DNA of 64,000 nt from Sphingomonas sp. LC-1 (lineage in GTDB: Bacteria > Pseudomonadota > Alphaproteobacteria > Sphingomonadales > Sphingomonadaceae), in contig NZ_JANZXB010000002.1 of NCBI RefSeq assembly GCF_025371035.1, forward strand, positions 310,001 to 374,000, written 5' to 3'. The notes below the pieces were generated by a model. That model had not been told where the DNA came from, searched no databases, and saw only the letters and a program-made list of their open reading frames with translations. This document shows, piece by piece, positions 1-64,000 of the stretch (within the stretch, counting starts at the first letter, position 1; each line of letters begins with the position of its first letter). The translations under genes and the position numbers were made by a program.

Positions 1-1163
1 TCGCCGCCATCCTCAAGCACATAGATGGCGCCGTCCGGCCCCTGCTCGACCTCGCGAATGCGCGCGCCCATGCCCCATTGATCGCCCTTGGTCGCGCTGG
101 TGCCGTTCAGGTCGACGCGGACCAGCGACTTGCTCGACAGGCCGCCGATAAAGGCGTCGCCGCGCCATTGCGGGAACAGCGATCCCGAATAGATCATCAG
201 CCCGCCCGGCGAGATCACCGGGTTCCACCAGACCTTGGGCGCCTCATAGCCATCGCCCGCCCGGTGGTCGGGAATGTCGCGTCCGTCATAATGCGATCCG
301 TTGGAGGCGTTGGGCCAGCCATAATTGCGCCCCGGCAGGATCAGGTTGAGCTCGTCGCCGCCCTTGGGGCCCATTTCCTGTTCCCACAGATTGCCGCTCG
401 CGTCGAAGGCGATGCCGAGCAGGTTGCGGTGCCCATAGGACCAGACCGCCGGATCGAAGCCCTGCGCCGCCAGCGGATTGTTCGCGGGCTTGCCGTCCGG
501 GGTCAGGCGCAGGACTTTGCCCAGCGTCGCCTTGGCATCCTGGGCAGGGGTGAATTTCTGCCGCTCGCCCGCCGTGAAGAACAGATATTGGCCATCGGGC
601 GAGAAGGCGATGCGGCCTGAATAATGGCCGTCGCCGGTGACGGCGGGGCTCGCGCCCCACAAGGTCTCGATCCCGGTCAGTTGCGCGGTACCGTTCGTTT
701 CGCGCAGCGCGCCGCGCGCCAGCACGACATGCTTGCCGCCCTCGGTCGCGGCCGAATAGCTGAAATAGACATGGCCCGACCGAGCGAAATCGGGGGCGAG
801 GACCACGTCCATCAGTCCGCCCTGGCCCGCCGAATCGACACCGATGCGCGCGATCACCTGCCGCTGCTGCCCGTCCGCGCTGACCAGGAGCATCCGCCCG
901 TCCTTCTCGGTCACCAGCATACGCCGGTCGGGCAGGAAGGTCATCGCCCAGGGCGCGTCGAAATCGGCGATGACGGTCCGGCCAAAGGGCTGGCCGTCGA
1001 CCACCGTCGCGGGCGGCGTGGCGGATGCGGAGGGTGAGGGGGAGGGCGTGCCGCCCGGCGATATTGCGACGGGGGGCGTGCTGCCCGTCTCGTCGGGGGC
1101 GGGGCCATTGCCCGAACAGGCGATCAGCGCCACCGGAAGGGTGGCGAGCAGCGGCAATTTCAT
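1..1163 (-). CDS. PQQ-dependent sugar dehydrogenase, lipoprotein, 3' end cut by the window edge
   Basis: Family knowledge: soluble aldose/glucose dehydrogenases of the sorbosone dehydrogenase fold are six-bladed beta-propellers that oxidise sugars with PQQ in the periplasm. Seen here: the frame opens at ATG 1161-1163 on the minus strand. An N-terminal hydrophobic stretch ends in a lipobox-like ALIAC, followed by a Pro/Ser/Thr-rich linker to about residue 50. Blade motifs include PWAMTFLPD, GGLMDVVLAPDF, GRIAFSPDGQYLFFT and GHRNLLGIAFD, and an EMGPKGGDE segment typical of the family. About 387 codons are visible and the C-terminus lies outside the window. It is divergent from rimP and probably monocistronic. 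The substrate cannot be deduced. Confidence 0.85.
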   Translation of the reverse strand, partial: MKLPLLATLPVALIACSGNGPAPDETGSTPPVAISPGGTPSPSPSASATPPATVVDGQPFGRTVIADFDAPWAMTFLPDRRMLVTEKDGRMLLVSADGQQRQVIARIGVDSAGQGGLMDVVLAPDFARSGHVYFSYSAATEGGKHVVLARGALRETNGTAQLTGIETLWGASPAVTGDGHYSGRIAFSPDGQYLFFTAGERQKFTPAQDAKATLGKVLRLTPDGKPANNPLAAQGFDPAVWSYGHRNLLGIAFDASGNLWEQEMGPKGGDELNLILPGRNYGWPNASNGSHYDGRDIPDHRAGDGYEAPKVWWNPVISPGGLMIYSGSLFPQWRGDAFIGGLSSKSLVRVDLNGTSATKGDQWGMGARIREVEQGPDGAIYVLEDGG

Positions 1164-1230
1164 GGTCGTCTCTCCCGTCCGGGGCCTGGAAAGGTCCCGA
1201 TCATCCGGGCTAACGTTTCGATATGCGTGC

Positions 1231-1259
1231 TTGTTTCGCAAGAGCGTTGCGCGTATATA
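1231..1259 (+). promoter_or_regulatory. Candidate housekeeping promoter of the rimP-nusA-infB operon
   Basis: TTGTTT at 1231-1236 and TATATA at 1254-1259 are separated by exactly 17 bp, in a locally AT-richer stretch about 80 bp before the rimP start. It is the best sigma-70-like pair in the 178-bp gap between the divergent dehydrogenase and rimP. The call rests on sequence resemblance only. Confidence 0.45.
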
Positions 1260-1341
1260 CTGCGACATTCTCTTACATCGTCGGGTGAAAGAGGCTGCGG
1301 GACGGGTTCCGCGGCACCGATCCGGCACATCTGGAGCTTTC

Positions 1342-1920
1342 ATGGCGGACATCGCCCTTCTGACGCAACTCATCGAACCTGAGGCGAAAGCGCTTGGTTT
1401 CGAACTCGTGCGCGTGAAGATGTATGGCGGCACGTCGGACCCGACGCTCCAGGTGATGGCCGAGCGTCCCGATACGCGCCAGCTCAACATCGACGACTGT
1501 GCCGATCTGTCGCGCCGAATCTCGGACGTGATGGACGCGCTGGAGGAGCAGGGCCGCGACCCGATCGACCATGCCTATCGGCTGGAGGTGTCCTCGCCCG
1601 GTATCGACCGTCCGCTGACCCGACTGAAGGACTTCGCCGACTGGGCGGGGCATGAGGCGCGGATCACGCTCGCCGAGAAGCTGAACGGCCGCAAGCAGTT
1701 CAAGGGTGATCTGGCCGGGGTCGAGGGCGAGACCGTCATCATCGTTGACGGGGAAGAGGTTCGCCACGAACTGCCCTTCGCGGCGATCGAGGACGCCAAG
1801 CTCGTCATGACCGACCGGCTGATCGCCGCGACGGTGCCGCTGTCCCTGGATGGCGCGGAAGAGGTTTATTATCAGGACGCGCCCGACACGGACGGCGCCA
1901 CGACGGAAGGACGGCACTGA
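1342..1920 (+). CDS. rimP: Ribosome maturation factor RimP
   Basis: RimP helps assemble the 30S subunit, probably at the S12 stage. The 192-residue product starts at ATG 1342 (MADIALLTQLIEPEA), although the open frame extends upstream. It has the usual N-terminal alpha/beta domain with the GFELVRVKM strand, the hallmark YRLEVSSPGIDRPL segment near residues 81-94, and a C-terminal SH3-like domain beginning near FKGDLAGVEGE. Length and order match the family. Its TGA shares one base with the nusA ATG (TGATG at 1918-1922), which suggests translational coupling. It is the first gene of the nusA-infB operon. Confidence 0.95.
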   Translation: MADIALLTQLIEPEAKALGFELVRVKMYGGTSDPTLQVMAERPDTRQLNIDDCADLSRRISDVMDALEEQGRDPIDHAYRLEVSSPGIDRPLTRLKDFADWAGHEARITLAEKLNGRKQFKGDLAGVEGETVIIVDGEEVRHELPFAAIEDAKLVMTDRLIAATVPLSLDGAEEVYYQDAPDTDGATTEGRH

Positions 1921-3539
1921 TGGCTACCGCCATTTCCGCCAATAAGGCGGAACTGATCGCGATCGCGAATGCGGTCGCCTCGGAAAAGATGATCGACAAG
2001 GGCATCGTCATCGAGGCGATGGAGGACGCGATCCAGCGCGCCGCCCGTGCCCGCTATGGTGCCGAGAACGACATTCGCGCGAAGCTCGATCCCAACTCGG
2101 GCGACCTGCGTCTGTGGCGCGTCGTCGAGGTGGTCGAGCAGGTCGACGATTATTATAAGCAGATCGACCTCAAGGGCGCCGAGAAGCTGCAAAAGGGTGC
2201 CGCGATCGGCGACTTCATCGTCGACCCGCTGCCCCCGATCGAATTCGGTCGCATCGCGGCGCAGGCGGCCAAGCAGGTCATCTTCCAGAAGGTCCGCGAC
2301 GCCGAGCGCGATCGTCAGTATGACGAGTTCAAGGACCGCCAGGGCGAGATCATCACCGGCGTCGTCAAGCGTGTGGAGTTTGGTCACATCGTCGTCGATC
2401 TCGGCCGCGCCGAGGGCGTGATCCGTCGCGATCAGCAGATCCCGCGCGAAGTCGTCCGCGTGAACGACCGCATCCGCTCGCTGATCCTGAACGTGCGCCG
2501 CGAGAATCGCGGGCCGCAGATCTTCCTGTCCCGCGCGCACCCCGACTTCATGAAGAAGCTGTTCGCGCAGGAAGTGCCCGAAATCTATGACGGCATCATC
2601 GAGATCAAGGCCGCCGCGCGCGATCCGGGCAGCCGCGCCAAGATCGGCGTGATCAGCCACGACTCGTCGATCGACCCGGTCGGCGCCTGCGTCGGCATGA
2701 AGGGCAGCCGCGTCCAGGCCGTCGTGCAGGAAATGCAGGGCGAAAAGATCGACATCATCCCCTGGTCGCCCGATACCGCGACCTTCGTGGTGAACGCGCT
2801 TCAGCCCGCGAACGTCAGCCGCGTCGTGATCGACGAGGAAGAGGACCGGATCGAGGTCGTCGTCCCCGACGATCAGCTCAGCCTCGCCATCGGCCGTCGC
2901 GGCCAGAATGTCCGCCTCGCCAGCCAGCTGACCGCCAAGGCGATCGACATCCTGACCGAGGCCGACGCGTCCGAGAAGCGCCAGAAGGAATTCGTGGCCA
3001 ACTCCGAGATGTTCCAGAACGAACTGGACGTGGACGAGACGCTGGCCCAGCTGCTGGTCGCCGAAGGCTTCGGTGCTTTGGAAGAGGTCGCCTATGTCGA
3101 GCTCGACGAGCTGGCCGCGATCGAGGGCTTCGACGAGGACTTGGCGCAGGAGCTCCAGAGCCGTGCGCAGGAAGCGCTGGACCGCCGCGAACAGGCTGCA
3201 CGCGACGAGCGTCGTGGCCTGGGCGTCGAGGACGCGCTGGCCGACATTCCCTATCTGACCGAGGCGATGCTGGTCACGCTGGGCAAGGCGGGCATCAAGA
3301 CGCTCGACGATCTCGCCGATCTGGCGACCGACGAACTGGTCGAGAAGAAGCGCGCCGAGCCGCGTCGTCGTGGCGACGATACCCCGCGTGCCGCGCCCAA
3401 GGGCGGCATCCTGGCCGAATATGGCCTGAGCGACGAGCAGGGCAACGAGATCATCATGGCCGCGCGCGCCCACTGGTTCGCCGATGAGGAAGAGCCCGTG
3501 GCCGCCGAGGCTGCCGACGCGGAGGGCGACGAAGCCTGA
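1920..3539 (+). CDS. nusA: Transcription elongation/termination factor NusA
   Basis: NusA binds RNA polymerase and nascent RNA, modulating pausing, intrinsic termination and antitermination. The 539-residue protein shows an N-terminal polymerase-binding domain (about 1-125), an S1 domain (GEIITGVVKRVEFGHIVVDLG, about 140-205), and KH1/KH2 domains with IGVISHDSSIDPVGACVGMKG and LAIGRRGQNVRLASQL. The C-terminal half carries helix-hairpin-helix/acidic repeat motifs (VAEGFGALEEVAY, LGKAGIKTLDDLADLA) and ends in an acidic tail. The start overlaps the rimP stop by one base. The stop overlaps the next gene in the same TGATG arrangement, so the operon is tightly packed. Confidence 0.97.
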   Translation: MATAISANKAELIAIANAVASEKMIDKGIVIEAMEDAIQRAARARYGAENDIRAKLDPNSGDLRLWRVVEVVEQVDDYYKQIDLKGAEKLQKGAAIGDFIVDPLPPIEFGRIAAQAAKQVIFQKVRDAERDRQYDEFKDRQGEIITGVVKRVEFGHIVVDLGRAEGVIRRDQQIPREVVRVNDRIRSLILNVRRENRGPQIFLSRAHPDFMKKLFAQEVPEIYDGIIEIKAAARDPGSRAKIGVISHDSSIDPVGACVGMKGSRVQAVVQEMQGEKIDIIPWSPDTATFVVNALQPANVSRVVIDEEEDRIEVVVPDDQLSLAIGRRGQNVRLASQLTAKAIDILTEADASEKRQKEFVANSEMFQNELDVDETLAQLLVAEGFGALEEVAYVELDELAAIEGFDEDLAQELQSRAQEALDRREQAARDERRGLGVEDALADIPYLTEAMLVTLGKAGIKTLDDLADLATDELVEKKRAEPRRRGDDTPRAAPKGGILAEYGLSDEQGNEIIMAARAHWFADEEEPVAAEAADAEGDEA

Positions 3540-3769
3540 TGCCGTTCGTCTCGATCCGTATGGCGGGAACCGCCACCAAGCAGCAAAAGGCCGAGATCGT
3601 CGCCGACGTGACGCGTTCGCTGGTGGAGCGGCTGGGCAAGAATCCGGCCGCCGTCCAGATCGTGATCGAGGAGGTCTCCACCGAAAATTACGGGGCTGGC
3701 GGTCAGTTGATCGCCGACCGTGACGCTCCTAGCACCCGGGGAGACGCGCATGCGGAACCGGGACAATGA
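3539..3769 (+). CDS. 4-oxalocrotonate tautomerase-family small protein inserted in the nusA operon
   Basis: The product has 76 residues. Met1 is followed by Pro, the catalytic amino-terminal proline of the 4-OT family after Met removal. The pattern P-F-V-S-I-R ... KAEIVADVTRSLV ... VQIVIEEVSTENYG-GG matches the beta-alpha-beta tautomerase subunit of about 60 residues. The last 15 or so residues (after LIADRD) look like a non-conserved extension created by read-through into the next gene's leader. The start overlaps the nusA stop (TGATG) and the 3' end overlaps the ylxR start by 20 bp. Known members isomerise enols to keto acids. The substrate here is unknown, and its place among translation genes is unexplained. 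Confidence 0.8.
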   Translation: MPFVSIRMAGTATKQQKAEIVADVTRSLVERLGKNPAAVQIVIEEVSTENYGAGGQLIADRDAPSTRGDAHAEPGQ

Positions 3770-4553
3770 GCGCGGTGGCGTAAACACCGCTCCGGCCCCC
3801 AAGGGCCGGAGCCCCAGAGCTTCGGCGAAAGCGGCCCGCGATTCGATCGATGGACCGGTCCGCCGCTGCATCCTGTCGGGCGAGCATGACGCGCGCCCGC
3901 ATCTGATTCGTCTGGCGCTCGCGCCCGACGGGCGGGTGCTGCCCGATGTCCGCGCCAAGGCGCCGGGACGGGGCGGCTGGATCGGCGTGACCCGCGCCGA
4001 GCTGGAAATCGCGATGGCGAAGGGGCGGTTGAAGGGGGCACTGGCGCGCGCGTTCAAGACGGGCGAGTTTGCGATCCCCGACGACCTGCCCGCGCTGATC
4101 ACCGCCGCCTTGGAGCGCAATGCGCTCGACCGGCTGGGCCTCGAGTCGCGCTCGGGCATGCTGCTGACCGGATCGGACAAGATCGCGACGGCGGCGCGCT
4201 CGGGACAGCTGCACGCGCTCTATCACGCCGCCGATGCGGGCGAGGATGGCTGTCGCAAGCTGGCGCAGGCGTGGCGCGTCGGATCGGACCGTGAAGGTTC
4301 CGATCTGAAGGGGTTGGCACTGCCCGCCACACGCCCCATATTGTCATTGGCGTTGGGCCGCGAAAATGTGGTACACATCGGCCTGACAGATCGTAACGCG
4401 GCAAAGCGGGTGAGCGAAGCGCTCGACCGCTGGCTGCATTTTATCGGACCCGACCCTGTGGCAACGCCTTGCGAAACGGCCTCGCAAGGCGCATCGGCGT
4501 CCGACCTTACTGGTGACCGACCGGCCGTGACCGTACACGAGGATTTTGAGTGA
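3750..4553 (+). CDS. ylxR: YlxR (DUF448) RNA-binding protein fused to an L7Ae/YlxQ-like domain
   Basis: The 267-residue protein carries a YlxR-type N-terminal domain with RRCILSGE near residues 32-39, followed by LIRLALAPDGRVLPDVRAKAPGRGGWIG. A second domain (ALERNALDRLGLESRSGMLLTGSDKI onward) resembles the L7Ae/YlxQ fold. In many Firmicutes these are two adjacent genes in the same operon slot; here they are one polypeptide. ATG 3750 is preferred over an upstream GTG at 3720 because GGGGAG lies 7 bp before it. The GAGTGA end overlaps the GTG start of infB. Likely role: an RNA-binding accessory of transcription or translation. Its precise function is not established. Confidence 0.85.
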   Translation: MRNRDNERGGVNTAPAPKGRSPRASAKAARDSIDGPVRRCILSGEHDARPHLIRLALAPDGRVLPDVRAKAPGRGGWIGVTRAELEIAMAKGRLKGALARAFKTGEFAIPDDLPALITAALERNALDRLGLESRSGMLLTGSDKIATAARSGQLHALYHAADAGEDGCRKLAQAWRVGSDREGSDLKGLALPATRPILSLALGRENVVHIGLTDRNAAKRVSEALDRWLHFIGPDPVATPCETASQGASASDLTGDRPAVTVHEDFE

Positions 4554-7432
4554 GCGAGACCGACAACGACAAGCCGAAACTCGGAATGCGCCAGCCCCTG
4601 GGGCTGAAGCGCACGGTCGAGACCGGCAAGGTGAAGCAGAGCTTCAGCCACGGCCGCTCGAACACCGTGATCGTCGAGACGAAGCGCCGTCGCGTCCTGG
4701 GCCCGCAGGGGGGAGCGCCGGAGACGACCGCCCCCGCGCAGGCCCCCGAACCCGTGCCCGCAGCGCCCGTCGCCGCGGCGCCGGTTGCACCGCGTCGCCC
4801 GGTGCCGTCGAACGAGACGGCACAGGAGCGCCAAGCGCGCCTGCTGCGTGAAGCGGAGGAACAGCGCCTCGCCATGCAGGAAGAGATTCGTCGTCGCGAG
4901 GACGCCGAGCGTCAGCAGCGCGCCGAAGACGAGCGTGTGCGGGCCGAAGAGCGTGCGCGTGCCGCCGCCGAGGCTGCCGCCGCCCCGCCGCCCGCGCCGG
5001 AACCGGCACCCGAGCCTGCGCCCGAGCCGACCCCGGCACCTGCGCCTGTCGCTGCGGCGGAACCCGCTCCGGCTCCGGCCGCGCCGACCATCTCGGTCCA
5101 GCCGCGTCCCTTCCGTCCGGTCGAGCGTCCGGTAATCCCGGCGCCGCAGCCTAAGGCGGAAGAGCCCAAGGTCGAGGTACCCGCCCCGGCACCGGCTCCT
5201 ACCCCCGCGCCGGCCCCGACGCCCGCCCCCGCTCCGGTGGCGGCGAAGCCCGCGCCTGCGCCCGCTCCGGTGGTGCCGACGCCGCCGGTCCTGGGTCGCG
5301 ATCCCTCGATGCCCGCGCCGCGCCGTTTCTCGCCGGTGCAGCGTCCCGAGATTCCGAAGCCTGCGCCCAAGCCCGCGCCTGCGCCCGCCGCAGCCGCGAC
5401 TCCGGCCGCCAGCGCGCCGACCAACACCACCGCCTCCGCTCCGTCGGGTGGTGCACCGCGTTCGATGCCCTCGGGCCAGCCGACGCCGCGCAACGCGCCT
5501 CCGGGCCGTCCGCAGCAGCGCGACCGCAAGGGTGACGAGCGTCGTGGCGGCAAGCTGACCGTCAACCGCGCGCTGAACGAGGACGGCGCCCGCGCCCGCT
5601 CGCTCGCCGCGCTGAAGCGTGCCCGCGAAAAGGAAAAGCGTGGCTTTGGCGGCCCGCGCGAGCCGCAGGTCAAGCAGGTCCGCGACGTGCAGGTGCCTGA
5701 AGCGATCACCGTCCAGGAACTGGCCAACCGCATGGCCGAGAAGGGCGCGGATCTGGTCAAGGCGCTGTTCAAGATGGGCATGCCCGTCACCATGACGCAG
5801 ACCATCGACCAGGATACGGCCGAGCTGCTGGTGACCGAGTTCGGCCACAACATCGTCCGCGTCTCGGACAGCGACATCGATCTGGCGCTCGACACCAGCG
5901 AGGATGCGGCGGAATCGCTGAAGCCGCGTGCACCGGTGGTGACGATCATGGGCCATGTCGACCATGGCAAGACCTCGCTGCTCGACGCGCTGCGCGGCAC
6001 CGATGTGGTGCGCGGCGAGGCGGGTGGCATCACCCAGCATATCGGCGCCTATCAGGTCACGCTGAAGGACAAGTCGAAGATCACCTTCCTCGACACGCCG
6101 GGCCACGAGGCCTTCACCCAGATGCGGGCGCGTGGCGCCGACATCACGGACATCGTGGTGCTGGTGGTCGCGGCCGATGACGGGCTGATGCCGCAGACGA
6201 TCGAGGCGATCAACCACACCAAGGCGGCCGGCGTGCCGATGATCGTGGCGATCAACAAGATCGACAAGCACGACGCCAATCCCCAGCGCGTCCGCGAGCG
6301 TCTGCTCGAGCATGACGTGCAGGTCGAGGAAATGGGCGGCGAAACCCAGGACGTCGAAGTCTCGGCGCTCAAGAAGATCGGTCTGGATACGCTGATCGAG
6401 AAGATTCAGCTTCAGGCCGAACTGCTCGAACTGGCCGCCAACCCCGATCGTCCGGCCGAAGGCAGCGTGATCGAGGCCAAGCTCGACAAGGGCCGTGGTC
6501 CGGTCGCGACCGTGCTGGTCACGCGCGGCACGCTGAAGGTCGGCGACGTGTTCGTTGTCGGCGCGGAAAGCGGCAAGGTCCGTGCGCTGGTCGACGACAA
6601 GGGTCGCCAGGTGAAGGAAGCGGGGCCTGCGATGCCGGTCGAGGTGCTCGGCCTGTCGGGCGTGCCCCAGGCGGGCGACCTCCTCCAGGTCGTCGAGAAC
6701 GAGGCGCGTGCCCGCGAGGTCGCCGAGTATCGCCAGAGCGTGCTGCTCCAGAAGCGCACCACTTCGGCCCCGGCCAGCCTGGAGTCGATGTTCTCGGCGC
6801 TGAAGGCGAACCAGGCCAAGGAATATCCGCTGGTCGTCAAGGCGGATACGCAGGGCACGGTCGAGGCGATCGTGGCGTCGATCAACAAGATCGCGTCCGA
6901 CCTCATCAAGGCGCGTATCCTGCACTCGGGCGTCGGTGGCATCACCGAGTCGGACGTGACGCTCGCCGCCGCCAGCGGTGCGCCGATCATCGGCTTCAAC
7001 GTCCGTGCGAACGCCAAGGCGCGTGAGATCGCCGAGCGGAACAAGGTGGCGCTCAAATACTACGACGTCATCTATGACCTTATCGACGAGATCCGCGCGG
7101 GTATGGCTGGCGAGCTGGGCCCCGAGGCGTTCGAAACGGTCGTCGGCCGCGCCGAAATCCGCGAGGTCTTCTCGGCGGGCAAGACCGGCAAGGCCGCCGG
7201 TCTGCTGGTCACCGAGGGTGTCATCCGCAAGGCGCTCAAGGCGCGCATCACGCGCAACGACGTCATCATCTACCAGGGCGAGATCAACTCGCTCCGCCGG
7301 TTCAAGGACGATGTCGCCGAGGTTCGCGCTGGCCTGGAATGTGGTGTGACGTTCACGCAGAACTTCACCGACATCAAGGCGGGCGACTATCTCGAAACCT
7401 TCGAGGTCGAACTGCGCGAGCGTTCGCTCTGA
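4550..7432 (+). CDS. infB: Translation initiation factor IF-2
   Basis: IF-2 is the GTPase that brings fMet-tRNA to the 30S subunit and promotes subunit joining. It has 960 residues from a GTG start that overlaps the ylxR stop (GTGA). The N-terminus ([21 protein letters not shown]) matches alphaproteobacterial IF-2. Residues about 60-310 are a long Ala/Pro-rich, low-complexity linker, followed by an IF2-N domain ([25 protein letters not shown]). GTPase motifs are G1 GHVDHGKT near 467, G3 DTPGH near 515 and G4 NKID near 568. Domains II, III and the fMet-tRNA-binding C2 domain follow. No truncation is seen. Confidence 0.97.
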
Positions 7433-7482
7433 TGCGGGCAGGGTGGTGGGATAACTCCTGCCGCCCGCCTCTGCCGGACATG

Positions 7483-7511
7483 ATCGCGGTCGCCCGTCGG
7501 GCGGCCGCGAT
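7483..7511 (+). terminator. GC-rich hairpin between infB and rbfA
   Basis: ATCGCGGTCGCCCG (7483-7496) pairs with CGGGCGGCCGCGAT (7498-7511) with one G-T pair. The two arms are almost contiguous, so the innermost pairs must open to form the loop. It is followed by TTTCCGTTTG and then the rbfA leader. It could be a partial terminator/attenuator or an mRNA-processing hairpin. The short T run makes full termination doubtful. Confidence 0.45.
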
Positions 7512-7533
7512 TTCCGTTTGAAGAAGAACTATC

Positions 7534-7941
7534 ATGGTCCAAGCCAAGAACCCCGCCGAACCCTCGGTCCGCCTGCTCCGCGTCGGCGAGCAGGTGCGTC
7601 ATATCCTGTCCGAAATCCTCGCGCGCGGCGACGTGCATGACGAAACGCTGGCCAAGCATATGGTCAGCGTGACCGAAGTGCGCATGTCGCCCGACCTGCG
7701 CCACGCGACCGTCTTCGTGAAGCCGCTGCTCGGCAAGGACGAGGAGGTGGTGATCAAGGCGCTGCGCACCAACACCGCCTATCTCCAGCGCGAGGTCGCG
7801 ACACGGGTGAAGATGAAATATGCCGCCAAGCTGAAGTTCTTGGCGGACGAGAGCTTCGACGAGGGAAGCCATATCGACTCGCTCCTCCGCTCGCCCAAGG
7901 TCGCGCGCGATCTGGAGGAGGGAGAGCCCGCCGAGGACTGA
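7534..7941 (+). CDS. rbfA: 30S ribosome-binding factor RbfA
   Basis: RbfA is a late-stage 30S assembly factor with a KH-like fold that acts at the 5' end of 16S rRNA. The 135-residue protein contains the conserved [15 protein letters not shown]-terminus, [19 protein letters not shown] in the central strand region, and a C-terminal [19 protein letters not shown]. Length and motifs match the family. It follows infB after about 100 bp containing a stable hairpin, as in the common infB-rbfA-truB order, although tdk and a YceI gene here lie between rbfA and truB. Confidence 0.95.
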
Positions 7942-8246
7942 CACCCCGCCTCTATGCAGGCTGAGCGAAGTCGAAGGCCAAGAGAAAGGTTCGCGCAGAG
8001 GCGCAGGGGGCGCAGAGAAGAAGCGCCCAATGTTTAAATTCCGCCCCACCCCGGCGAAGGCCGGGGCCCAGTCTCCGTGCCGTGGATGGCGCGCTGCGCC
8101 GAGGCGGGGGAGGCAGATGTACTGCGCCGCCGCCCGTCCATGGCAACTGGACCCCGGCCTTCGCCGGGGTGGGGTGTTGGGGGCGATCCACCCCTCCGCG
8201 CCTCTGCGCGAACCTGACTCACGACAAACGGAAGGCGGGAACCGCC
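7942..8246. repeat. Intergenic repeat cluster 1: nested inverted dispersed repeats
   Basis: This 305-bp gap has no credible gene. It holds one GCTGAGCGAAGTCGAAG element (family A, 7957-7980) and nested inverted pairs. The outer pair (family C) is TTCGCGCAGAGGCGC near 7989 matched by GCCTCTGCGCGAA ending near 8212. The inner pair (family B) is CCCCGGCGAAGGCCGGGG near 8048-8066 matched by its inverse CCCCGGCCTTCGCCGGGG near 8151-8168. The same families recur at 13354, 16127, 22036 and 38363. Each B element is itself palindromic. Likely REP-like or BIME-like units; they may also serve as terminators between rbfA and the convergent YceI gene. Confidence 0.8.
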
Positions 8247-8852
8247 CTAATCCCGCCCCGGCACCAGATCGGCATCGATCGTAATCGTCACCTGTCGCCC
8301 GACGATCAGCGGATAGGCGATCATTCCGAAATCCCGCCGGTCGATCCGTGTCGACGCTGCGATATGCACCGGCTCGCGGCCGGTCATCGCGGAAAAGTCG
8401 CGTGAGAAGTCGACCGCCAGTGTCGCCGGACGGGTGACGCCGCGCGCGGTGATCGTCCCTGCGACCTGCGCGCTATGCGGTCCGGTCCGGGTCATGGTCG
8501 AGCCATGGAAGATCACGCGGGGGTATCGCTCGACATCGAAGAAATCGGGACCGCGCAGGCGGGAGCGGGTCAGCGAATCCCCCGCCTCCAGCGCCTGCGC
8601 ATCGATCCGCACGTCCAGCGTCACGGCTTGCGCATCCCGCTCCGACAGGGCGACGCGGCCCTCCAGCCGGGGAAAACGCGCCGTCTTGCTGCCCAGTCCG
8701 AAAAAGCCGACCTTGGCCTGCACGCGCGCATGGGCGGGGTCGATGCCATAGGCGAACGAGCCAGGCACGGTTGCCGATCCGGCGCCACCCATTCCTGTGG
8801 CCACCACCGCCATCGCCATCCGCGTGCCAATCCACATGCCGGTTCGTCCCAT
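8247..8852 (-). CDS. YceI-family periplasmic lipid-binding-like protein
   Basis: YceI-like proteins are secreted lipocalin-like barrels that bind polyisoprenoid-type lipids. From ATG 8852 the product has 201 residues with an N-terminal hydrophobic signal region (MWIGTRMAMAVVATGMGGAGSA). Barrel motifs include YGIDPAHARVQAKVGFFGLGSKTARF, SRLRGPDFFDVERYPRVIFHG, GTITARGVTRPATLAVDF and RIDRRDFGM. A longer start at 8897 is possible but would overlap the divergent tdk start. The 8852 start also has GGGAG about 15 bp upstream. The gene faces rbfA, with repeat cluster 1 between their ends. Confidence 0.85.
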   Translation of the reverse strand: MGRTGMWIGTRMAMAVVATGMGGAGSATVPGSFAYGIDPAHARVQAKVGFFGLGSKTARFPRLEGRVALSERDAQAVTLDVRIDAQALEAGDSLTRSRLRGPDFFDVERYPRVIFHGSTMTRTGPHSAQVAGTITARGVTRPATLAVDFSRDFSAMTGREPVHIAASTRIDRRDFGMIAYPLIVGRQVTITIDADLVPGRD

Positions 8853-8889
8853 GCTCGAAATGGCGGCTCCCTTCCGATAAGGGCGGGAT

Positions 8890-9498
8890 ATGGCCAAGCT
8901 CTATTTCTACTATGCCAGCATGAATGCCGGGAAATCGACCATGCTGCTGCAGGCCGATTTCAACTATCGCGAGCGGGGGATGAACACGATGCTGTTCACC
9001 GCCGCGATCGACGATCGCTTCGCCTATGGCACCATCGCCTCGCGAATCGGCCTGTCGCAGCCCGCGACACCGTTCCACGCGACCACCGATCTGGAGTCCT
9101 GCGCGCTCGACCGGCATGGCCGCACGCCGCTCGCCTGTATCCTGGTCGACGAGGCGCAGTTCCTGACGCCCGATCAGGTCGATCAACTGGCCCGGCTGGC
9201 CGACCGGCACCGGATTCCCGTGCTCTGCTATGGCCTGAGGACCGATTTCAAGGGCCAGCTCTTCCCCGGATCGGCGCGGTTGCTGGCGCTCGCCGACACG
9301 CTCAGCGAGATCAAGTCGGTGTGCGTCTGTGGCGCCAAGGCGACGATGAACCTGCGCGTCGATGGCCAGGGCCAGGCGATCGCCGAGGGCGCGCAGACCG
9401 AGATTGGCGGCAATGACCGCTACATCGCCTTGTGCCGCCGCCATTTCGGCGAAGCGCTGGCGGGCGGCACGGTGCTTGAGGCGCCGTCCTTGAGATAG
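8890..9498 (+). CDS. tdk: Thymidine kinase (type II)
   Basis: Phosphorylates thymidine to dTMP in pyrimidine salvage. The 202-residue product has the P-loop SMNAGKST at 10-17 and the VDEAQFL segment (catalytic Glu near 88). The lasso/Zn region contains CVCGAKATMNLR and ends with YIALCRRHF. Length matches bacterial TK1-type enzymes. It starts 38 bp from the divergent YceI start and ends 27 bp before truB. It is therefore inserted between rbfA and truB in the otherwise conserved translation block. Confidence 0.95.
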   Translation: MAKLYFYYASMNAGKSTMLLQADFNYRERGMNTMLFTAAIDDRFAYGTIASRIGLSQPATPFHATTDLESCALDRHGRTPLACILVDEAQFLTPDQVDQLARLADRHRIPVLCYGLRTDFKGQLFPGSARLLALADTLSEIKSVCVCGAKATMNLRVDGQGQAIAEGAQTEIGGNDRYIALCRRHFGEALAGGTVLEAPSLR

Positions 9499-9525
9499 GG
9501 GCCAAGCCCGACTAACGCCCGTCCG

Positions 9526-10425
9526 ATGCATGGATGGATCATACTCGACAAGCCGCTGGGGCTCGGCTCGACGCAAGGGGTGAGCGCGGTCAAGCGCGTG
9601 CTGCGCCAGGGCGGCTATGGCAAGGGGATCAAGGTCGGCCATGGCGGCACGCTCGACCCGCTGGCGACCGGCGTGCTGCCGATCGCGGTGGGCGAGGCGA
9701 CCAAGCTGGCCGGGCGGATGCTCGACAGCGACAAGGTGTACGACTTCACCATCCGCTTCGGCGAGCAGACCTCGACGCTGGATGCGGAGGGCGAGGTGGT
9801 GACGGCCAGCGACGTCCGCCCGACTCGCGACGCGCTGGAAGCGGTCTTGCCGGGCTTCACTGGGCCGATCGAACAGGTGCCGCCTGCCTATTCGGCGTTG
9901 AAGATCGACGGCGAGCGTGCCTATGACCTGGCGCGGGCGGGGGAAGAGGTGGTGCTGGCGAGTCGTGCGGTAACGATCCACGCCCTAACGGTGCAGGAGG
10001 GGGCGGCCGATGGCGCGCTGGAGGAGATCACCCTCACCGCGCACGTCTCAAAGGGCACCTATATCCGCTCGCTCGCCCGCGACATCGCGCTCGCGCTGGG
10101 CACCGTGGGGCATGTCACCATGCTCCGCCGCATCAAGGCCGGGCCGTTCACCCTCGCCCCGGCAATATCGCTGGACAAATTGAACGAAATGGGGCAGGCG
10201 CGCACCCTTGAACAGATACTCCTGCCGCTGAGGGCGGGGCTGGACGACATCCCGGCTCTTGCTCTCGACCCCGACCAGGCAGGGGCGCTCCGTCAGGGGC
10301 GTGTGCTGGCCGGGATCGCCGTGGACGATGGCCAATATTTCGCGATGCTGGGGGATACCCCGGTGGCGCTGGTAGAGGCGCTGGAAGGAAACGTCCGGGT
10401 CGTACGCGGCTTCAACCTCGATTGA
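9526..10425 (+). CDS. truB: tRNA pseudouridine(55) synthase TruB
   Basis: Makes pseudouridine 55 in the T-loop of tRNAs. The 299-residue protein begins [16 protein letters not shown] and carries [10 protein letters not shown] with the catalytic Asp at residue 44. The later motifs [21 protein letters not shown] and [17 protein letters not shown] belong to the same family. A C-terminal PUA-like segment ([14 protein letters not shown]) follows. It is 13 bp upstream of rpsO and likely co-transcribed with it. Confidence 0.96.
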
Positions 10426-10438
10426 AGAAAGGATCACG

Positions 10439-10708
10439 ATGTCGATCACCGCTGAACGCCGCCAGGAAATCATCAAGGATCATGCCCGAGCCGAGGGTGA
10501 CACGGGTTCGCCCGAAGTCCAGGTCGCGATCCTGACCGAGCGGATCCAGAACCTGACCGGCCACTTCAAGACCCATGCGAAGGACAACCATTCGCGCCGT
10601 GGTCTGCTGATGCTGGTCAACAAGCGCCGCTCGCTGCTCGACTATCTGCGTCACAAGGATGGCGACCGCTATCTGGCGCTGATCGCCAAGCTCGGCCTGC
10701 GCAAGTAA
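10439..10708 (+). CDS. rpsO: 30S ribosomal protein S15
   Basis: Primary 16S rRNA-binding protein of the 30S platform. It has 89 residues, the usual length. It shows the [16 protein letters not shown] helix and the [20 protein letters not shown] rRNA-contact region, and ends in LGLRK. An AAAGGA ribosome-binding site lies 7 bp before ATG. A strong intrinsic terminator follows 22 bp after the stop, ahead of pnp. Confidence 0.97.
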
Positions 10709-10730
10709 GCCACGGGCGAAAGCCACGAAA

Positions 10731-10761
10731 AAGGGCACCCCTGCGGGGGTGCCCTTTTTTT
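10731..10761 (+). terminator. Rho-independent terminator after rpsO
   Basis: AAGGGCACCCC and GGGGTGCCCTT form a near-perfect stem around a CTGCG-type loop, followed by seven T residues. It sits between rpsO and pnp, so some pnp transcripts probably arise by read-through or from a separate promoter in the 190-bp leader. Confidence 0.9.
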
Positions 10762-10952
10762 ATCGGCTGGTGTATGAAGCACCGGGCCGACCGGATGCCG
10801 CAAAGGCGCATCCCCAAAGCCTCTATGTCATGAAACCCGACGACAGGGTCGGGTAGGATCGGAGGATCGGCAATTCGGTCGACCTCCAGAGCCAATTTTG
10901 GCTCAACCCATAGGCCCCGGCGGGATAGGCCCGTCGGAGTGAAGGATATTCC
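10762..10952 (+). promoter_or_regulatory. pnp 5' leader with hairpin
   Basis: This 190-bp non-coding leader lies between the rpsO terminator and the pnp start. It contains GAGCCAATTTTGGCTC (10889-10904), a perfect short palindrome, and a G/C-rich hairpin candidate (GGCCCCGGCGGGATAGGCCC) just before GGAGTGAAGGA, the ribosome-binding site. In enterobacteria the pnp leader hairpin is the RNase III/PNPase autoregulation site. The same role here is an inference from position only. Confidence 0.4.
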
Positions 10953-13289
<2,337 letters not shown>

Positions 13290-13313
13290 TCCTTATCTTC
13301 GGATGACGGACAA

Positions 13314-13342
13314 GGGCTCGGGGGAAACCCCGGGCCCTTTTT
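13314..13342 (+). terminator. Rho-independent terminator after pnp
   Basis: GGGCTCGGGG (13314-13323) pairs with CCCCGGGCCC (13328-13337) around a GAAA tetraloop with one G-T pair, and is followed by TTTTTC. It lies 24 bp after the pnp stop. Confidence 0.9.
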
Positions 13343-13579
13343 CGTTGGGAGCGTCCCGTGGCCTTCGACTTCGCTCAGGCTGAACGGCGGTCGAGAATGG
13401 GCCTGGACACCAAAAACCCTTCAGCCCGAGCGAATTCGAAGGCCACGCCCCGACCCCCGCCGCGTGCGTCCCGGAGTCAAGATTCCCGTCCGAAAGTTAG
13501 CCTGCTACCACCACCCCGACGAACGCCGGGGGAGTCCCGCAGGAGCGGAAGCGCCCGCGCCGGACCCGCGCGATGGCGG
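13343..13579. repeat. Intergenic repeat cluster 2 (family A inverted pair)
   Basis: GTGGCCTTCGACTTCGCTCAGGC (from 13359) and the inverse element CAGCCCGAGCGAATTCGAAGGCCAC (13422-13446) form a long imperfect stem across about 35 bp of loop. The rest of the gap up to the glycosyltransferase stop is GC-rich and non-coding, with no other motif recognised. It lies between the convergent pnp and glycosyltransferase genes and may act as an additional bidirectional stop. Confidence 0.7.
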
Positions 13580-14572
13580 TCAGGCCGGGTCTTTCGCCCC
13601 CTCATGCGCGCTATAGCCTAGCCGGGCATGGCCCTGCACTGGCCCTGCCACATCGGCGACCAGATAGAGCGGGCGCCGCTTCGATTCGATATAGAGCCGC
13701 CCCAGATATTCGCCGATCATGCCCAGCACGAACATCTGCACCGCGCCCAGAATGACGGTGACCAACATGGTCGAGGTCCAGCCCTGCACCGCCGTCCCCG
13801 TCAGCCACCCGATCGCGATATAGACCAGCAGCAACAGCGAGGCCGCCGTCAGCGCCAGGCCGATATGGCTGGCCCAGCGAAGCGGCGCGGTCGAGAAACC
13901 GGTCACCGCGTCGAAGGCGAGCGCGATCATCTTGCCCAGCGGATAATGGGTCTCGCCCGCATGGCGCTCGGCGCGGTCATAGGGGAAGGGGACCTGGCGG
14001 AAGCCGACCCAGGCGACCATGCCGCGAATGAAGCGCGCCTGTTCGGGCAGCGACTGCAACGCGTCGAGCGCACGGCGGCTCATCAGGCGGAAATCGCCGG
14101 TGTCGAGCGGGATCGGCGTGTCGGTCAGCCGGTCGAGCATCCGGTAGAAGATCGCCGCCGTCGCCTTTTTGAACAATGTCTCGCCCGCCCGCTTGCGGCG
14201 CACGGCATAGACCACGTCCGCCCCCTGCGCCGCCATCGTCGCGCGCATGTCTGTCAGGAGTTCGGGCGGGTCCTGAAGATCGGCGTCGATGATCAGGATC
14301 TGCTCGCCCGCGCACAGGTCGAGACCCGCAGTCAGCGCCAGCTGGTGGCCGTGGTTGCGCGACAGGTTGATCGCGACCAGATGCGGATCGGCGGCGGCGA
14401 GCCGCTGCATCACCGGCCAGCTATCGTCGCGCGAGCCGTCGTTGATCAGGACGATCTCATAATCCTCGCCCACCGCCGCACGCGCTGCGCCGGAGATACG
14501 GGCGTGCAGCACGTCCAGGCATGCGGCTTCGTTATAGCAGGGGACGACAACGGACAGGGCAGGGCGCTTCAT
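13580..14572 (-). CDS. Family 2 glycosyltransferase, membrane-anchored (DPM1/GtrB-like)
   Basis: The 330-residue protein has a GT-A domain (LSVVVPCYNEA at the start, INDGSRDDS, the DAD metal-binding motif at 96-98 within IIDADLQDPPE, and FIRGMVAWVGF). Two C-terminal hydrophobic helices lie at about 235-260 and 270-295. This resembles polyprenyl-phosphate sugar transferases such as GtrB/ArnC/DPM1, which load a sugar onto undecaprenyl phosphate at the inner membrane face. No flippase (GtrA) or target transferase sits next to it, so the substrate is unknown. It is convergent with pnp and 34 bp downstream of the M48 protease gene on the same strand. Confidence 0.88.
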   Translation of the reverse strand: MKRPALSVVVPCYNEAACLDVLHARISGAARAAVGEDYEIVLINDGSRDDSWPVMQRLAAADPHLVAINLSRNHGHQLALTAGLDLCAGEQILIIDADLQDPPELLTDMRATMAAQGADVVYAVRRKRAGETLFKKATAAIFYRMLDRLTDTPIPLDTGDFRLMSRRALDALQSLPEQARFIRGMVAWVGFRQVPFPYDRAERHAGETHYPLGKMIALAFDAVTGFSTAPLRWASHIGLALTAASLLLLVYIAIGWLTGTAVQGWTSTMLVTVILGAVQMFVLGMIGEYLGRLYIESKRRPLYLVADVAGPVQGHARLGYSAHEGAKDPA

Positions 14573-14606
14573 GACGCCGCCGGTTTAGCGGCGTCGAGCG
14601 CGTCCG

Positions 14607-16022
14607 TCACCCATTCACGACCAGCTTGACCAAACGACCCGGCATCAGCGCTTGTTCCGAATCGAGCCCGTTCAGCGTCACGAACCGCTCGCGCTTGTAA
14701 TCGGGAAAGGCCATGCGCGCCGACAGGCTGTCGATCGTGTCGCCCTGGCGGACGGTGACGATGCTGATCTTCTTGCCACGAATGCCATTGGCTTCGGCGG
14801 TCGAGAGCGGCGCGACGGAGGCGAGCAGCGGCTGGAAAGGCCCGATGCCGCTGCCAGCGGGGGTGACCAGCGTGAAGGTATAGGTCGCGGCGGGGAAGCG
14901 ATAGGCGACCACCGTCGCATCCACCGCGCGATTATTGGCGGCGGCGCGGGTCGTCACATAGGCATAGGGGATGCCGTTGGCCGTCCCGTTCTGCAACTGG
15001 CCAGAGGGGGTGCCGGTGCCGAGCTGGCGGAAACGCTGCGTGATCGCCTGGCCCAGATCGCTGCCTTGCCCGAGGCGCATCTCCGCCTGTCCGCCCTGGC
15101 CGACGATGGTCACGGCATCACTGCCATTGGCGATGGCATAGCCGCTGGGCGCGGTGAACTTCAGCTTGAGGCCGGGATGGCGGAAGGTCTGGCCGTCGAT
15201 AATGCCTTCCTTGGGATCGTCGCCGTAAGGCATGCCGTCGAGCATCCGCAGGAATGCCGTGTCCTGGGGCGGCGTAGTCTCCGGGCGGCCGGTTTGCTGT
15301 GCAAGCGAAGCGGCGCGGCGGACCCGGTCGGCGCTGTTGGGATGGGTCGAGGCCCAGGTCGGAATGGCGTTGGCGTCCTTGCCGGATGTGCGCGCCGCGA
15401 GGTTGCTCGACGCGGCCAGCGAGGCGAGCATGTCGGCCGAGGCATAGGGATCATATCCCGCGGCGGTCATGTAGCGGATGCCGAGGCCGTCGGCCTGATA
15501 TTCCTGATCGCGGCCATATTTCAGCGTGTAGAGCTGCGCGCCGGTGCCCACCAACTGGGTGGCGATATTGCTGCCGGTCAGCAGCCCCGCGCCCGCCGCC
15601 AGGATCGAGCCGATGGTCGAGCGGGTATTGCGGCTTTGCGAATGGCGCGCGGCGACATGGCCGACCTCATGGCCCAGCACCGAGGCGAGTTCGGCCTCGG
15701 AATTCATCAGCGCGAGAAGCTGTCGGGTGACATAGATATAGCCGCCGGGAATGGCGAAGGCGTTCTCGACCGGCGAGTTCAGCGTCGTGACGGTGAAGTC
15801 GCCCTGCGCGTTCGACAGGCCGGACTGGACTGCGACCCGCTTTCCAACCCGCTCGACGAACGCGGCCTGCGGGCCGGTGTAGCGGCCGCCATATTGCTTC
15901 ACGAGTTCCGGGTTGGCCTGTGCCCCCTGCGCCTTGTCCGAGGCGGAGATGGCGCGCGTCGTCTGGGCAACGACGGGGGTGGCGACGAGCGCGAGCATGG
16001 CGGCGGCGGTGACGAAACGCAT
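14607..16022 (-). CDS. M48-family zinc metalloprotease with signal peptide and C-terminal LysM-like segment
   Basis: The 471-residue protein has a cleavable signal (ends ATPVVAQ near residue 20). The zinc motif HEVGH is at 118-122, within LASVLGHEVGHVAARHSQ, and the third-ligand region EYQAD is near 174. This is a periplasmic BepA/YfgC-like protease that would handle outer-membrane protein quality control. The final 60 or so residues (VRQGDTIDSLSARMAF ... LNGLD ... PGRLVKLVV) resemble a LysM module that could tether it to peptidoglycan. GGGGAG lies about 8 bp before ATG. Substrates are unknown. Confidence 0.88.
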   Translation of the reverse strand: MRFVTAAAMLALVATPVVAQTTRAISASDKAQGAQANPELVKQYGGRYTGPQAAFVERVGKRVAVQSGLSNAQGDFTVTTLNSPVENAFAIPGGYIYVTRQLLALMNSEAELASVLGHEVGHVAARHSQSRNTRSTIGSILAAGAGLLTGSNIATQLVGTGAQLYTLKYGRDQEYQADGLGIRYMTAAGYDPYASADMLASLAASSNLAARTSGKDANAIPTWASTHPNSADRVRRAASLAQQTGRPETTPPQDTAFLRMLDGMPYGDDPKEGIIDGQTFRHPGLKLKFTAPSGYAIANGSDAVTIVGQGGQAEMRLGQGSDLGQAITQRFRQLGTGTPSGQLQNGTANGIPYAYVTTRAAANNRAVDATVVAYRFPAATYTFTLVTPAGSGIGPFQPLLASVAPLSTAEANGIRGKKISIVTVRQGDTIDSLSARMAFPDYKRERFVTLNGLDSEQALMPGRLVKLVVNG

Positions 16023-16402
16023 GTTAAGGCTCCCCTGTTCGGGGTCTCCAAAGCGCAGGCGCGTCGGGGGTTCCAGCTTTTTGTTACGCAGGCGTCATCC
16101 GGGTGTCAGGAAATCCAATGCCGCATCGTTCCCCGGCGAAGGCCGGGGTCCAGTTTCCCCGCGGCCAAAGGCGCGCGAAACGATGCGTGGGAGGCAAACG
16201 CCCCGCGTTCTCGATCATTCACCCCTACTGGGCCCCGGCCTTCGCCGGGGAACGAAGAAGATTTAGTTCGCGCAGAGGCGCGGAGGACGCAGAGGGGGTT
16301 CGTTCAACCACCTTGGCGACGGTCATCATGCAGCGTCGAAGATAACAGGACGCGCTTTCCGCGCGCCGGACCTCTCTGCGTTCTCCGCGCCTCCGCGCGA
16401 AC
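16023..16402. repeat. Intergenic repeat cluster 3 (families B and C)
   Basis: This 380-bp gap has no credible gene. A family B pair (16127-16153 and its inverse 16228-16254, core CCCCGGCGAAGGCCGGGG) is followed by a family C pair. The C copies are TTCGCGCAGAGGCGCGGAGG from about 16266 and the inverse CCTCCGCGCGAA near 16390-16401. The distal C copy abuts the 3' end of the RelA/SpoT gene, and its CTA supplies that gene's TAG stop at 16403-16405. The B and C units are the same as in cluster 1 but arranged side by side instead of nested. Confidence 0.8.
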
Positions 16403-18502
16403 CTAAACCCGCTCGACCGAACTCACCACATCCGCCGCGCGCAGGGCCGCGATCAGGCGCATCAGATGTTGCAGGTCATGCACCTCCACATCGATCAGGT
16501 TCGTATGGAAGCGCGTGTCGCGGGTATCCAGCCGGACGTTGATGATGTTCGCCTTATGCTGGCCGATGATCGTCGCCAGGATGCCCAGCGCGCCGGGTTC
16601 GTTCTTGACCATCACCGAGATGCGCGCGGTCGCGCCCTCACTGTCGTCGCCCCAGGACACGTCGACCCAGTCGGTTTCCTCGTCGGTCCGATCCGCCAAT
16701 TCGGCCAGCACCGGGCACTGGATGGCGTGCACCTCGATCCCCGCATCGGGGCGGCGCAGGCCCACGATGCGGTCGCCGGGCACCGGGTGACAGCATTGCG
16801 CGAGGTCATAGGCGACGCCCGGGGTCAGCCCCTTGATCGAGATCGCGCTCGACTGCGGCGGCAGGGCGACGACATCCGCGCCCGCCGATCCGGGCATCAG
16901 TGCCTCCATCACCGCCGCGTCGGACACGGTACGCCTGGCGATCGCGATCATCAGATGCGCCTCGTCGGGCATCTTCAGCCGTTGCAGCGCATGGGTCAGC
17001 GCATCCGGCCCGATCTGGGCGGGCAGGCGGCGGACGATGTCCTCGTACAGCTTGGTGCCCAGCGTCACCTGCTCGGCGCGCTCGGCATGGCGCAGGTGAC
17101 GGCGGATCGCGGCCAGCGCCTTGCCGGTGATCGCCAGGTTCAGCCAGTTAGCCTGCGGCGTCTGTCCGGCCGAGCGCAATATCTGCACTTGGTCGCCATT
17201 GGAGATGACGGTCGATAGCGGCACCACGCGGCCGTTGAGCTTGGCCCCGACCGCCTGGTCGCCCAGATCGGTATGGACGGCATAGGCGAAGTCGATCGGC
17301 GTCGCGCCCTTGGGCAACTGGATCAGCTCGCCCTTGGGGGTGAAGGCGAAGATGCGATCCTGGTACATCGCCATCTTCGTATGTTCGATCAGCTCCTCGG
17401 GGCTGTCCGAGGTGTCGAGGATTTCGACCAGGTCGCGAATCCAGCTGACCTGCGCATCATGGCGCGTCGCCTGTTTATAGGTCCAGTGCGCCGCCAGACC
17501 GAAATCGGCCTCGGCATGCATTTCCGGCGTGCGGATCTGGATTTCGATACGCGCATTGTCGGCATGGATGACGCTGGTGTGCAGCGATCGGTATCCGTTG
17601 CGCTTCGGCGTCGAGATATAATCCTTGAACCGCCCCGGCACCATCGGCCAGCGGCGATGGATCAGCCCCAGAGCGCGGTAGCAATCCTCCTCGGTCGGCA
17701 CGATCGCGCGAAAGGCCATGACGTCGGACAGTTGTTCGAAGCTGATGTGCCGCTCGTTCATCTTGCGGAAGATCGAGAAGGCGGACTTCTCACGCCCCGT
17801 CACCTCGGCCTCGACGCCACCGCGCGACATGAGGAGTTTCAGGCCCGACGCGATCCGAGAAATCCGGTCGCCGCCACCCTCCTTCATCTGGGCGAGGCGC
17901 AGCGTGATCGACTCATACGCCTCGGGTTCGAGTTGCTGGAAGGCGAGCATCTGCATCTCCTTCATGAACTCGTACATGCCGATCCGCTCGGCGAGCGGGG
18001 CGTAGATGTCCATCGTCTCCTTCGCGATGCGGCGGCGTTTCTCCGGCTTCGCGATGTGATGGAGGGTGCGCATATTGTGGAGGCGATCGGCCAGCTTCAC
18101 CAAGAGGACGCGGATATCGTCCGACATGGCGAGCAGGAACTTGCGCAGATTTTCGGCGGCGCGCTCGCTTTCGGTCTGCGCCTCGATCTTGGACAGCTTG
18201 GTGACGCCGTCGACCAGCCGCGCGACATTGGGGCCGAAGAGTCGTTCGATCTCCTCATAGGTCGCGACCGTATCCTCGATCGTGTCGTGCAGGATGGCGG
18301 TGGCGATCGTCTCGTCATCCAGATGGATGTCGGTCAGGATGCCGGCCACCTCGATCGGATGGCTGAAATAGGGATCGCCAGAGGCACGTTTCTGGCTGCC
18401 ATGCGCCTTCATCGAGAAGACATAGGCGCGGTTCAACAGCGCCTCATCGGCCTGGGGGTCATAGTCGAGCACGCGGTCGACGAGTTCATACTGGCGGAGC
18501 AC
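16403..18502 (-). CDS. Bifunctional (p)ppGpp synthetase/hydrolase (RelA/SpoT, Rsh)
   Basis: Controls the stringent response by making and degrading (p)ppGpp. From GTG 18502 the protein has 699 residues. The HD hydrolase domain carries the intact LHDTIEDT (HD 72-73, ED 76-77). The synthetase domain has RFKDYISTPKRNGYRSLHT; RFKD at 291-294 is the RXKD form typical of bifunctional enzymes rather than the EXDD of RelA. A TGS domain (FTPKGELIQLPKGATPIDFAYAVHT) and a C-terminal ACT domain follow. GTG fits the family N-terminus (LRQYELVDRVL). An upstream TTG at 18538 is also in frame and neither has a good ribosome-binding site. The open frame continues upstream only as a shadow of the helicase gene. 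Confidence 0.93.
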   Translation of the reverse strand: MLRQYELVDRVLDYDPQADEALLNRAYVFSMKAHGSQKRASGDPYFSHPIEVAGILTDIHLDDETIATAILHDTIEDTVATYEEIERLFGPNVARLVDGVTKLSKIEAQTESERAAENLRKFLLAMSDDIRVLLVKLADRLHNMRTLHHIAKPEKRRRIAKETMDIYAPLAERIGMYEFMKEMQMLAFQQLEPEAYESITLRLAQMKEGGGDRISRIASGLKLLMSRGGVEAEVTGREKSAFSIFRKMNERHISFEQLSDVMAFRAIVPTEEDCYRALGLIHRRWPMVPGRFKDYISTPKRNGYRSLHTSVIHADNARIEIQIRTPEMHAEADFGLAAHWTYKQATRHDAQVSWIRDLVEILDTSDSPEELIEHTKMAMYQDRIFAFTPKGELIQLPKGATPIDFAYAVHTDLGDQAVGAKLNGRVVPLSTVISNGDQVQILRSAGQTPQANWLNLAITGKALAAIRRHLRHAERAEQVTLGTKLYEDIVRRLPAQIGPDALTHALQRLKMPDEAHLMIAIARRTVSDAAVMEALMPGSAGADVVALPPQSSAISIKGLTPGVAYDLAQCCHPVPGDRIVGLRRPDAGIEVHAIQCPVLAELADRTDEETDWVDVSWGDDSEGATARISVMVKNEPGALGILATIIGQHKANIINVRLDTRDTRFHTNLIDVEVHDLQHLMRLIAALRAADVVSSVERV

Positions 18503-18594
18503 GAAATCAGATTTGCGGGGTAGGGGTACGCATTGCAAGATTTTTGATGCGATCAGGGTGATCGGATGATTTGTTGGGTTGAGGGCCACCGGCC

Positions 18595-21006
18595 TCAGTC
18601 TCCCATCGCCTCCGCCGCCAGAGCCTCCGCCTCGATCAACAGGTCGTCGTCCGCGCTCCCCGTCGCCACGCGCTCGCGCCCGATCAGCACCAGCACCGGC
18701 ACGGCGAGCGGGCTCACCCGCTCCAGATCGACATGCAGCATCGTGCCGCCCGCCCGGTCGAGCAAATTCGCCAGTCGCCCCACATCGGTCATCCGCGCGC
18801 GGGCATCGTCCCATGCCGCCTGAAGCAGCAGATGGCCAGGCTCGTACTTGCGCAGCACGTCGTAGATCAGGTCGGTCGAAAAGGTCACCTGCCGCCCGGT
18901 CTTGCGCTTGCCGGGATGCTGGCGGTCGACCAGCCCGCCGATCACCGCCACCTCGCGAAAGGCGCGCTTGAGGAGGTGCGATTGCTGCACCCAGTCGACG
19001 AACTCGTTTTCGAGGATGTCGGGGGAGAAGAGGCTCGCCGGATCGGTCACCTTTTCCAGCCCGTAACAGGCCAGCGCATAGTCGCTGGCGACGAAGCCCA
19101 GCGGTTTCAGCCCCTGCGCCTCCATCCGCCTTGTGACGAGCATCCCCAGCGACTGGTGCGCGTTCCACCCCTCGAAGCTGTAGGCCACCATGTAATGCCG
19201 CCCCTCGCGCGGGAAGGTCTCGACCAGCAACTGGCCGGGGCGGGGCAGGACCGAGCGGCGATCCTGCATCTCCAGCCAGGCATGCACGTCCGCTGGGAAG
19301 CGATCCCACTCGCCCCGGTCGGCGAGAAACTCCCGCACTCGGTCGGCGAGGCTGGTCGACAGCGGCATCCGGCTGCCGCCATAGGTCGGGATGCGCGCAG
19401 GGCGGGAGGTAGCGCGGACGATCAAATCCTCGCCATCGATCGATTCCACCTCCAGGCTCAATCCGGCGAAGAAGAAGGTGTCGCCGGGTGCCAGGGTCGC
19501 GGCGAAACCCTCCTCGACTCGACCGAGCTGGCGGCCGTTGCGGAAGCGGACCTTCAGCATCGTCGCTTCCACGATGATCCCGGCGTTCAGCCGGTGCTGA
19601 GCGACGAACTGTGGATGGGTGACGCGCCACGTCCCGTCCGGCTGCTGCACCAGCCGCTTGAACCGGTCATAGGCGCGCAAGGCATAGCCGCCGTCGGCGA
19701 TGAAGCGCAGCACCCGGTCGAACGTCGCATTGTCCAACGCCGAATAGGGCATGGCCGAACGAATTTCGTCGAGCAGCGCGCCCTGCTCGAACGGTGCGGC
19801 ACAGGCGCAGGCCATGACATGCTGCGCCAGCACGTCGAGCGCGCCGGGGCGGAAGAGGTCGGGGTCCAGCTCGCCCGCCTCCACCGCGTCGAGCGCGGCG
19901 CGCGCCTCCAGATATTCGAAGCGGTTGCCGGGGACCAGGATCGCGCGGCTCGATTCGTCCAGCCGGTGATTGGCGCGACCGATGCGTTGCAGGAGGCGCG
20001 ACGAGCCCTTGGGCGCGCCCATCTGGATCACGCAATCGACATCGCCCCAGTCGACGCCCAGGTCGAGGCTGGCGGTCGCGACCAGCGCGCGGAGTTGCCC
20101 ATCGGCCATCGCCGCCTCGACCTTCTGGCGGGCTTCCAGGGACAGCGAGCCGTGATGGACGCCGATCGGCAGGCTCTTGTCGTTCGCCTTCCACAGATCC
20201 TGGAAGATCAGCTCGGCCAGGCTGCGCGTGTTGCAGAAGACGATGGTCGTCCGGTTCGCCTCGATGACGCGCATGACCTGCGCGGCGGCATAGCGGCCCG
20301 AATGGCCCGCCCAGGGGACGCGGTCCTCGGGCAGCAGAATGGAGATGTCCGGCGGTGCGCCGGGTTCGCCGGTGACGAGGCCGACCGCGTCGATATCGCC
20401 ATCGGGGGCGAGCCAGGCGCGATAGCCGTCCGGGTCCGCCACCGTCGCCGACAGCGCGACCCGTCGCAGACCGGGCGATAGCCGCTGCAACCGCGCCATG
20501 CACAAGGACAGCAGGTCGCCGCGCTTGCCGGTGGCAAAGGCATGGACCTCGTCCACCACGATGGTCTTCAGCCCGGCGAACATCGTTTCGGCATCGGGAT
20601 AGCTGAGCAGCAGCGACAGCGATTCCGGCGTGGTCAGCAATATCTGCGGCGGCTTCACCCGCTGCCGTGCCTTCTTGTCCGACGAGGTGTCACCGGTCCG
20701 CGTCTCGACCCGGATGTCGAGGCCCATTTCCTCGATCGGGGTCACGAGGTTGCGGCGAATGTCGACCGCCAGCGCCTTGAGCGGCGAGACGTAGAGGGTG
20801 TGCAGCCCCTCGCTCGGCTGCGCGATCAACTCGGTCAGGGTTGGCAGGAACCCCGCCAGCGTCTTGCCCGCGCCCGTGGTCGCGACCAGCAGCGCGTGGC
20901 GGCCTGCGCGGGCTTCCTCCAGCATCGCCAGCTGATGGGTGCGCGGGTGCCAGCCCTTGGCGGCGAACCAGTCGGTCAGGGCGGGCGGAAGGGAACCGGG
21001 AGGCAT
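18595..21006 (-). CDS. Lhr-like DEXH-box helicase (ligase-associated DNA damage response type)
   Basis: An ATP-dependent 3'-5' helicase of the Lhr-core family. Motifs: TTGAGKT (43-49), SPLKALAVDIRRNL, VVDEVHAF (Walker B), LSATV, an IVFCNTRS motif IV, and DCVIQMGAPKGSSRLLQRIGRANH. About 803 residues from ATG 21006, compared with longer products from ATGs at 21027 or 21033 that would overlap the divergent exonuclease start. In many bacteria this gene travels with an MBL exonuclease, an ATP-dependent DNA ligase and a metallophosphoesterase. Here the exonuclease is divergent next door and the other two are absent. The helicase probably acts in DNA repair. Confidence 0.9.
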   Translation of the reverse strand: MPPGSLPPALTDWFAAKGWHPRTHQLAMLEEARAGRHALLVATTGAGKTLAGFLPTLTELIAQPSEGLHTLYVSPLKALAVDIRRNLVTPIEEMGLDIRVETRTGDTSSDKKARQRVKPPQILLTTPESLSLLLSYPDAETMFAGLKTIVVDEVHAFATGKRGDLLSLCMARLQRLSPGLRRVALSATVADPDGYRAWLAPDGDIDAVGLVTGEPGAPPDISILLPEDRVPWAGHSGRYAAAQVMRVIEANRTTIVFCNTRSLAELIFQDLWKANDKSLPIGVHHGSLSLEARQKVEAAMADGQLRALVATASLDLGVDWGDVDCVIQMGAPKGSSRLLQRIGRANHRLDESSRAILVPGNRFEYLEARAALDAVEAGELDPDLFRPGALDVLAQHVMACACAAPFEQGALLDEIRSAMPYSALDNATFDRVLRFIADGGYALRAYDRFKRLVQQPDGTWRVTHPQFVAQHRLNAGIIVEATMLKVRFRNGRQLGRVEEGFAATLAPGDTFFFAGLSLEVESIDGEDLIVRATSRPARIPTYGGSRMPLSTSLADRVREFLADRGEWDRFPADVHAWLEMQDRRSVLPRPGQLLVETFPREGRHYMVAYSFEGWNAHQSLGMLVTRRMEAQGLKPLGFVASDYALACYGLEKVTDPASLFSPDILENEFVDWVQQSHLLKRAFREVAVIGGLVDRQHPGKRKTGRQVTFSTDLIYDVLRKYEPGHLLLQAAWDDARARMTDVGRLANLLDRAGGTMLHVDLERVSPLAVPVLVLIGRERVATGSADDDLLIEAEALAAEAMGD

Positions 21007-21025
21007 ATCCAAGGATATAGGTAGC

Positions 21026-22024
21026 ATGGCCAAGCTCGGCGACTGGATACAGCCCCATAAACATGGGATTTACGTGGCCCCCGCCAATGTGTGGGTCGAT
21101 CCCTCCGAACCCGAGCCACGCGCGCTCGTGACCCATGGCCATGCCGACCATGCACGCGGCGGGCATGGCACCGTCTGGGCGACGCCGGAGACGTTGGCGA
21201 TCATGGAGGCGCGCTATGGCCCGCAGACCGGCGTGCCGGTCGGGTATGGCGAGACGATCCGGTTGGGTGACGTGGAGGTGAGTTTCGTCCCCGCCGGGCA
21301 TGTGCTGGGATCGGCGCAGATCGTGCTCGACTATCGGGGCGAGCGGGTGGTGGTGTCGGGCGATTACAAGCGCCGCGCCGATCCGACCTGTGCCGCCTTC
21401 GAGCCGGTGAAATGCGACGTGTTCGTCACCGAGGCGACCTTCGCGCTGCCCGTCTTTCGCCACCCCGAAACGGGCGACGAGATCGACAAGCTGATCGCGC
21501 GGCTCCACGCCAATCCGACGCGCTGCGTGCTGGTCGGCGCCTATGCGCTGGGCAAGGCGCAACGGGTGATCGCCGAACTCCGCGTGCGGGGGCATGAGGC
21601 GCCCATTTATCTCCACGGTGCGCTGGCGCGGCTATGTGCACTCTATCAGGAATTGGGCGTCGATCTGGGCGAGCTCCGCATGGTGGCCGACACGCCCAAG
21701 GCGGAGATGGCGGGGCATGTCGTGATGTGCCCGCCGGGGGCGCTCAACGATCGCTGGTCGCGGCGACTGCCCGATCCGATCACCGCCATGGCCAGCGGCT
21801 GGATGCGGGTGCGCCAGCGCGCGCGGCAGAAGAATGTCGAGCTGCCGCTGATCCTGTCCGACCATGCCGATTGGGATGAGCTGACGACCACGCTGACCGA
21901 GATCGCGCCGCGCGAGGTGTGGGTGACGCATGGGCGCGAGGAGGCCTTGGTCCACTGGTGCGAGACGCGGCAGATGAAGGCGCGAGCCTTGGCCTTGGTG
22001 GGGTTCGAGGATGAGGATGATTGA
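21026..22024 (+). CDS. Ligase-associated MBL-fold exonuclease (beta-CASP-like)
   Basis: 332 residues with the metallo-beta-lactamase metal motif HGHADH at 37-42. Later motifs are PAGHVLGSAQIVLDY, VVSGDYKRRADPTCAAFEP, VGAYALGKAQRVIAEL, LSDHADWDEL and VTHGREEALVHW, in the order expected for DNA/RNA-processing MBL nucleases. AAGGA at 21011-21015 supports ATG 21026. It is divergent from the Lhr-like helicase; the starts are only about 20 bp apart, or overlap if the longer helicase starts are used. It matches the nuclease of the LigC/Lhr repair cassette, but no ligase gene follows. Confidence 0.9.
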   Translation: MAKLGDWIQPHKHGIYVAPANVWVDPSEPEPRALVTHGHADHARGGHGTVWATPETLAIMEARYGPQTGVPVGYGETIRLGDVEVSFVPAGHVLGSAQIVLDYRGERVVVSGDYKRRADPTCAAFEPVKCDVFVTEATFALPVFRHPETGDEIDKLIARLHANPTRCVLVGAYALGKAQRVIAELRVRGHEAPIYLHGALARLCALYQELGVDLGELRMVADTPKAEMAGHVVMCPPGALNDRWSRRLPDPITAMASGWMRVRQRARQKNVELPLILSDHADWDELTTTLTEIAPREVWVTHGREEALVHWCETRQMKARALALVGFEDEDD

Positions 22025-22121
22025 GATGGCGTAGCGTGGCCTTCGACTTCGCTCAGGCTGAACGGAGATTTGTCCCTTAACCCCGTTCAGGCTGAGCGAA
22101 GTCGAAGCCCACGCCCCACCT
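22025..22121. repeat. Family A inverted repeat between convergent genes
   Basis: GTGGCCTTCGACTTCGCTCAGGC (from 22036) and GTTCAGGCTGAGCGAAGTCGAAG (from 22085) are inverse copies about 25 bp apart, able to form a stem of roughly 25 bp. It fills the gap between the exonuclease stop and the convergent opgH stop and may stop transcription from both sides. Confidence 0.75.
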
Positions 22122-23921
22122 TCACACCAATGCCAATGGCCGCGCCGGTTCCGCCACCGCCGACCCCGGTACGGCGAAAACACCCTTCTTCGCCAGCCTT
22201 TCGCCCGGCCGCACCTTCGCCGTCTGCATCGCCAGCCACGGTGCCAGCAACAGCCCCAAGGTCACCGGTGACAGCCACGCCCCTAGCATCGGGTTCAAAA
22301 ACGACACGCCGAGCAGAACCACACCCACCCCCAGATGCCAGCGATAGCGCGGCATCGCGTCCGCCGCCGCCAGCCCGTCGCGCACCCGGCTTTGCGGGTT
22401 CCAGCCGGACGGCTTGCCGCGCACGATGTTGATCAGGTCGATCGTCTGGGTCAGCGCGATGGCGGGTGCGGTCAGGATCGACAACGGCACGTCGAGCGCC
22501 ACCGATGCGAAAATGCCCCGTGCGCCGCCATAGCTCGCCCGCCGGTCGCGGTCCGTCACGGCCCAGATGATGCTGAGGATCTTCGGCCCGAACAACAGGA
22601 CCAACGTCACCACCAGTACCTGGGTCGAGGTGACCGCGCGTACCGTCGCGGCATCATCGGACAGGCTTTGCGTGATCGAGGTGGCGATCAGGATCAACCA
22701 GGCGGGCGACATCAGATAGGCGAGCGCGCCGATGAACAGTTGCAACCGGCTGATCCAATGAAAACCGCTCGATCCCAGTAGCTTGAGATGCTGGGTATTG
22801 CCCTGCGCCCAGCGCCGGTCGCGCACCGCCTGGTCGATCAGCGTGGGGGGGAATTCCTCGAAACTGTCCTCGACCATCAGCATGTGGAGCCGCCACCCGC
22901 GCCGCCGCAGCAGCGCGGCCTCGACCATGTCATGGCTCATGATCGTGCCGCCAAAGGGCGGGCGTCCGGGCAGGTCGGGCAGGCCGCAGCTTTCGGCAAA
23001 GGCCTGAATGCGGATCAGCGCATTATGCCCCCAGAAGGTCGATTCGGACCCCGACCACCAGACGAGGCCCGCCGTCGAAATCGGCCCGTAGAAACGGCTG
23101 GCGAACTGCATCCAGCGCTGGAAGAAGGTCGTCGCGCCGATGATCATCGGTACGGTCTGGAGGAGCGCGATGGAGGGGCGCTGCTCCATGATCTGCGCCA
23201 TGCCGACGATGGTATCACCGCCCATCAGGCTGTCGGCGTCGAGCATCAGCATGAAGTCGTAGGCCGCACCCTGGTTGCGGATCCAGTCGGCGACATTGCC
23301 GGGCTTGCGGCCGACATTCTCGGTCCGGCGGCGATAATAGAGCGGCACGCGCAGCCGGGGGGCGAGGCTGGCCCAGGCGGCGCGTTCCTCCGCTTCCGCC
23401 GCCTCGCCCGAATCGGACAGGACGAAAAAGGCGAAGCGGTCGGCGGCGCCGGCGCGGTCGATCATGACCGCCATCCGCGCGATCCGGTCGAAGACGGCGT
23501 CGACATCCTCGTTATGCACCGGCACCAGCACCGCTGTGCGCGCGGTCAGCGGCGATCCGTGGCGCGGGGCCGCCACGATGCCGGGATGCGCGCGCGAGAT
23601 CAGCAGGACGAACCCGATCGCCGCCGTCACGAAGCCGAACGAAATCCAGGCGAAAAGCGGAAAGAACAGCAGCAGCAACACACCGTCGAGCAGGCTGAAC
23701 CCGTCACTGAGCAACGCTTCCTTGACCGAGGCGGAGGCGGCGGTGGCGAGCAGTCCGGTCAGCAGCACGAGCAGCAGACGCCGCGTCAATATGTCGTCGG
23801 GCGCCAGATTGACCCCGGCGCGCGGTTCGGGCGCATCATGGGGCGGGGGCGGGCCGTCGAACCGCTGGACTACCATGGTCAGCGGGGCCGGCGGCGGCAT
23901 CATGGCGCGCGAGTCGGTCAT
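22122..23921 (-). CDS. opgH: Glucans biosynthesis glucosyltransferase OpgH (MdoH)
   Basis: Inner-membrane glucosyltransferase that polymerises the osmoregulated periplasmic glucan backbone from UDP-glucose. 599 residues from ATG 23921, overlapping the opgG stop by four bases (ATGA). N-terminal TM helices lie at about 48-70 and 80-105. The GT2 core carries VPVHNEDVDAVFDRI, RKPGNVADWI, LMLDADS, a SHDMVEAALLRRRGW segment and RDRRWAQGNTQH (QxxRW-like). Several C-terminal TM helices follow. It is shorter than enterobacterial MdoH (about 850), mainly at the N-terminus, as in other alphaproteobacteria. The open frame upstream is a shadow of opgG. Confidence 0.93.
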   Translation of the reverse strand: MTDSRAMMPPPAPLTMVVQRFDGPPPPHDAPEPRAGVNLAPDDILTRRLLLVLLTGLLATAASASVKEALLSDGFSLLDGVLLLLFFPLFAWISFGFVTAAIGFVLLISRAHPGIVAAPRHGSPLTARTAVLVPVHNEDVDAVFDRIARMAVMIDRAGAADRFAFFVLSDSGEAAEAEERAAWASLAPRLRVPLYYRRRTENVGRKPGNVADWIRNQGAAYDFMLMLDADSLMGGDTIVGMAQIMEQRPSIALLQTVPMIIGATTFFQRWMQFASRFYGPISTAGLVWWSGSESTFWGHNALIRIQAFAESCGLPDLPGRPPFGGTIMSHDMVEAALLRRRGWRLHMLMVEDSFEEFPPTLIDQAVRDRRWAQGNTQHLKLLGSSGFHWISRLQLFIGALAYLMSPAWLILIATSITQSLSDDAATVRAVTSTQVLVVTLVLLFGPKILSIIWAVTDRDRRASYGGARGIFASVALDVPLSILTAPAIALTQTIDLINIVRGKPSGWNPQSRVRDGLAAADAMPRYRWHLGVGVVLLGVSFLNPMLGAWLSPVTLGLLLAPWLAMQTAKVRPGERLAKKGVFAVPGSAVAEPARPLALV

Positions 23922-25441
23922 AGCAGGAAGACAGGGGCCAGCACCGTCTCGGTCAGCGCCTTGCTGCCGCGCTTCAGGAACAGGCGGACATCGGCGGGAC
24001 CTTGCCCTTCGGGCGCGATGTCGGCGGTGATTCGCCAGCGATTGACCTGCCCGACCACTGGATAGGCGGCCTGGGTCAGCAGCTTGCCGCGCGTGACGGA
24101 CATATCGGCGGTGACGCCGCTTTGCCGGTCCAGCCCCGCCAGTGCCGGGCCGACGAAATCGACCACCAGCTTGCGTGCGCCGGGCGTGGGTTCCGCTCCG
24201 GGCCGCCCAGCGGCGCCGGTCCACTGGTCGACCGCATGGGCGACGGCGGGCACCAAGGTCGGGTCGGTCGACCCCCAGCTCAACCGGTAATCGAACTGCC
24301 GCTTCTGGCCCGCCCTGGGCGCGTCGGCGGGGTTCCAGAAGGCGACGATATTGTCGACCGTCTCCGACGCGGTGGGAAAGGCGTAGAGCATCACCTGGCC
24401 CCGGCCCCAATCCCCCTGCGGCTGGACCCACAAATTGGCGCGGCGGTCGTAAAAGGCCCCGTCGTCCTGATAATGGTCGAAGTCGCGGTCGCGCTGGAGC
24501 AGGCCGAAGCCGCGCGGATTGGTGTCGGCGAAGCTGTCCAACGTCGGGCGCGGCGGGTTGACCAAAGGCCGCCACAGCCGCTCGCCCGCGCCGGTGAGGA
24601 GCGCGAGGCCGTCCGAATCGTGAATCTCGGGTCGCCAGTCGCTGCCCGCCGCGCGATTGCCTTCGCCGTACCAGAACATGCTGGTCGCGGGCGCGATGCC
24701 CAGCCGCTCGACATCGCGGCGGAAGAACAGCACGGCCGACACCCGCTGCTCGACCCCGGTCGCGCCCTTTTGCGACTCGATCCTGTAGGCGCCGGTCACG
24801 CTCGGCCCGTCGAGCAGCGCATGGACGGTATAGGCCTGCGCGCCCGTCCGCTCGATCCAGAAGTCGGTAAAGGCGGGAAATTCCTCGCGCCCGTCGATGC
24901 CGGTATCGATCGCGATGCCGCGCGCCGACAGGCCATATTGGTCCTGCGCGCCCGCCGTCCGGAAATAGGACGCGCCCTGAAAGGCCAGCCAGTCGCTCTT
25001 GCCGTCCGCCGTCATCGCCCGGAAGCCGGCAATGCCGAGTGGCGGCGCATGGCCCGCCTCGGCAGTGAACAGGCCAGGCGAAAAGGGCACGGCGCGCGCC
25101 TGGCCATTCTCGACGATGTTGATCCCCACCGGATGGGGCGCATAGCGACCCAGCGGGAACAGCCGGATTCCCCCGGCCAGTGTCCGGTCGTCGCGATAGC
25201 GGATCGTCCCGACCGCGTCATAGTCGATCGCGGCAGCGGCCTCGATCTTGGCCTGCGAGCGATAGGGCTGGCGGGCCAGTGCTTCGGCCTGCGACTGGAG
25301 CGCGGACCAGGAAAAGGGCTTGGGTGTGCTCATCTTCGCCCCGCCCGAAGCGACCTGCGCGGCGGCACGGGCCGCCCATGCGGGGGACAGGCCCAATAGG
25401 GCAAAGGCCGCGACCAGCTCTCGACGATTGGCGTGGATCAT
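23918..25441 (-). CDS. opgG: Periplasmic glucans biosynthesis protein OpgG (MdoG)
   Basis: Periplasmic protein that builds or releases the branched glucan with OpgH. 507 residues from ATG 25441; an ATG at 25453 is also possible. The N-terminus ANRRELVAAFALLG...AAQ has a twin-arginine-like RR before the hydrophobic stretch, so Tat export is plausible. Family motifs: KPFSWSALQSQAEALA, YDAVGTIRYRDDRTL, LFPLGRYAP, FPAFTDFWIER, TSMFWYGEGNR, EIHDSDGLAL and QRDRDFDHYQDD. It forms an operon with opgH through a 4-bp overlap. A TonB receptor is divergent upstream. Confidence 0.93.
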   Translation of the reverse strand: MIHANRRELVAAFALLGLSPAWAARAAAQVASGGAKMSTPKPFSWSALQSQAEALARQPYRSQAKIEAAAAIDYDAVGTIRYRDDRTLAGGIRLFPLGRYAPHPVGINIVENGQARAVPFSPGLFTAEAGHAPPLGIAGFRAMTADGKSDWLAFQGASYFRTAGAQDQYGLSARGIAIDTGIDGREEFPAFTDFWIERTGAQAYTVHALLDGPSVTGAYRIESQKGATGVEQRVSAVLFFRRDVERLGIAPATSMFWYGEGNRAAGSDWRPEIHDSDGLALLTGAGERLWRPLVNPPRPTLDSFADTNPRGFGLLQRDRDFDHYQDDGAFYDRRANLWVQPQGDWGRGQVMLYAFPTASETVDNIVAFWNPADAPRAGQKRQFDYRLSWGSTDPTLVPAVAHAVDQWTGAAGRPGAEPTPGARKLVVDFVGPALAGLDRQSGVTADMSVTRGKLLTQAAYPVVGQVNRWRITADIAPEGQGPADVRLFLKRGSKALTETVLAPVFLL

Positions 25442-25575
25442 CGGTTCCAGCATCTCCTGCGATGGACGGGCAATCCCCCGTGGCTGCGCCAAGTCCGACC
25501 CGTTGTGCAACGCAACACGCGACGATCGGTTGCCAGAACGCCACCAGATGTTTCCAGGCATACGGTATAATATAT

Positions 25576-25603
25576 TTGACGGTTGCCGGTTTTCAGGTAG
25601 AAA
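25576..25603 (+). promoter_or_regulatory. Candidate promoter in AT-rich opgG/TonB-receptor divergent gap
   Basis: The gap 25560-25620 is unusually AT-rich for this genome. TTGACG at 25576-25581 followed by TAGAAA at 25598-25603 (16-bp spacer) could drive the receptor. The overlapping TATAAT-like sequences on both strands (25565-25575) could drive opgG. Strand assignment is uncertain. Confidence 0.3.
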
Positions 25604-25633
25604 TAATACCATAAACCAAAGAGGGGCTCCCAC

Positions 25634-28627
25634 ATGAACGTAAATTACAGGCGGCTGGCCTGTTCAGCCGGCGCGATTGCGATTGCGCTGCTGTCGGTTT
25701 CGCCGGTTCTGGCACAGACGGCACCTGGTGCCGCCAGGGATGATACGGTCGATTGCGTACCGGCGCCGGACAGGCCCTGTCCGCCCGATGCCACCCCATC
25801 GTCGGGCGACTCCAATGCTTCGGGCGGTGATGCGATCGTCGTCACCGGCACGCGTCTCCAGCGTCCCAGCCTGACCAGCAACAGCCCGCTGACCGTCGTC
25901 GACGCCGCCGAGATCCGCTATCAGGGCGCGGTCCAGGTCGAGAACGTATTGAACCGCCTGCCGCAGGTGACCCCGGACGCAAACGAGAACGCCTCGAACG
26001 GCTCGGACGGTACCGCGCGCGTGAACCTGCGTAACCTGGGCAGCAACCGCAACCTGGTGCTGATCAACGGACAGCGCATGCTGCCGGTGCAGGCCAACGA
26101 CCTGAACTTCATCCCCTCCGCGCTGGTCAAGCGGATCGACGTGGTGACCGGCGGTGCTTCGGCCGTTTATGGTTCCGACGCGATTTCGGGCGTGGTCAAC
26201 TTCATCCTGCGCGACGATCTGGAAGGCGTGCGGACCGACATCCAGTACGGCTTCGCCCAGCATCAGAACGACAATGCGTTCGCCCGCCGCATCCAGAGCC
26301 AGGCCAATTACCGCCTCGCCAATCGCAACGTGCTCGACGGGCAGAAGCTGGACGTCAACGTCGCCTTCGGCACCAACTTCCCCGACAATCGCGGCAATGT
26401 GACCGCCTATTTCGGCTATCGCGACACCAAGCCGGTTCTGCAGGGCAATCGCGACGTGTCGTCCTGCGCGTTCGATCCCGATGGCGCGGGCAACTCGACG
26501 CTGATCTGCGGCGGGTCGAGCAACAATCAATATGGTCTGTTCGACCCCATCACCGGCCCGAACGCCGATACCGGCCGGTTCAACAACACGCGGGACGGCA
26601 ACCGGACCTGGGTGCCCTACGACTCCAGCTTCCGCTATAACTACGCGCCGCTGAACTATTTCCAGCGCAACGACACGCGCTACACCGCCGGTGCCTTTGC
26701 GCATTACGAGATCACGCCGTCGGTCGAAGCCTATGGCAGCGTGATGTTCATGGACGACCACACCAATTCGCAGGTCGCCCCGTCCGCGCTGTTCCAGGGC
26801 TATACCTACTCGGTCAACTGCGACAATCCGTTCCTCAGTGCGCAGCAGGGCAATATCCTGTGCGGATCGGCCTATGGCACCAGCGCCACGCAGCAGCTTT
26901 ACATCGGCTATCGCCCGGTGGCGGGCAACGCCCGTCCGCGTCGTGACGATCTGCGCCATACCGATTACCGCTTCTCGGGCGGCGTGCGCGGCGAGATCGC
27001 GCCGGGCATCCGCTATGACGCCAACGCGCTGTTCTCGACGGTTCTCTACAACGAGACCTATGAGAACGACATCGACCCCACCCGCGCCAATCGCGGTATC
27101 CAGGTGGTCAACGTCAACGGCACCCCGACCTGCAAGTCGGTGGTCGATGGCAGCGACCCGCAGTGCGTTCCGCTCGACATCTTCCGCTACAACGGCATTT
27201 CGGACGCGGCGTTCAGCTATATCTACGCACCGACCTCGACCCGCGGCGTCGACAAGGAAACGGTGCTGAGCGGCAATATCAGCGCGGATCTGGGCACCTA
27301 TGGCGTCAAGTCGCCCTGGTCGGACGACGGCATCGGTGTCGTGCTCGGTATCGAGCATCGCTATGAAAGCCTGGAGTTCAAGGCCGACGCGCTGGCGCTG
27401 CAAAAGGGGACGAAGGAGACCCAGGGCCGCTTCGACGTGAACGAGCTGTTCGCCGAAATCGAAGTGCCGCTGATCCAGAATCGCCCCTTCTTCAAGGAGC
27501 TGTCGCTGAACGCGGGCTATCGCGGATCGGATTACAGCAACCTGTCCAAGATCGTCTCGACCTATAAGGCCGAGCTGTCCTGGGCGCCGAGCAGCGATAT
27601 CCGCCTGCGCGGCAGCTATAACCGCGCGATCCGCGCCGCCAACGTCTCGGAATTGTTCGGCCCGCAGTTCAACGGCAATGTCAGCGCTCAGGACCCCTGC
27701 GCCACCGCGACGCCGACCGCGACCTTCGCCCAGTGCGCCCGTACCGGCGTGACCCAGGCGCAATATGGCCGCATCACCGACTGCCCGGCGGAAACCTGCA
27801 CCGCGCAGTTCGGCGGCAATCCGGCGCTCAAGCCCGAGACGGCGGATACCTTCACCGCCGGTCTGGTGCTGACGCCCAGCTTCCTGCGACGGCTGTCCTT
27901 CTCGGTCGACTATTTCGACATCAAGGTGCGCGACTATATCGGATCGATCTCGGTCAACCAGACGATCAGCCAGTGCATCGCGACCGGCAATCCCTTCTTC
28001 TGCAACCTGTTCAAGCGTGATCCGCGCGGCGGCATCATCTTCGGCGACCAGGGCTATATCGTCTCGACGACGCAGAATACCGGTTCGCTGCGCACCTCGG
28101 GCGTGGACTTCGGCCTGGCCTATTCCCAGCCGCTCGGAGCGGTGGGGTCGCTGGCGATCGACTTCCAGGGCACCTGGAACCGCAAGCTGGTGAACGAGCC
28201 GGTACCGGGCCTGGGTTCCTATGACTGCGTCGGCTATTTCGGCCCCGTTTGCGGACAGCCGACGCCCGAATGGCGGCACCAGTCGCGCTTCACCTGGACC
28301 GACGCGTCGAAGGTGGGGACCATTTCGCTCAACTGGCGCTATATCGGCGCGACGAACCTGACCAACAATTCGTCCGACCCGAACCTGACCGGCACGCCGT
28401 CCATTTTCAACAGCCGGATCAAGGCGTACAGCTATTTCGATCTGGCGGCGACCGCCAAGGTGCAGGACGGCATCACCTTCCGCGCCGGTGTGAACAACCT
28501 GCTCGACAAGGACCCGCCGATCATCGCGCAGGGCCTGTTGTCCTCCTTCGGCAACGGCAACACCTATCCGGGCATGTACGACGCGGTTGGCCGGTCGGTG
28601 TTCATCGGCCTGACGGCGGAATTCTAA
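25634..28627 (+). CDS. TonB-dependent outer-membrane receptor
   Basis: 997 residues with a signal peptide (ends SPVLAQ near residue 28). A TonB-box-like DAIVVTGTRL precedes a plug domain (VENVLNRLPQVTPD, NLRNLGSNRNLVLINGQRM, VKRIDVVTGGASAVYGSDAISGVVNFIL). A long beta-barrel ends in ...GLTAEF, with the C-terminal aromatic residue needed for outer-membrane insertion. The plug VVTGGASAVYGSDAISGVVNF pattern belongs to the large sphingomonad TonB-receptor group. The ligand cannot be read from the sequence. It is divergent from opgGH, and a strong terminator follows 60 bp downstream. Confidence 0.92.
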   Translation: MNVNYRRLACSAGAIAIALLSVSPVLAQTAPGAARDDTVDCVPAPDRPCPPDATPSSGDSNASGGDAIVVTGTRLQRPSLTSNSPLTVVDAAEIRYQGAVQVENVLNRLPQVTPDANENASNGSDGTARVNLRNLGSNRNLVLINGQRMLPVQANDLNFIPSALVKRIDVVTGGASAVYGSDAISGVVNFILRDDLEGVRTDIQYGFAQHQNDNAFARRIQSQANYRLANRNVLDGQKLDVNVAFGTNFPDNRGNVTAYFGYRDTKPVLQGNRDVSSCAFDPDGAGNSTLICGGSSNNQYGLFDPITGPNADTGRFNNTRDGNRTWVPYDSSFRYNYAPLNYFQRNDTRYTAGAFAHYEITPSVEAYGSVMFMDDHTNSQVAPSALFQGYTYSVNCDNPFLSAQQGNILCGSAYGTSATQQLYIGYRPVAGNARPRRDDLRHTDYRFSGGVRGEIAPGIRYDANALFSTVLYNETYENDIDPTRANRGIQVVNVNGTPTCKSVVDGSDPQCVPLDIFRYNGISDAAFSYIYAPTSTRGVDKETVLSGNISADLGTYGVKSPWSDDGIGVVLGIEHRYESLEFKADALALQKGTKETQGRFDVNELFAEIEVPLIQNRPFFKELSLNAGYRGSDYSNLSKIVSTYKAELSWAPSSDIRLRGSYNRAIRAANVSELFGPQFNGNVSAQDPCATATPTATFAQCARTGVTQAQYGRITDCPAETCTAQFGGNPALKPETADTFTAGLVLTPSFLRRLSFSVDYFDIKVRDYIGSISVNQTISQCIATGNPFFCNLFKRDPRGGIIFGDQGYIVSTTQNTGSLRTSGVDFGLAYSQPLGAVGSLAIDFQGTWNRKLVNEPVPGLGSYDCVGYFGPVCGQPTPEWRHQSRFTWTDASKVGTISLNWRYIGATNLTNNSSDPNLTGTPSIFNSRIKAYSYFDLAATAKVQDGITFRAGVNNLLDKDPPIIAQGLLSSFGNGNTYPGMYDAVGRSVFIGLTAEF

Positions 28628-28688
28628 GGAAGGAGAGGGGGTGGCCGGAGCGCCGCCCCCGATCCGGTCCGACCATGCGACCCCAGCC

Positions 28689-28724
28689 TGCCCCGTCCGG
28701 TTCACGCCGGGCGGGGTCTTTTTG
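28689..28724 (+). terminator. Rho-independent terminator after the TonB receptor
   Basis: CCCCGTCCGG (28691-28700) pairs with CCGGGCGGGG (28707-28716) around TTCACG, with one G-T pair, followed by TCTTTTTG. It sits between the receptor and the convergent TlpA-like gene. Confidence 0.85.
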
Positions 28725-28783
28725 TGTCAGGGACGACGCTCCACCCGCCGGGTGATGAGGTGGCAGCGGTTCGGTCCGGTGGC

Positions 28784-29398
28784 TTACGCCTCGTCCAGCA
28801 ACCTGGTCGCCTCCGCCCCGGCCCAGTCGAAGCCGCCGGTGACGCGCCAGATTTCCTTGCCGTCCGCGCCATACAGGATCGTGGTCGGCAGGTTCGCCTT
28901 GTAATGGACGCTCAGGGACAGCTTGGGATCGAGATAGATGGGCAGCGCGTCCAGCGATTTGCCCGCCAGGAACGGCTTGACCTTGGCCGCGTCGTCCTGC
29001 GCCACCGCGATCACCGCGACCTTGCCCTTCAGACGTGCCGCGGTGGCGGCAAGCGTCGGCATTTCCGCCACGCATGGCCCGCACCAGGTCGCCCACAGGT
29101 TCATCAGCACCGGCTTGCCCCGAAAATCGGCCAGCGTCGCCGGCTTGCCGTCAAGGGTGGTGAAGCCGAGCGTCGGTGCCGCGTCGCCCTTATGGCTGCG
29201 GTCGACCGCGCCGGCGGGCTTGGGGGCTTCGGGTGAGGAGGAGGCGACTTCGCCGCCAGTCACTTCGCCACCGGTCACTTCGCCGCTCGAAACTTCACCG
29301 CTAGAGGTGTTGGCGGCTTGCTCCGGGGCGGGGCTTTGCTTATCGCACCCGGCGACCATCAGCCCCAGGAGACAGGCGATCACGGTACGCGACGACAT
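28784..29398 (-). CDS. TlpA-like thiol-disulfide oxidoreductase lipoprotein
   Basis: 204 residues from ATG 29398. A lipobox GLMVAGC ends at Cys18. Residues 32-51 are four tandem five-residue repeats ([20 protein letters not shown]) forming a linker. The thioredoxin domain carries [20 protein letters not shown] with the redox motif WCGPC at 105-109 and the cis-Pro region [12 protein letters not shown]. Likely an envelope-anchored disulfide reductase, for example for cytochrome c maturation or periplasmic thiol repair. Its partner is not visible. Its start codon interlocks with that of argH (CATG at 29396-29399), so neither gene can have a leader without running through the other. Confidence 0.9.
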
Positions 29399-30782
29399 GG
29401 GCGGCTCCAACGCAATGTGGGGCGGGCGCTTCGCAGAAGGTCCCGCCGCGGTGATGCGCGAGATAAACGCGTCCATTCCCTTCGACAAGCGATTGTGGAA
29501 ACAGGACATCGCCGGGTCGAAAGCGCATGTCGCCATGCTGGGCAAACAGGGCATCGTGTCGGCAGAGGACGCCGCGACGATTTCCGCCGGGCTGGACCAA
29601 GTCGCCGAGGATTATGCCGCGAACGGCGTGGCCGAGGATCTGACCCTCGAAGACATCCATATGCAGACCGAGGCGAAGCTGGCCGCGCTGATCGGCCCGG
29701 TCGCGGGGCGGCTGCACACCGCACGGTCGCGCAACGACCAGGTGGCGACCGATTTCCGCCTGTGGGTGCGCGACGCGATCGACGAGACGCTGACCGCGCT
29801 CGGCGCGCTGCGTGAGGCGTTGCTGACTCGCGCCGAAGAGCATGCCGACAGCGTCATGCCGGGCTTCACGCACCTCCAGTCCGCGCAGCCGGTGACGCTG
29901 GGCCATCACCTGATGGCCTATCACGAGATGATCGTGCGCGACGCCAGCCGCTTTGCGGACGCGCGCGCGCGGATGAACCAGTGCCCGCTGGGCTCGGCGG
30001 CGCTGGCGGGGACGGGCTTCCCCGTCGACCGGCACATGACGGCGGCGGCGCTGGGCTTCGACGCACCGACGCGCAACTCGCTGGATGCGGTGAGCGACCG
30101 CGACTTCGCGATCGACTATCTCCAGGCAGCGACCAACTGCTCGCTGCACCTGTCGCGGCTTGCGGAAGAATTCGTGCTCTGGGCGTCGCAACCCTTCGGC
30201 TTCGTGGCGCTGTCCGACCAGTGGTCGACCGGCAGCTCGATCATGCCGCAGAAGCGCAACCCCGACGCGGCCGAGCTGGTGCGCGGCCATGCGGGACGGA
30301 TCATGGGATGCATGACCAGCCTGATGGTCACGATGAAGGGCCTGCCGCTCGCCTATTCCAAGGACATGCAGGACGACAAGCCGCCGGTGTTCGAGGCACA
30401 CGACCTGCTGGCGCTGTCGATCGCGGCGATGACCGGCATGATCCAGAGCGCCACCTTCCGCACGGAGCGGATGCGCGGCGTCGCGGAGGCGGGCTTCTCG
30501 ACCGCGACCGATCTGGCCGACTGGCTGGTCCGGGTCGGCGGCATCCCCTTCCGCGAGGCGCATCACATCACCGGGCGCGCAGTGAAACTGGCCGAGGAGA
30601 AGGGCGTGATGTTGCACCAGCTGTCCATCGACGACCTGACCGGCATCGACGCGCGGATCGACGACAGCATCTATGACGTGCTGTCGGTCGATGCCTCGGT
30701 CGCCAGTCGGGTCAGCTTCGGCGGCACCGCGCCCGCCAATGTCCGCGCCGCCATCGCGACCGCGCGGGGCCTGCGGCCGTGA
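29397..30782 (+). CDS. argH: Argininosuccinate lyase
   Basis: Cleaves argininosuccinate to arginine and fumarate, the last step of arginine synthesis. 461 residues; [11 protein letters not shown] opens the domain. [18 protein letters not shown] and TVLGHH-type residues ([15 protein letters not shown]) form the active site, and the fumarase-family signature [12 protein letters not shown] lies near 279-290. ATG 29397 gives a leading MGGSNA; ATG 29415 is an alternative closer to the conserved MWGGRF. The stop overlaps the next gene's GTG start, giving an argH-lipoprotein-lysA operon. Confidence 0.96.
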
Positions 30783-31015
30783 AGCCCGCACTCGCCCTGC
30801 TGGTGGCGCTGGCGCTGACCGGCTGTGGCGCGGCCAACCGGTTGCAGCCGGCCAAGGGCGAGAGCCTGCCCGTCGCGCCGCGCGGCGCCACCGCCACTCC
30901 GACGCCGCAGCAATTGCTGACGGCTACCCCTCAACAACGCCCGCAACGCTCCGACGAACTGATGACCCAGTCGCAGGATCGGCGTTCGGACGAATTCGAT
31001 TTGCCCCCCCGCTGA
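30779..31015 (+). CDS. Small lipoprotein between argH and lysA (possible LptM-like)
   Basis: 78 residues from a GTG that overlaps the argH stop (GTGA). A signal peptide with lipobox LTGC places the lipidated Cys at residue 16. The rest is Pro/Gln/Thr-rich and low-complexity. Small lipoproteins in this position just before lysA are often LptM/YifL-like, helpers of LPS-translocon assembly. The GLKGPLY signature that normally follows the LptM Cys is not clear here (GAANRLQP), so LptM identity is only a suggestion. Its stop overlaps the lysA ATG (TGATG). Confidence 0.7.
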
Positions 31016-32277
31016 TGGACCATTTTCATTTCTCGAACGGCGAACTCCATGTGGAGGATGTGCCCGTGTCCCGGATCGCCGCCGAAGTCGGCACCCCGGT
31101 CTATATCTATTCCGCCTCCACCTTCCGTCGCCATGCACAGGTGTTCCGCGAAGGGCTGAGCGCCTTGCCGCGCGTCCATCTGGCCTATGCGATCAAGGCG
31201 AACCCGAACCTCGCCGTGCTGCGTGTCCTGGCGGATGAAGGCTATGGCGCGGACGTCGTCTCGGTCGGCGAGATGCGCCGGGCGCTGGCGGCGGGGATGA
31301 AGGCGGAGGACATCGTCTTCTCGGGCGTGGGCAAAACCCGCGCCGAGCTGATCGCCGCCCTGGAGGCCGGGATCGGCCAGTTCAACCTGGAGCTGGAGGA
31401 AGAGGGCGCGGTCCTCGCCGAGCTGGCGCATGAGCGCGGCCTCGTGGCCCCCGCCACGCTGCGGGTGAATCCGGACGTGGATGCCGGGACCCATGCCAAG
31501 ATCTCGACGGGCCGCAAGGAGAACAAGTTCGGCGTGCCGATCGACCAGGCGCTCGGCATGTTCGACCGGCTGGCGGGCCTGCCCGGCATCGACCTGAAGG
31601 GTGTCGCCTGCCATATCGGCAGCCAGCTGGGCGACCTCGCGCCGCTGGAGGCCGCCTATAAGCGCGTCGGCGAGCTGGTCGCCGAGCTGCGCGGGGCGGG
31701 GCACCGGATCAGCCGCGTCGACCTGGGCGGCGGGCTGGGCGTGCCGTACAAGCCCGGCGACGTGATGCCCGCCCCCGCCGCTTATGGCGAGATGGTCGCG
31801 CGCGTCACGAAGGACTGGGATGTCGAGTTGATGTTCGAGCCGGGCCGGGTGATCGCGGGCAATGCGGGCGTGCTGGCGACCGAGGTCGTCTGGGTGAAGC
31901 CCGGCGTCGCCAACCCCTATGTCATCGTCGATGCGGCGATGAACGACCTGATGCGGCCCGCGCTGTATGACGCGCATCACGACTTTGTCGCGGTTCGCCC
32001 GACCGGCGAGACGATGATGGCGAATATCGCGGGGCCGGTGTGCGAGACGGGCGACACCTTCGGCATGAATCGCGAGATCGATGTGGTGAAGTCGGGCGAC
32101 CTCGCCGTATTCCGCACCGCGGGGGCTTATGGCGCGACCATGGCGTCGACCTATAATAGCCGCCCGCTGGTGCCCGAGGTGATGGTGGAGGGCGACCGCT
32201 TCGCCGTCGTCGCCGACCGCATCGCCGCCGAGACGATCATCGCCGCCGAGCGCGTGCCGGAGTGGCTGAAGAAGTGA
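31015..32277 (+). CDS. lysA: Diaminopimelate decarboxylase
   Basis: PLP enzyme converting meso-diaminopimelate to lysine. 420 residues; the PLP lysine is in AYAIKANPN (Lys61). Other motifs are VVSVGEMRRAL, HIGSQLGDLAPL, VDLGGGLGVPYK and EPGRVIAGNAGVL for phosphate binding, then CETGDTF and AGAYGATMASTYNSRP with the catalytic Cys and Tyr regions. ATG 31015 overlaps the preceding lipoprotein stop. Last gene of the argH-lysA unit; a repeat-bearing gap follows. Confidence 0.96.
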   Translation: MDHFHFSNGELHVEDVPVSRIAAEVGTPVYIYSASTFRRHAQVFREGLSALPRVHLAYAIKANPNLAVLRVLADEGYGADVVSVGEMRRALAAGMKAEDIVFSGVGKTRAELIAALEAGIGQFNLELEEEGAVLAELAHERGLVAPATLRVNPDVDAGTHAKISTGRKENKFGVPIDQALGMFDRLAGLPGIDLKGVACHIGSQLGDLAPLEAAYKRVGELVAELRGAGHRISRVDLGGGLGVPYKPGDVMPAPAAYGEMVARVTKDWDVELMFEPGRVIAGNAGVLATEVVWVKPGVANPYVIVDAAMNDLMRPALYDAHHDFVAVRPTGETMMANIAGPVCETGDTFGMNREIDVVKSGDLAVFRTAGAYGATMASTYNSRPLVPEVMVEGDRFAVVADRIAAETIIAAERVPEWLKK

Positions 32278-32401
32278 CGCGCCGGGCGGGGTCGCCGTCT
32301 CAGCCTTCATCCCAGCGCAGGCTGGGATCTCTGGCGGCTTTCGGTGCCCCCGTCGCCATAGGCCCTAGCCTGCGCTGGGGCGACGGTACGGGGGCGGGGC
32401 G
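32278..32401. repeat. Inverted repeat, family D, downstream of lysA
   Basis: CCCAGCGCAGGCTGGG (near 32310-32325) and AGCCTGCGCTGGGG (near 32368-32382) are inverse copies with a palindromic first arm, flanked by CGTCGCC motifs. This is a separate family from A-C, and the only copy noticed in the window. It precedes the TTG start of the siroheme enzyme by about 20 bp. Confidence 0.6.
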
Positions 32402-33175
32402 TTGAGTCTCGCCAGTCTGCCGCTGTTCGTCCGGCTGGGCGGGCGTCCGGTGATCCTGCTGGGCGAGGGTGAGCCCGCCGAGGCCAAGCGCCGCCTGCTC
32501 GACCGGGCGGGCGCGCAGGTGGTGGGCGAGGACGCCCAGGCCGCGCTCGCCATCGTCGCGATCGAGGATGAGGACGAAGCGCAAGCCGCGATCGCGCGGC
32601 TGAAGACACGCGGCGTGCTGGTCAACGCGGTCGATCGCCCGGCGGCGTGCGACTTCACCCTGCCCGCCATCGTCGAGCGGGGGCCGGTCATCGTGGCGAT
32701 CGGCACCGGTGGCGTGTCGGCCGGGCTGGCGGCGGCCTTGCGCCAGCGATTGGAGGCCTTGTTGCCCGCTCGCCTGGGAGCGCTGGCGGAAGGGCTCTAT
32801 GCCGCCCGTGCCGCCTTGCGCGCGCGGTTCCCGGACGGGGCGGAGCGGCGGCGCGCGATCGGGGCGGCGCTGTCGCCCGGCGGACCGCTCGATCCGTTGC
32901 GCGCGGAGGGCGATGTGTCCGACTGGCTGGCGGGGGCGGACCGGCCGACGGCGCGCTTCGAGGCGTTCGTGCTGACCTCGCCCGATCCCGACGATCTGAC
33001 CCTTCGCCAGGCCCGCGCGCTGGCCGCTGCGGACCGGGTCTATCACCGCGCCGATGTTCCGCCCGCGATCCTCGATCGTGCCCGCGCCGATGCGGTGCGG
33101 ATCGCCAGCGACGCCGCGCCCGCCGATCCGGGCGATGGGCAGGTGGTCGACCTGTCCATGGACCAGCGCGAGTGA
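32402..33175 (+). CDS. Precorrin-2 dehydrogenase/ferrochelatase (Met8/CysG N-terminal type) with residual SUMT fragment
   Basis: Oxidises precorrin-2 to sirohydrochlorin and inserts iron to make siroheme. 257 residues from TTG 32402, the only start that keeps the N-terminal strand LPLFVRLGGRPVILLGEG. The NAD-binding fold, VNAVDRPAACDF (candidate catalytic Asp78), PAIVERGPVIVAIGTGGVSAGLAAALRQ and the CysG dimer helix follow. Residues about 188-235 (VLTSPDPDDLTLRQARALAAADRVY) match the first strand-loop-helix of the uroporphyrinogen methyltransferase domain but stop there, like a decayed CysG fusion. GTGA overlap with zntB. Confidence 0.85.
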   Translation: MSLASLPLFVRLGGRPVILLGEGEPAEAKRRLLDRAGAQVVGEDAQAALAIVAIEDEDEAQAAIARLKTRGVLVNAVDRPAACDFTLPAIVERGPVIVAIGTGGVSAGLAAALRQRLEALLPARLGALAEGLYAARAALRARFPDGAERRRAIGAALSPGGPLDPLRAEGDVSDWLAGADRPTARFEAFVLTSPDPDDLTLRQARALAAADRVYHRADVPPAILDRARADAVRIASDAAPADPGDGQVVDLSMDQRE

Positions 33176-34125
33176 CCGGTTTCGCCTATCGCATCGACGG
33201 CGGCGAGGCGGCACGGGTCGATGTGCGCGAGGCCGTTTCGGTCGAGGCGCGGCTGGTCTGGGTGCATCTGGAAACCAACAGCGAGGCCGCACAAGCCTGG
33301 CTGCGCGACGAGGCGCATCTGTCGCATTATGTCGTCGATGCGCTGACCGCCACAGAGACGCGCCCCCGCTGCGAGGCGATGGGCGAGGGGGCGTTTCTCA
33401 ACATGCGCGGACGAAGCAGCGAGCCGCTCGACAGTTCGGATCTGCTGGCCTCGGTGCGTATCTGGGCGGTCAGGGGCCGCGTCTATTCGGTCACCCGGCG
33501 CCCACTGATTGCGGTGGACGCGGTGCGCCAATGCGTCGAGCGGGGCGAGGTGAAGGATCCCGGCGACCTCATCACCGCCTTCGCCACCGCGATCACCAGC
33601 GACCTCGACCCCGATGTCGCCGCGCTGGGCGACGATCTGGACGATTGCGAGGAGCAGTTGGACGAGCACCGCGTGTTCCAGCTCCGCCGTACGGTCAGCC
33701 GGGTGCGCGTCGCCGCGATCGGATATCGCCGATTCCTCAATCCGCAGCGCGCGGCGCTGGAAAAGCTGGCGGCGCTGCCGGGCGACTGGCTGGCCGATGA
33801 CGACCGGCTGCATCTATCGGCCGCCGCCGATCGTGCGGCGCGCATGGCCGAGGAACTGGAGTCGATCCGCGAACGCTCCGCGCTGATCCACGAAACGCTG
33901 ACCGATCTGCGCGCCGAACAGATCGACAATCGCGCGCTGGTCATCTCGATCGTGGCGATGGTGTTCCTGCCGCTGACCTTCATCACCGGCCTATATGGGA
34001 TGAACGTCAAGAACCTGCCCTATGCCGAGGAGCCGTGGGCGTTCGATGCGATTCTGGGCGCCTGCGCGCTGATTTCGGCAGGGATCGTCATCTATTTCGT
34101 GCAGCGGCACTGGTTCCGGCGGTAA
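33172..34125 (+). CDS. CorA/ZntB-family divalent cation transporter
   Basis: 317 residues. A large N-terminal cytoplasmic domain with long helices (LDDCEEQLDEHRVFQLRRTVSRV, RAEQIDNRALVISIVAMVF) leads to two C-terminal TM helices. The signature YGMN lies in the loop (FITGLYGMNVKNLP) and the C-terminus is positively charged. ZntB-type proteins move Zn2+ or Mg2+. The WVHLETNSEAAQAWL N-terminus is like ZntB. The ion is not determined. The GTG start overlaps the siroheme enzyme stop. It is convergent with fliS. Confidence 0.88.
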   Translation: MTGFAYRIDGGEAARVDVREAVSVEARLVWVHLETNSEAAQAWLRDEAHLSHYVVDALTATETRPRCEAMGEGAFLNMRGRSSEPLDSSDLLASVRIWAVRGRVYSVTRRPLIAVDAVRQCVERGEVKDPGDLITAFATAITSDLDPDVAALGDDLDDCEEQLDEHRVFQLRRTVSRVRVAAIGYRRFLNPQRAALEKLAALPGDWLADDDRLHLSAAADRAARMAEELESIRERSALIHETLTDLRAEQIDNRALVISIVAMVFLPLTFITGLYGMNVKNLPYAEEPWAFDAILGACALISAGIVIYFVQRHWFRR

Positions 34126-34142
34126 GACCACTGTCGAGCGAC

Positions 34143-34169
34143 CTCACCGCGGATTTGGGGCGCGGTGGG
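34143..34169. terminator. Weak hairpin between convergent zntB-like gene and fliS
   Basis: CTCACCGCG and CGCGGTGGG pair across ATTTGGGG-type loop sequence. There is no T run on the plus side, so it is at best a partial bidirectional terminator. Confidence 0.35.
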
Positions 34170-34170
34170 C

Positions 34171-34590
34171 TCAGGACGCCGGCTTGGCCGTATTCATCTT
34201 GCGGACCGTCTCCCAGGCCTCGGCAATGTCGGCGATGTTGGTCGCCACGTCGCGGAACACCTGCGGATTCTGGTCGAGCGAGCCATCGACGATCTGCCGC
34301 CGCGCCCCGACATAGAGCTTGGCGAAGGTCCTCGATATGTCGCCGCCATGCTCGAAATCCAGGCCCGCCTCCAGGGCGAACAGGATCGCGGTGGCGCGCG
34401 TCACCCGCTCGCTCTTGCGCGCGAGCTGGCCATGTTCGGTCGCCCAGGCCGCCGACCGCAGCGCCGAGATGAGTTCTTCGTAGAGGAGCTGGACGAGCGC
34501 GGGGCCGTCCGCCATCGCGGTGCGGCCGACGACGTCGATCTGGCGATAGGTGGCGGCAGGATCGGCCAGCAGTCCGGTTGCATAGGCCAT
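34171..34590 (-). CDS. fliS: Flagellar export chaperone FliS
   Basis: Binds unpolymerised flagellin in the cytoplasm and delivers it to the export gate. 139 residues, helical. The conserved core VVGRTAMADGPALVQLLYEELISALRSA, the ERVTRATAILFALEAGLDFEHGGDIS segment and the LYVGARRQIVDGSLDQNPQVF helix match FliS. One base separates it from the fliD stop, so it is coupled to fliD and probably shares its sigma-28 promoter. Confidence 0.93.
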   Translation of the reverse strand: MAYATGLLADPAATYRQIDVVGRTAMADGPALVQLLYEELISALRSAAWATEHGQLARKSERVTRATAILFALEAGLDFEHGGDISRTFAKLYVGARRQIVDGSLDQNPQVFRDVATNIADIAEAWETVRKMNTAKPAS

Positions 34591-34591
34591 G

Positions 34592-36055
34592 TCAGCTGCT
34601 CTTCGTCCACATCTTGACCTGCTGGTCCATGAAATTCTGTATCGACTTGTAGCTCGATACGCGGGCGTTCATCGCGGAGAATTGCGCCGTCATCCGGTCC
34701 TGCGCGGCATTCTGATCGTCGCTCAAGTCGCTCTGGGCCAGCGTGTTGGCGCTTTGTGCCTCGCCCAATCGCTTGGAAGTCGCGCCCAGCCCGCTGATGG
34801 TGCTGGTCGCCGCCAGTTGGATCTTGTTCATCTGCGCCGACAGGCCGACGAGATTGTCGCCACTCGTCTGGAACATCTGCTCCACCGCGTCCGGATATTG
34901 CGCCATCACCTGCGCCAGCCGGACCGTATCGACCTTCAGCGTGCCGTCCTTCTGCGTACCCACCCCCAGGTCGGCCAGCGTCTTGGGCCCCGGCGAACTG
35001 TCGTCGCCGGGCACGATCTTGATGGTCGTCAGCCGGCCCAGCGACTGCGACAGCGTCCGCGCGGCCACATCGTTGCGCAGGTCACCCGTTTGCGGGTCCA
35101 GTTCCTTGTTGAGCTCGGCAATCTTGTCGTTGAAGGTCGCGACGAAGTCCGACACGATCGACGTCAGGGCGGCGGTCGGTCGCGTGCCCGTCAGCGAGAC
35201 CGGATTGGTCGACACCGAGTTGAGCGTGATGTTCACGCCGCTGACCAGATCGCTGATCGCGTTGCTGGCGCGCTCCACGTTCACGCCGTCGACGGTCAGC
35301 TTGGCATTGGTCGCGGTCGATGTGGTGCGGGTGCCCGTCGCGTCGCCGCCGACATTCAGGCGCGACAGGCCCGCCGTATCGCCCTCGGTCGCCGTCACGG
35401 TGAAGCTGTTGGCGGCACCCGTCGCGCCGGTGAAGGACAGATAGGCCTTGCCATCGACATCGGTGATGACCGAGGCGGTGACGCCGGTCTTGGCGGCGTT
35501 GATCTTGGCGGCCACGTCGTCGATCGTCGGGCTGGTCCCGTCGTCGAACGTGATGTCGACCGCGGCGTTGGAGCCGACCTTGATCGACAGGCTGCCGGTG
35601 CCCATCGACGCCGTCCGGTCATAGCTGGTGCTCGTGACGCTGGTCTGTGCGGTGGCCAGCGCGTTGACGGTAATCGACTTGTTCAGCCCGGACAGCTTCG
35701 CGCCCGCCGCGGTCGTCACGCTGAACACCGCCGCATTGCTGCTGGTCGCCTGCGTCGCCAGCGTCCCGCCCTTGGTGAGCGTGGCGAGCGAGCTGGCGAA
35801 ATCGGTGATCGAGCTCATGATCTTCGAGGTCGCCGAAATCTGCGTGGTCAGGGTCTCCGCCTTGGCCTTCAGCGCAGCGGTGCGGGCCGCGAACTGCGCC
35901 TGCACCAACGAGGGGACGAGCGAGGACAGGTCGATGCCGGAGCCGGTCTGAAGCGAGGTGAACAGCGCCTGCGCCGCGGTCTTGGTCGCGTCCGCGGTCG
36001 ACTGGGTCGACGTGGTGCTGGCCGTCGTCGATGAGGTTGAGGATATGGTCGTCAT
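34592..36055 (-). CDS. fliD: Flagellar filament cap protein FliD (HAP2)
   Basis: Caps the filament and promotes flagellin folding at the tip. 487 residues. After a Ser/Thr-rich N-terminus, the FliD N domain appears as SGIDLSSLVPSLVQAQFAARTAALKAKAETL. The C-terminal FliD_C domain includes LTGTRPTAALTSIVSDFVATFNDKIAELN, GPKTLADLGVGTQKDGTLKVDTVRLAQVM and a terminal coiled-coil (QNAAQDRMTAQFSAMNARVSSYKSIQNF). A TAAA-N15-GCCGTTAA sigma-28 promoter lies 31 bp upstream. Confidence 0.96.
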   Translation of the reverse strand: MTTISSTSSTTASTTSTQSTADATKTAAQALFTSLQTGSGIDLSSLVPSLVQAQFAARTAALKAKAETLTTQISATSKIMSSITDFASSLATLTKGGTLATQATSSNAAVFSVTTAAGAKLSGLNKSITVNALATAQTSVTSTSYDRTASMGTGSLSIKVGSNAAVDITFDDGTSPTIDDVAAKINAAKTGVTASVITDVDGKAYLSFTGATGAANSFTVTATEGDTAGLSRLNVGGDATGTRTTSTATNAKLTVDGVNVERASNAISDLVSGVNITLNSVSTNPVSLTGTRPTAALTSIVSDFVATFNDKIAELNKELDPQTGDLRNDVAARTLSQSLGRLTTIKIVPGDDSSPGPKTLADLGVGTQKDGTLKVDTVRLAQVMAQYPDAVEQMFQTSGDNLVGLSAQMNKIQLAATSTISGLGATSKRLGEAQSANTLAQSDLSDDQNAAQDRMTAQFSAMNARVSSYKSIQNFMDQQVKMWTKSS

Positions 36056-36085
36056 CGACGGGACTCCGGCACGCGTTCGTCATCC

Positions 36086-36112
36086 TTAACGGCGGGGTGC
36101 CGGGAATATTTA
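36086..36112 (-). promoter_or_regulatory. Sigma-28 (FliA) promoter of fliD-fliS
   Basis: Read on the minus strand: TAAA (36109-36112), 15-bp spacer, GCCGTTAA (36086-36093). This is 7 of 8 in the -10 box relative to the FliA consensus GCCGATAA. It ends 31 bp before the fliD ATG. The same TAAA-N15-GCCGTT architecture precedes both flagellins and flgM. Confidence 0.85.
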
Positions 36113-36158
36113 ACGATATGCGACCAGCCGATCGCGGCGGCGCGATTCATGGTGGCGT

Positions 36159-37286
36159 TCACGGCTGGGGCATGCCGTTTTCGTCGAAGCGGGCGCCGAC
36201 CGGAACCTCGACCGGCGGCTGCGACGTGCCGCCCGCCCCTGCATTCAGGCCGAAGACGAAGGCGAGCACGACGGCGATCGCCTGATACAGATCGGCGCGG
36301 ACTTCCTGTCCTTCGCGGCTGGTATAATAGACGGCGCGGGCGAGCTGCGGATATTCCAGCACCGGCTTGGCATATTCGCCCGCCATCTCGCGGATCGCCA
36401 GCGCGGTCGCGCCGCGCCCCTTGGCGACGACGACCGGCACCTCGTCCTGCCCGCGTTCGTAGCGGAGCGCGACCGCGAAATGGGTCGGGTTGGTCAGGAT
36501 GACATGCGCCTCCTGCACCGCCGCGCGCACGGCGCGATGCGACATTTCGCGCTGCTTGGCGCGGATATGCGCCTTGGCCTCGGGATTGCCCTCGCTTTCC
36601 TTATGCTCGTCCTTGACCTCCTGCTTGGTCATCTTGAGCTTGGAGAGCAGCTGGAAGATCTGGAGCGGCACGTCGAAGCCCGCGATCAGCACCAGCCCCA
36701 TGCCCATGACCAGCAACACCGAGATGAAGGTGCCGCCCAGTGACCCGATCGCGCTGTTCAGGTCGCTCTGCGCCAGCCCCATGGTGGTGCGCGACGATTT
36801 CCACAGCATATAGGCGCCGATCGCGCCGAGCAGCACGACCTTGAGCAGCGACTTGCCCAGTTCGGTCCAGCCCTGCACCCCGAAGATGCGCTTCAGCCCC
36901 GAGGCCGGGTTGAGCTTGGACGGCTTGGGCGCGATCGCCTTGGGATTGAAGTGGAGCGAACCCAGCCCCGCCTGCGACGCGACGGTGGCGACGATGGTCA
37001 CCGCGAAGAGCGAGGCGAGCGAGGGGGCCAGCCTCCACCCCGCCTCCATCAACGGGCGGAAGGGTTCGAAATCCTCGACATCGGCATGGCTGAACTGGAA
37101 GCTGGCGGCCATCACCGCCTTGCACGCGCCCAGCAGCGTGGGGCCTGCGAAGATCAGCCAGGCGATACCCGCCATCATGACGAGCGCGGCCGCCAGGTCG
37201 CGGCTGCGCAGGATCTGCCCGTCGTCGCGCGCTTTGTCGCGGCGCTTCTGGGTTGGGGCTTCTGTCTTTTCGCCGCCCTCCGACAT
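36159..37286 (-). CDS. flhB: Flagellar export switch protein FlhB
   Basis: Export-gate protein that switches substrate specificity from hook to filament after autocleavage. 375 residues: four TM helices (about 33-56, 85-110, 145-165, 185-210), then the cytoplasmic domain with HVILTNPTHFAVALRY. The autocleavage NPTH is intact at 266-269. Its ATG shares one base with the fliR stop. It is the last gene of the long fli operon, followed by a 103-bp gap holding the fliD promoter. Confidence 0.96.
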   Translation of the reverse strand: MSEGGEKTEAPTQKRRDKARDDGQILRSRDLAAALVMMAGIAWLIFAGPTLLGACKAVMAASFQFSHADVEDFEPFRPLMEAGWRLAPSLASLFAVTIVATVASQAGLGSLHFNPKAIAPKPSKLNPASGLKRIFGVQGWTELGKSLLKVVLLGAIGAYMLWKSSRTTMGLAQSDLNSAIGSLGGTFISVLLVMGMGLVLIAGFDVPLQIFQLLSKLKMTKQEVKDEHKESEGNPEAKAHIRAKQREMSHRAVRAAVQEAHVILTNPTHFAVALRYERGQDEVPVVVAKGRGATALAIREMAGEYAKPVLEYPQLARAVYYTSREGQEVRADLYQAIAVVLAFVFGLNAGAGGTSQPPVEVPVGARFDENGMPQP

Positions 37287-38059
37287 CAGCCGAACACCAG
37301 CGTTTCGGTGGCGGCCAGTGCCTCGCGGATGATGACGAGCATATAGTCGCCCATGGCGGGGAAGGCGATCGCGATGGCGATGACGCCGACGAACAGCGCG
37401 GCGGGCAGACCCACCGAGAAGAGGTTGAGCGAGGGCGCGGCGCGGCTCATCATGCCCATGACGAGGTTGAGGCAGAGCAGCAGGAACCCGACCGGCAGCG
37501 CCAGCAGAAGTCCGGCGAGAAAGGCATAGCCGCCGAACAGCGCGATGGCGCGGAACTGCGCCGGCGCCATCCAGGCCTGTCCGGGCGGCAGCGCCTCATA
37601 GCTTTTCACGATCGTGTCGACCAGGACGAGGTGCCCGTCGACCGACAGGAACAACAGGGTCAGCATGACCGTGAAGAACTGGCCCAGCGCCTGGGTGGAG
37701 CGGCCGTTGAGCGGATCGACGGTCGCGGCGAAGTTGATCCCCATCGACCCGCCGATCAGCTCGCTGGCGACAAGCGGCGCGGTGAAGGCGACCTGCAGGA
37801 TCAGGCCGAGCGCCAGGCCGACGATCGCCTCTGCCACGACCGACATGATGGTGGGGACCGAGAAGATGACCGGCGGCGGCACCACCGGATGCGCCGAGTT
37901 GACCAGAAAGGCGATCGCCCCGGCCAGGCTGACGCGCACGGGCAGGGGGATCGACACCGCGCCGAACACGGGGGCGGTGATGAACGCCGCCCCGATCCGG
38001 ATCATGATGAACAGGATCGCCCAGGCTTGCGGCTCGATCGAGAGGCCGAAGCCGAGCAT
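37286..38059 (-). CDS. fliR: Flagellar export protein FliR
   Basis: Membrane component of the FliPQR export gate. 257 residues with six or so hydrophobic helices. Motifs include MIRIGAAFITAPVFGAVSIPLPVRVSLAGAIAF, GLALGLILQVAFTAPLVASELIGGSMG and FLALPVGFLLLCLNLVMGMMSRAAP. One base separates it from the fliQ stop, and its own stop overlaps the flhB start. Confidence 0.95.
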   Translation of the reverse strand: MLGFGLSIEPQAWAILFIMIRIGAAFITAPVFGAVSIPLPVRVSLAGAIAFLVNSAHPVVPPPVIFSVPTIMSVVAEAIVGLALGLILQVAFTAPLVASELIGGSMGINFAATVDPLNGRSTQALGQFFTVMLTLLFLSVDGHLVLVDTIVKSYEALPPGQAWMAPAQFRAIALFGGYAFLAGLLLALPVGFLLLCLNLVMGMMSRAAPSLNLFSVGLPAALFVGVIAIAIAFPAMGDYMLVIIREALAATETLVFG

Positions 38060-38060
38060 G

Positions 38061-38330
38061 TTATTTCACGAGATCCGGGATACGCTCGAACATGCTGACC
38101 ATGAAGTCGCTCAGCAGCCCGACGATCAGCCCGCCGAAGATCAGGATCGAAAAGGCGACGACGATCAGCTTGGGCACGAAGGACAGCGTCTGTTCGTTGA
38201 TCGAGGTCGCCGCCTGCACCATGCCGATTACCAGGCCGGAGACCAGCACGGGCAACAGGATCGGCGCGGCGGCGAGCGCCAGCACCCACATGGTCTGGTT
38301 GGCCAGCGTCAGGAAATAATCGGCGTCCAT
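38061..38330 (-). CDS. fliQ: Flagellar export protein FliQ
   Basis: Small two-helix membrane component of the export gate. 89 residues, the standard size. It contains PILLPVLVSGLVIGMVQAATSINEQTLSFVPKL with the conserved QAATSINEQTL loop and a second helix ending in the cytoplasm. Unlike its neighbours it is separated from the preceding fliP stop by 146 bp of repeat-containing DNA. Confidence 0.96.
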   Translation of the reverse strand: MDADYFLTLANQTMWVLALAAAPILLPVLVSGLVIGMVQAATSINEQTLSFVPKLIVVAFSILIFGGLIVGLLSDFMVSMFERIPDLVK

Positions 38331-38476
38331 GATGCTCGCATGCTTTCCGTGGGAAAGGGTGTCCCGTGGCCTTCGACTTCGCTCGGGCCGAACGGATCAT
38401 ATGGTCGAGATTGGTTAACGAAGGCCTGTCCTGACCGCCGATTCCGCTGAGCGAAGTCGAAGCCCCTGCCCCGTCC
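38331..38476. repeat. Family A inverted repeat inserted between fliP and fliQ
   Basis: GTGGCCTTCGACTTCGCTCGGGC (from 38367) and an inverse partner CTGAGCGAAGTCGAAG (38447-38462) form a long stem with about 57 bp of intervening sequence. It interrupts an operon whose other junctions overlap or are at most about 13 bp apart. Both copies are diverged from those at 22036. Confidence 0.75.
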
Positions 38477-39370
38477 TCACGTCGCGAAACTGTTCGCCAG
38501 ACTGCCCATGGTCAGCGCCCATCCATCGACCAGTACGAACAGCAACAGCTTGAACGGCAGCGAGATGATCGACGGCGACAGCATCATCATGCCCAGCGCC
38601 ATCAGCACGGTCGCAACGACCAGATCGATGACGATGAAGGGCAGGAAGATCAGGAAGCCGATCTGGAACGCGGTCTTCAGCTCTGAGGTGACGAAGGCAG
38701 GAAGCAGGACCGAATAGGGAATGTCGGTGGGGCTGGCATAGGGGCCCGACTTCGCCATTTCGGCGAACATCGTCACGTCCTTGATCCGCGTCTGCTTGGC
38801 CATGAAGGCGTGGAGCGGAGCACCGGCGGCCTTGATCATCTCGGTGCCGGGCAGACGCCCCTGCGCATAGGGCTCGATCGCGTTGGCGTTGATCTGGCTG
38901 ATCGTCGGCGCCATGATGAACAGCGACAGAAAGACCGACAGGCCGATCAGCACCTGGTTGGGCGGCGTCTGTTGCAGGCCCAGCGCCTGGCGCAGGATGG
39001 CCAGCACGATGACGATCCGGGTAAAGCTGGTCATCATCAGGATGATGCCCGGCAGGATCGTCAGCAGGCCCATGATGATCAGGACCTGGAGCGACAGGCT
39101 CAGCGAGCCCGAGCCGCCATTGCCGCCGCCGCCAAGCTGCCCGATCGCGCGGTCGACCGCATCGCCGACCCCCGGTGCGGGCGCGGCGGCCGGAGCGGCG
39201 GGGGCCGCTTGGGCGAAGGCGGGCATCGCGATCATCAGCGCGAGCAGCAGGGCCAGGACGATCCACAGCGGCTTCAGATTACGCCCGGACAGGCCGGCGG
39301 GACTGGCGGCGCGGCCATGCGCCCGGATCAGCGCGGGGCCGGTTCCCCGGCGGGTCACGGAGATGGTCAT
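38477..39370 (-). CDS. fliP: Flagellar export protein FliP
   Basis: Core of the FliPQR export gate. 297 residues, longer than the usual 245 because of an N-terminal extension. The first about 35 residues are basic, followed by a cleavable signal-like helix ending AMPAFAQ and an Ala/Pro linker. The core has LQVLIIMGLLTILPGIILMMTSFTRIVIVLAILRQALG, TPPNQVLIGLSVFLSLFIMAPT and the PFIVIDLVVATVLMALGMMM helix. The ATG overlaps the fliO stop (ATGA). Confidence 0.96.
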   Translation of the reverse strand: MTISVTRRGTGPALIRAHGRAASPAGLSGRNLKPLWIVLALLLALMIAMPAFAQAAPAAPAAAPAPGVGDAVDRAIGQLGGGGNGGSGSLSLSLQVLIIMGLLTILPGIILMMTSFTRIVIVLAILRQALGLQQTPPNQVLIGLSVFLSLFIMAPTISQINANAIEPYAQGRLPGTEMIKAAGAPLHAFMAKQTRIKDVTMFAEMAKSGPYASPTDIPYSVLLPAFVTSELKTAFQIGFLIFLPFIVIDLVVATVLMALGMMMLSPSIISLPFKLLLFVLVDGWALTMGSLANSFAT

Positions 39371-39720
39371 TGATCGAACTTCTTGGGCGCGAAGCGCGAG
39401 ACGAAATCGGTGGGACGGCGCGGCGGGGTCGGCGGCACCGGGGCGGGCGTCCCCGGCGACCCTGCGGTCCCTTCCACCTTGTCGACCAGCTGGACGCCGC
39501 CGCGCCCGACCGAGACGAGCAGGTTGCGCCCTTCGAACTCGATGACCGCCAGACGCAGGCCGGGCGAGATCATCATCGTCTCGCGCACATGGATCAGCCG
39601 CGTGGCGGGGCGGCCCGGCATCCGGCTTTCCAGCCGCCGCCAGAGATAGAGGCAGCCGATCATCAGGCCGCAGATGAGCGGCAGCAGGATGACGAGCTTC
39701 AGGATATAGGACCAGAGCAT
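39367..39720 (-). CDS. fliO: Flagellar biosynthesis protein FliO
   Basis: Assists FliP gate assembly. 117 residues from ATG 39720. One N-terminal TM helix (ILKLVILLPLICGLMIGCLYLW) is followed by a basic region and the FliO cytoplasmic domain (HVRETMMISPGLRLAVIEFEGRNLLVSVGRGGVQLVDKV). The C-terminal tail is Pro-rich. Sequence conservation in this family is low; the position between fliN and fliP with ATGA coupling to fliP supports it. Confidence 0.88.
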   Translation of the reverse strand: MLWSYILKLVILLPLICGLMIGCLYLWRRLESRMPGRPATRLIHVRETMMISPGLRLAVIEFEGRNLLVSVGRGGVQLVDKVEGTAGSPGTPAPVPPTPPRRPTDFVSRFAPKKFDQ

Positions 39721-39728
39721 GGGGTGGT

Positions 39729-40019
39729 TCAGCCGCGCTTGTCGGGATTGACCAGCTCGGTCATGCGCACGCCGAAGCGGTCGCCGACCGTCACCACCTC
39801 GCCGCGTCCGATCAGCGTGCCGTTGACCAGCACGTCGAGCAGTTCGTTGGCCTGACGGTCGAGTTCGATCACGCTCGATTCGGACAGCGCCAGCAGCTCG
39901 CGCAGCGACAACTGGGTCGATCCGATCTCGACGGTCAGCTTGACGTCGACATCCTGAAGCAGCCGGAAATTGGCGGCGACCGATGTGTCGACGGGGAAGC
40001 CCCCGGCCATATCGTTCAT
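39729..40019 (-). CDS. fliN: Flagellar motor switch protein FliN
   Basis: C-ring component. 96 residues from ATG 40019, the C-terminal SpoA domain only. It has the signature VDVKLTVEIGSTQLSLRELLALSESSVIELDRQANELLDVLVNGTLIGRGEVVTVGDRFGVRM. The start overlaps the fliM stop by four bases. It is short but complete relative to compact FliN proteins. Confidence 0.95.
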   Translation of the reverse strand: MNDMAGGFPVDTSVAANFRLLQDVDVKLTVEIGSTQLSLRELLALSESSVIELDRQANELLDVLVNGTLIGRGEVVTVGDRFGVRMTELVNPDKRG

Positions 40020-40996
40020 TGTTCGAATCCTTCGTGAGCGCGGGCCAGTCCGTCGATGGACCGGTTGAGGGAGGTAAGCTGGACGGCGGCGCGACCATTG
40101 GCGGTGCCGACCGTGCCCATGCCGAGCAGATCGCCGCCGACCATCACCGGCACTTCCGGTCCGAAACTGATCGGGATCACGTCGCCGATCTTCAGGTCCA
40201 TCAGGCGGCTGAGCGAAACGACGGGTTCGGCCAGGACCGAGCGGACCGGGAAGCGCACCGTCATCACCGCGCGGGTCAGGTCGCCGCGCCAAGTGGGATC
40301 GGCTTCCGCCTGCCGGTCGACGACCTTGCCGGTCAAGGCGGAGCCGTGCGGCTTCAACGCGCTGACCGGATAGAGGATGTCGAGCATGGTCGGGCGGCGG
40401 GTCTGTCCGGCGATGCCGAAACGGGTCACGATCATCGCATCCTCGCCCTCGATCCCCGACAGCATCGCGGGCGAGGATTCGGGGCGACCGGCGCGGAAGT
40501 CCAGCTTGGCGAGCGATTCCCAGGCGTTGCGCAGCGGCGTGGCCAGCATGTCGCCCAGTTGCGAGATCATCACCTCGGCGGCGGGCGAGAATTCGGCCGG
40601 AAGGGTATCGGGCGCGGCGCCCGTGCCGCCGAAGAACAGGTCGATCATCGACAGGCCGAAGCCGCCCTCTATGACGATCAGCGCCTGTGCGTCGGCAGGC
40701 GATCCGCTTGGCGAGGACATCGCCATGGGCAGCCAGGCGCTCAGGCCGTCGCCACGCTCGGCGCGATAATCGGCGAAGCGCTGGACGACCAGCGGCTCCG
40801 CCCAGCAGCGCAGTTCCTCGCGCAGAAGGGATTCGAACAGCCCCCGCAGCGTCCGCGCGAGGCGCGCGGACAGATGCTGCATCGTATGCAGATCGCCGAA
40901 CGGGTTGAGGTTCGTCGAACCCAGCACGCCATGATCGGCGACGGGCTGTTCCCGATTGCGCTCGCGTCGTTCGGCCTGAGGGGCGGCGTTAACCAT
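40016..40996 (-). CDS. fliM: Flagellar motor switch protein FliM
   Basis: C-ring protein linking CheY-P to switching. 326 residues. The middle domain carries LPMAMSSPSGSPADAQALIVIEGGFGLSMIDLFFGGTG and the C-terminal SpoA domain LKIGDVIPISFGPEVPVMVGGDLLGMGTVGTANGRAAVQL. The N-terminal CheY-binding EIDAL-type motif is not obvious (the N-terminus is MVNAAPQAERRERNREQ), so switching input may differ from the standard. Three bases separate it from fliL. Confidence 0.92.
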   Translation of the reverse strand: MVNAAPQAERRERNREQPVADHGVLGSTNLNPFGDLHTMQHLSARLARTLRGLFESLLREELRCWAEPLVVQRFADYRAERGDGLSAWLPMAMSSPSGSPADAQALIVIEGGFGLSMIDLFFGGTGAAPDTLPAEFSPAAEVMISQLGDMLATPLRNAWESLAKLDFRAGRPESSPAMLSGIEGEDAMIVTRFGIAGQTRRPTMLDILYPVSALKPHGSALTGKVVDRQAEADPTWRGDLTRAVMTVRFPVRSVLAEPVVSLSRLMDLKIGDVIPISFGPEVPVMVGGDLLGMGTVGTANGRAAVQLTSLNRSIDGLARAHEGFEQ

Positions 40997-40999
40997 GCC

Positions 41000-41704
41000 T
41001 CACTGAACAACGAAATTGGTAAAGTAGACGTTAGCGATGCCGCCGAATCCCTCCTTTTGCCGCAGAATCTCGTTGATCGAGTCGACCAGCTTGCGTTGCA
41101 GCTGGCGCTTGCCGTCGCTGGAGAAGACCGCTTCCTCATCGGCATCGCCCAGCGTCATCAGGATCGCCGAACGGACCGCCAGGTCGTTGGTCTTCAAATT
41201 GTTGATGACCGTGTCGTCATAGGGGGTCGATACGGCCAGCCCGACCTGGATGATGTGGACCGAGTTGCGCATGTTGGACGTGAAGTCCTTGGGCATCTGG
41301 TAGTAATTGCTGGCATAGCGTTCGCCACCGTCGCCGACCGGCGTCTTCATGCCGACATTCTCATGGTGCTCGCCGCCTTCGCCGCCCTCGCCGCCACCTT
41401 CGCCGCCGCCATGACCGCCTTCGCCGCCCTCGCCCCCTTCACCGGCGCGCTTCTGCTCAGACTTGGGGACCAGCTTGGGGCCAGGATGGCTGGCGTCGGC
41501 CTCGGCCTCTTCCGCTGCGGCCTTGTCCTTGGCGGAAGCTTCATGGCCGCCGATCAGGCCGGAATTGGCGGCATAGAGCCCGGCCCCGACGCCGCCGCCC
41601 AGCAGGACGACGACCCCGGCGGCCATGACGATGATCTTGCCGAGTTTGCCCTTCTTCTTCTTGGCCGCACCATCGGCTTCGGGCGTGTCTTTCGCGTCGC
41701 TCAT
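41000..41704 (-). CDS. fliL: Flagellar basal-body protein FliL with Gly/Glu-rich insert
   Basis: Stator-associated single-TM protein. 234 residues: a Lys-rich N-terminus, TM helix (IIVMAAGVVVLLGGGVGAGLY, about 24-44), then a periplasmic linker containing about 30 residues of GEGG/GGE repeats with HHENVG. The FliL domain follows (SNYYQMPKDF, VGLAVSTPYDDTVINNLKTNDLAVRSAILMTLG, LQRKLVDSINEILRQ). The glycine/glutamate insert is unusual for the family. Confidence 0.9.
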   Translation of the reverse strand: MSDAKDTPEADGAAKKKKGKLGKIIVMAAGVVVLLGGGVGAGLYAANSGLIGGHEASAKDKAAAEEAEADASHPGPKLVPKSEQKRAGEGGEGGEGGHGGGEGGGEGGEGGEHHENVGMKTPVGDGGERYASNYYQMPKDFTSNMRNSVHIIQVGLAVSTPYDDTVINNLKTNDLAVRSAILMTLGDADEEAVFSSDGKRQLQRKLVDSINEILRQKEGFGGIANVYFTNFVVQ

Positions 41705-41715
41705 ATCTCAGTTCC

Positions 41716-43149
41716 TCAGGCGATTCGGGTGGAAGCGGCGGCGTCGGCGGGCATGCCCGTCGCGCTTTCGCGGAATGGGTCGGCATCGGGCGCGGGGGGC
41801 CGTGCCGGAATGGTGGCGGCTGGGGTGGGCTGGCGCTGATCCCGCGCCGACTGGCCCAGATCGGAACCGCTGAAGGCGCCGGCATTCACCGCCATGCTGC
41901 CCAGCCGCAACCCCTTGTCCTCGGCCAGCCGGGCCAGCGTCGCATGCGCGTCGGCCAGCATCGTGGCGGTATGGGACTGCTCGGCGGTGAAGTGGATATG
42001 CGTCCGGTCGTCGTCGCGCCTGATGGCGACGGCGATCCCGCCAAGCGCGTCGGGGGAAAGCTGAATCCGGGTGTCGGCGGTCGCGGCATCCTCGCGCATC
42101 CGGTCGATCCGGTCGATCATCGCCTGCGGCCAATGCTGCTGCGTCATGTCGAGCGGCGACTGGTCGGCGGTGGCCGACGTCGCCACCACCGGCCGCGCCC
42201 CGTCGGTGCCGGCCAGCGCGATCGGATCGACCTGCCCCGTCACGCCGGGGGCGAGGGGTTCGGTCGCGTCGTCGCGATCCTCGGGCGCGGTCGATAGGCC
42301 GCGCAGCGCGCCCGCGAGCAGGCCGATCGTCGCCGCGCCCTGCGCCGGTTGCGTCACGCTCAGCGGACCGCTGGGCAGGGCAGGAGCGGCGGGAGTTGTG
42401 ACGATCGGCTCGACCCGGGGCTCGGCGAAGACGAGTCGAAAGCCCGCTCCGCCGGCGGCTTGCGGTGTCGGGGGCGTTGTCCCCGCGGCCGGAATAGTGG
42501 CGCGGGTCAAGGCGTCGAGCATCGCGGTATCGATCGGCTTAACCAGCGTCGCGTTCGAAGCCGCGCGCACGACGCGGCTATCCGGTGCGGGGCTGCCGGC
42601 CGGTTGCGGTGCGGCGGCCGTATCGGAACCGGATGGCGGGGGCAGGACGATCGCGCTCGATGCGGATGCGGCGAGCGTCGGCAAGGCAATGGCCTCCTGG
42701 CCTTGCGCTTTGCCATCCTGCGGAACCGGAGCCGTCGTGATGCCGTCTGGTGAGCGTGCAACCGGGGTCGTCGCCTTCGCAACGATGGCCGGACTGGCGA
42801 CGGTGCTTTCGATGGTCGGCGCGGCTATCGTCGGATTGACGGGCGTCGGCGCAGGCTGGATCGGCGGTGCCATGAGTTCCGCAAAGGCCGGCAAGGCGAT
42901 CGGCATGCCGGTCGGCAAGACATTGCCGGAGTCCGCTGCCGCCTTGTCGCCGATGTCCGGTGCGGCATCCTCGTCATTGGGCGCGAGCGAGACCGGGCCC
43001 GTGTCGGCGGACGGCAATCCTATCGCCAGGAGATCGGAGAATTTGCCGGGATTTCCGGCGCCTTCCGACGCGGCACCGTGCGGCTTGGCGGACAGGTTGC
43101 GGCGGGGATGCGGGGTATCTACTGATAGGGATGAAGCGATGGCTGACAT
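41716..43149 (-). CDS. fliK: Flagellar hook-length control protein FliK
   Basis: Molecular ruler for hook length. From ATG 43149 the protein has 477 residues. It is mostly an Ala/Pro/Thr-rich, low-complexity middle, with a C-terminal Flg_hook domain (RIQLSPDALGGIAVAIRRDDDRTHIHFTAEQSHTATMLADAHATLARLAEDKGLRLGSMAVN) carrying the L-P--LG--V pattern that contacts FlhB. The longer open frame upstream is a shadow of fliJ. Position after fliJ supports the call. Confidence 0.88.
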   Translation of the reverse strand: MSAIASSLSVDTPHPRRNLSAKPHGAASEGAGNPGKFSDLLAIGLPSADTGPVSLAPNDEDAAPDIGDKAAADSGNVLPTGMPIALPAFAELMAPPIQPAPTPVNPTIAAPTIESTVASPAIVAKATTPVARSPDGITTAPVPQDGKAQGQEAIALPTLAASASSAIVLPPPSGSDTAAAPQPAGSPAPDSRVVRAASNATLVKPIDTAMLDALTRATIPAAGTTPPTPQAAGGAGFRLVFAEPRVEPIVTTPAAPALPSGPLSVTQPAQGAATIGLLAGALRGLSTAPEDRDDATEPLAPGVTGQVDPIALAGTDGARPVVATSATADQSPLDMTQQHWPQAMIDRIDRMREDAATADTRIQLSPDALGGIAVAIRRDDDRTHIHFTAEQSHTATMLADAHATLARLAEDKGLRLGSMAVNAGAFSGSDLGQSARDQRQPTPAATIPARPPAPDADPFRESATGMPADAAASTRIA

Positions 43150-43162
43150 GGCGTGATACCCG

Positions 43163-43603
43163 TCAGCAAGGATCGTGCCGGTTTTGCGAGCGGCGCGGCG
43201 ATGCGGCGGGCATATCCTCCAGCGCGCGCATTTCGGCGCGGATCGCGGCGGCGCGAGCGCGTTCCAGCAGCTTTTCGACCGCGGTCTGGTCGCGCTTGGC
43301 CTCGCGAGTCTGCTCGGCGGCGCGGCTCGCCTGATGCTCGGCGGCGGCGACACGGCTGGCGGCGGCGTCCGATGACTCGTTCAGGCGGTGGCGGAAATGT
43401 GCCCGCGCCATCAGCGCCGCCGCCGATGTCGGCGGGGTGGGCGTCGGAGCCACTGCCTCGACCAGTTGCGCGATGCGATCGGATAGCTGCCGCTCGGTCG
43501 TCACGCGCTGCTGCGCCCGCGATTCCTCGGCCATGGTCAGGTTGAGTTGTAGCGTGCGCACCCGGTGGAGCCGGTTCAGCATCGCTTGTTGCCGATTGGG
43601 CAT
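43163..43603 (-). CDS. fliJ: Flagellar export protein FliJ
   Basis: Coiled-coil stalk protein that couples FliI ATPase to the FlhA gate. 146 residues, almost entirely predicted helix with heptad character (LHRVRTLQLNLTMAEESRAQQRVTTERQLSDRIAQL ... AEQTREAKRDQTAVEKLLERARAAA). Sequence conservation is low in FliJ; length, coiled-coil form and position between fliI and fliK decide the call. Confidence 0.82.
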   Translation of the reverse strand: MPNRQQAMLNRLHRVRTLQLNLTMAEESRAQQRVTTERQLSDRIAQLVEAVAPTPTPPTSAAALMARAHFRHRLNESSDAAASRVAAAEHQASRAAEQTREAKRDQTAVEKLLERARAAAIRAEMRALEDMPAASPRRSQNRHDPC

Positions 43604-43613
43604 GGCCTATCCT

Positions 43614-44951
43614 TCAGACGCCAGGCTGGCCGAACACGCCGACCAGTTCCTCGACCGCATGGTCGAGCGGCACGATCTCGTCGGCATCCTGGCGGATATA
43701 TTCCATCACCGCCGGGTGGCAGGCGATGGCGGCGTCGATCGCCGGATCCGCGCCCGCACGGTACGCGCCCATCAGCACAAGGTCGCGATTTTCCTCATAG
43801 GTCGCCAGATGACGACGCAACGTCCGTGCCGCCATGGCATGGGGCTTGCCGACGATGTCGGTCATCACGCGGCTGACCGAGGGGCCGATGTCGATCGCCG
43901 GATAGACGCCGCGCTCGGCCAGATGGCGGTTGAGCACGATATGCCCGTCCAGGATCGAACGCGCCGAATCGACGACCGGGTCGTTGCCGTCGTCGCCATC
44001 CGCCAGCACGGTGTAGATGGCGGTGATCGACCCCGTGCCATGGGCGTCTGCCCCCGCGCGCTCGATCAGATTGGGCAGCATCGCAATGGCCGACGGCGGA
44101 TACCCGCGCGCCGAGGCCGGCTCGCCCAGCGCCAGTCCGATCTCGCGACCGGCATGGGCGACGCGGGTCAGCGAATCCATGATGAGCAGCACCTTCTTGC
44201 CCTCGGCCCGGAAGGCCTCGGCAATGGCGGTGGCGCGAAGCGCGCCGCGGATACGCAGCACCGGCGAGTGATTGGCGGGCACCGCGACGACGACCGAGCG
44301 CGCGCGCGCCTCGCCCGCGACCTTGGTTTCCAGAAAGTCGGCGACCTCGCGGCTGCGCTCGCCGATCAGGCCGATGACGATGACATCGGCGCGGGCGGCG
44401 CGGACCATCATGCCCAGCAGCACCGACTTGCCGACGCCCGATCCCGCCATGATGCCGACGCGCTGCCCCTGACCGATGGTCAGCAGCCCGTTGATCGCCC
44501 GGACCCCGACGTCGAGCGGCTCGCGCACCCGACCGCGATCGAGCGGCGACTGCATCTTGCCCGCCAGCGGCCAGCGGCCCGCACCGCGAATGGGGCCCAA
44601 GCCGTCGATCGGCTTGCCCGATCCATCGACCACGCGGCCCAGCATCGCCGCCCCGACCTCCGCCTCGCCCGGAGGACCGAGCGGGCGGACGGGCGCACGG
44701 GGGAGAAGGGCCGCCGGGCCCCCCAGATTCATCAGCAGCGTGCGGCCGTTGCGGAAACCGATCACCTCGGCCTCCACCCGCTCGCTCGCCGCATCGCCGA
44801 TCGCGCAAACGGTGCCGACCGGCAAGGACAGGCCGACCGCCTCCATCAACAGGCCGTCATAGGAGGATAGCCGCCCCGACACGGTCGCGCGCGGCGCGAA
44901 ATCGGCCTGGGCGAGCGTTTCGAGATAATCGGCGGTGAAGCGGCTCAGCAT
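43614..44951 (-). CDS. fliI: Flagellum-specific ATP synthase FliI
   Basis: ATPase that energises export. 445 residues from ATG 44951, which overlaps the fliH stop by seven bases. Walker A GSGVGKS lies in GQRVGIMAGSGVGKSVLLGMM. Further motifs are IGLIGERSREVADFLE, VAVPANHSPVLRIRG, the Walker B LLIMDSLTRVAHAGREIGLALGEP with GYPPS, and GSITAIYTVLADGDDGNDPV. A longer in-frame ATG at 44999 is inside fliH and less likely. Confidence 0.95.
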   Translation of the reverse strand: MLSRFTADYLETLAQADFAPRATVSGRLSSYDGLLMEAVGLSLPVGTVCAIGDAASERVEAEVIGFRNGRTLLMNLGGPAALLPRAPVRPLGPPGEAEVGAAMLGRVVDGSGKPIDGLGPIRGAGRWPLAGKMQSPLDRGRVREPLDVGVRAINGLLTIGQGQRVGIMAGSGVGKSVLLGMMVRAARADVIVIGLIGERSREVADFLETKVAGEARARSVVVAVPANHSPVLRIRGALRATAIAEAFRAEGKKVLLIMDSLTRVAHAGREIGLALGEPASARGYPPSAIAMLPNLIERAGADAHGTGSITAIYTVLADGDDGNDPVVDSARSILDGHIVLNRHLAERGVYPAIDIGPSVSRVMTDIVGKPHAMAARTLRRHLATYEENRDLVLMGAYRAGADPAIDAAIACHPAVMEYIRQDADEIVPLDHAVEELVGVFGQPGV

Positions 44952-45769
44952 GAAGGGACCGGCACCTTGTCGATGACCGCCGCCAGCTGATCCAGCCACA
45001 GGCGCGGTCCGTCCTCTACGATGGTGGAGGCGCTTTCCAGCACGAAGCCGCCCCGTTCGACGGTCGGATCGCCGACCGGGAAGATCGTCTGCGGCAGCCG
45101 CCCCTCGAGCGCGGCGACATCATCGGGATGAACGCGCAACATCGCCGATTCATGCGCCTCGGCCAGCAGGTCGATCGCGCCCTCGATCCGGCTGGTCAAC
45201 CGGTCGGCGTCGATGCCGGTCTCGCCCACCAGACGGGTGACGAGCGCCATCACGGTATGACGCAACTGGTTGGCCATCATGTCGCGGTCGATCCGCGAGG
45301 AGAGCGCGTGCGAGATGCCGCCGATCAACTGCTCGTCGCGGGACTGCGCCTCGGTCAGCGCCTGGAACTCGCGGGTCGCATCCTCGACACCCTGGGCATA
45401 GCCTTCGGCATGGCCGGCGGCGCGCGCTGCGGCGATCGGGTCGGCGGCGGGTTCGGCACTTTCCTCGCACGCGGCGAACGGGTCCCAGCCCTGGGTCGGG
45501 TCCTGGGAGGGGTTGGCCGGATGGAAGTGGCGGGGCCGCGCCTGCATATCGGGATCGCGGGGCGCATCGCCACCGGGCATGGGCGAGCGGGGCCGGAAGG
45601 ACACCGGATCGGCGCCCATGTCGAATCCCACCCCGACCCCCGTTCCCGGCGCCATGGCCATGCCCGACAGGTCCGACCGGGCAAAGGCGCCCGGCGGGGC
45701 GAACGCCTGTTGCAGCGCGGCGGCGGCGGCGTTTTGCCGCGCGGAGAAGCCGGCGACGAAATCAGACAT
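44945..45769 (-). CDS. fliH: Flagellar assembly protein FliH
   Basis: Negative regulator and scaffold of FliI. 274 residues; the N-terminal half is low-complexity and Pro/Gly/Asp-rich. The C-terminal half has GHAEGYAQGVEDATREFQALTEAQ (the GxxxG-type helix region) and the conserved C domain (ALVTRLVGETGIDADRLTSRIEGAIDLLAEAHESAMLRVHPDDVAALEG ... GGFVLESASTIVEDGPRLWLDQLAAVI). It overlaps fliG by eight bases and fliI by seven. Confidence 0.88.
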   Translation of the reverse strand: MSDFVAGFSARQNAAAAALQQAFAPPGAFARSDLSGMAMAPGTGVGVGFDMGADPVSFRPRSPMPGGDAPRDPDMQARPRHFHPANPSQDPTQGWDPFAACEESAEPAADPIAAARAAGHAEGYAQGVEDATREFQALTEAQSRDEQLIGGISHALSSRIDRDMMANQLRHTVMALVTRLVGETGIDADRLTSRIEGAIDLLAEAHESAMLRVHPDDVAALEGRLPQTIFPVGDPTVERGGFVLESASTIVEDGPRLWLDQLAAVIDKVPVPSC

Positions 45770-46790
45770 AATCGTCCTCCCCGCCGCCCATCATGATCGT
45801 CCCTTCCTTGGCCAGGTTGCGGGCCACGGCGATCATCGCCTTCTGCGCTTCCAGCACTTCGGTCAGCTTCATCGGGCCGCGCGAGTCGATCTCGTCGCGG
45901 ATACCCGCCGCCGCCCGCGCCGACATACAGCCCAGGAAGCGTTCGCGCGCGGCCTCGTCCGCGCCCTTGAGCGAGCGGATAAGCACTTCGCCGTCGACGT
46001 TGCGGATGAGCGCGCCCAGATTCTTGTCGTCCATCTCCAGCAGATTCTCGAAGATGAACAGGGCCTCCTCGATCTGTTTGGCGACGTCGCGGTCGATCTT
46101 GAACAGCTTGGGCATGACCCGCTGCTCGGTTGACTTGCGCGCACTCGACAGGATCTTGGCCGCTTCGCGCGAACCGCCCATGGTCAGGCCGTTGCTCGTG
46201 CCGCTGCCGCCATTGCCGCCGCTCGCCCGACGCGACAGGATCGCGTTCAGCGACTCGATCGCCTGCGGCGTCACCGGTCCCAGCCGCGCGACGCGGTGGA
46301 GAATGTCGGGCTGCATCACGTCGGGCAGCAGTTCGAGCACCTGGCCCGCCACCGCCGGATCGCAATTGGCGATCAGGACCGCCCCGATCTGCGGATGTTC
46401 CTTCTCGACGATCTTGGCGATGTCGGCGGCGTCGAGCCAGTCGAGCATCTCGATCTCGCACTGCGCCTCGGGGGGCACGATGCGCGACAACACGCTGTCG
46501 GCGCGTTCGGGGCCGAGCGCGCGGTTCATTAGATTTTCGACGAGTGGCTTGGGCTCGAACGCGATCGAGGTCCGCGCGCGTGCGCAGCCGACGAAATTGT
46601 CGAGCACCGCACCGACATCGTCCTCGCTGACATCGGCGATGGAATACATCGCCTTGCCCAGTTCGCGCACCTCATCCGGGTCCAGCTTTTGAAGGATGGC
46701 GGCGGCTTCTTCCTCGCCGACCAGCATCATCAGCATCGCCGCGCGTTCCACCCCCGAATAGGCGCGGGGGGATTCCGTCGCAGTCGTCAC
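45762..46790 (-). CDS. fliG: Flagellar motor switch protein FliG
   Basis: C-ring protein that transmits stator torque. 342 residues. N domain: YSGVERAAMLMMLVGEEEAAAILQKLDPDEVRELGKAMYSI. Middle domain: EHPQIGAVLIANCDPAVAGQVLELLPDVMQPDILHRVARLG with the EHPQ motif. C-terminal torque helix: IEEALFIFENLLEMDDKNLGALIRNVDGEVLIRSLKGADEAARERFLGCMSARAAAGIRDEID. The ATG overlaps the fliF stop (ATGA). Confidence 0.96.
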   Translation of the reverse strand: MTTATESPRAYSGVERAAMLMMLVGEEEAAAILQKLDPDEVRELGKAMYSIADVSEDDVGAVLDNFVGCARARTSIAFEPKPLVENLMNRALGPERADSVLSRIVPPEAQCEIEMLDWLDAADIAKIVEKEHPQIGAVLIANCDPAVAGQVLELLPDVMQPDILHRVARLGPVTPQAIESLNAILSRRASGGNGGSGTSNGLTMGGSREAAKILSSARKSTEQRVMPKLFKIDRDVAKQIEEALFIFENLLEMDDKNLGALIRNVDGEVLIRSLKGADEAARERFLGCMSARAAAGIRDEIDSRGPMKLTEVLEAQKAMIAVARNLAKEGTIMMGGGEDDYV

Positions 46791-48643
46791 GCCGCAGCCT
46801 CCGGGGTGCGGATCATGTCACGGATGGCGAGCGCGGCGCGGGCCGGATTGTCGCGGGTAAAGCCGCGTACCTTGCCGATCCGTTCGTCGAGCACGGTCGA
46901 GGATTCGATCTCGTCCAGCGTCACGGTCGGGTTCACCGCGATCTGATCGCTGGAACCGAGCGCGGGGTTGGCCTGGGTCACGCTGATCCCGGCGGCGGCC
47001 AGTGCGGACAGCACGGTCGCGTCGATCGGCACGGCCACGCCGTCCAGGCCGATGATCATGGGCGTGCCGTCGGGGCCGGTCACGATCTGCCCCGGCTGGC
47101 CGGACTGGCTCGACTTCGCGCCATCGGCAGCCCCCATGGGCAACGCCTTGGTGGCGGCGTCCTCGTCCTTCTTCTTCGTGATCGCCTTCAGCAGCGGGCG
47201 CACGCCCAGCAGCAGGACGAGCAGCGCGATGATCAGCGCGGTCGCGTTGCGGGCGACGATGGGCAGCCAGCTATTGTCGTACCAGGCGGGCTTGCTCTCC
47301 ATGGACGCGTCGGCGAACTTGCGGCTGATGACGGTGACATTGTCGTTGCGCTGCTGATCGAAGCCGACGGTCGACTTCACCAGATCGGAAATCTGGCCGA
47401 TCTCCATCTGGCTGCGCTTGCCCGTGGCGGGATCGCGCAGCAGGACCGCGACGGTCAGCCGCTTGATCGAACCCGGCGCGGCGCGGGTGACCGAGACTTC
47501 CTTGCCCAGGTCATAGGCGCGCTGGAAGCTGTCGGACTGTTTTTCGGGGTTCACGCCCGGACCACCGGCGACCGGCTTCTGGTCGGCGGGCGGGGTGCCC
47601 GGCGCACCCGTTGCCGGCTGCGGCTGTTGCAGGGTGCTGGCGGGCGGCGGGGTGTTGGACAGCGCACCCGGAATGCCGCCCGGAGTGGTCGGATCCTTCT
47701 GGTTGCCGGTCCAGTTGCCGGTTTCGGCGCGCAGCACGCCTTCCTTGTCATAGGTTTCGCGGGTCGCGCTGGTTTCGTCCAGATTGACCTCGGCCTGCAC
47801 CTCCGCGGTGAAATTGCCCGCGCCGACCAGCGGGGTCAGCAGCTGGACGAGCTGGGTGCGGTATTTCTCTTCCAGGCGACGCTGGAAATCGATGCGGCGA
47901 TCGTCGCCATTCGCGCCGTCGGCACCCTTCTTGGACAACAGGCCGCCCATCTGGTCGACGACGGTCACATCCTCGGGCTTCATCCCCGGCACCGACGAGG
48001 CGACGAGGTTGACGATCGACTGGACCTGCGCGTCGGACAGCGAGCGTCCGGCATTGAGCTTGAGCACCACCGAGGCAGACGGCGAGGCATGGTCGCGCAC
48101 GAAGACCGAAGCCTCCGGCATGGCGAGGTGGACGCGCGCCTCGGCCACCGCGTCGATCTCCTCGATCGAGCGGGCCAGTTCGCTTTCGCGGGCTTGGCGA
48201 AGCCGTTCGCCCTCCACCGCGCGGCTGACGCCCATCGGCAACTGGTCGAGGATCGCATAGCCGCCAGGCGCCTGCTTCGGGAGCCCCTGGCCCGCCAGCA
48301 GCATCCGTGCCCGCGAATAATCCTCTTCGTTGACGGTCAGCGCGCCGGTGCCGTCGTTGATCTTGCTCTTGATGTTCGCGGCGGACAGCGCGGTCGTCAC
48401 CGCCTGCTTGTCCGCGTCCGAGAGATTCTCGAACAGCGTTTTTTGCGGCGGGCTGGACAGCGCCATCCAGGCAAGCGCGGCGGCGGCGATCAGTCCGATC
48501 AGCAGCGCCATCGGCGCGGACCGGCGGACGGCGGGCTGCGCCATCACCGACTTGATCTGGCGAAGCGGGTTGGCGAACTTTTCCGGCAACGGCGGCAAGG
48601 CCGGTGCGGGATTGGTCGATGCGGGGGTGAGGGCAGTGCTCAT
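46787..48643 (-). CDS. fliF: Flagellar MS-ring protein FliF
   Basis: Forms the membrane MS ring. 618 residues. N-terminal TM near 47-66 (MALLIGLIAAAALAWMAL), RBM domains (RMLLAGQGLPKQAPGGYAILDQLPMGVSRAVEGERLRQARE, EARVHLAMPEASVFVRD), a long Pro/Gly-rich segment, a second TM near 462-480 (ATALIIALLVLLLGVRPLL) and a C-terminal FliG-binding helix (RGFTRDNPARAALAIRDMI). One base lies between its start and the fliE stop. Confidence 0.96.
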   Translation of the reverse strand: MSTALTPASTNPAPALPPLPEKFANPLRQIKSVMAQPAVRRSAPMALLIGLIAAAALAWMALSSPPQKTLFENLSDADKQAVTTALSAANIKSKINDGTGALTVNEEDYSRARMLLAGQGLPKQAPGGYAILDQLPMGVSRAVEGERLRQARESELARSIEEIDAVAEARVHLAMPEASVFVRDHASPSASVVLKLNAGRSLSDAQVQSIVNLVASSVPGMKPEDVTVVDQMGGLLSKKGADGANGDDRRIDFQRRLEEKYRTQLVQLLTPLVGAGNFTAEVQAEVNLDETSATRETYDKEGVLRAETGNWTGNQKDPTTPGGIPGALSNTPPPASTLQQPQPATGAPGTPPADQKPVAGGPGVNPEKQSDSFQRAYDLGKEVSVTRAAPGSIKRLTVAVLLRDPATGKRSQMEIGQISDLVKSTVGFDQQRNDNVTVISRKFADASMESKPAWYDNSWLPIVARNATALIIALLVLLLGVRPLLKAITKKKDEDAATKALPMGAADGAKSSQSGQPGQIVTGPDGTPMIIGLDGVAVPIDATVLSALAAAGISVTQANPALGSSDQIAVNPTVTLDEIESSTVLDERIGKVRGFTRDNPARAALAIRDMIRTPEAAA

Positions 48644-48644
48644 C

Positions 48645-49022
48645 TTACACCGGCATGCTCATGATGTCCTTATAGGCGGACAGGAGTTTGTTGCGGACCT
48701 GCAGCGTCGCTTCGAACCCGACCGATGCCTGCTGGCGGGCCATCATCACCTTAGCGATGTCGACCGTTTCGCCGCGTTCATAGCTTTCGGACAGGCGGGC
48801 GGCCTGTTGCTGGCCTTCGTTCACGCCCTTCAGCGCGGTTTCCAGCGTGTCGGCGAAGCTGTTCGCCGGGGCCGCCGGAGCTTGAGTCTGGGCGGCCTGT
48901 GCCGCCTGGTTGGCACCGGCCTGGCTTGCCGCCTTGAGCGCTTGATTGCGTTCCAGGATCTGGGCGCGAAGCGCCATCACCCGGTCGACGCTCATCGCGC
49001 CGCCGACACCGCCGACGCTCAT
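48645..49022 (-). CDS. fliE: Flagellar hook-basal body protein FliE
   Basis: Rod adaptor joining MS ring and rod. 125 residues from ATG 49022, which overlaps the activator stop (ATGA). ATG 48995 ([14 protein letters not shown]) is an alternative. The C-terminal region is FliE-like: [70 protein letters not shown]. It is the first structural gene of the fli operon. Confidence 0.94.
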
Positions 49023-50302
49023 GCCATCACGGCCCGGCTAGACGGGCGGATGATCTCTTCACCCTGCTCGCGCGCCTTGGCCAGGCGATAGCGCAGCGTG
49101 CGCTCCGAAATGCCCAGGCGCTTGGCGGTTTCCAAACGATTGCCGCCACAGGCCGCCAGCATCTCGCGGATCGCGGCGAATTCGCTCATCTGTACGACCT
49201 TACCCAGCGTCGCTTCCGCGGTCGTCACGGTCAGCGGCGTGTCATCGGTGTCGTTTGCGACCATCGGGCGGTCGAACACGATATGATCGGGTTCGATGGT
49301 CGCGCCACCCGCAAAGAGCAGGGCGCGCTGGATCACATTTTCCAGCTCGCGGACATTGCCGGGCCAGTTGTGCATCGACAGCTTTTCGATCGTGGCCATG
49401 CTGGGCCACGGCATCACGGTGCGACCGGCGGCGTGGCGCAGGATCATCGTCGCGGCCAGCGCGGGAATGTCCATGCGACGCTCGGCCAGCGGCTTGGTGG
49501 TCAGCGGGAAGACCGACAGGCGATAGTAAAGGTCGGCGCGGAACCGGCCTGCCGCCACTTCGGCCTGGAGATCGCGATTGGCGCAGGCGATGACGCGGAC
49601 ATCGACCGATTGCGGCATCGACGCGCCGAGCGGGATCACCTCGCGCTCCTGGAGCACGCGGAGCAGCTTGGCCTGGAGCTGGAGCGGCATCTCGGCGATC
49701 TCGTCGAGCAGCAGGGTGCCGCCGTCCGCCGCGCGGAAGAAACCTTCGCCAGCCTGGGCCGCACCGGTGAACGCGCCCTTCTGATGGCCGAACAGCAAGG
49801 CCTCCAGCATCGATTCGGGCAGCGCGGCGCAGTTGATCGCGACGAACGGCTTGGTGGCGCGGGTGGACTGCGCATGGATGGCGCGGGCCAGCACTTCCTT
49901 GCCGGTGCCGGTCGGACCGTTGATCAGGACGGTGATGTCCGACTGCGCGACACGCTCGGCCAGGGTGAACAGCGCCAGGCTCTCGGGATCGGCGGCGGTC
50001 GGCATTTCCGGCCCGGCGACCAGCGCCCGGACGAAGCTGTTGCCGACACCGGCCTCGCTGGCGGGATAGATGACGGTCGTCGGGCGGCCATCGGCCATCG
50101 GGATGATGGCGGGCTCTGCCCCGTCGCCGACGATCACGGTGCGTGTCGGGTGCGTGACCGCGTCTTCCGGCGTCACCAGGAACATGTCCCCGGCCTGCGG
50201 TGCGGCACCCGGTTCGGCAATCGCCAGACCCTGGGCACGAAGCGCCGAGATCAGCGCATATTTCTGCTTAACCAGGGCAGGAGAGGGAAGAATCGACGGC
50301 AT
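49019..50302 (-). CDS. Sigma-54-dependent flagellar activator (FlbD/FleQ-like)
   Basis: Bacterial enhancer-binding protein of the flagellar cascade. 427 residues from ATG 50302 with AAAGGAC upstream. The N-terminal about 105 residues lack a recognisable phospho-receiver. The AAA+ domain has Walker A GPTGTGKE at 129-136, the sigma-54-contact loop GAFTGA at 176-181 (preceded by LLFGHQK, where ELFGHEK is usual) and Walker [14 protein letters not shown] Fis-type helix-turn-helix is at the C-terminus ([25 protein letters not shown]). It overlaps fliE by four bases, so the regulator is translationally linked to the operon. Confidence 0.92.
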
Positions 50303-50363
50303 CGGCTGACAAGTCCTTTCGTGACTCGTCAATGCGGCCTCTTTGGTAAAACCGCGGTTAATT

Positions 50364-50496
50364 CGGCAACGGCACCGGCAACTTTTTTCCGGGCGCAGGC
50401 GGGCGCGGGCGCCCGCGCCCGCGCCGCCACGGGCCCGCGCGCCCGCCCGCTCGCGAAACGGCAAAACCGGCAAAACTTTAGGGCAGATATTTGCCG
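50364..50496. promoter_or_regulatory. CGGCAA hexamer array between the activator gene and flagellin 1
   Basis: CGGCAA at 50364-50369, 50376-50381, 50459-50464 and 50468-50473, and its inverse TTGCCG at 50491-50496. The block also contains a 53-bp tract (50398-50450) with only one A/T base and a perfect palindrome GGGCGCGGGCGCCCGCGCCC at 50401-50420. Interpretation: candidate binding sites of the sigma-54 activator, as at 57891 and 60433. GGGCAGATATTTGC at 50481-50494 has GG-N10-GC spacing but a poor -24 box, so a sigma-54 promoter here is only possible. Confidence 0.5.
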
Positions 50497-50505
50497 GTCG
50501 GCGGC

Positions 50506-50532
50506 TAAAACCTGCCGGAATGCGGCCGTTCT
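50506..50532 (+). promoter_or_regulatory. Sigma-28 (FliA) promoter of flagellin 1
   Basis: TAAA (50506-50509), 15-bp spacer, GCCGTTCT (50525-50532), ending about 67 bp before the flagellin start. It matches the four-member TAAA-N15-GCCGTT set in this window. Confidence 0.82.
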
Positions 50533-50599
50533 CCACTTCGACGGCTCGACGGTCCCAGGGGACAGCGAGGGACCCGTCGAGCTACTCGGAGGAAGAACG

Positions 50600-51451
50600 A
50601 TGACTGTTATTGCGACGAACGTGAATGCGATGCGTGCCAGCTCCGCCGGTGCCCTGGCCCAGAATGCGCTGAGCACCTCGATGCAGCGCCTGTCGAGCGG
50701 CAAGCGTATCAACTCGGCAGCCGACGACTCGGCGGGCCTCGCGATTTCCTCGTCGATGACGGCCCAGATCCGCGGCATGGCGCAGGGTGTCCGCAACGCC
50801 AATGACGGCATCTCGATGGCCCAGACGGCCGAAGGCGCGATGGACGAAGTCAACAACATGCTGCAGCGGATGCGCGAACTGAAGGTCCAGTCGACCAACG
50901 GCACCTATTCGACCTCCGACACCGACAACATCAAAAACGAGCAGCTGGCGCTAGCCAATCAGATCAACAGCGTGCTGGGCAACACCAAGTTCAACAACAA
51001 GGGCCTGTTTGACGCCGACGCTGGGGCGACCGGTTTCAAAATCCAGACCGGTGCGGGTGCCAACGATACGGTCACAATGAAGTCGACCGATTTCACCGGT
51101 GGCACGAACGGCAACGCCGCGATGAAGGCGGTTACCGGTGGTGCCGGTGGCACCGCGCCAACGGCCACCTCGGTCGGGGATGTGACGCTCGACCAGTATG
51201 ACTCGGCGATCAGCGCAGTGGCGACGGCCCGCGCCAGCCTGGGTGCGACGCAGAACCAGCTTCAGTCGGCGGTCAACAACACGACCTCGACCATGACCAA
51301 CCTGTCGGAAGCCAAGAGCCGCATCGAGGACACGGACTTCTCGGCCGAAACCACCGCGCTCGCCAAGGCGCAGATCCTGAGCCAGGCGTCGACCGCGATG
51401 CTGAGCCAGGCCAACCAGTCGCAGCAGGGCGTGCTCAAGCTGCTCGGCTAA
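50600..51451 (+). CDS. fliC: Flagellin (first paralogue)
   Basis: Filament subunit. 283 residues from ATG 50600 with GGAGG 7-11 bp upstream. N-terminal D0/D1: [22 protein letters not shown], then [38 protein letters not shown]-terminal D0/D1: [44 protein letters not shown]. It is a short flagellin with a small variable middle (about 120-190) and no large D2/D3 domains. The second paralogue lies 200 bp downstream. A sigma-28 promoter precedes it and two hairpins follow. Confidence 0.96.
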
Positions 51452-51458
51452 TCCCCGG

Positions 51459-51487
51459 ATCGGGGGTTGATCCCCTGAACCCCCGAT
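51459..51487 (+). terminator. Hairpin after flagellin 1, first of two
   Basis: ATCGGGGGTT and AACCCCCGAT form a perfect 10-bp stem around GATCCCCTG, seven bases after the stop. No T run follows, so a role in mRNA 3'-end protection is as likely as termination. Confidence 0.65.
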
Positions 51488-51494
51488 AACTGTT

Positions 51495-51523
51495 CCCCTG
51501 CCATTTCAAAGAGATGGCAGGGG
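51495..51523 (+). terminator. Hairpin after flagellin 1, second of two
   Basis: CCCCTGCCAT and ATGGCAGGGG form a perfect 10-bp stem around TTCAAAGAG. It is followed by GCAGTCAAAAAG, not a T tract. Confidence 0.6.
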
Positions 51524-51561
51524 GCAGTCAAAAAGAATCGTCGCCCGCTGCACTTTTTTCC

Positions 51562-51588
51562 TAAAGTGCGGCGAAAGGCGGCCGTTTT
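51562..51588 (+). promoter_or_regulatory. Sigma-28 (FliA) promoter of flagellin 2
   Basis: TAAA (51562-51565), 15-bp spacer, GCCGTTTT (51581-51588), ending about 63 bp before the start. Both flagellin promoters are preceded by a T6CC stretch. Confidence 0.82.
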
Positions 51589-51651
51589 CCGTTGTGGCAG
51601 CTCGACCTTCGCCTTGGGGGCGGCGGAGAGCTCCAGCTTTGGAGAACAACC

Positions 51652-52488
51652 ATGACGGTGATCGCCACCAATATCTCGGCCTTACGCGCCGCCAATGCGT
51701 CGATAGCAGCCCAGACCGGGCTGGATGTTTCGATGAACCGCCTTTCGACGGGCAAGCGGATCAATTCCGCCATGGACGACGCGGCCGGGCTGGCCATCAC
51801 CTCCTCGATGACCGCACAGGTCCGGGGCATGAATCAGGGCGTTCGCAACGCCAATGACGGCATCTCGATGGCGCAGACGGCCGAAGGCGCGCTCCAGGAA
51901 GTCAGCAACATGCTGCAGCGGATGCGCGAACTGGCGGTGCAGAAGGCCAACGCGACCTATTCGTCGCAGGACAAGACCAGCATCACCGTCGAGCAAGACG
52001 CCCTGTCCGCGCAGATTTCGACCATCCTGACCAACACCACGTTCAACGGCCAGAAGCTGTTCGACGGCACCGCGGGCAATTCCGGGGAGGTGCAGATCCA
52101 GGCGGGCGCCTATTCCACGGACGCCTTGACCATGACGTTCGGCAATCTGAAGACCGACTCGACCCTGACCACGATCATCGATTTCACCAACCAGAAGCTG
52201 CAATCGACGACGCCGCCCACACTCGAGGATTTCGATACGGCGATCGCCAAAGTGGCGAATTTCCGGTCGGGCCTGGGCGCGGTGCAGAACCGTCTTCAGT
52301 CGGCAATCAACAATCTGACGTCGAACGCCACCAATCTTTCGGCCGCGCGCAGCCGCATCGAGGATACCGATTTCTCGGCGGAAACGACCGCGCTCGCCAA
52401 GGCGCAGATCCTCAGCCAGGCGTCGACCGCCATGCTGAGCCAGGCCAACCAGTCGCAGCAAGGCGTGCTCAAGCTGCTCGGACAGTAA
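51652..52488 (+). CDS. fliC: Flagellin (second paralogue)
   Basis: 278 residues from ATG 51652 with GGAGAA upstream. The N- and C-terminal about 90 residues are close to the first flagellin ([47 protein letters not shown]...LLGQ). The central region (about 115-195, [13 protein letters not shown]-like then ...[10 protein letters not shown]) differs. It has its own sigma-28 promoter. This is consistent with two-flagellin filaments or differential expression. Confidence 0.96.
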
Positions 52489-52579
52489 CACCGGTTTCCT
52501 GAGCGCCCTGGCACCGCGCCCCCACTCGGGTGCCGGGGCCAACCGGCTGCGCCTTCGCGCGCGGCACGGTTTGCAGGAA

Positions 52580-52611
52580 AAACCCCGGCGGTCTTCGGAC
52601 CGCCGGGGTTT
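52580..52611. terminator. Bidirectional terminator between flagellin 2 and the LolC-like gene
   Basis: AAACCCCGGCGGTC and GACCGCCGGGGTTT form a perfect 14-bp stem on a TTCG tetraloop (52594-52597). The flanking A run gives a T tract when read on the minus strand, so it should stop both converging transcripts. Confidence 0.85.
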
Positions 52612-52632
52612 ACTTGCATGCGGCGAACATGA

Positions 52633-53862
52633 TCATTCGCCGCGCAGGACCAGGGCGGGCGACACACGCGCCGCCCGACGGGCCGGGTAGAGGCTGGCCA
52701 GCACAGCGCCCGCCAGCACGACGACCGCGATGATCGCCACCTCATGGGCGGCGATGCCGATCGGCAGGGACAGGAAAACGTCCAGATCCGCCTCCCGCGA
52801 CGGCGCGATCCACAGCGCCAGCGCGGTGATATGGGCGCGCTGGGTCAGGACGCCGCCGGCAAAGGCCAGCCCCGCCGACGCGCCGATCGTCGCGATCACC
52901 GTGCCCACCGTCGTGAAGATGCGCGCGATGCTCCGCGCCGACACGCCCATGCTGCGCAACACCGCGATCTCGCGCCGCTTCGATCGGGCGAGCAACGTCA
53001 TCGACGACAGGATGTTGAACAGCGCGACCAGCGTGACCAGGCCGACCGCGATGCTCATGCCGAGCTTCTCCATCGCCAGCGCGGACAGCAGGGCGCGATT
53101 GCTCTGGGTCCAGCTGGTGATGCGATAAGCGGGGCCCAGCCGTTCGCGAATTTCGCCCGCCACCCGCGCTTCGTCGGCGGGGCGGGCCAGGGCCACGGCG
53201 ACGCGGCGGGTCACCGCGGCCGATTCGCTCAGGACCGGCAATCCTTCGACCGGGCCGATCGCGACCGGCGGCTGACCCCCCGACGCCTCGTCGTCATGAT
53301 ATAGTCCGGCGACCCGTGCGTCGAAGAGCTGCAGCGCGACCGCCTTGTCCGGCGCGACCTCCACCCGCCCGATCGCGACCGGCATGCCGGGGAGCAGCCC
53401 CAGTTGCAGCGCCGCATTCTCACCCGCCACGATGCTGTCGGGGAAATCGGGACGGCGCCCCATCGCCAAGTGCGCCAGCACGGGATGGCGCGCGAGGCCA
53501 TCGGGATAGAGGCCCTGCAAGCGAATCGGGCTGACCCGCCCATCGATGCTGAGCGCGGCGGTCATCTCGCGCAGCGGTTCCGCGCGGGCGACGCCGGGCA
53601 GGCGGGCGATAATGGCGGCGACCCGCGCCTCGTCCATCCGTTGATGCGCGGCGGCGGTGATGCTGAGATGCCCGTCGATCGGTGCGACGCTGCTGGCCAG
53701 CTTGGCCTGTGCGCCGTTCATGACGGCGATGACCAACACCAGCGACGCAACGCCGATCGCGACGCCGATGCAACCGATCGCGCCCACCAGCAGGACCAGC
53801 CGCCCACCGGCGCCGGGCCAGAGATAGCGTGCGATCAGTCGACGTTCGTAGGTCGCGAACAT
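52633..53862 (-). CDS. LolC/LolE-family ABC permease (single gene, no lolD seen)
   Basis: 409 residues with the FtsX/LolC layout. N-terminal TM helix near 21-48 (RLVLLVGAIGCIGVAIGVASLVLVIAVM with MNGAQAKL after it), a large periplasmic domain (about 55-270) and three C-terminal TM helices. Motifs near IVVGLVTLVALFNILSSMTLLARSKRREIAVLRSMGVSARSIARIF match LolC/E. The family extracts lipoproteins from the inner membrane and needs the ATPase LolD, which is not in this window. It lies between the flagellin and fliA genes. Confidence 0.82.
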   Translation of the reverse strand: MFATYERRLIARYLWPGAGGRLVLLVGAIGCIGVAIGVASLVLVIAVMNGAQAKLASSVAPIDGHLSITAAAHQRMDEARVAAIIARLPGVARAEPLREMTAALSIDGRVSPIRLQGLYPDGLARHPVLAHLAMGRRPDFPDSIVAGENAALQLGLLPGMPVAIGRVEVAPDKAVALQLFDARVAGLYHDDEASGGQPPVAIGPVEGLPVLSESAAVTRRVAVALARPADEARVAGEIRERLGPAYRITSWTQSNRALLSALAMEKLGMSIAVGLVTLVALFNILSSMTLLARSKRREIAVLRSMGVSARSIARIFTTVGTVIATIGASAGLAFAGGVLTQRAHITALALWIAPSREADLDVFLSLPIGIAAHEVAIIAVVVLAGAVLASLYPARRAARVSPALVLRGE

Positions 53863-53887
53863 GCTCTTCCCCCGGATTCGGGAGAAG

Positions 53888-53914
53888 GCTTAGGCGCAAG
53901 GTCGTGCGCCGTTA
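53888..53914 (-). promoter_or_regulatory. Weak sigma-28-like candidate upstream of the LolC-like gene
   Basis: Read on the minus strand: TAAC, 15-bp spacer, GCCTAAGC, about 25 bp before the ATG. It resembles the FliA promoters elsewhere in the window but with GCCT instead of GCCG. It also contains a short GGCGCA...TGCGCC hairpin, so it may be a structure and not a promoter. Confidence 0.25.
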
Positions 53915-53926
53915 AAGCAAAATCAT

Positions 53927-53958
53927 GGCGCGGGCGGGGTGGCGAGCCCCGCCGCGCC
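53927..53958 (-). terminator. GC hairpin just downstream of fliA
   Basis: GGCGCGGGCGGGG and CCCCGCCGCGCC pair with one bulged base. Read on the minus strand the stem is followed by ATGATTTTG, a weak T tract. It possibly separates fliA from the LolC-like gene. Confidence 0.5.
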
Positions 53959-53963
53959 GGGCC

Positions 53964-54773
53964 TCACGCCTGTTCGGCGAGCGCCTTTTTCAGCTTGGCA
54001 TGCGCAGCGCTCTTGATCTGGCAGACGCGCGCGGCGCCGACGTTCAGCACCTGGCCGATTTCCTCGAGGTTGAGTTCCTCGACATAATAAAGCTGGATCA
54101 CCATCGCCTCGCGCTCGGGCAGGGCGGAGATGGCGGCGATCAACGCCTCGCGAAGGTCGCTTTCGGCCAGTTGCTCAAAGGCATCGGGGGTGTCGTCGGC
54201 GAACCAGGGCAGATCGTCCGAATAGACATCGTCGATCGCCTCCATCCGCACCGCTTCGGCCGTCTTGTATTCGGTGCGGAGACGGTCGACCGGCACGCCC
54301 AGCTTCTGCGCCACCGCCTCGTCGGTTGGAGCCTGGCCGTTCGACTGGGCCAGCGCGGCGACCGCCTTGGCATAGTCGCGGCGGCGGCGCATCGCGCCGC
54401 GCGTCGTGGTGGCCTGGCGCCGCAGTTCGTCGATCATCGCGCCGCGCAGCCGCGCCCGCAGATAATGGACGAACTCGACGCCGCGCTCCTCGAACGAGGT
54501 GGTGGCCTCGACCAGCGCGACCAGCCCGACCTGAACCAGATCCTCGATCTCGACCAGGTTCGACATCGATCCGTGGACATGCCACGCGATGCGTCGGACC
54601 AGCGGCAGGTGCTGGCGGATCAGCGCGCTGGTGTCGCGGCCGGTCCCGCGCGCGGCGGGGCGATAGGTGAGGGGCTGGTCCGCCAGCGTCGGGTTGACGA
54701 GCGCGGGGTCGAAGCTGACCGGGTTGACCGGCTGGGCATTCATGAAAGCGCCGCTGAGAGGGTGCGAGGTCAT
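53964..54773 (-). CDS. fliA: RNA polymerase sigma-28 factor FliA
   Basis: Alternative sigma factor for late flagellar genes. 269 residues from ATG 54773, which overlaps the flhA stop (ATGA); ATG 54743 (MNAQPVNP) is an alternative. Region 2: LVEIEDLVQVGLVALVEATTSFEERGVEFVHYLRARLRGAMIDELRR. Region 3: APTDEAVAQKLGVPVDRLRTEY. Region 4: LPEREAMVIQLYYVEELNLEEIGQVLNVGAARVCQIKSAAHAKLKKAL. The TAAA-N15-GCCG promoters in the window are its expected targets. Confidence 0.95.
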   Translation of the reverse strand: MTSHPLSGAFMNAQPVNPVSFDPALVNPTLADQPLTYRPAARGTGRDTSALIRQHLPLVRRIAWHVHGSMSNLVEIEDLVQVGLVALVEATTSFEERGVEFVHYLRARLRGAMIDELRRQATTTRGAMRRRRDYAKAVAALAQSNGQAPTDEAVAQKLGVPVDRLRTEYKTAEAVRMEAIDDVYSDDLPWFADDTPDAFEQLAESDLREALIAAISALPEREAMVIQLYYVEELNLEEIGQVLNVGAARVCQIKSAAHAKLKKALAEQA

Positions 54774-56851
54774 GCAGCAATCGCCTGTTGCTGGGAGTGA
54801 TGGGGGGTGCCGATGACGGCGACGACTTCGACCGGCTTGTCTTCCGGTACTTCGAAGAAGGAGAGGACGGGCACGTCGGGCAGGCAGGTGCGGAGCAGCT
54901 TGCGCATGGCCAGACGCACGCCGGGCTGGACGACGAGGGCAAAGGGCTTGGCCTCGGCGATCAGCGGCTGGGCGGCCTGGGTCAGCGCGGTGGTGATGCG
55001 CTGGCCCAGATCGGGTTCGATGACATGGCGGCGCGACACGTCGGCGCGCATCGCCTGGCCCAGCAGCCCTTCGAGCTGTCCGTCCAGGGTCATGACGCGC
55101 AACGGCTCGCGAACGCCGCACAGCTTCTGGATGATCAGCGCGCCCAGGCTGGGACGGATCATCTCGATAATCTCTTCGGCATCGACCGTCCGCTGCGCGG
55201 CGACCGCGACCGCGCTGGCGATCCGGCGGAACTCCTTGAGGGAGATATTCTCCGCCAGCAGGCCCTTCAGCACCTGGGTCAGCGTGGTCAGCGGCAGCGG
55301 CGTCGGGCAGAGCGAGGCGGCCAGTTGCGCCGCGCGCTCCTTCAGCCCGTCGAGCAGCGCCTGCACCTCGTCGGGGCCGAGCAGTTCGGACGCGTTGGAG
55401 CCCAGGACATGGTTGAGATGCGTCGCCATCACCGTGCCCGGATCGACCACGAGATAACCCATGCCGGTGGCGGCATCGGCGTCGCCCTTCATGATCCAGG
55501 TGGCGGGCAGGCCGAAGGTCGGGTCCTTGACCGGCTTGCCGTTCAGCGTGCCGAACGCCTGGCCGGTGTCGAGCGCCAGCATCTCGTCGGGCGACACCTG
55601 GTCCTCGGCGGCGACCACGCCGTTGATGAGGATGCGATAGCTATAGGGTGCCAGGCTGATGTCGTCGCGGACCCGCGCCTGCGGCACGACGAAGCCCAGG
55701 TCCTTGGACAGCTGGCGCCGGACGCCGGTGATGCGCGCCATCAACGGGGCACCGCGACGCTCGTCGACCAGCGGGACCAGGCCGTAACCGATGTCGATAT
55801 GCACCTGCATCCCGTCGGTCACGTCTTCCCAGGCGATGCGCGACGGGTCGACCGGCTCGGCCACGGGGGCGGGCGCGGTGACGACCGGGCGCTTCTCGAT
55901 CTGGCGCAGCTTCCATGCGGTGAAGCCGGCGATGGCGGCGGCGGGCAGCAGGATGAGGTGCGGCATGCCGGGCAGCACGCCCAGCAGGCCCAGGATCACC
56001 GCGACCGGCAGCCATGTCTTGGACGCACCGAACTGCGAGCCGATCTGGCCGGCCAGATCCTTGTCGGACGAGACGCGCGTCACGATGGCGGCGGCGGCGA
56101 TCGACAGCATCAGCGAGGGCAGCTGCGCGACCAGCGCGTCGCCGATGGCGAGCAGGATATAGGTCTTGGCGGCGTCGCCGACGCCCATGCCATGGCTGAC
56201 CGGGCCCAGGATCAGGCCGCCGATCACATTGGCCGCCAGGATGAGCATCGCGGCGACCGCGTCGCCCTTCACGAACTTGGACGAACCGTCCATCGAGCCG
56301 TAGAAATCGGCCTCGGTCGACACTTCCAGACGGCGGGCCTTGGCCTGGTCCGGGGTGATGAGACCGGCGTTCAGGTCGGCGTCGATCGCCATCTGCTTGC
56401 CGGGCAGCGCGTCGAGGGTGAAGCGCGCCGACACTTCCGACACACGGCCCGCGCCCTTCGTCACGACGATCAGGTTGATGATCATCAGGATCGCGAAGAC
56501 GAAGAGACCGACGACATAGTCGCCGCCGATCAGGAAGGTGCCGAACGCCTCGATGACGTGACCCGCCGCGCTCTCGCCCTCATGGCCGTGCACCAGCACA
56601 ATGCGGGTCGAGGCGACGTTCAGGCCCAGACGGAACAGCGTCGCGAAGAGCAGGACGGTCGGAAAGGCCGAGAAGTCGAGCGGCTTTTCGGCGTTCAGCG
56701 CGACCATCAGCACGGCCAGGCTGATCGCGATGTTCGCCACGAAGAAGATGTCGAGCAACGCCGGCGGGATCGGCACGACCATCACGAGGACGAGCAACAG
56801 GATCGCGGCGGGCAGGGCCATGGTGCGGCCGCTGGAGAGGAACTTGCCCAT
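54770..56851 (-). CDS. flhA: Flagellar export gate protein FlhA
   Basis: Largest export-gate component. 693 residues. About eight N-terminal TM helices (first near 11-35) are followed by the FHIPEP region with PTVLLFATLFRLGLNVASTRIVL. KGDAVAAMLILAANVIGGLILG and the linker lead to a large cytoplasmic domain (VTDGMQVHIDIGYGLVPLVDERRGAPLMARITGVRRQLSKDLGFVVPQARVRDD). The C-terminus ends ...SQQQAIAA. It overlaps fliA by four bases and follows the transglycosylase with two bases between ATG and its stop. There is no flhF or flhG next to it. Confidence 0.96.
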   Translation of the reverse strand: MGKFLSSGRTMALPAAILLLVLVMVVPIPPALLDIFFVANIAISLAVLMVALNAEKPLDFSAFPTVLLFATLFRLGLNVASTRIVLVHGHEGESAAGHVIEAFGTFLIGGDYVVGLFVFAILMIINLIVVTKGAGRVSEVSARFTLDALPGKQMAIDADLNAGLITPDQAKARRLEVSTEADFYGSMDGSSKFVKGDAVAAMLILAANVIGGLILGPVSHGMGVGDAAKTYILLAIGDALVAQLPSLMLSIAAAAIVTRVSSDKDLAGQIGSQFGASKTWLPVAVILGLLGVLPGMPHLILLPAAAIAGFTAWKLRQIEKRPVVTAPAPVAEPVDPSRIAWEDVTDGMQVHIDIGYGLVPLVDERRGAPLMARITGVRRQLSKDLGFVVPQARVRDDISLAPYSYRILINGVVAAEDQVSPDEMLALDTGQAFGTLNGKPVKDPTFGLPATWIMKGDADAATGMGYLVVDPGTVMATHLNHVLGSNASELLGPDEVQALLDGLKERAAQLAASLCPTPLPLTTLTQVLKGLLAENISLKEFRRIASAVAVAAQRTVDAEEIIEMIRPSLGALIIQKLCGVREPLRVMTLDGQLEGLLGQAMRADVSRRHVIEPDLGQRITTALTQAAQPLIAEAKPFALVVQPGVRLAMRKLLRTCLPDVPVLSFFEVPEDKPVEVVAVIGTPHHSQQQAIAA

Positions 56852-56854
56852 CTA

Positions 56855-57712
56855 TCAGCCTCCCATGCTCGCCAGCATCATATATGCCAGGCGCGCATGA
56901 TCGGGTTTGGGGCGCAGTACGCTGTCGCCGGTGGTGGCGGCACCACGCATCCCGAGCTGGTTCATCGTGCTGTTCGCCCAGGCGATGGCATCGGCGGCGC
57001 TTTCATTGTTGCCGGTGACCACGGTCGCGTCGTCGCCCATTGCCTTCAGCGCGAGCGCCTGCGCCGCGAACTGGAGATTGGCGGCGCGCGTCTCGTCGCT
57101 GTCGGCGCTGGTCCCGGCCAGCTTGTTGGCGAAACGGTCGTAAATGTCGGAAAGCGAGCGGGGCTGACCGTTCGCGGCGTAGAAGACCGAGCGATTGGCG
57201 CGGGCAGCAGCGGGGAATAGCGCCGCGCCGCTGGCCTGCGGGTTCGCAGCCATCGTGCCCAGAAACTTGGTCGCGCCGCCCAGCCCCAGAAAATGCGCCA
57301 TGTACAGGTCGGTGCCGTTCGCCTCGCGGCCCAGCGTCGACTCCAGCGCGGCCTTGTTGTCCGAGGCATGTTCGGCCGCCATCAACGAGGCGGCGGTGGG
57401 ATCGTTGCGCAGCCCCATGATCGCCGTGCGTGCATTGCCCGACACATAATAGCGTCCGCCCGACTGGCCGATCGAATCCGCCGCCCAGCCCAGCCCATGT
57501 TCGGCGCCATGCTTCTTGAGCACGGCAAGCCAGCTCTGCTCGACGAACTGGTACAGGCCGGAGGCCGAGGAGGTGCCCGCACGCGCATTGGCGTTCAGCC
57601 CGGACTCCAGCTTGGCCTGACCCAGCAGATAGCCGAAATCGACCCCCGTGCGGCTGGACGCCAGCGCGATGGCCGATTGGATTCTGGCGTGGGAAACGGG
57701 TTGGACGGTCAT
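56855..57712 (-). CDS. Flagellar-cluster lytic transglycosylase/SLT-domain muramidase
   Basis: 285 residues with a lysozyme-like SLT fold: the catalytic Glu region LGQAKLESGLNANARAG, then SASGLYQFVEQSWLAVL, and further AADSIGQSGGRYYVSGN and YMAHFLGLGGATKFL. No signal peptide or lipobox is seen, so it may be exported by the flagellar system or act through another route. It sits directly upstream of flhA with a textbook sigma-54 promoter and would make a gap in peptidoglycan for the rod or hook. It could supply the muramidase activity that FlgJ carries in enterobacteria. Confidence 0.85.
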   Translation of the reverse strand: MTVQPVSHARIQSAIALASSRTGVDFGYLLGQAKLESGLNANARAGTSSASGLYQFVEQSWLAVLKKHGAEHGLGWAADSIGQSGGRYYVSGNARTAIMGLRNDPTAASLMAAEHASDNKAALESTLGREANGTDLYMAHFLGLGGATKFLGTMAANPQASGAALFPAAARANRSVFYAANGQPRSLSDIYDRFANKLAGTSADSDETRAANLQFAAQALALKAMGDDATVVTGNNESAADAIAWANSTMNQLGMRGAATTGDSVLRPKPDHARLAYMMLASMGG

Positions 57713-57747
57713 GCTATCTGGTTAAAGCCCTGGTTCGGGCCATAACT

Positions 57748-57764
57748 AGCAAGGGACGTGCCAA
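57748..57764 (-). promoter_or_regulatory. Sigma-54 promoter of the transglycosylase-flhA-fliA operon
   Basis: Read on the minus strand: TTGGCACGTCCCTTGCT, an exact match to TGGCACG-N4-TTGCW with -24 GG and -12 GC ten bases apart. The predicted start of transcription (near 57737) precedes the ATG at 57712. CGGCAA array sites lie about 127-195 bp upstream. Confidence 0.92.
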
Positions 57765-57815
57765 TCCCGATCGGCACTTGGCCGGCGCTGCTCGATACGG
57801 GGTTAGGGCATAGAA

Positions 57816-57837
57816 AAAGCCCGGAAAACCGGGCTTT
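57816..57837 (-). terminator. Terminator between flgN and the transglycosylase promoter
   Basis: AAAGCCCGG and CCGGGCTTT pair around AAAA (plus strand), with a T run on the minus side. It would end the flgM-flgN transcript before the downstream sigma-54 promoter. Confidence 0.8.
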
Positions 57838-57890
57838 GCGTCACATCATCGATGCCGTGGAAACATCAGGGGCGGTGGGCGGCGTCGCCA

Positions 57891-57943
57891 CGGCAAGCGG
57901 GGGGCCGGCAAAGCGGCAAGCGATTGCCGCCGGCAGACGGCAA
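57891..57943. promoter_or_regulatory. CGGCAA hexamer array upstream of the transglycosylase-flhA-fliA promoter
   Basis: CGGCAA at 57891-57896, 57906-57911, 57914-57919 and 57938-57943, and the inverse TTGCCG at 57924-57929: five sites in 53 bp. The array is separated from the sigma-54 promoter by the terminator and lies at enhancer-like distance. Interpretation: activator binding sites. The array ends one base before the flgN stop. Confidence 0.65.
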
Positions 57944-58255
57944 TCAGGCGAAGGCGCGCATCAGCGGGCGATAGCCCGCGCCGGACTCGCCGGTCAGGGT
58001 CTGCAACCGGCGACGGACATTGGCCGCCATCAGGTTCACATAGATGCGGCAGGTCTCGTTCAGGCGATTGGCTTCATCGGCCAGCTCGCGCAGTTCGGGG
58101 CCCGCCGGGCCGGTGCCCAGTGCGGCGACCTCTTCGATCGCAGCCAGTTTGTCGGACGTCGCGCGTTCCAGACCCGCGACGTCATTGACCTTCAGAGCCG
58201 CGATTTCACGATGAAGGGCCTCGATGACCCGAATCAGGGCGTCACGCCGCGTCAT
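57944..58255 (-). CDS. flgN: FlgN-like flagellar export chaperone
   Basis: 103 residues, helical. It has IRVIEALHREIAALKVNDVAGLERATSDKLAAIEEVAAL and a second helix block ELRELADEANRLNETCRIYVNLMAANVRRRLQTL, the two-helix form and spacing of FlgN, which chaperones FlgK/FlgL. Sequence similarity in this family is low, so the position next to flgM is the main support. It overlaps the flgM stop region by 14 bases. Function is inferred. Confidence 0.75.
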   Translation of the reverse strand: MTRRDALIRVIEALHREIAALKVNDVAGLERATSDKLAAIEEVAALGTGPAGPELRELADEANRLNETCRIYVNLMAANVRRRLQTLTGESGAGYRPLMRAFA

Positions 58256-58541
58256 TTTTGTTCCAGCTCAGCTTCAGGGCGATCATCTGGTCGGCGATGG
58301 TCGCCGGCAGGATCGGAAAGTGACCGTCCGCGATCGCCTTCTTGATCTGGGCGACGCGCTCTGAGTTGACCGGGGGCTGCGAGGCGAGTGAGGCGGACAG
58401 GCCGCTCAGCACGCTCGAATCGCCGGTGTCGAGCTTGGCCGGGACAGAGGCTGCCTCGGGTGTCGCCGACCCGCGGGTCGTCGCGATCCGCGCGACCCTC
58501 GTGTCTCCGGCATTCAGCCTTGAAGTTGTTATTTCCACCAT
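58242..58541 (-). CDS. flgM: Anti-sigma-28 factor FlgM
   Basis: Binds FliA until the hook is complete. 99 residues from ATG 58541; a longer product from ATG 58568 is possible. However, the sigma-28 promoter at 58574-58600 places the transcription start near 58567, so 58541 is the better start. The C-terminal sigma-binding helices are seen as PPVNSERVAQIKKAIADGHFPILPATIADQMIALK. The N-terminal half is poorly conserved. Autoregulated by its own FliA promoter, the classic late-gene feedback. Confidence 0.85.
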   Translation of the reverse strand: MVEITTSRLNAGDTRVARIATTRGSATPEAASVPAKLDTGDSSVLSGLSASLASQPPVNSERVAQIKKAIADGHFPILPATIADQMIALKLSWNKNDAA

Positions 58542-58573
58542 GCCCGCACCTATCGGTCCCGCTGACATTCATG

Positions 58574-58600
58574 GAAACGGCCGTTTGATGAAATTCTTTA
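58574..58600 (-). promoter_or_regulatory. Sigma-28 (FliA) promoter of flgM-flgN
   Basis: Read on the minus strand: TAAA (58597-58600), 15-bp spacer, GCCGTTTC (58574-58581). Same architecture as the flagellin and fliD promoters. Predicted transcription start is near 58567, which argues against the upstream ATG at 58568. Confidence 0.85.
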
Positions 58601-58634
58601 GAAAGAAATTCGGCCCAACCCCGTAGCAATGCGG

Positions 58635-59132
58635 TTATTCGGTCCAGCCAGGCAGGGTGGCACGACCGCTGGACAGGGCAACCGCCTGAATTGGTTGGCG
58701 GCTTGCGTCGATCCGCACGGGGAAATGCGCGCCCGGCACGGCGTCCGCCATGGCGATTCCGTCGCGGGTGATCGAAAATCCGTCCGATCCCGCCTCCACC
58801 GTCACCGGATCGCCGCGCCGGATGACCGGCTCCTGCCGCACCGCGACGGCGGGCGCGGCGGCGATGGCGGCCACCGCGCGCGGGGGTGCCAGCACCGGCA
58901 CGAAGATGCGCCATTGCGGAGTCGAACAGGCGACGACCACCGCGTCATGCGCCTCGGTCCGCCAGGATAGCGAGACGGTCGGGCATTGCGCGAGTTTCAA
59001 CCGCGAATCGATCGGGGATCGGGGCCCGCCCTCTACCCCGACCGGACGGCCGGTAAAGGCGGTGACCGCCGCGTCGAGCGCGGCGACATCCTGAAAACCG
59101 GCGGCACCGGCCAGCAACAGGGACAGGATCAT
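58635..59132 (-). CDS. flgA: Flagellar basal-body P-ring formation protein FlgA
   Basis: Periplasmic chaperone for FlgI P-ring assembly. 165 residues with a signal-like N-terminus (MILSLLLAGAAGFQD). The FlgA/SAF domain has VAVRQEPVIRRGDPVTVEAGSDGFSITRDGIAMADAVPGAHFPVRID and ends ...RATLPGW. The ATG overlaps the motB stop by four bases. Last gene of the motA-motB-flgA unit; flgM follows with its own promoter. Confidence 0.9.
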   Translation of the reverse strand: MILSLLLAGAAGFQDVAALDAAVTAFTGRPVGVEGGPRSPIDSRLKLAQCPTVSLSWRTEAHDAVVVACSTPQWRIFVPVLAPPRAVAAIAAAPAVAVRQEPVIRRGDPVTVEAGSDGFSITRDGIAMADAVPGAHFPVRIDASRQPIQAVALSSGRATLPGWTE

Positions 59133-59677
59133 CGGGACTTCCTTTGGGATTCACCGGAGAAGACGAGGGTGACCACCGCGCTTCGTCGGCCGGGGGCCGT
59201 GGCGGTGGACAGGGTGAGGCGGTTGGCGGCGGCCGGCCCGATCAGCGCGGCGGCGGCGCGCGCGCGATCGGCGGCGAGAACGACCGGGCTGTGCGTCATC
59301 GAATCGACATCGGCGGCGCTGCCATCGGTCGCCGCGACGATCGACAGTCGGACGCGCGGATCGGCCAGCGCCTCGCGCGCCCATTCGGCCAGGGCGGGAT
59401 CGGGATCGAGCGGCTGTGCCGATCCGGTCGCGAAGGTCAGCGCGGCGGCGGCGACCGGCATGACCGGCGACGGAGCCGGCATGGGAGCGACGGCTTTGGC
59501 GAGGGGAGCGCCGGTTCCGAATTCGGCGCGCAGCGAATCGAGCAGCGCGGGCCGCCGTTCCGACCCCATGGCCTGGACCAGCACCAGAAAGCCGACCAGC
59601 AACAAGGCCAGATCGGCCAGCGTGATCAGCCAGAGTGGTCGCGACGGCGCCGGGGTGGGAAAGTCGAACTCGGTCAT
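59129..59677 (-). CDS. motB: Short MotB-like flagellar stator protein
   Basis: 182 residues, against about 250-350 for most MotB. One N-terminal TM helix, LITLADLALLLVGFLVLVQAM, carries the Asp (residue 22) at the position of the proton-binding Asp in MotB. A short Ala/Pro linker is followed by a compact OmpA-like domain (ALTFATGSAQPL, VRLSIVAATDG, LAADRARAAAALIG). Start ATG 59677 overlaps the motA stop. The long open frame upstream is a shadow. Confidence 0.8.
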   Translation of the reverse strand: MTEFDFPTPAPSRPLWLITLADLALLLVGFLVLVQAMGSERRPALLDSLRAEFGTGAPLAKAVAPMPAPSPVMPVAAAALTFATGSAQPLDPDPALAEWAREALADPRVRLSIVAATDGSAADVDSMTHSPVVLAADRARAAAALIGPAAANRLTLSTATAPGRRSAVVTLVFSGESQRKSR

Positions 59678-60363
59678 GCGACGGTCGCCAGCGGACGACG
59701 CGGCGGCGTCGGCGCGCGGACCGCCACGACCGGCGCCTCGCGCGCGGCCAGCGCGGCGAGGGGCACCTCGATCCGCGCCCGCTCGAACGCCTCGATCCGG
59801 GCCGCACGGCGCAGGCGCGCGGCGATGGGCTGGGCCACCAGATTCGCGAACAGCGCGCCATAAAGGGTGGCGAGGAGGGCGATCGCCATCGCGCCGCCGA
59901 TCTGCTGCGGATCGTTCATCGTCGCGAACATCGCGGCCAAGCCGATCAGCGTGCCGACCATGCCCATGGCCGGGGCCGCTTCCGCCGCGCCCGCCCACAT
60001 CTCCGCCACCGCCAGATGCCGCTCTACCCGCGCCAGCCGCGCCTGTCGCGTGCGCGCCAGGACGGTGTCGGGCCGTTCGCCATCGACGATCGCACCGATC
60101 GATTCGGCCAGATCGGGATCGGTGATCACCGAGCGGTCGAGCGTCACCACGCCGTGGCGCTGCGCGATGCGGGAAAGATGGGTCAGCTGTTCCAGCAGCG
60201 GATCGGCCGAATAGGGCGCGCGGAACAGCACCCCCAATGCCCGCACGCCACGCCGCGCATCGCGCCATGGCGTGCGCAACAACGTCGCGAGCAACGTACC
60301 GCCCAGCACGATGGCCAGCGCGGCGGGGTCGAGGAACTGCGAGAGGGGTGGCAATCCGTTCAT
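59674..60363 (-). CDS. motA: MotA-like stator protein lacking the first transmembrane helix
   Basis: 229 residues from ATG 60363. The N-terminus (DPAALAIVLGGTLLATLLR) aligns with the second TM of PomA/MotA, so the first TM and about 30 residues are missing. The rest is intact: cytoplasmic domain (VDGERPDTVLARTRQARLARVERHLAVAEMW) and the TM3-TM4 pair with AEAAPAMGMVGTLIGLAAMF and GGAMAIALLATLYGALFANLVAQPIA. The sigma-54 promoter just upstream (predicted start near 60365) makes this start the earliest possible and the mRNA almost leaderless. Confidence 0.82.
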   Translation of the reverse strand: MNGLPPLSQFLDPAALAIVLGGTLLATLLRTPWRDARRGVRALGVLFRAPYSADPLLEQLTHLSRIAQRHGVVTLDRSVITDPDLAESIGAIVDGERPDTVLARTRQARLARVERHLAVAEMWAGAAEAAPAMGMVGTLIGLAAMFATMNDPQQIGGAMAIALLATLYGALFANLVAQPIAARLRRAARIEAFERARIEVPLAALAAREAPVVAVRAPTPPRRPLATVA

Positions 60364-60375
60364 GCGCTCATGCTG

Positions 60376-60392
60376 TGCAAGGGGCGGGCCAA
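60376..60392 (-). promoter_or_regulatory. Sigma-54 promoter of motA-motB-flgA
   Basis: Read on the minus strand: TTGGCCCGCCCCTTGCA, one mismatch to TGGCACG-N4-TTGCW, GG-N10-GC intact. Predicted transcription start is near 60365, two bases before the motA ATG. Confidence 0.85.
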
Positions 60393-60432
60393 TTTGCCCG
60401 GCATCGTCCCGACACGCGAAATTCTGCGGGAA

Positions 60433-60492
60433 TTGCCGGACGGCTTGCCGCCCTTTGCCGCCGCCCGGCAAGCGAGCGGCAAACCATTGCCG
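60433..60492. promoter_or_regulatory. Shared CGGCAA array between motA and flgB promoters
   Basis: TTGCCG at 60433, 60445, 60455 and 60487, and CGGCAA at 60466 and 60477: six sites in 60 bp. It lies 41 bp from the motA -24 side and 55 bp from the flgB -24 side, as a bidirectional enhancer would. Same hexamer as at 57891 and 50364. Confidence 0.7.
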
Positions 60493-60546
60493 GATGCCGC
60501 CTGCCGTTCGCTGCCGCCAGGGACGGTCTCCTTCGTAGCGGGCGAA

Positions 60547-60563
60547 TTGGCATGGAGGTTGCG
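60547..60563 (+). promoter_or_regulatory. Sigma-54 promoter of the flgBCDEF operon
   Basis: TTGGCATGGAGGTTGCG: GG at 60549-60550 and GC at 60561-60562, ten bases apart. One mismatch in the -24 box (T for C) and G after the GC. Predicted transcription start is near 60574; AAGGAGG lies at 60595-60601 before the flgB ATG. Confidence 0.88.
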
Positions 60564-60608
60564 TATCCCCGCTGGCGTGATTGTTCGCGCCGGAAAGGAG
60601 GATCGACG

Positions 60609-60965
60609 ATGGCCAATGAAACACTGTTCGGCGTGCATGGAGCAGCGCTGGAGGTGCGGGCGCAGCGCATGGGCGTGCTGGCGTCCAACATCGCCAATGC
60701 CTCCACGCCCGGCTTCAAGGCACGCGACATCGATTTTAAGGCCGCGCTCGCCGCGGTCGAGGGAGAACAGGGGCAGGAGCAGGGCCGGGGCATCGGTGCC
60801 GCGATGAAGTATCGCGTGCCGATCCAGACCTCGCTCGACGGCAATACGGTGGAGCTGAACCAGGAACAGACCGCCTTTGCCGAAAATGCGGTCCAGTATC
60901 AGACGACCCTGTCGTTCCTGAACGGTCGCATCGCCACCATCACCCGTGCGCTGAAGGGCGAGTAA
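60609..60965 (+). CDS. flgB: Flagellar rod protein FlgB
   Basis: Proximal rod component. 118 residues from ATG 60609 with AAGGAGG upstream. Motifs LFGVHGAALEVRAQRMGVLASNIANASTPGFKARDIDFKAAL (the flagellar rod signature) and a C-terminal LNQEQTAFAENAVQYQTTLSFLNGRIATI. First gene of the flgBCDEF operon. Two bases before the stop/start gap to flgC. Confidence 0.96.
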   Translation: MANETLFGVHGAALEVRAQRMGVLASNIANASTPGFKARDIDFKAALAAVEGEQGQEQGRGIGAAMKYRVPIQTSLDGNTVELNQEQTAFAENAVQYQTTLSFLNGRIATITRALKGE

Positions 60966-60968
60966 TCC

Positions 60969-61379
60969 ATGGCGAACGCACCTCTTTCCATCTTCCAGGT
61001 CGCCGGGCGCGCCATGTCGGCGCAGCTGGTGCGGATGAACACCACCGCGTCGAACCTGGCCAATGCGGGCGACGTCACCGGATCGGCCGACACTGCGTAC
61101 CGCACGATGAAGCCGGTCTTCCGCACCAGCTTCGACGCGGCGACCGGCCTGTCGACGGTAGATGTCGAGAGGATCGTCACGGCGGGCGAGGACCCCACCA
61201 AGCGCCACGACCCGAACAACCCCTTGGCCGACAAGGACGGCAATATCTACGAGGCCGCCGTCGACGAGACCCGCGAGCTGGTCGACATGATGGAGACGGC
61301 GCGCACCTATCAGAACAATGTCGAAGTGATGCAGACGGCCAAGTCGCTGATCCTCGACACCCTCAAGCTGGGCCGCTGA
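60969..61379 (+). CDS. flgC: Flagellar rod protein FlgC
   Basis: Proximal rod component. 136 residues. N-terminal FQVAGRAMSAQLVRMNTTASNLANAGDV and C-terminal DETRELVDMMETARTYQNNVEVMQTAKSLILDTLKLG, the FlgC signature. Adjacent to flgB (3 bp) and flgD (2 bp). Confidence 0.96.
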   Translation: MANAPLSIFQVAGRAMSAQLVRMNTTASNLANAGDVTGSADTAYRTMKPVFRTSFDAATGLSTVDVERIVTAGEDPTKRHDPNNPLADKDGNIYEAAVDETRELVDMMETARTYQNNVEVMQTAKSLILDTLKLGR

Positions 61380-61381
61380 TC

Positions 61382-62083
61382 ATGACCACCTCCACCTCCA
61401 TGGACTCGACGCTCGACGCGCTCGGCGTGCGTCGCTCCGGCACCGCCAGCGGTGCGTCGTCCACCAGCACGGCCGCCAAGAAGTCCGACACGCTGGACCA
61501 GTCCGCCTTCCTCAAGCTGCTGACCGCACAGCTGAAGAATCAGGACCCCTTCTCGCCGATGGACAATACGCAGATGGTTGCCCAGATGGCGCAATTCTCC
61601 AGCGTGGCGGGCATCTCCGAGATGAACACCACCCTGTCGGCAATGGCCGCCAAGATGAACGGCACGACCAAGGCCGACGCGATGAGCTATGTCGGCAAGA
61701 CGGTGCTGACGCCGGGATCGGTCGCCTATGGCCGGACCAGCGGCGGCCTGGCCGGCGCGGTCGAACTGGATCAGGCGGCGGCGAACGTCTCGGTCACGAT
61801 CGGCGACGCGGAGGGCAATCCGATCAAGACGCTGTCGCTGGGCGCGCAGAAGGCGGGCACCGCCAGCTTCGACTGGAACGGCAAGACCGACAATGGCGAG
61901 GACGCGGGCACCGGCCCCTTCACCGTGATGCTCAACGCCAATGACGGCGTCTCTGCCGTGTCGGGCCGCACGCTGGTCTGGGCGCCCGTCCAGTCGGTGT
62001 CGATGCCCACCAGCGGCGACCCCGTCCTGACCGTCGCGGGCCTCGGCCAGATCAATCTCGCCGCCGTCCGCTCGGTCGGCTGA
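61382..62083 (+). CDS. flgD: Hook-assembly scaffold protein FlgD
   Basis: Hook cap that directs FlgE polymerisation. 233 residues. N-terminal FLKLLTAQLKNQDPFSPMDNTQMVAQMAQFSSVAGISEMNTTL (the FlgD signature with LT-QL-NQDP) and the Ig-like C domain with IGDAEGNPIKTLSLGAQKAGTASFDWNGKTDNGEDAGTGPFTV. The Ser/Thr-rich N-terminus is low complexity. Confidence 0.95.
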   Translation: MTTSTSMDSTLDALGVRRSGTASGASSTSTAAKKSDTLDQSAFLKLLTAQLKNQDPFSPMDNTQMVAQMAQFSSVAGISEMNTTLSAMAAKMNGTTKADAMSYVGKTVLTPGSVAYGRTSGGLAGAVELDQAAANVSVTIGDAEGNPIKTLSLGAQKAGTASFDWNGKTDNGEDAGTGPFTVMLNANDGVSAVSGRTLVWAPVQSVSMPTSGDPVLTVAGLGQINLAAVRSVG

Positions 62084-62121
62084 GCCCGCCCCATCCCATT
62101 CCTACCTAAGGTATCCCGCCC

Positions 62122-63408
62122 ATGTCCTTCTACACCTCGCTGAGCGGTCTCCAGGCTTCGCAGACCGACCTGTCCGTGATCTCGCACAACATCGCCAATG
62201 TCGGAACCGATGGCTTCAAGAAGAGCCATGCCCAGTTCGCCGACGTGATGGCGTCGAACTTCGCGACCGACCCGACCAAGCAGGTCGGATCGGGCACGGT
62301 GGTCAAGGCGAACCGCCAGGAGTTCAAGGAGGGCAATTACAAGAGCTCGTCCAACGCGCTGGACCTCGCCATTTCGGGCGACGGCTTCTTCGCGGTGCAG
62401 ACCCCGGGCAGGGGGCCGCTGCAATATACCCGCAACGGGGCGTTCCAGGTCGATCAGCAGAATTACGTGACCGATTCGAGCGGTGCCCGCTTGCAGATCC
62501 TGCCGGTCGATGCCGACGGCAACGTCACCGCCACCGGCGTCGACGGCCTTGCCTCTTTGCAACTGCCCGCCACCAGCGGCCAGCCCATCGCCACCTCGAA
62601 GGTGACGATGGACCTCAACCTGTCCACATCGGCGACCGCGCCCACCATCGCGTTCAACCGGTCCAACATGGCCACCTACAACAACACCACCCAGACCAAG
62701 ATCTACGACCCGTCGGGCAATGCGATGACGCTGACCAACTATTATGTCCGCAAGCCGCTGCCGGTCGATGCCAATGGCAATGCGGTCCAGCCTGCCGACG
62801 GCAGCAGCACGTGGCTGGTCTATAGCTTCGTCGACGACGAGCAGATGAAGGTGGGCGGTTCCACCGCTCCGTCCGAGCTGACCTTCGACAAGAACGGCAA
62901 CATGACCGCGCCGACCCAGCCGATCACGTTCGACAATTTCACCTCGCGCAACTCGACCAAGTCGCAGCCGCTGTCGGTCGACTATACCGGTACGTCGCAG
63001 GCGGGATCGGTCTTCTCGGTCGCCTCGCGTTCGCAGGACGGCAAGGCGATCGGCACGCTGACCGGTGTGTCGGTGGGCGAGGACGGGCTGGTCGTTGCAT
63101 CCTTTTCGAACGGCGAGACCGCCAAGCTGGGCAAGGTCGCGCTGGCCGATTTCGTCAACATGCCGGGCCTGCGCCAGGCGGGCGACAGCTATTGGCAGGC
63201 GACCGGCCTGTCGGGCAATCCCTCGATCGGTTCGCCGGCGGAGGGCACGTACGGCGCGATCAAGTCGAGCACCATCGAGGGATCGAACGTCGACATCACC
63301 GAGGAACTGGTCGACCTGATCGCGGCGCAGCGCAATTTCCAGGCGAATGCCAAGGCGCTCGATACCGCCAGCCAGATCTCGCAGACCATCTTCAACATCC
63401 GCAGCTAA
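62122..63408 (+). CDS. flgE: Flagellar hook protein FlgE
   Basis: Hook subunit. 428 residues. N-terminal SFYTSLSGLQASQTDLSVISHNIANVGTDGFKKSHAQF (hook/rod signature with SHNIANV-T-GFK), the FlgE domain LDLAISGDGFFAVQTPGRGPLQYTRNGAF, and C-terminal SNVDITEELVDLIAAQRNFQANAKALDTASQISQTIFNIRS. It is 38 bp downstream of flgD. Confidence 0.97.
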   Translation: MSFYTSLSGLQASQTDLSVISHNIANVGTDGFKKSHAQFADVMASNFATDPTKQVGSGTVVKANRQEFKEGNYKSSSNALDLAISGDGFFAVQTPGRGPLQYTRNGAFQVDQQNYVTDSSGARLQILPVDADGNVTATGVDGLASLQLPATSGQPIATSKVTMDLNLSTSATAPTIAFNRSNMATYNNTTQTKIYDPSGNAMTLTNYYVRKPLPVDANGNAVQPADGSSTWLVYSFVDDEQMKVGGSTAPSELTFDKNGNMTAPTQPITFDNFTSRNSTKSQPLSVDYTGTSQAGSVFSVASRSQDGKAIGTLTGVSVGEDGLVVASFSNGETAKLGKVALADFVNMPGLRQAGDSYWQATGLSGNPSIGSPAEGTYGAIKSSTIEGSNVDITEELVDLIAAQRNFQANAKALDTASQISQTIFNIRS

Positions 63409-63440
63409 GCGCGCGACACGGGGGCTGACAGGAAAGAGCG

Positions 63441-64000
63441 ATGGACAAGCTGGTCTATACGGCGGCCACCGGCCTGCGTGCGCACATGGCGGCGCAGACG
63501 GCGATCGCCAACAACATGGCCAACGCCTCGACGATCGGTTTCCGCTCCGATCGCGTCGTGTTCGACCGCATCGACCTGAAGGGTGGCGGCGCGGCGTTCG
63601 AGGCGCGGATGCCCACCGCCGAGGAAGTGACCGACGCCGACCGCGCGCCGGGCACGGTGCAGCAGACCGGCAATCCGCTGGACGTGGCGATCGCCACCGG
63701 CACCGCCTGGCTGGCGGTGCAGGCCCCCGACGGGTCGGAAGCCTATACGCGGCGCGGCGACCTGGAGGTCACGGCCTCCGGCGTGCTCCAGACGGGCGAC
63801 GGTTATCCGGTGATCGGCCAGACCGGGCCGGTCACGGTGCCGCCGTACAATTCGCTGACCGTGGCGCCCGACGGCACCGTGTCGATCGTACCGCTGGGCT
63901 CGGGCCCCGATACGCAGCCGCAAGTGATCGACCGGCTCAAGCTGGCCGATACGCGCGGGTCGACCACGGTCAAGGGGCTTGACAACCTCCTGCGGGTCAA
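63441..64000 (+). CDS. flgF: Flagellar rod protein FlgF, 3' end outside the window
   Basis: About 186 codons visible. N-terminus DKLVYTAATGLRAHMAAQTAIANNMANASTIGFRSDRVVF with the rod signature NNMANASTIGFR. LDVAIATGTAWLAVQAPDGSEAYTRRGDLEVTASGVLQTGDGYPVIGQTGPVTVPP follows, as in FlgF/FlgG. The order flgB-C-D-E-F points to FlgF rather than FlgG. GGAAAGAG precedes the ATG. Confidence 0.93.
   Translation, partial: MDKLVYTAATGLRAHMAAQTAIANNMANASTIGFRSDRVVFDRIDLKGGGAAFEARMPTAEEVTDADRAPGTVQQTGNPLDVAIATGTAWLAVQAPDGSEAYTRRGDLEVTASGVLQTGDGYPVIGQTGPVTVPPYNSLTVAPDGTVSIVPLGSGPDTQPQVIDRLKLADTRGSTTVKGLDNLLRV

Follow-up and report, generated by a model that had tools for sequence, protein, structure and literature searches.

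Predicted sigma-54 promoters before the flagellar operons of Sphingomonas sp. LC-1 and its relatives

Which promoters drive the flagellar operons in a 64,000-nucleotide stretch of Sphingomonas sp. LC-1 DNA (the window), and what activates them? A first-pass annotation had placed three -24/-12 sequences before the units that begin with slt, motA and flgB, and had read them as sigma-54 promoters. All three were found on the strands given, with GG-N10-GC kept in each (Table 1); the ranges quoted earlier were one base longer, because the preceding T had been counted in. We put the probability at about 0.9 that a sigma-54 middle tier of the flagellar cascade exists here, common to Sphingomonas and other genera of the family. 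All transcription starts given below are predictions.

Table 1. Coordinates of predicted regulatory elements and genes in the window (1 is its first nucleotide).
Feature	Position	Strand	Details
Predicted sigma-54 promoter, slt-flhA-fliA	57748..57763	-	TGGCACGTCCCTTGCT; 12/12 consensus; predicted +1 57737
Predicted sigma-54 promoter, motA-like-motB-like-flgA	60376..60391	-	TGGCCCGCCCCTTGCA; 11/12; predicted +1 60365
Predicted sigma-54 promoter, flgBCDE...	60548..60563	+	TGGCATGGAGGTTGCG; 10/12 in window; predicted +1 60574
Putative fourth sigma-54 site, fliK	43165..43180	-	CGGCACGATCCTTGCT; 11/12; predicted +1 43154
Candidate activator palindrome, motA-like/flgB intergenic	60477..60492	.	CGGCAAACCATTGCCG
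Candidate activator palindrome near slt	57914..57929	.	CGGCAAGCGATTGCCG; centre ca. 172 bp upstream of slt -12
Palindrome inside fliK	42913..42928	.	ca. 245 bp downstream of -12 of the fourth site
CtrA-like box upstream of activator-fliE operon	50347..50361	-	TTAACCGCGGTTTTA; 7/8
Sigma-28-like box of flgM, TAAA-N15-GCCG	58574..58600	-	9/12 of consensus
Sigma-28-like box, first flagellin gene (50600-51451)	50506..50532	+	9/12
Sigma-28-like box, second flagellin gene (51652-52488)	51562..51588	+	9/12
FlbD/FlrC-like sigma-54 activator	49019..50302	-	KGAFTGA, Fis-type HTH, no Pfam receiver domain
fliA (sigma-28)	53964..54743	-	NF005413, 206 bits, cut-off 201
flhA	54770..56851	-	name from first-pass annotation; relatives by sequence
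slt	56855..57712	-	"transglycosylase" in first-pass annotation; no Pfam or NCBIfam family match
flgN-like	57944..58255	-	PF05130 below cut-off
flgM (anti-sigma-28)	58242..58541	-	TIGR03824, 47.6 bits, cut-off 40.75
flgA	58635..59132	-	PF13144 over cut-off
MotB-like short protein	59129..59677	-	name is our reading; no family match
MotA/PomA-like protein, 229 aa	59674..60363	-	PF01618 over cut-off; NF006527 below cut-off
flgB	60609..60965	+	name from first-pass annotation; ORF

The motif alone is weak. GG-N10-GC, with 734 + 712 matches in the window, is no evidence; a window scan for TGGCRYG-N4-TTGCW with at most two mismatches returned 47 matches against 42 expected, which is chance level; and TGGC-NN-G-N4-TTGC, matched four times in the window, occurs 88 times genome-wide versus 61 times for the reversed control. 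Such counts would fit chance matches, the motif being short and, like the genome, rich in GC. The three sites stand above chance because of their position before operons and their conservation. We scored the window together with 64 loci of the same genus. A site of at least 10 of 12 was present before slt-flhA-fliA in 64/64 loci (the same 64/64 at a score of at least 11), before flgB in 61/61 and before the motA-like gene in 60/62, and this place is held although spacer and flanks vary. For 17 control genes in the same loci, no site was found for 12 and one or two sites for five. Most loci outside the genus also keep the sites (score at least 11: slt, 19/21; flgA, 23/29; flgB, 27/29), and at that score none was found before flgC (0/29) or fliA (0/12). 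Of 153 matching genomes of the family, 20 made up the family-level sample; of a wider set of 80 loci, 19 were analysed, the other 61 (L099-L159) being nearly all from other proteobacteria. We regard chance as a highly improbable explanation, and position together with conservation within and outside the genus argues for sigma-54 promoters of flagellar operons.

The claim that fliA itself is under sigma-54 is likewise backed, as a prediction, by gene order: in each of the 64 loci possessing slt, the genes slt, flhA and fliA follow one another on one strand, never more than 200 bp apart, and a site precedes slt. A hairpin in the slt leader was rejected as an RNA structure because, with a 5' arm that does not reach past the predicted +1, most of it would go untranscribed. 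A flgN-slt terminator (57817-57838) stands as a reading of the sequence, because the terminator scan did not list it.

The matching architecture claimed for the three promoters holds in part: the motA-like transcript is predicted to be leaderless, and the palindromes described below are regular at motA-flgB only. In the window, the ATG of the motA-like gene (60363) follows the predicted +1 by 2 nt. Because all 60 loci that have the site place the start codon between predicted +2 and +5, the message is probably leaderless or nearly so. The gene had been called motA; its product does belong to the MotA/PomA-like family, but is a shortened paralogue that misses the full-length MotA/PomA profile cut-off (NF006527, PomA: 129 bits, cut-off 341, the match beginning at profile position 27). 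A separate MotA that passes its NCBIfam cut-off lies at L014 5528-6391, 5.5 kb outside the window.

Between the motA-like gene and flgB, further CGGCAA half-sites are found at 60433, 60445, 60455 and 60466, and CGGCAA-N(3-6)-TTGCCG occurs in this interval in 59 of 61 loci. The window contains three such palindromes (0.09 expected) out of eight genome-wide (reversed control, two). Their spacing follows the flgB promoter: among the 86 of 91 palindromes that lie 50-140 bp away, phasing to the flgB -12 gave R 0.916. When only the nearest palindrome per genome was taken (n = 56), R was 0.935 to the -12 and 0.47 to the ATG. Outside the genus, with the same period, the values were 0.857 and 0.228, respectively (n = 18). 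The test counts related species as independent, and clustering (48 clusters) removed only part of the kinship. At motA, where 58 of 74 palindromes fell within the 30-160 bp range used, phasing was less strong (R 0.75). The palindromes could instead be bound by another protein, such as a repressor or nucleoid protein, to which the phasing would belong. We think this improbable: the phase follows the sigma-54 -12 and is far weaker or absent relative to the start codon, as expected for an enhancer-binding protein, and the HTH stretch RTLRYRLA is unchanged in nine aligned activators. A search for a wider regulon by half-site plus sigma-54 pattern gave six matches, flgB being one of them, versus two in the control, and was rejected.

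The best candidate for binding the palindromes is the product of the gene at 49019-50302. An activator with an intact GAFTGA loop had been reported there, and the ORF indeed encodes KGAFTGA; among eight aligned relatives the loop reads KGAFTGA in one and KGSFTGA in seven. Like a sigma-54 enhancer-binding protein (AAA+), it carries PF00158 with the GAFTGA loop and HTH_8. Its closest NCBIfam model is FlbD (NF050807), at 317 bits and thus below the curated cut-off of 750, and its closest solved chains are of the AAA+ domain of "Flagellar regulatory protein C". No receiver family was found at E <= 0.001 (Pfam), residues 1-100 being without assignment. The gene is present in 64 of 65 genomes with the same flagellum versus 0 of 55 without it. 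Loss of the activator in G024 was not accepted as real, fliF lying at C7:33624-35261 on a contig that ends at 35454. The single rpoN match of the genome lies 9.2 kb outside the window; rpoN is present in 120/120 genomes and is therefore not discriminating.

It is less certain that the 49019-50302 protein activates the fliA operon, since only 14 of 64 loci have palindromes near slt; as a rule for every promoter, palindromes were rejected on this count. The promoters might be sigma-54 promoters of which some, notably that of slt-flhA-fliA, are activated by another enhancer-binding protein, and the genome does contain five further strong PF00158 genes. Against this, the 49019-50302 gene lies inside the flagellar cluster and tracks the flagellum, and CGGCAA half-sites are enriched before slt (97 versus ca. 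12 expected), yet 15 of 64 regions have none. We consider a second activator unlikely and retain the 49019-50302 protein as the candidate. Upstream of its own operon, activator-fliE, a CtrA-like box of at least 7/8 was found in 30 of 48 loci, against 0.8% of shuffles, and none of the 48 had a sigma-54 site.

A further site, absent from the first-pass annotation, precedes the fliK ATG at 43149 and overlaps the end of fliJ. Its score is at least 10 in 19 of 20 relatives, L195 being the one without. We include the fliK promoter in the sigma-54 set less surely than the other three, since the site could reflect coding constraint on the conserved FliJ C-terminus (RHDPC) with no promoter involved. 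The overlap with FliJ codons, a first base that is off consensus and the lack of the site in L195 all suit that explanation. So do the palindrome, which is downstream and present in 10 of 20 relatives (phase R 0.61 at 10.8, with n = 11 only), and a variable ATG spacing. On the other hand, at least 17 of the 20 relatives retain the Pro codon CCT, a codon that accounts for 3.2% of the prolines encoded by flhA, fliF, flbD and flgC. Coding constraint as the whole explanation is doubtful to us, and a fliK promoter is the reading we prefer. A conserved leaderless fliK start was rejected because the position of the first ATG, whatever its frame, ranges from +1 to +40, and in 3 of the 19 relatives with the site there was none within the stretch examined. 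Because of this fourth conserved site and the 0/48 before activator-fliE, the claim of a complete class II tier is unsupported and overstated the case.

Sigma-28-like boxes precede flaA, flaB and flgM and are almost absent elsewhere among ten genes. TAAA-N15-GCCG was picked after viewing the boxes of the window; the exact pattern was present in a minority of loci (flaA, 11/49; flaB, 9/49; flgM, 8/22), the flaA and flaB matches being one and the same gene in 42 loci.

We propose the following cascade. CtrA would probably turn on the FlbD/FlrC-like AAA+ activator, while RpoN-RNA polymerase would wait at no fewer than four promoters, those of slt-flhA-fliA, motA-like-motB-like-flgA, flgBCDE... 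and, less surely, fliK. The activator would bind upstream, at ca. 65-120 bp, to CGGCAA-N4-TTGCCG palindromes lying on the side of the helix that fits the promoter, and open the polymerase via its GAFTGA loop; a single palindrome array may serve both divergent promoters, motA-like and flgB. FliA made from the sigma-54 tier would then transcribe flgM and the flagellin genes from their TAAA-N15-GCCG boxes, with FlgM restraining FliA-driven transcription. The fuller proposal is of a sphingomonad hybrid in which CtrA leads to a receiver-less FlbD-like activator with sigma-54, then to fliA and sigma-28. It includes one-face enhancers at ca. 65-120 bp that evolve by whole helical turns, a downstream enhancer in the fliK coding sequence and a genus-wide leaderless motA-like sigma-54 transcript. 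To this combination as a whole we give even odds.

The scheme sets out, in testable form, how the flagellum of a large family may be wired. The phasing, seen in dozens of species, amounts to a natural experiment in enhancer action on sigma-54 at close range, and the motA-like gene would provide a conserved example of a sigma-54 transcript that probably lacks a leader. The parts of the sphingomonad flagellar literature considered here cover gene content or CtrA effects and not these promoters. Sphingopyxis granuli TFA has a flagellar cluster of 39 contiguous genes in at least four operons, among them fliA, flgM, two flagellin genes and a gene for a putative sigma-54 activator; the cluster is repressed in anaerobiosis, for which the authors suggest CtrA (PMC6472365). 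Promoters, activator sites, phasing and a leaderless transcript do not come up in the sections of that account used here. In Caulobacter crescentus, according to PMC3930126, CtrA stands on top and sigma-54 with FlbD at mid-level, ftr (FlbD sites) is found at several promoters, no FliA is used and flagellins are RpoN dependent. Our scheme also runs from CtrA to sigma-54 and an FlbD-like protein, FlbD being the nearest NCBIfam model. It differs in that the window has fliA and flgM, with sigma-28-like boxes before flagellin genes, and in that the activator, without a Pfam receiver domain, scores far below the FlbD cut-off. In the Vibrio cholerae FlrA/FlrC-sigma-54-FliA hierarchy, as outlined in PMC3930126, fliA is an RpoN-dependent early gene. 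The window activator differs in having no Pfam receiver and in a gene preceded by a CtrA-like box rather than a sigma-54 site, whereas the predicted sigma-54 dependence of fliA and the "Flagellar regulatory protein C" chains are points of likeness. The proposed scheme would thus join Caulobacter-type control by CtrA and an FlbD-like protein with Vibrio-type control by FliA and FlgM.

The first-pass annotation placed three sigma-54 promoters of matching architecture before a transglycosylase-flhA-fliA unit (its first gene called slt here), motA and flgB, and all three sequences were found in the window (see table). On motif evidence alone they say little: the core motif matched 88 times genome-wide versus 61 times with a reversed control, and loose matches inside the window were at chance level. 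A FlhA search of 120 related genomes revealed 65 with this FlhA type (at least 61% identity), all in the window's genus; a second type, at ~37-40% identity, was observed in 22 of 73 genus genomes and probably represents a second flagellar system. Sixty-four loci were fetched besides the window, 20 genes were located by tblastn, and the best site from -250 to +30 of each start was scored at 12 consensus positions, with GG and GC obligatory. A score of at least 10 was reached, window counted, before slt in 64/64 loci, before the motA-like gene in 60/62 (the exceptions being loci L017 and L079) and before flgB in 61/61; denominators are out of 65 loci, less those where the gene was absent, its start unplaceable or the region cut by a contig end. 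Among 17 other genes, such sites preceded fliG (2/43), flgA (2/63), flhA (1/57), the motB-like gene (1/61) and flgD (1/61), and none of the remaining twelve. Because spacer bases and flanks differ among loci, this conservation is not mere lack of divergence. Wherever slt was present (64 loci), it ran in succession with flhA and fliA on the same strand, neighbouring genes being separated by no more than 200 bp. We conclude that the core sigma-54 reading is well supported, while the promoter list was incomplete, lacking a candidate site before fliK, and the name motA was misapplied.

Features of the flagellar region and of L014, the stretch of contig NZ_JANZXB010000002.1 (C12) past the window end
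Feature	Position	Strand	Remark
Candidate sigma-54 site before fliK	43165-43180	minus	CGGCACGATCCTTGCT; overlaps fliJ end
Activator gene	49019-50302	minus	FlbD/FlrC-like
Five CGGCAA half-sites	50364-50496		between activator gene and first flagellin gene, next to CtrA-like box
LolCE/FtsX-like permease gene	52633-53862	minus	between second flagellin gene and fliA
slt	56855-57712	minus
Short inverted repeat	57726-57741	minus	CCC-type/GGG-type arms, short loop, across predicted slt +1
Sigma-54 site before slt	57748-57763	minus
Short MotA-like and MotB-like pair	59129-60363	minus	between sigma-54 site and flgA in Sphingomonas
motA-like gene	59674-60363	minus	229 aa
Sigma-54 site before motA-like gene	60376-60391	minus
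Sigma-54 site before flgB	60548-60563	plus
MotA and MotB-like genes	L014 5528-7285		MotA passes cut-off; MotB-like, 234 of 277 bits
rpoN	L014 9193-10677		C12:383193-384677

Outside Sphingomonas, 31 loci were sampled (11 of 80 flhA-locus records and 20 from family genomes). Sites scoring at least 11 were found there before slt (19/21), flgA (23/29) and flgB (27/29), and not before flgC (0/29) or fliA (0/12), unplaceable starts being omitted. In these loci flgA lies directly 3' of the site, which in Sphingomonas is separated from flgA by the motA-like and motB-like genes. A separate MotA and MotB-like pair lies past the window end. Fifteen of the outside loci hold an activator gene, and 6 of these had a site of this score assigned to it; in Sphingomonas the activator gene had a sigma-54 site in 0 of 48 loci.

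The fliK site was sought in 20 of the 63 relatives having an activator match, and reached a score of at least 10 in 19 (locus L195 being the exception). Since it overlaps coding sequence, constraint on fliJ is a rival explanation for its conservation; against this, the proline codon CCT in the site is kept in at least 17/20 relatives, and CCT makes up 3.2% of proline codons in flhA, fliF, flbD and flgC. A palindrome of the kind described below lies ~210-350 bp downstream of the candidate sigma-54 site in the window as well as in 10/20 relatives; phasing there is ambiguous (R 0.61 at period 10.8, n=11).

The hexamer CGGCAA was present in 61/61 motA-flgB intergenic regions, in 322 copies versus ~8 expected from base shuffles, and the palindrome CGGCAA-N(3-6)-TTGCCG, a putative activator site, in 59/61, with N4 spacing in 60 of 91 copies. 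The window's genome contains 8 palindromes (reversed control, 2), three of them in the window: before slt, between the motA-like gene and flgB, and inside fliK. Distances from the palindrome centre to the flgB -12 C clustered near 65, 76, 86, 97, 108, 119 and 130 bp. Of the 91 palindromes, the 86 at distances of 50-140 bp gave R 0.916 at a best period of 10.8 (scan 8-14). With the nearest palindrome per genome (40-140 bp, n=56), R was 0.935, or 0.929 over 48 sequence clusters, versus only 0.47 when distances were taken to the flgB ATG. These statistics span related, non-independent species. Eighteen loci outside the genus gave 0.857 at 10.8, versus 0.228 to the ATG, and 0.904 at their own best period of 10.4. 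Phasing on the motA side was weaker (R 0.75, 58/74 palindromes), and a palindrome lay within -600 to +900 of slt in only 14/64 loci. The half-sites beside the activator gene could reflect autoregulation.

With +1 predicted by the general rule of 12 nt past the C of the -12 GC, the motA-like gene had its first in-frame start codon, counted from -4, at +2 to +5 in 60/60 loci with the site (ATG in 59, GTG in one); starts 5' of the promoter were excluded, the upstream frame being open in most loci. The predicted message has zero leader available for a Shine-Dalgarno sequence and, judged from sequence, is probably leaderless. Ten of 64 slt genes likewise have their start codon at +2 to +6. Leaderless mRNAs are known in alphaproteobacteria. 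One is named in PMC4287350. In the 53 loci where slt has a leader, the inverted repeat across the predicted slt +1 had a mean stem score of 9.45 versus 7.2 in base shuffles, and 87% versus 36% reached 8; loci with leaderless slt have insufficient space for it.

The activator contains PF00158, an AAA+ lid and HTH_8, residues 1-100 being without family assignment. Its top NCBIfam model is Caulobacter FlbD (317 bits versus a cut-off of 750), and the nearest solved chains carry the name Flagellar regulatory protein C. At E <= 1e-90 it was found in 64/120 genomes, every one within the 65 having this FlhA. The lone exception, G024, has other activators only (41-46% at best); its contig stops 193 bases beyond fliF, where the sister genome G027 has the activator gene. 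RpoN is present in 120/120 genomes and hence not discriminating; it has a single match in the window's genome.

Before the activator gene, a CtrA-like box matched TTAA-N7-TTAA at 7/8 positions in 30/48 loci, a level reached by 0.8% of shuffles, at 6/8 in 17 and at 5/8 in one; 44/48 best boxes lay 52-64 bp 5' of the start. FliA and FlgM scored above NCBIfam cut-offs. The sigma-28-like pattern TAAA-N15-GCCG, picked once the window's boxes were known, preceded the flagellin genes flaA (11/49) and flaB (9/49) and also flgM (8/22), with shuffles at or below 0.2%; among seven other genes it preceded flgB alone (1/61). The full sigma-28 consensus, at 10/12 or better, gave 7/49, 6/49 and 3/22, respectively. 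In 42 loci the flaA and flaB hits fall on a single gene, so the two counts cannot stand as separate tests. The permease gene near the second flagellin gene was matched in only 4/65 loci (the window and L016-L018), some loci stopping short of the region, and its product is under the LolCE cut-off (194 versus 362 bits).

In the portions of the open-access literature searched, nothing that describes these promoters, the sites or their phasing turned up. One paper describes two flagellin clusters that Sphingomonas acquired independently, with sigma factors unmentioned in its available text (PMC13015449). The gene fliA of Vibrio cholerae is an early, RpoN-dependent gene, CtrA, FlbD and RpoN of Caulobacter operate without FliA (PMC3930126), FlbD is controlled via FliX and not phosphorylation (PMC3096577), and Sphingopyxis granuli has a like cluster with activator, fliA and flgM (PMC6472365). 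A sigma-54 tier as such is of a known kind; the variant deserving test is the proposed combination of CtrA, an FlbD-like activator and FliA with phased enhancers and a probably leaderless message.
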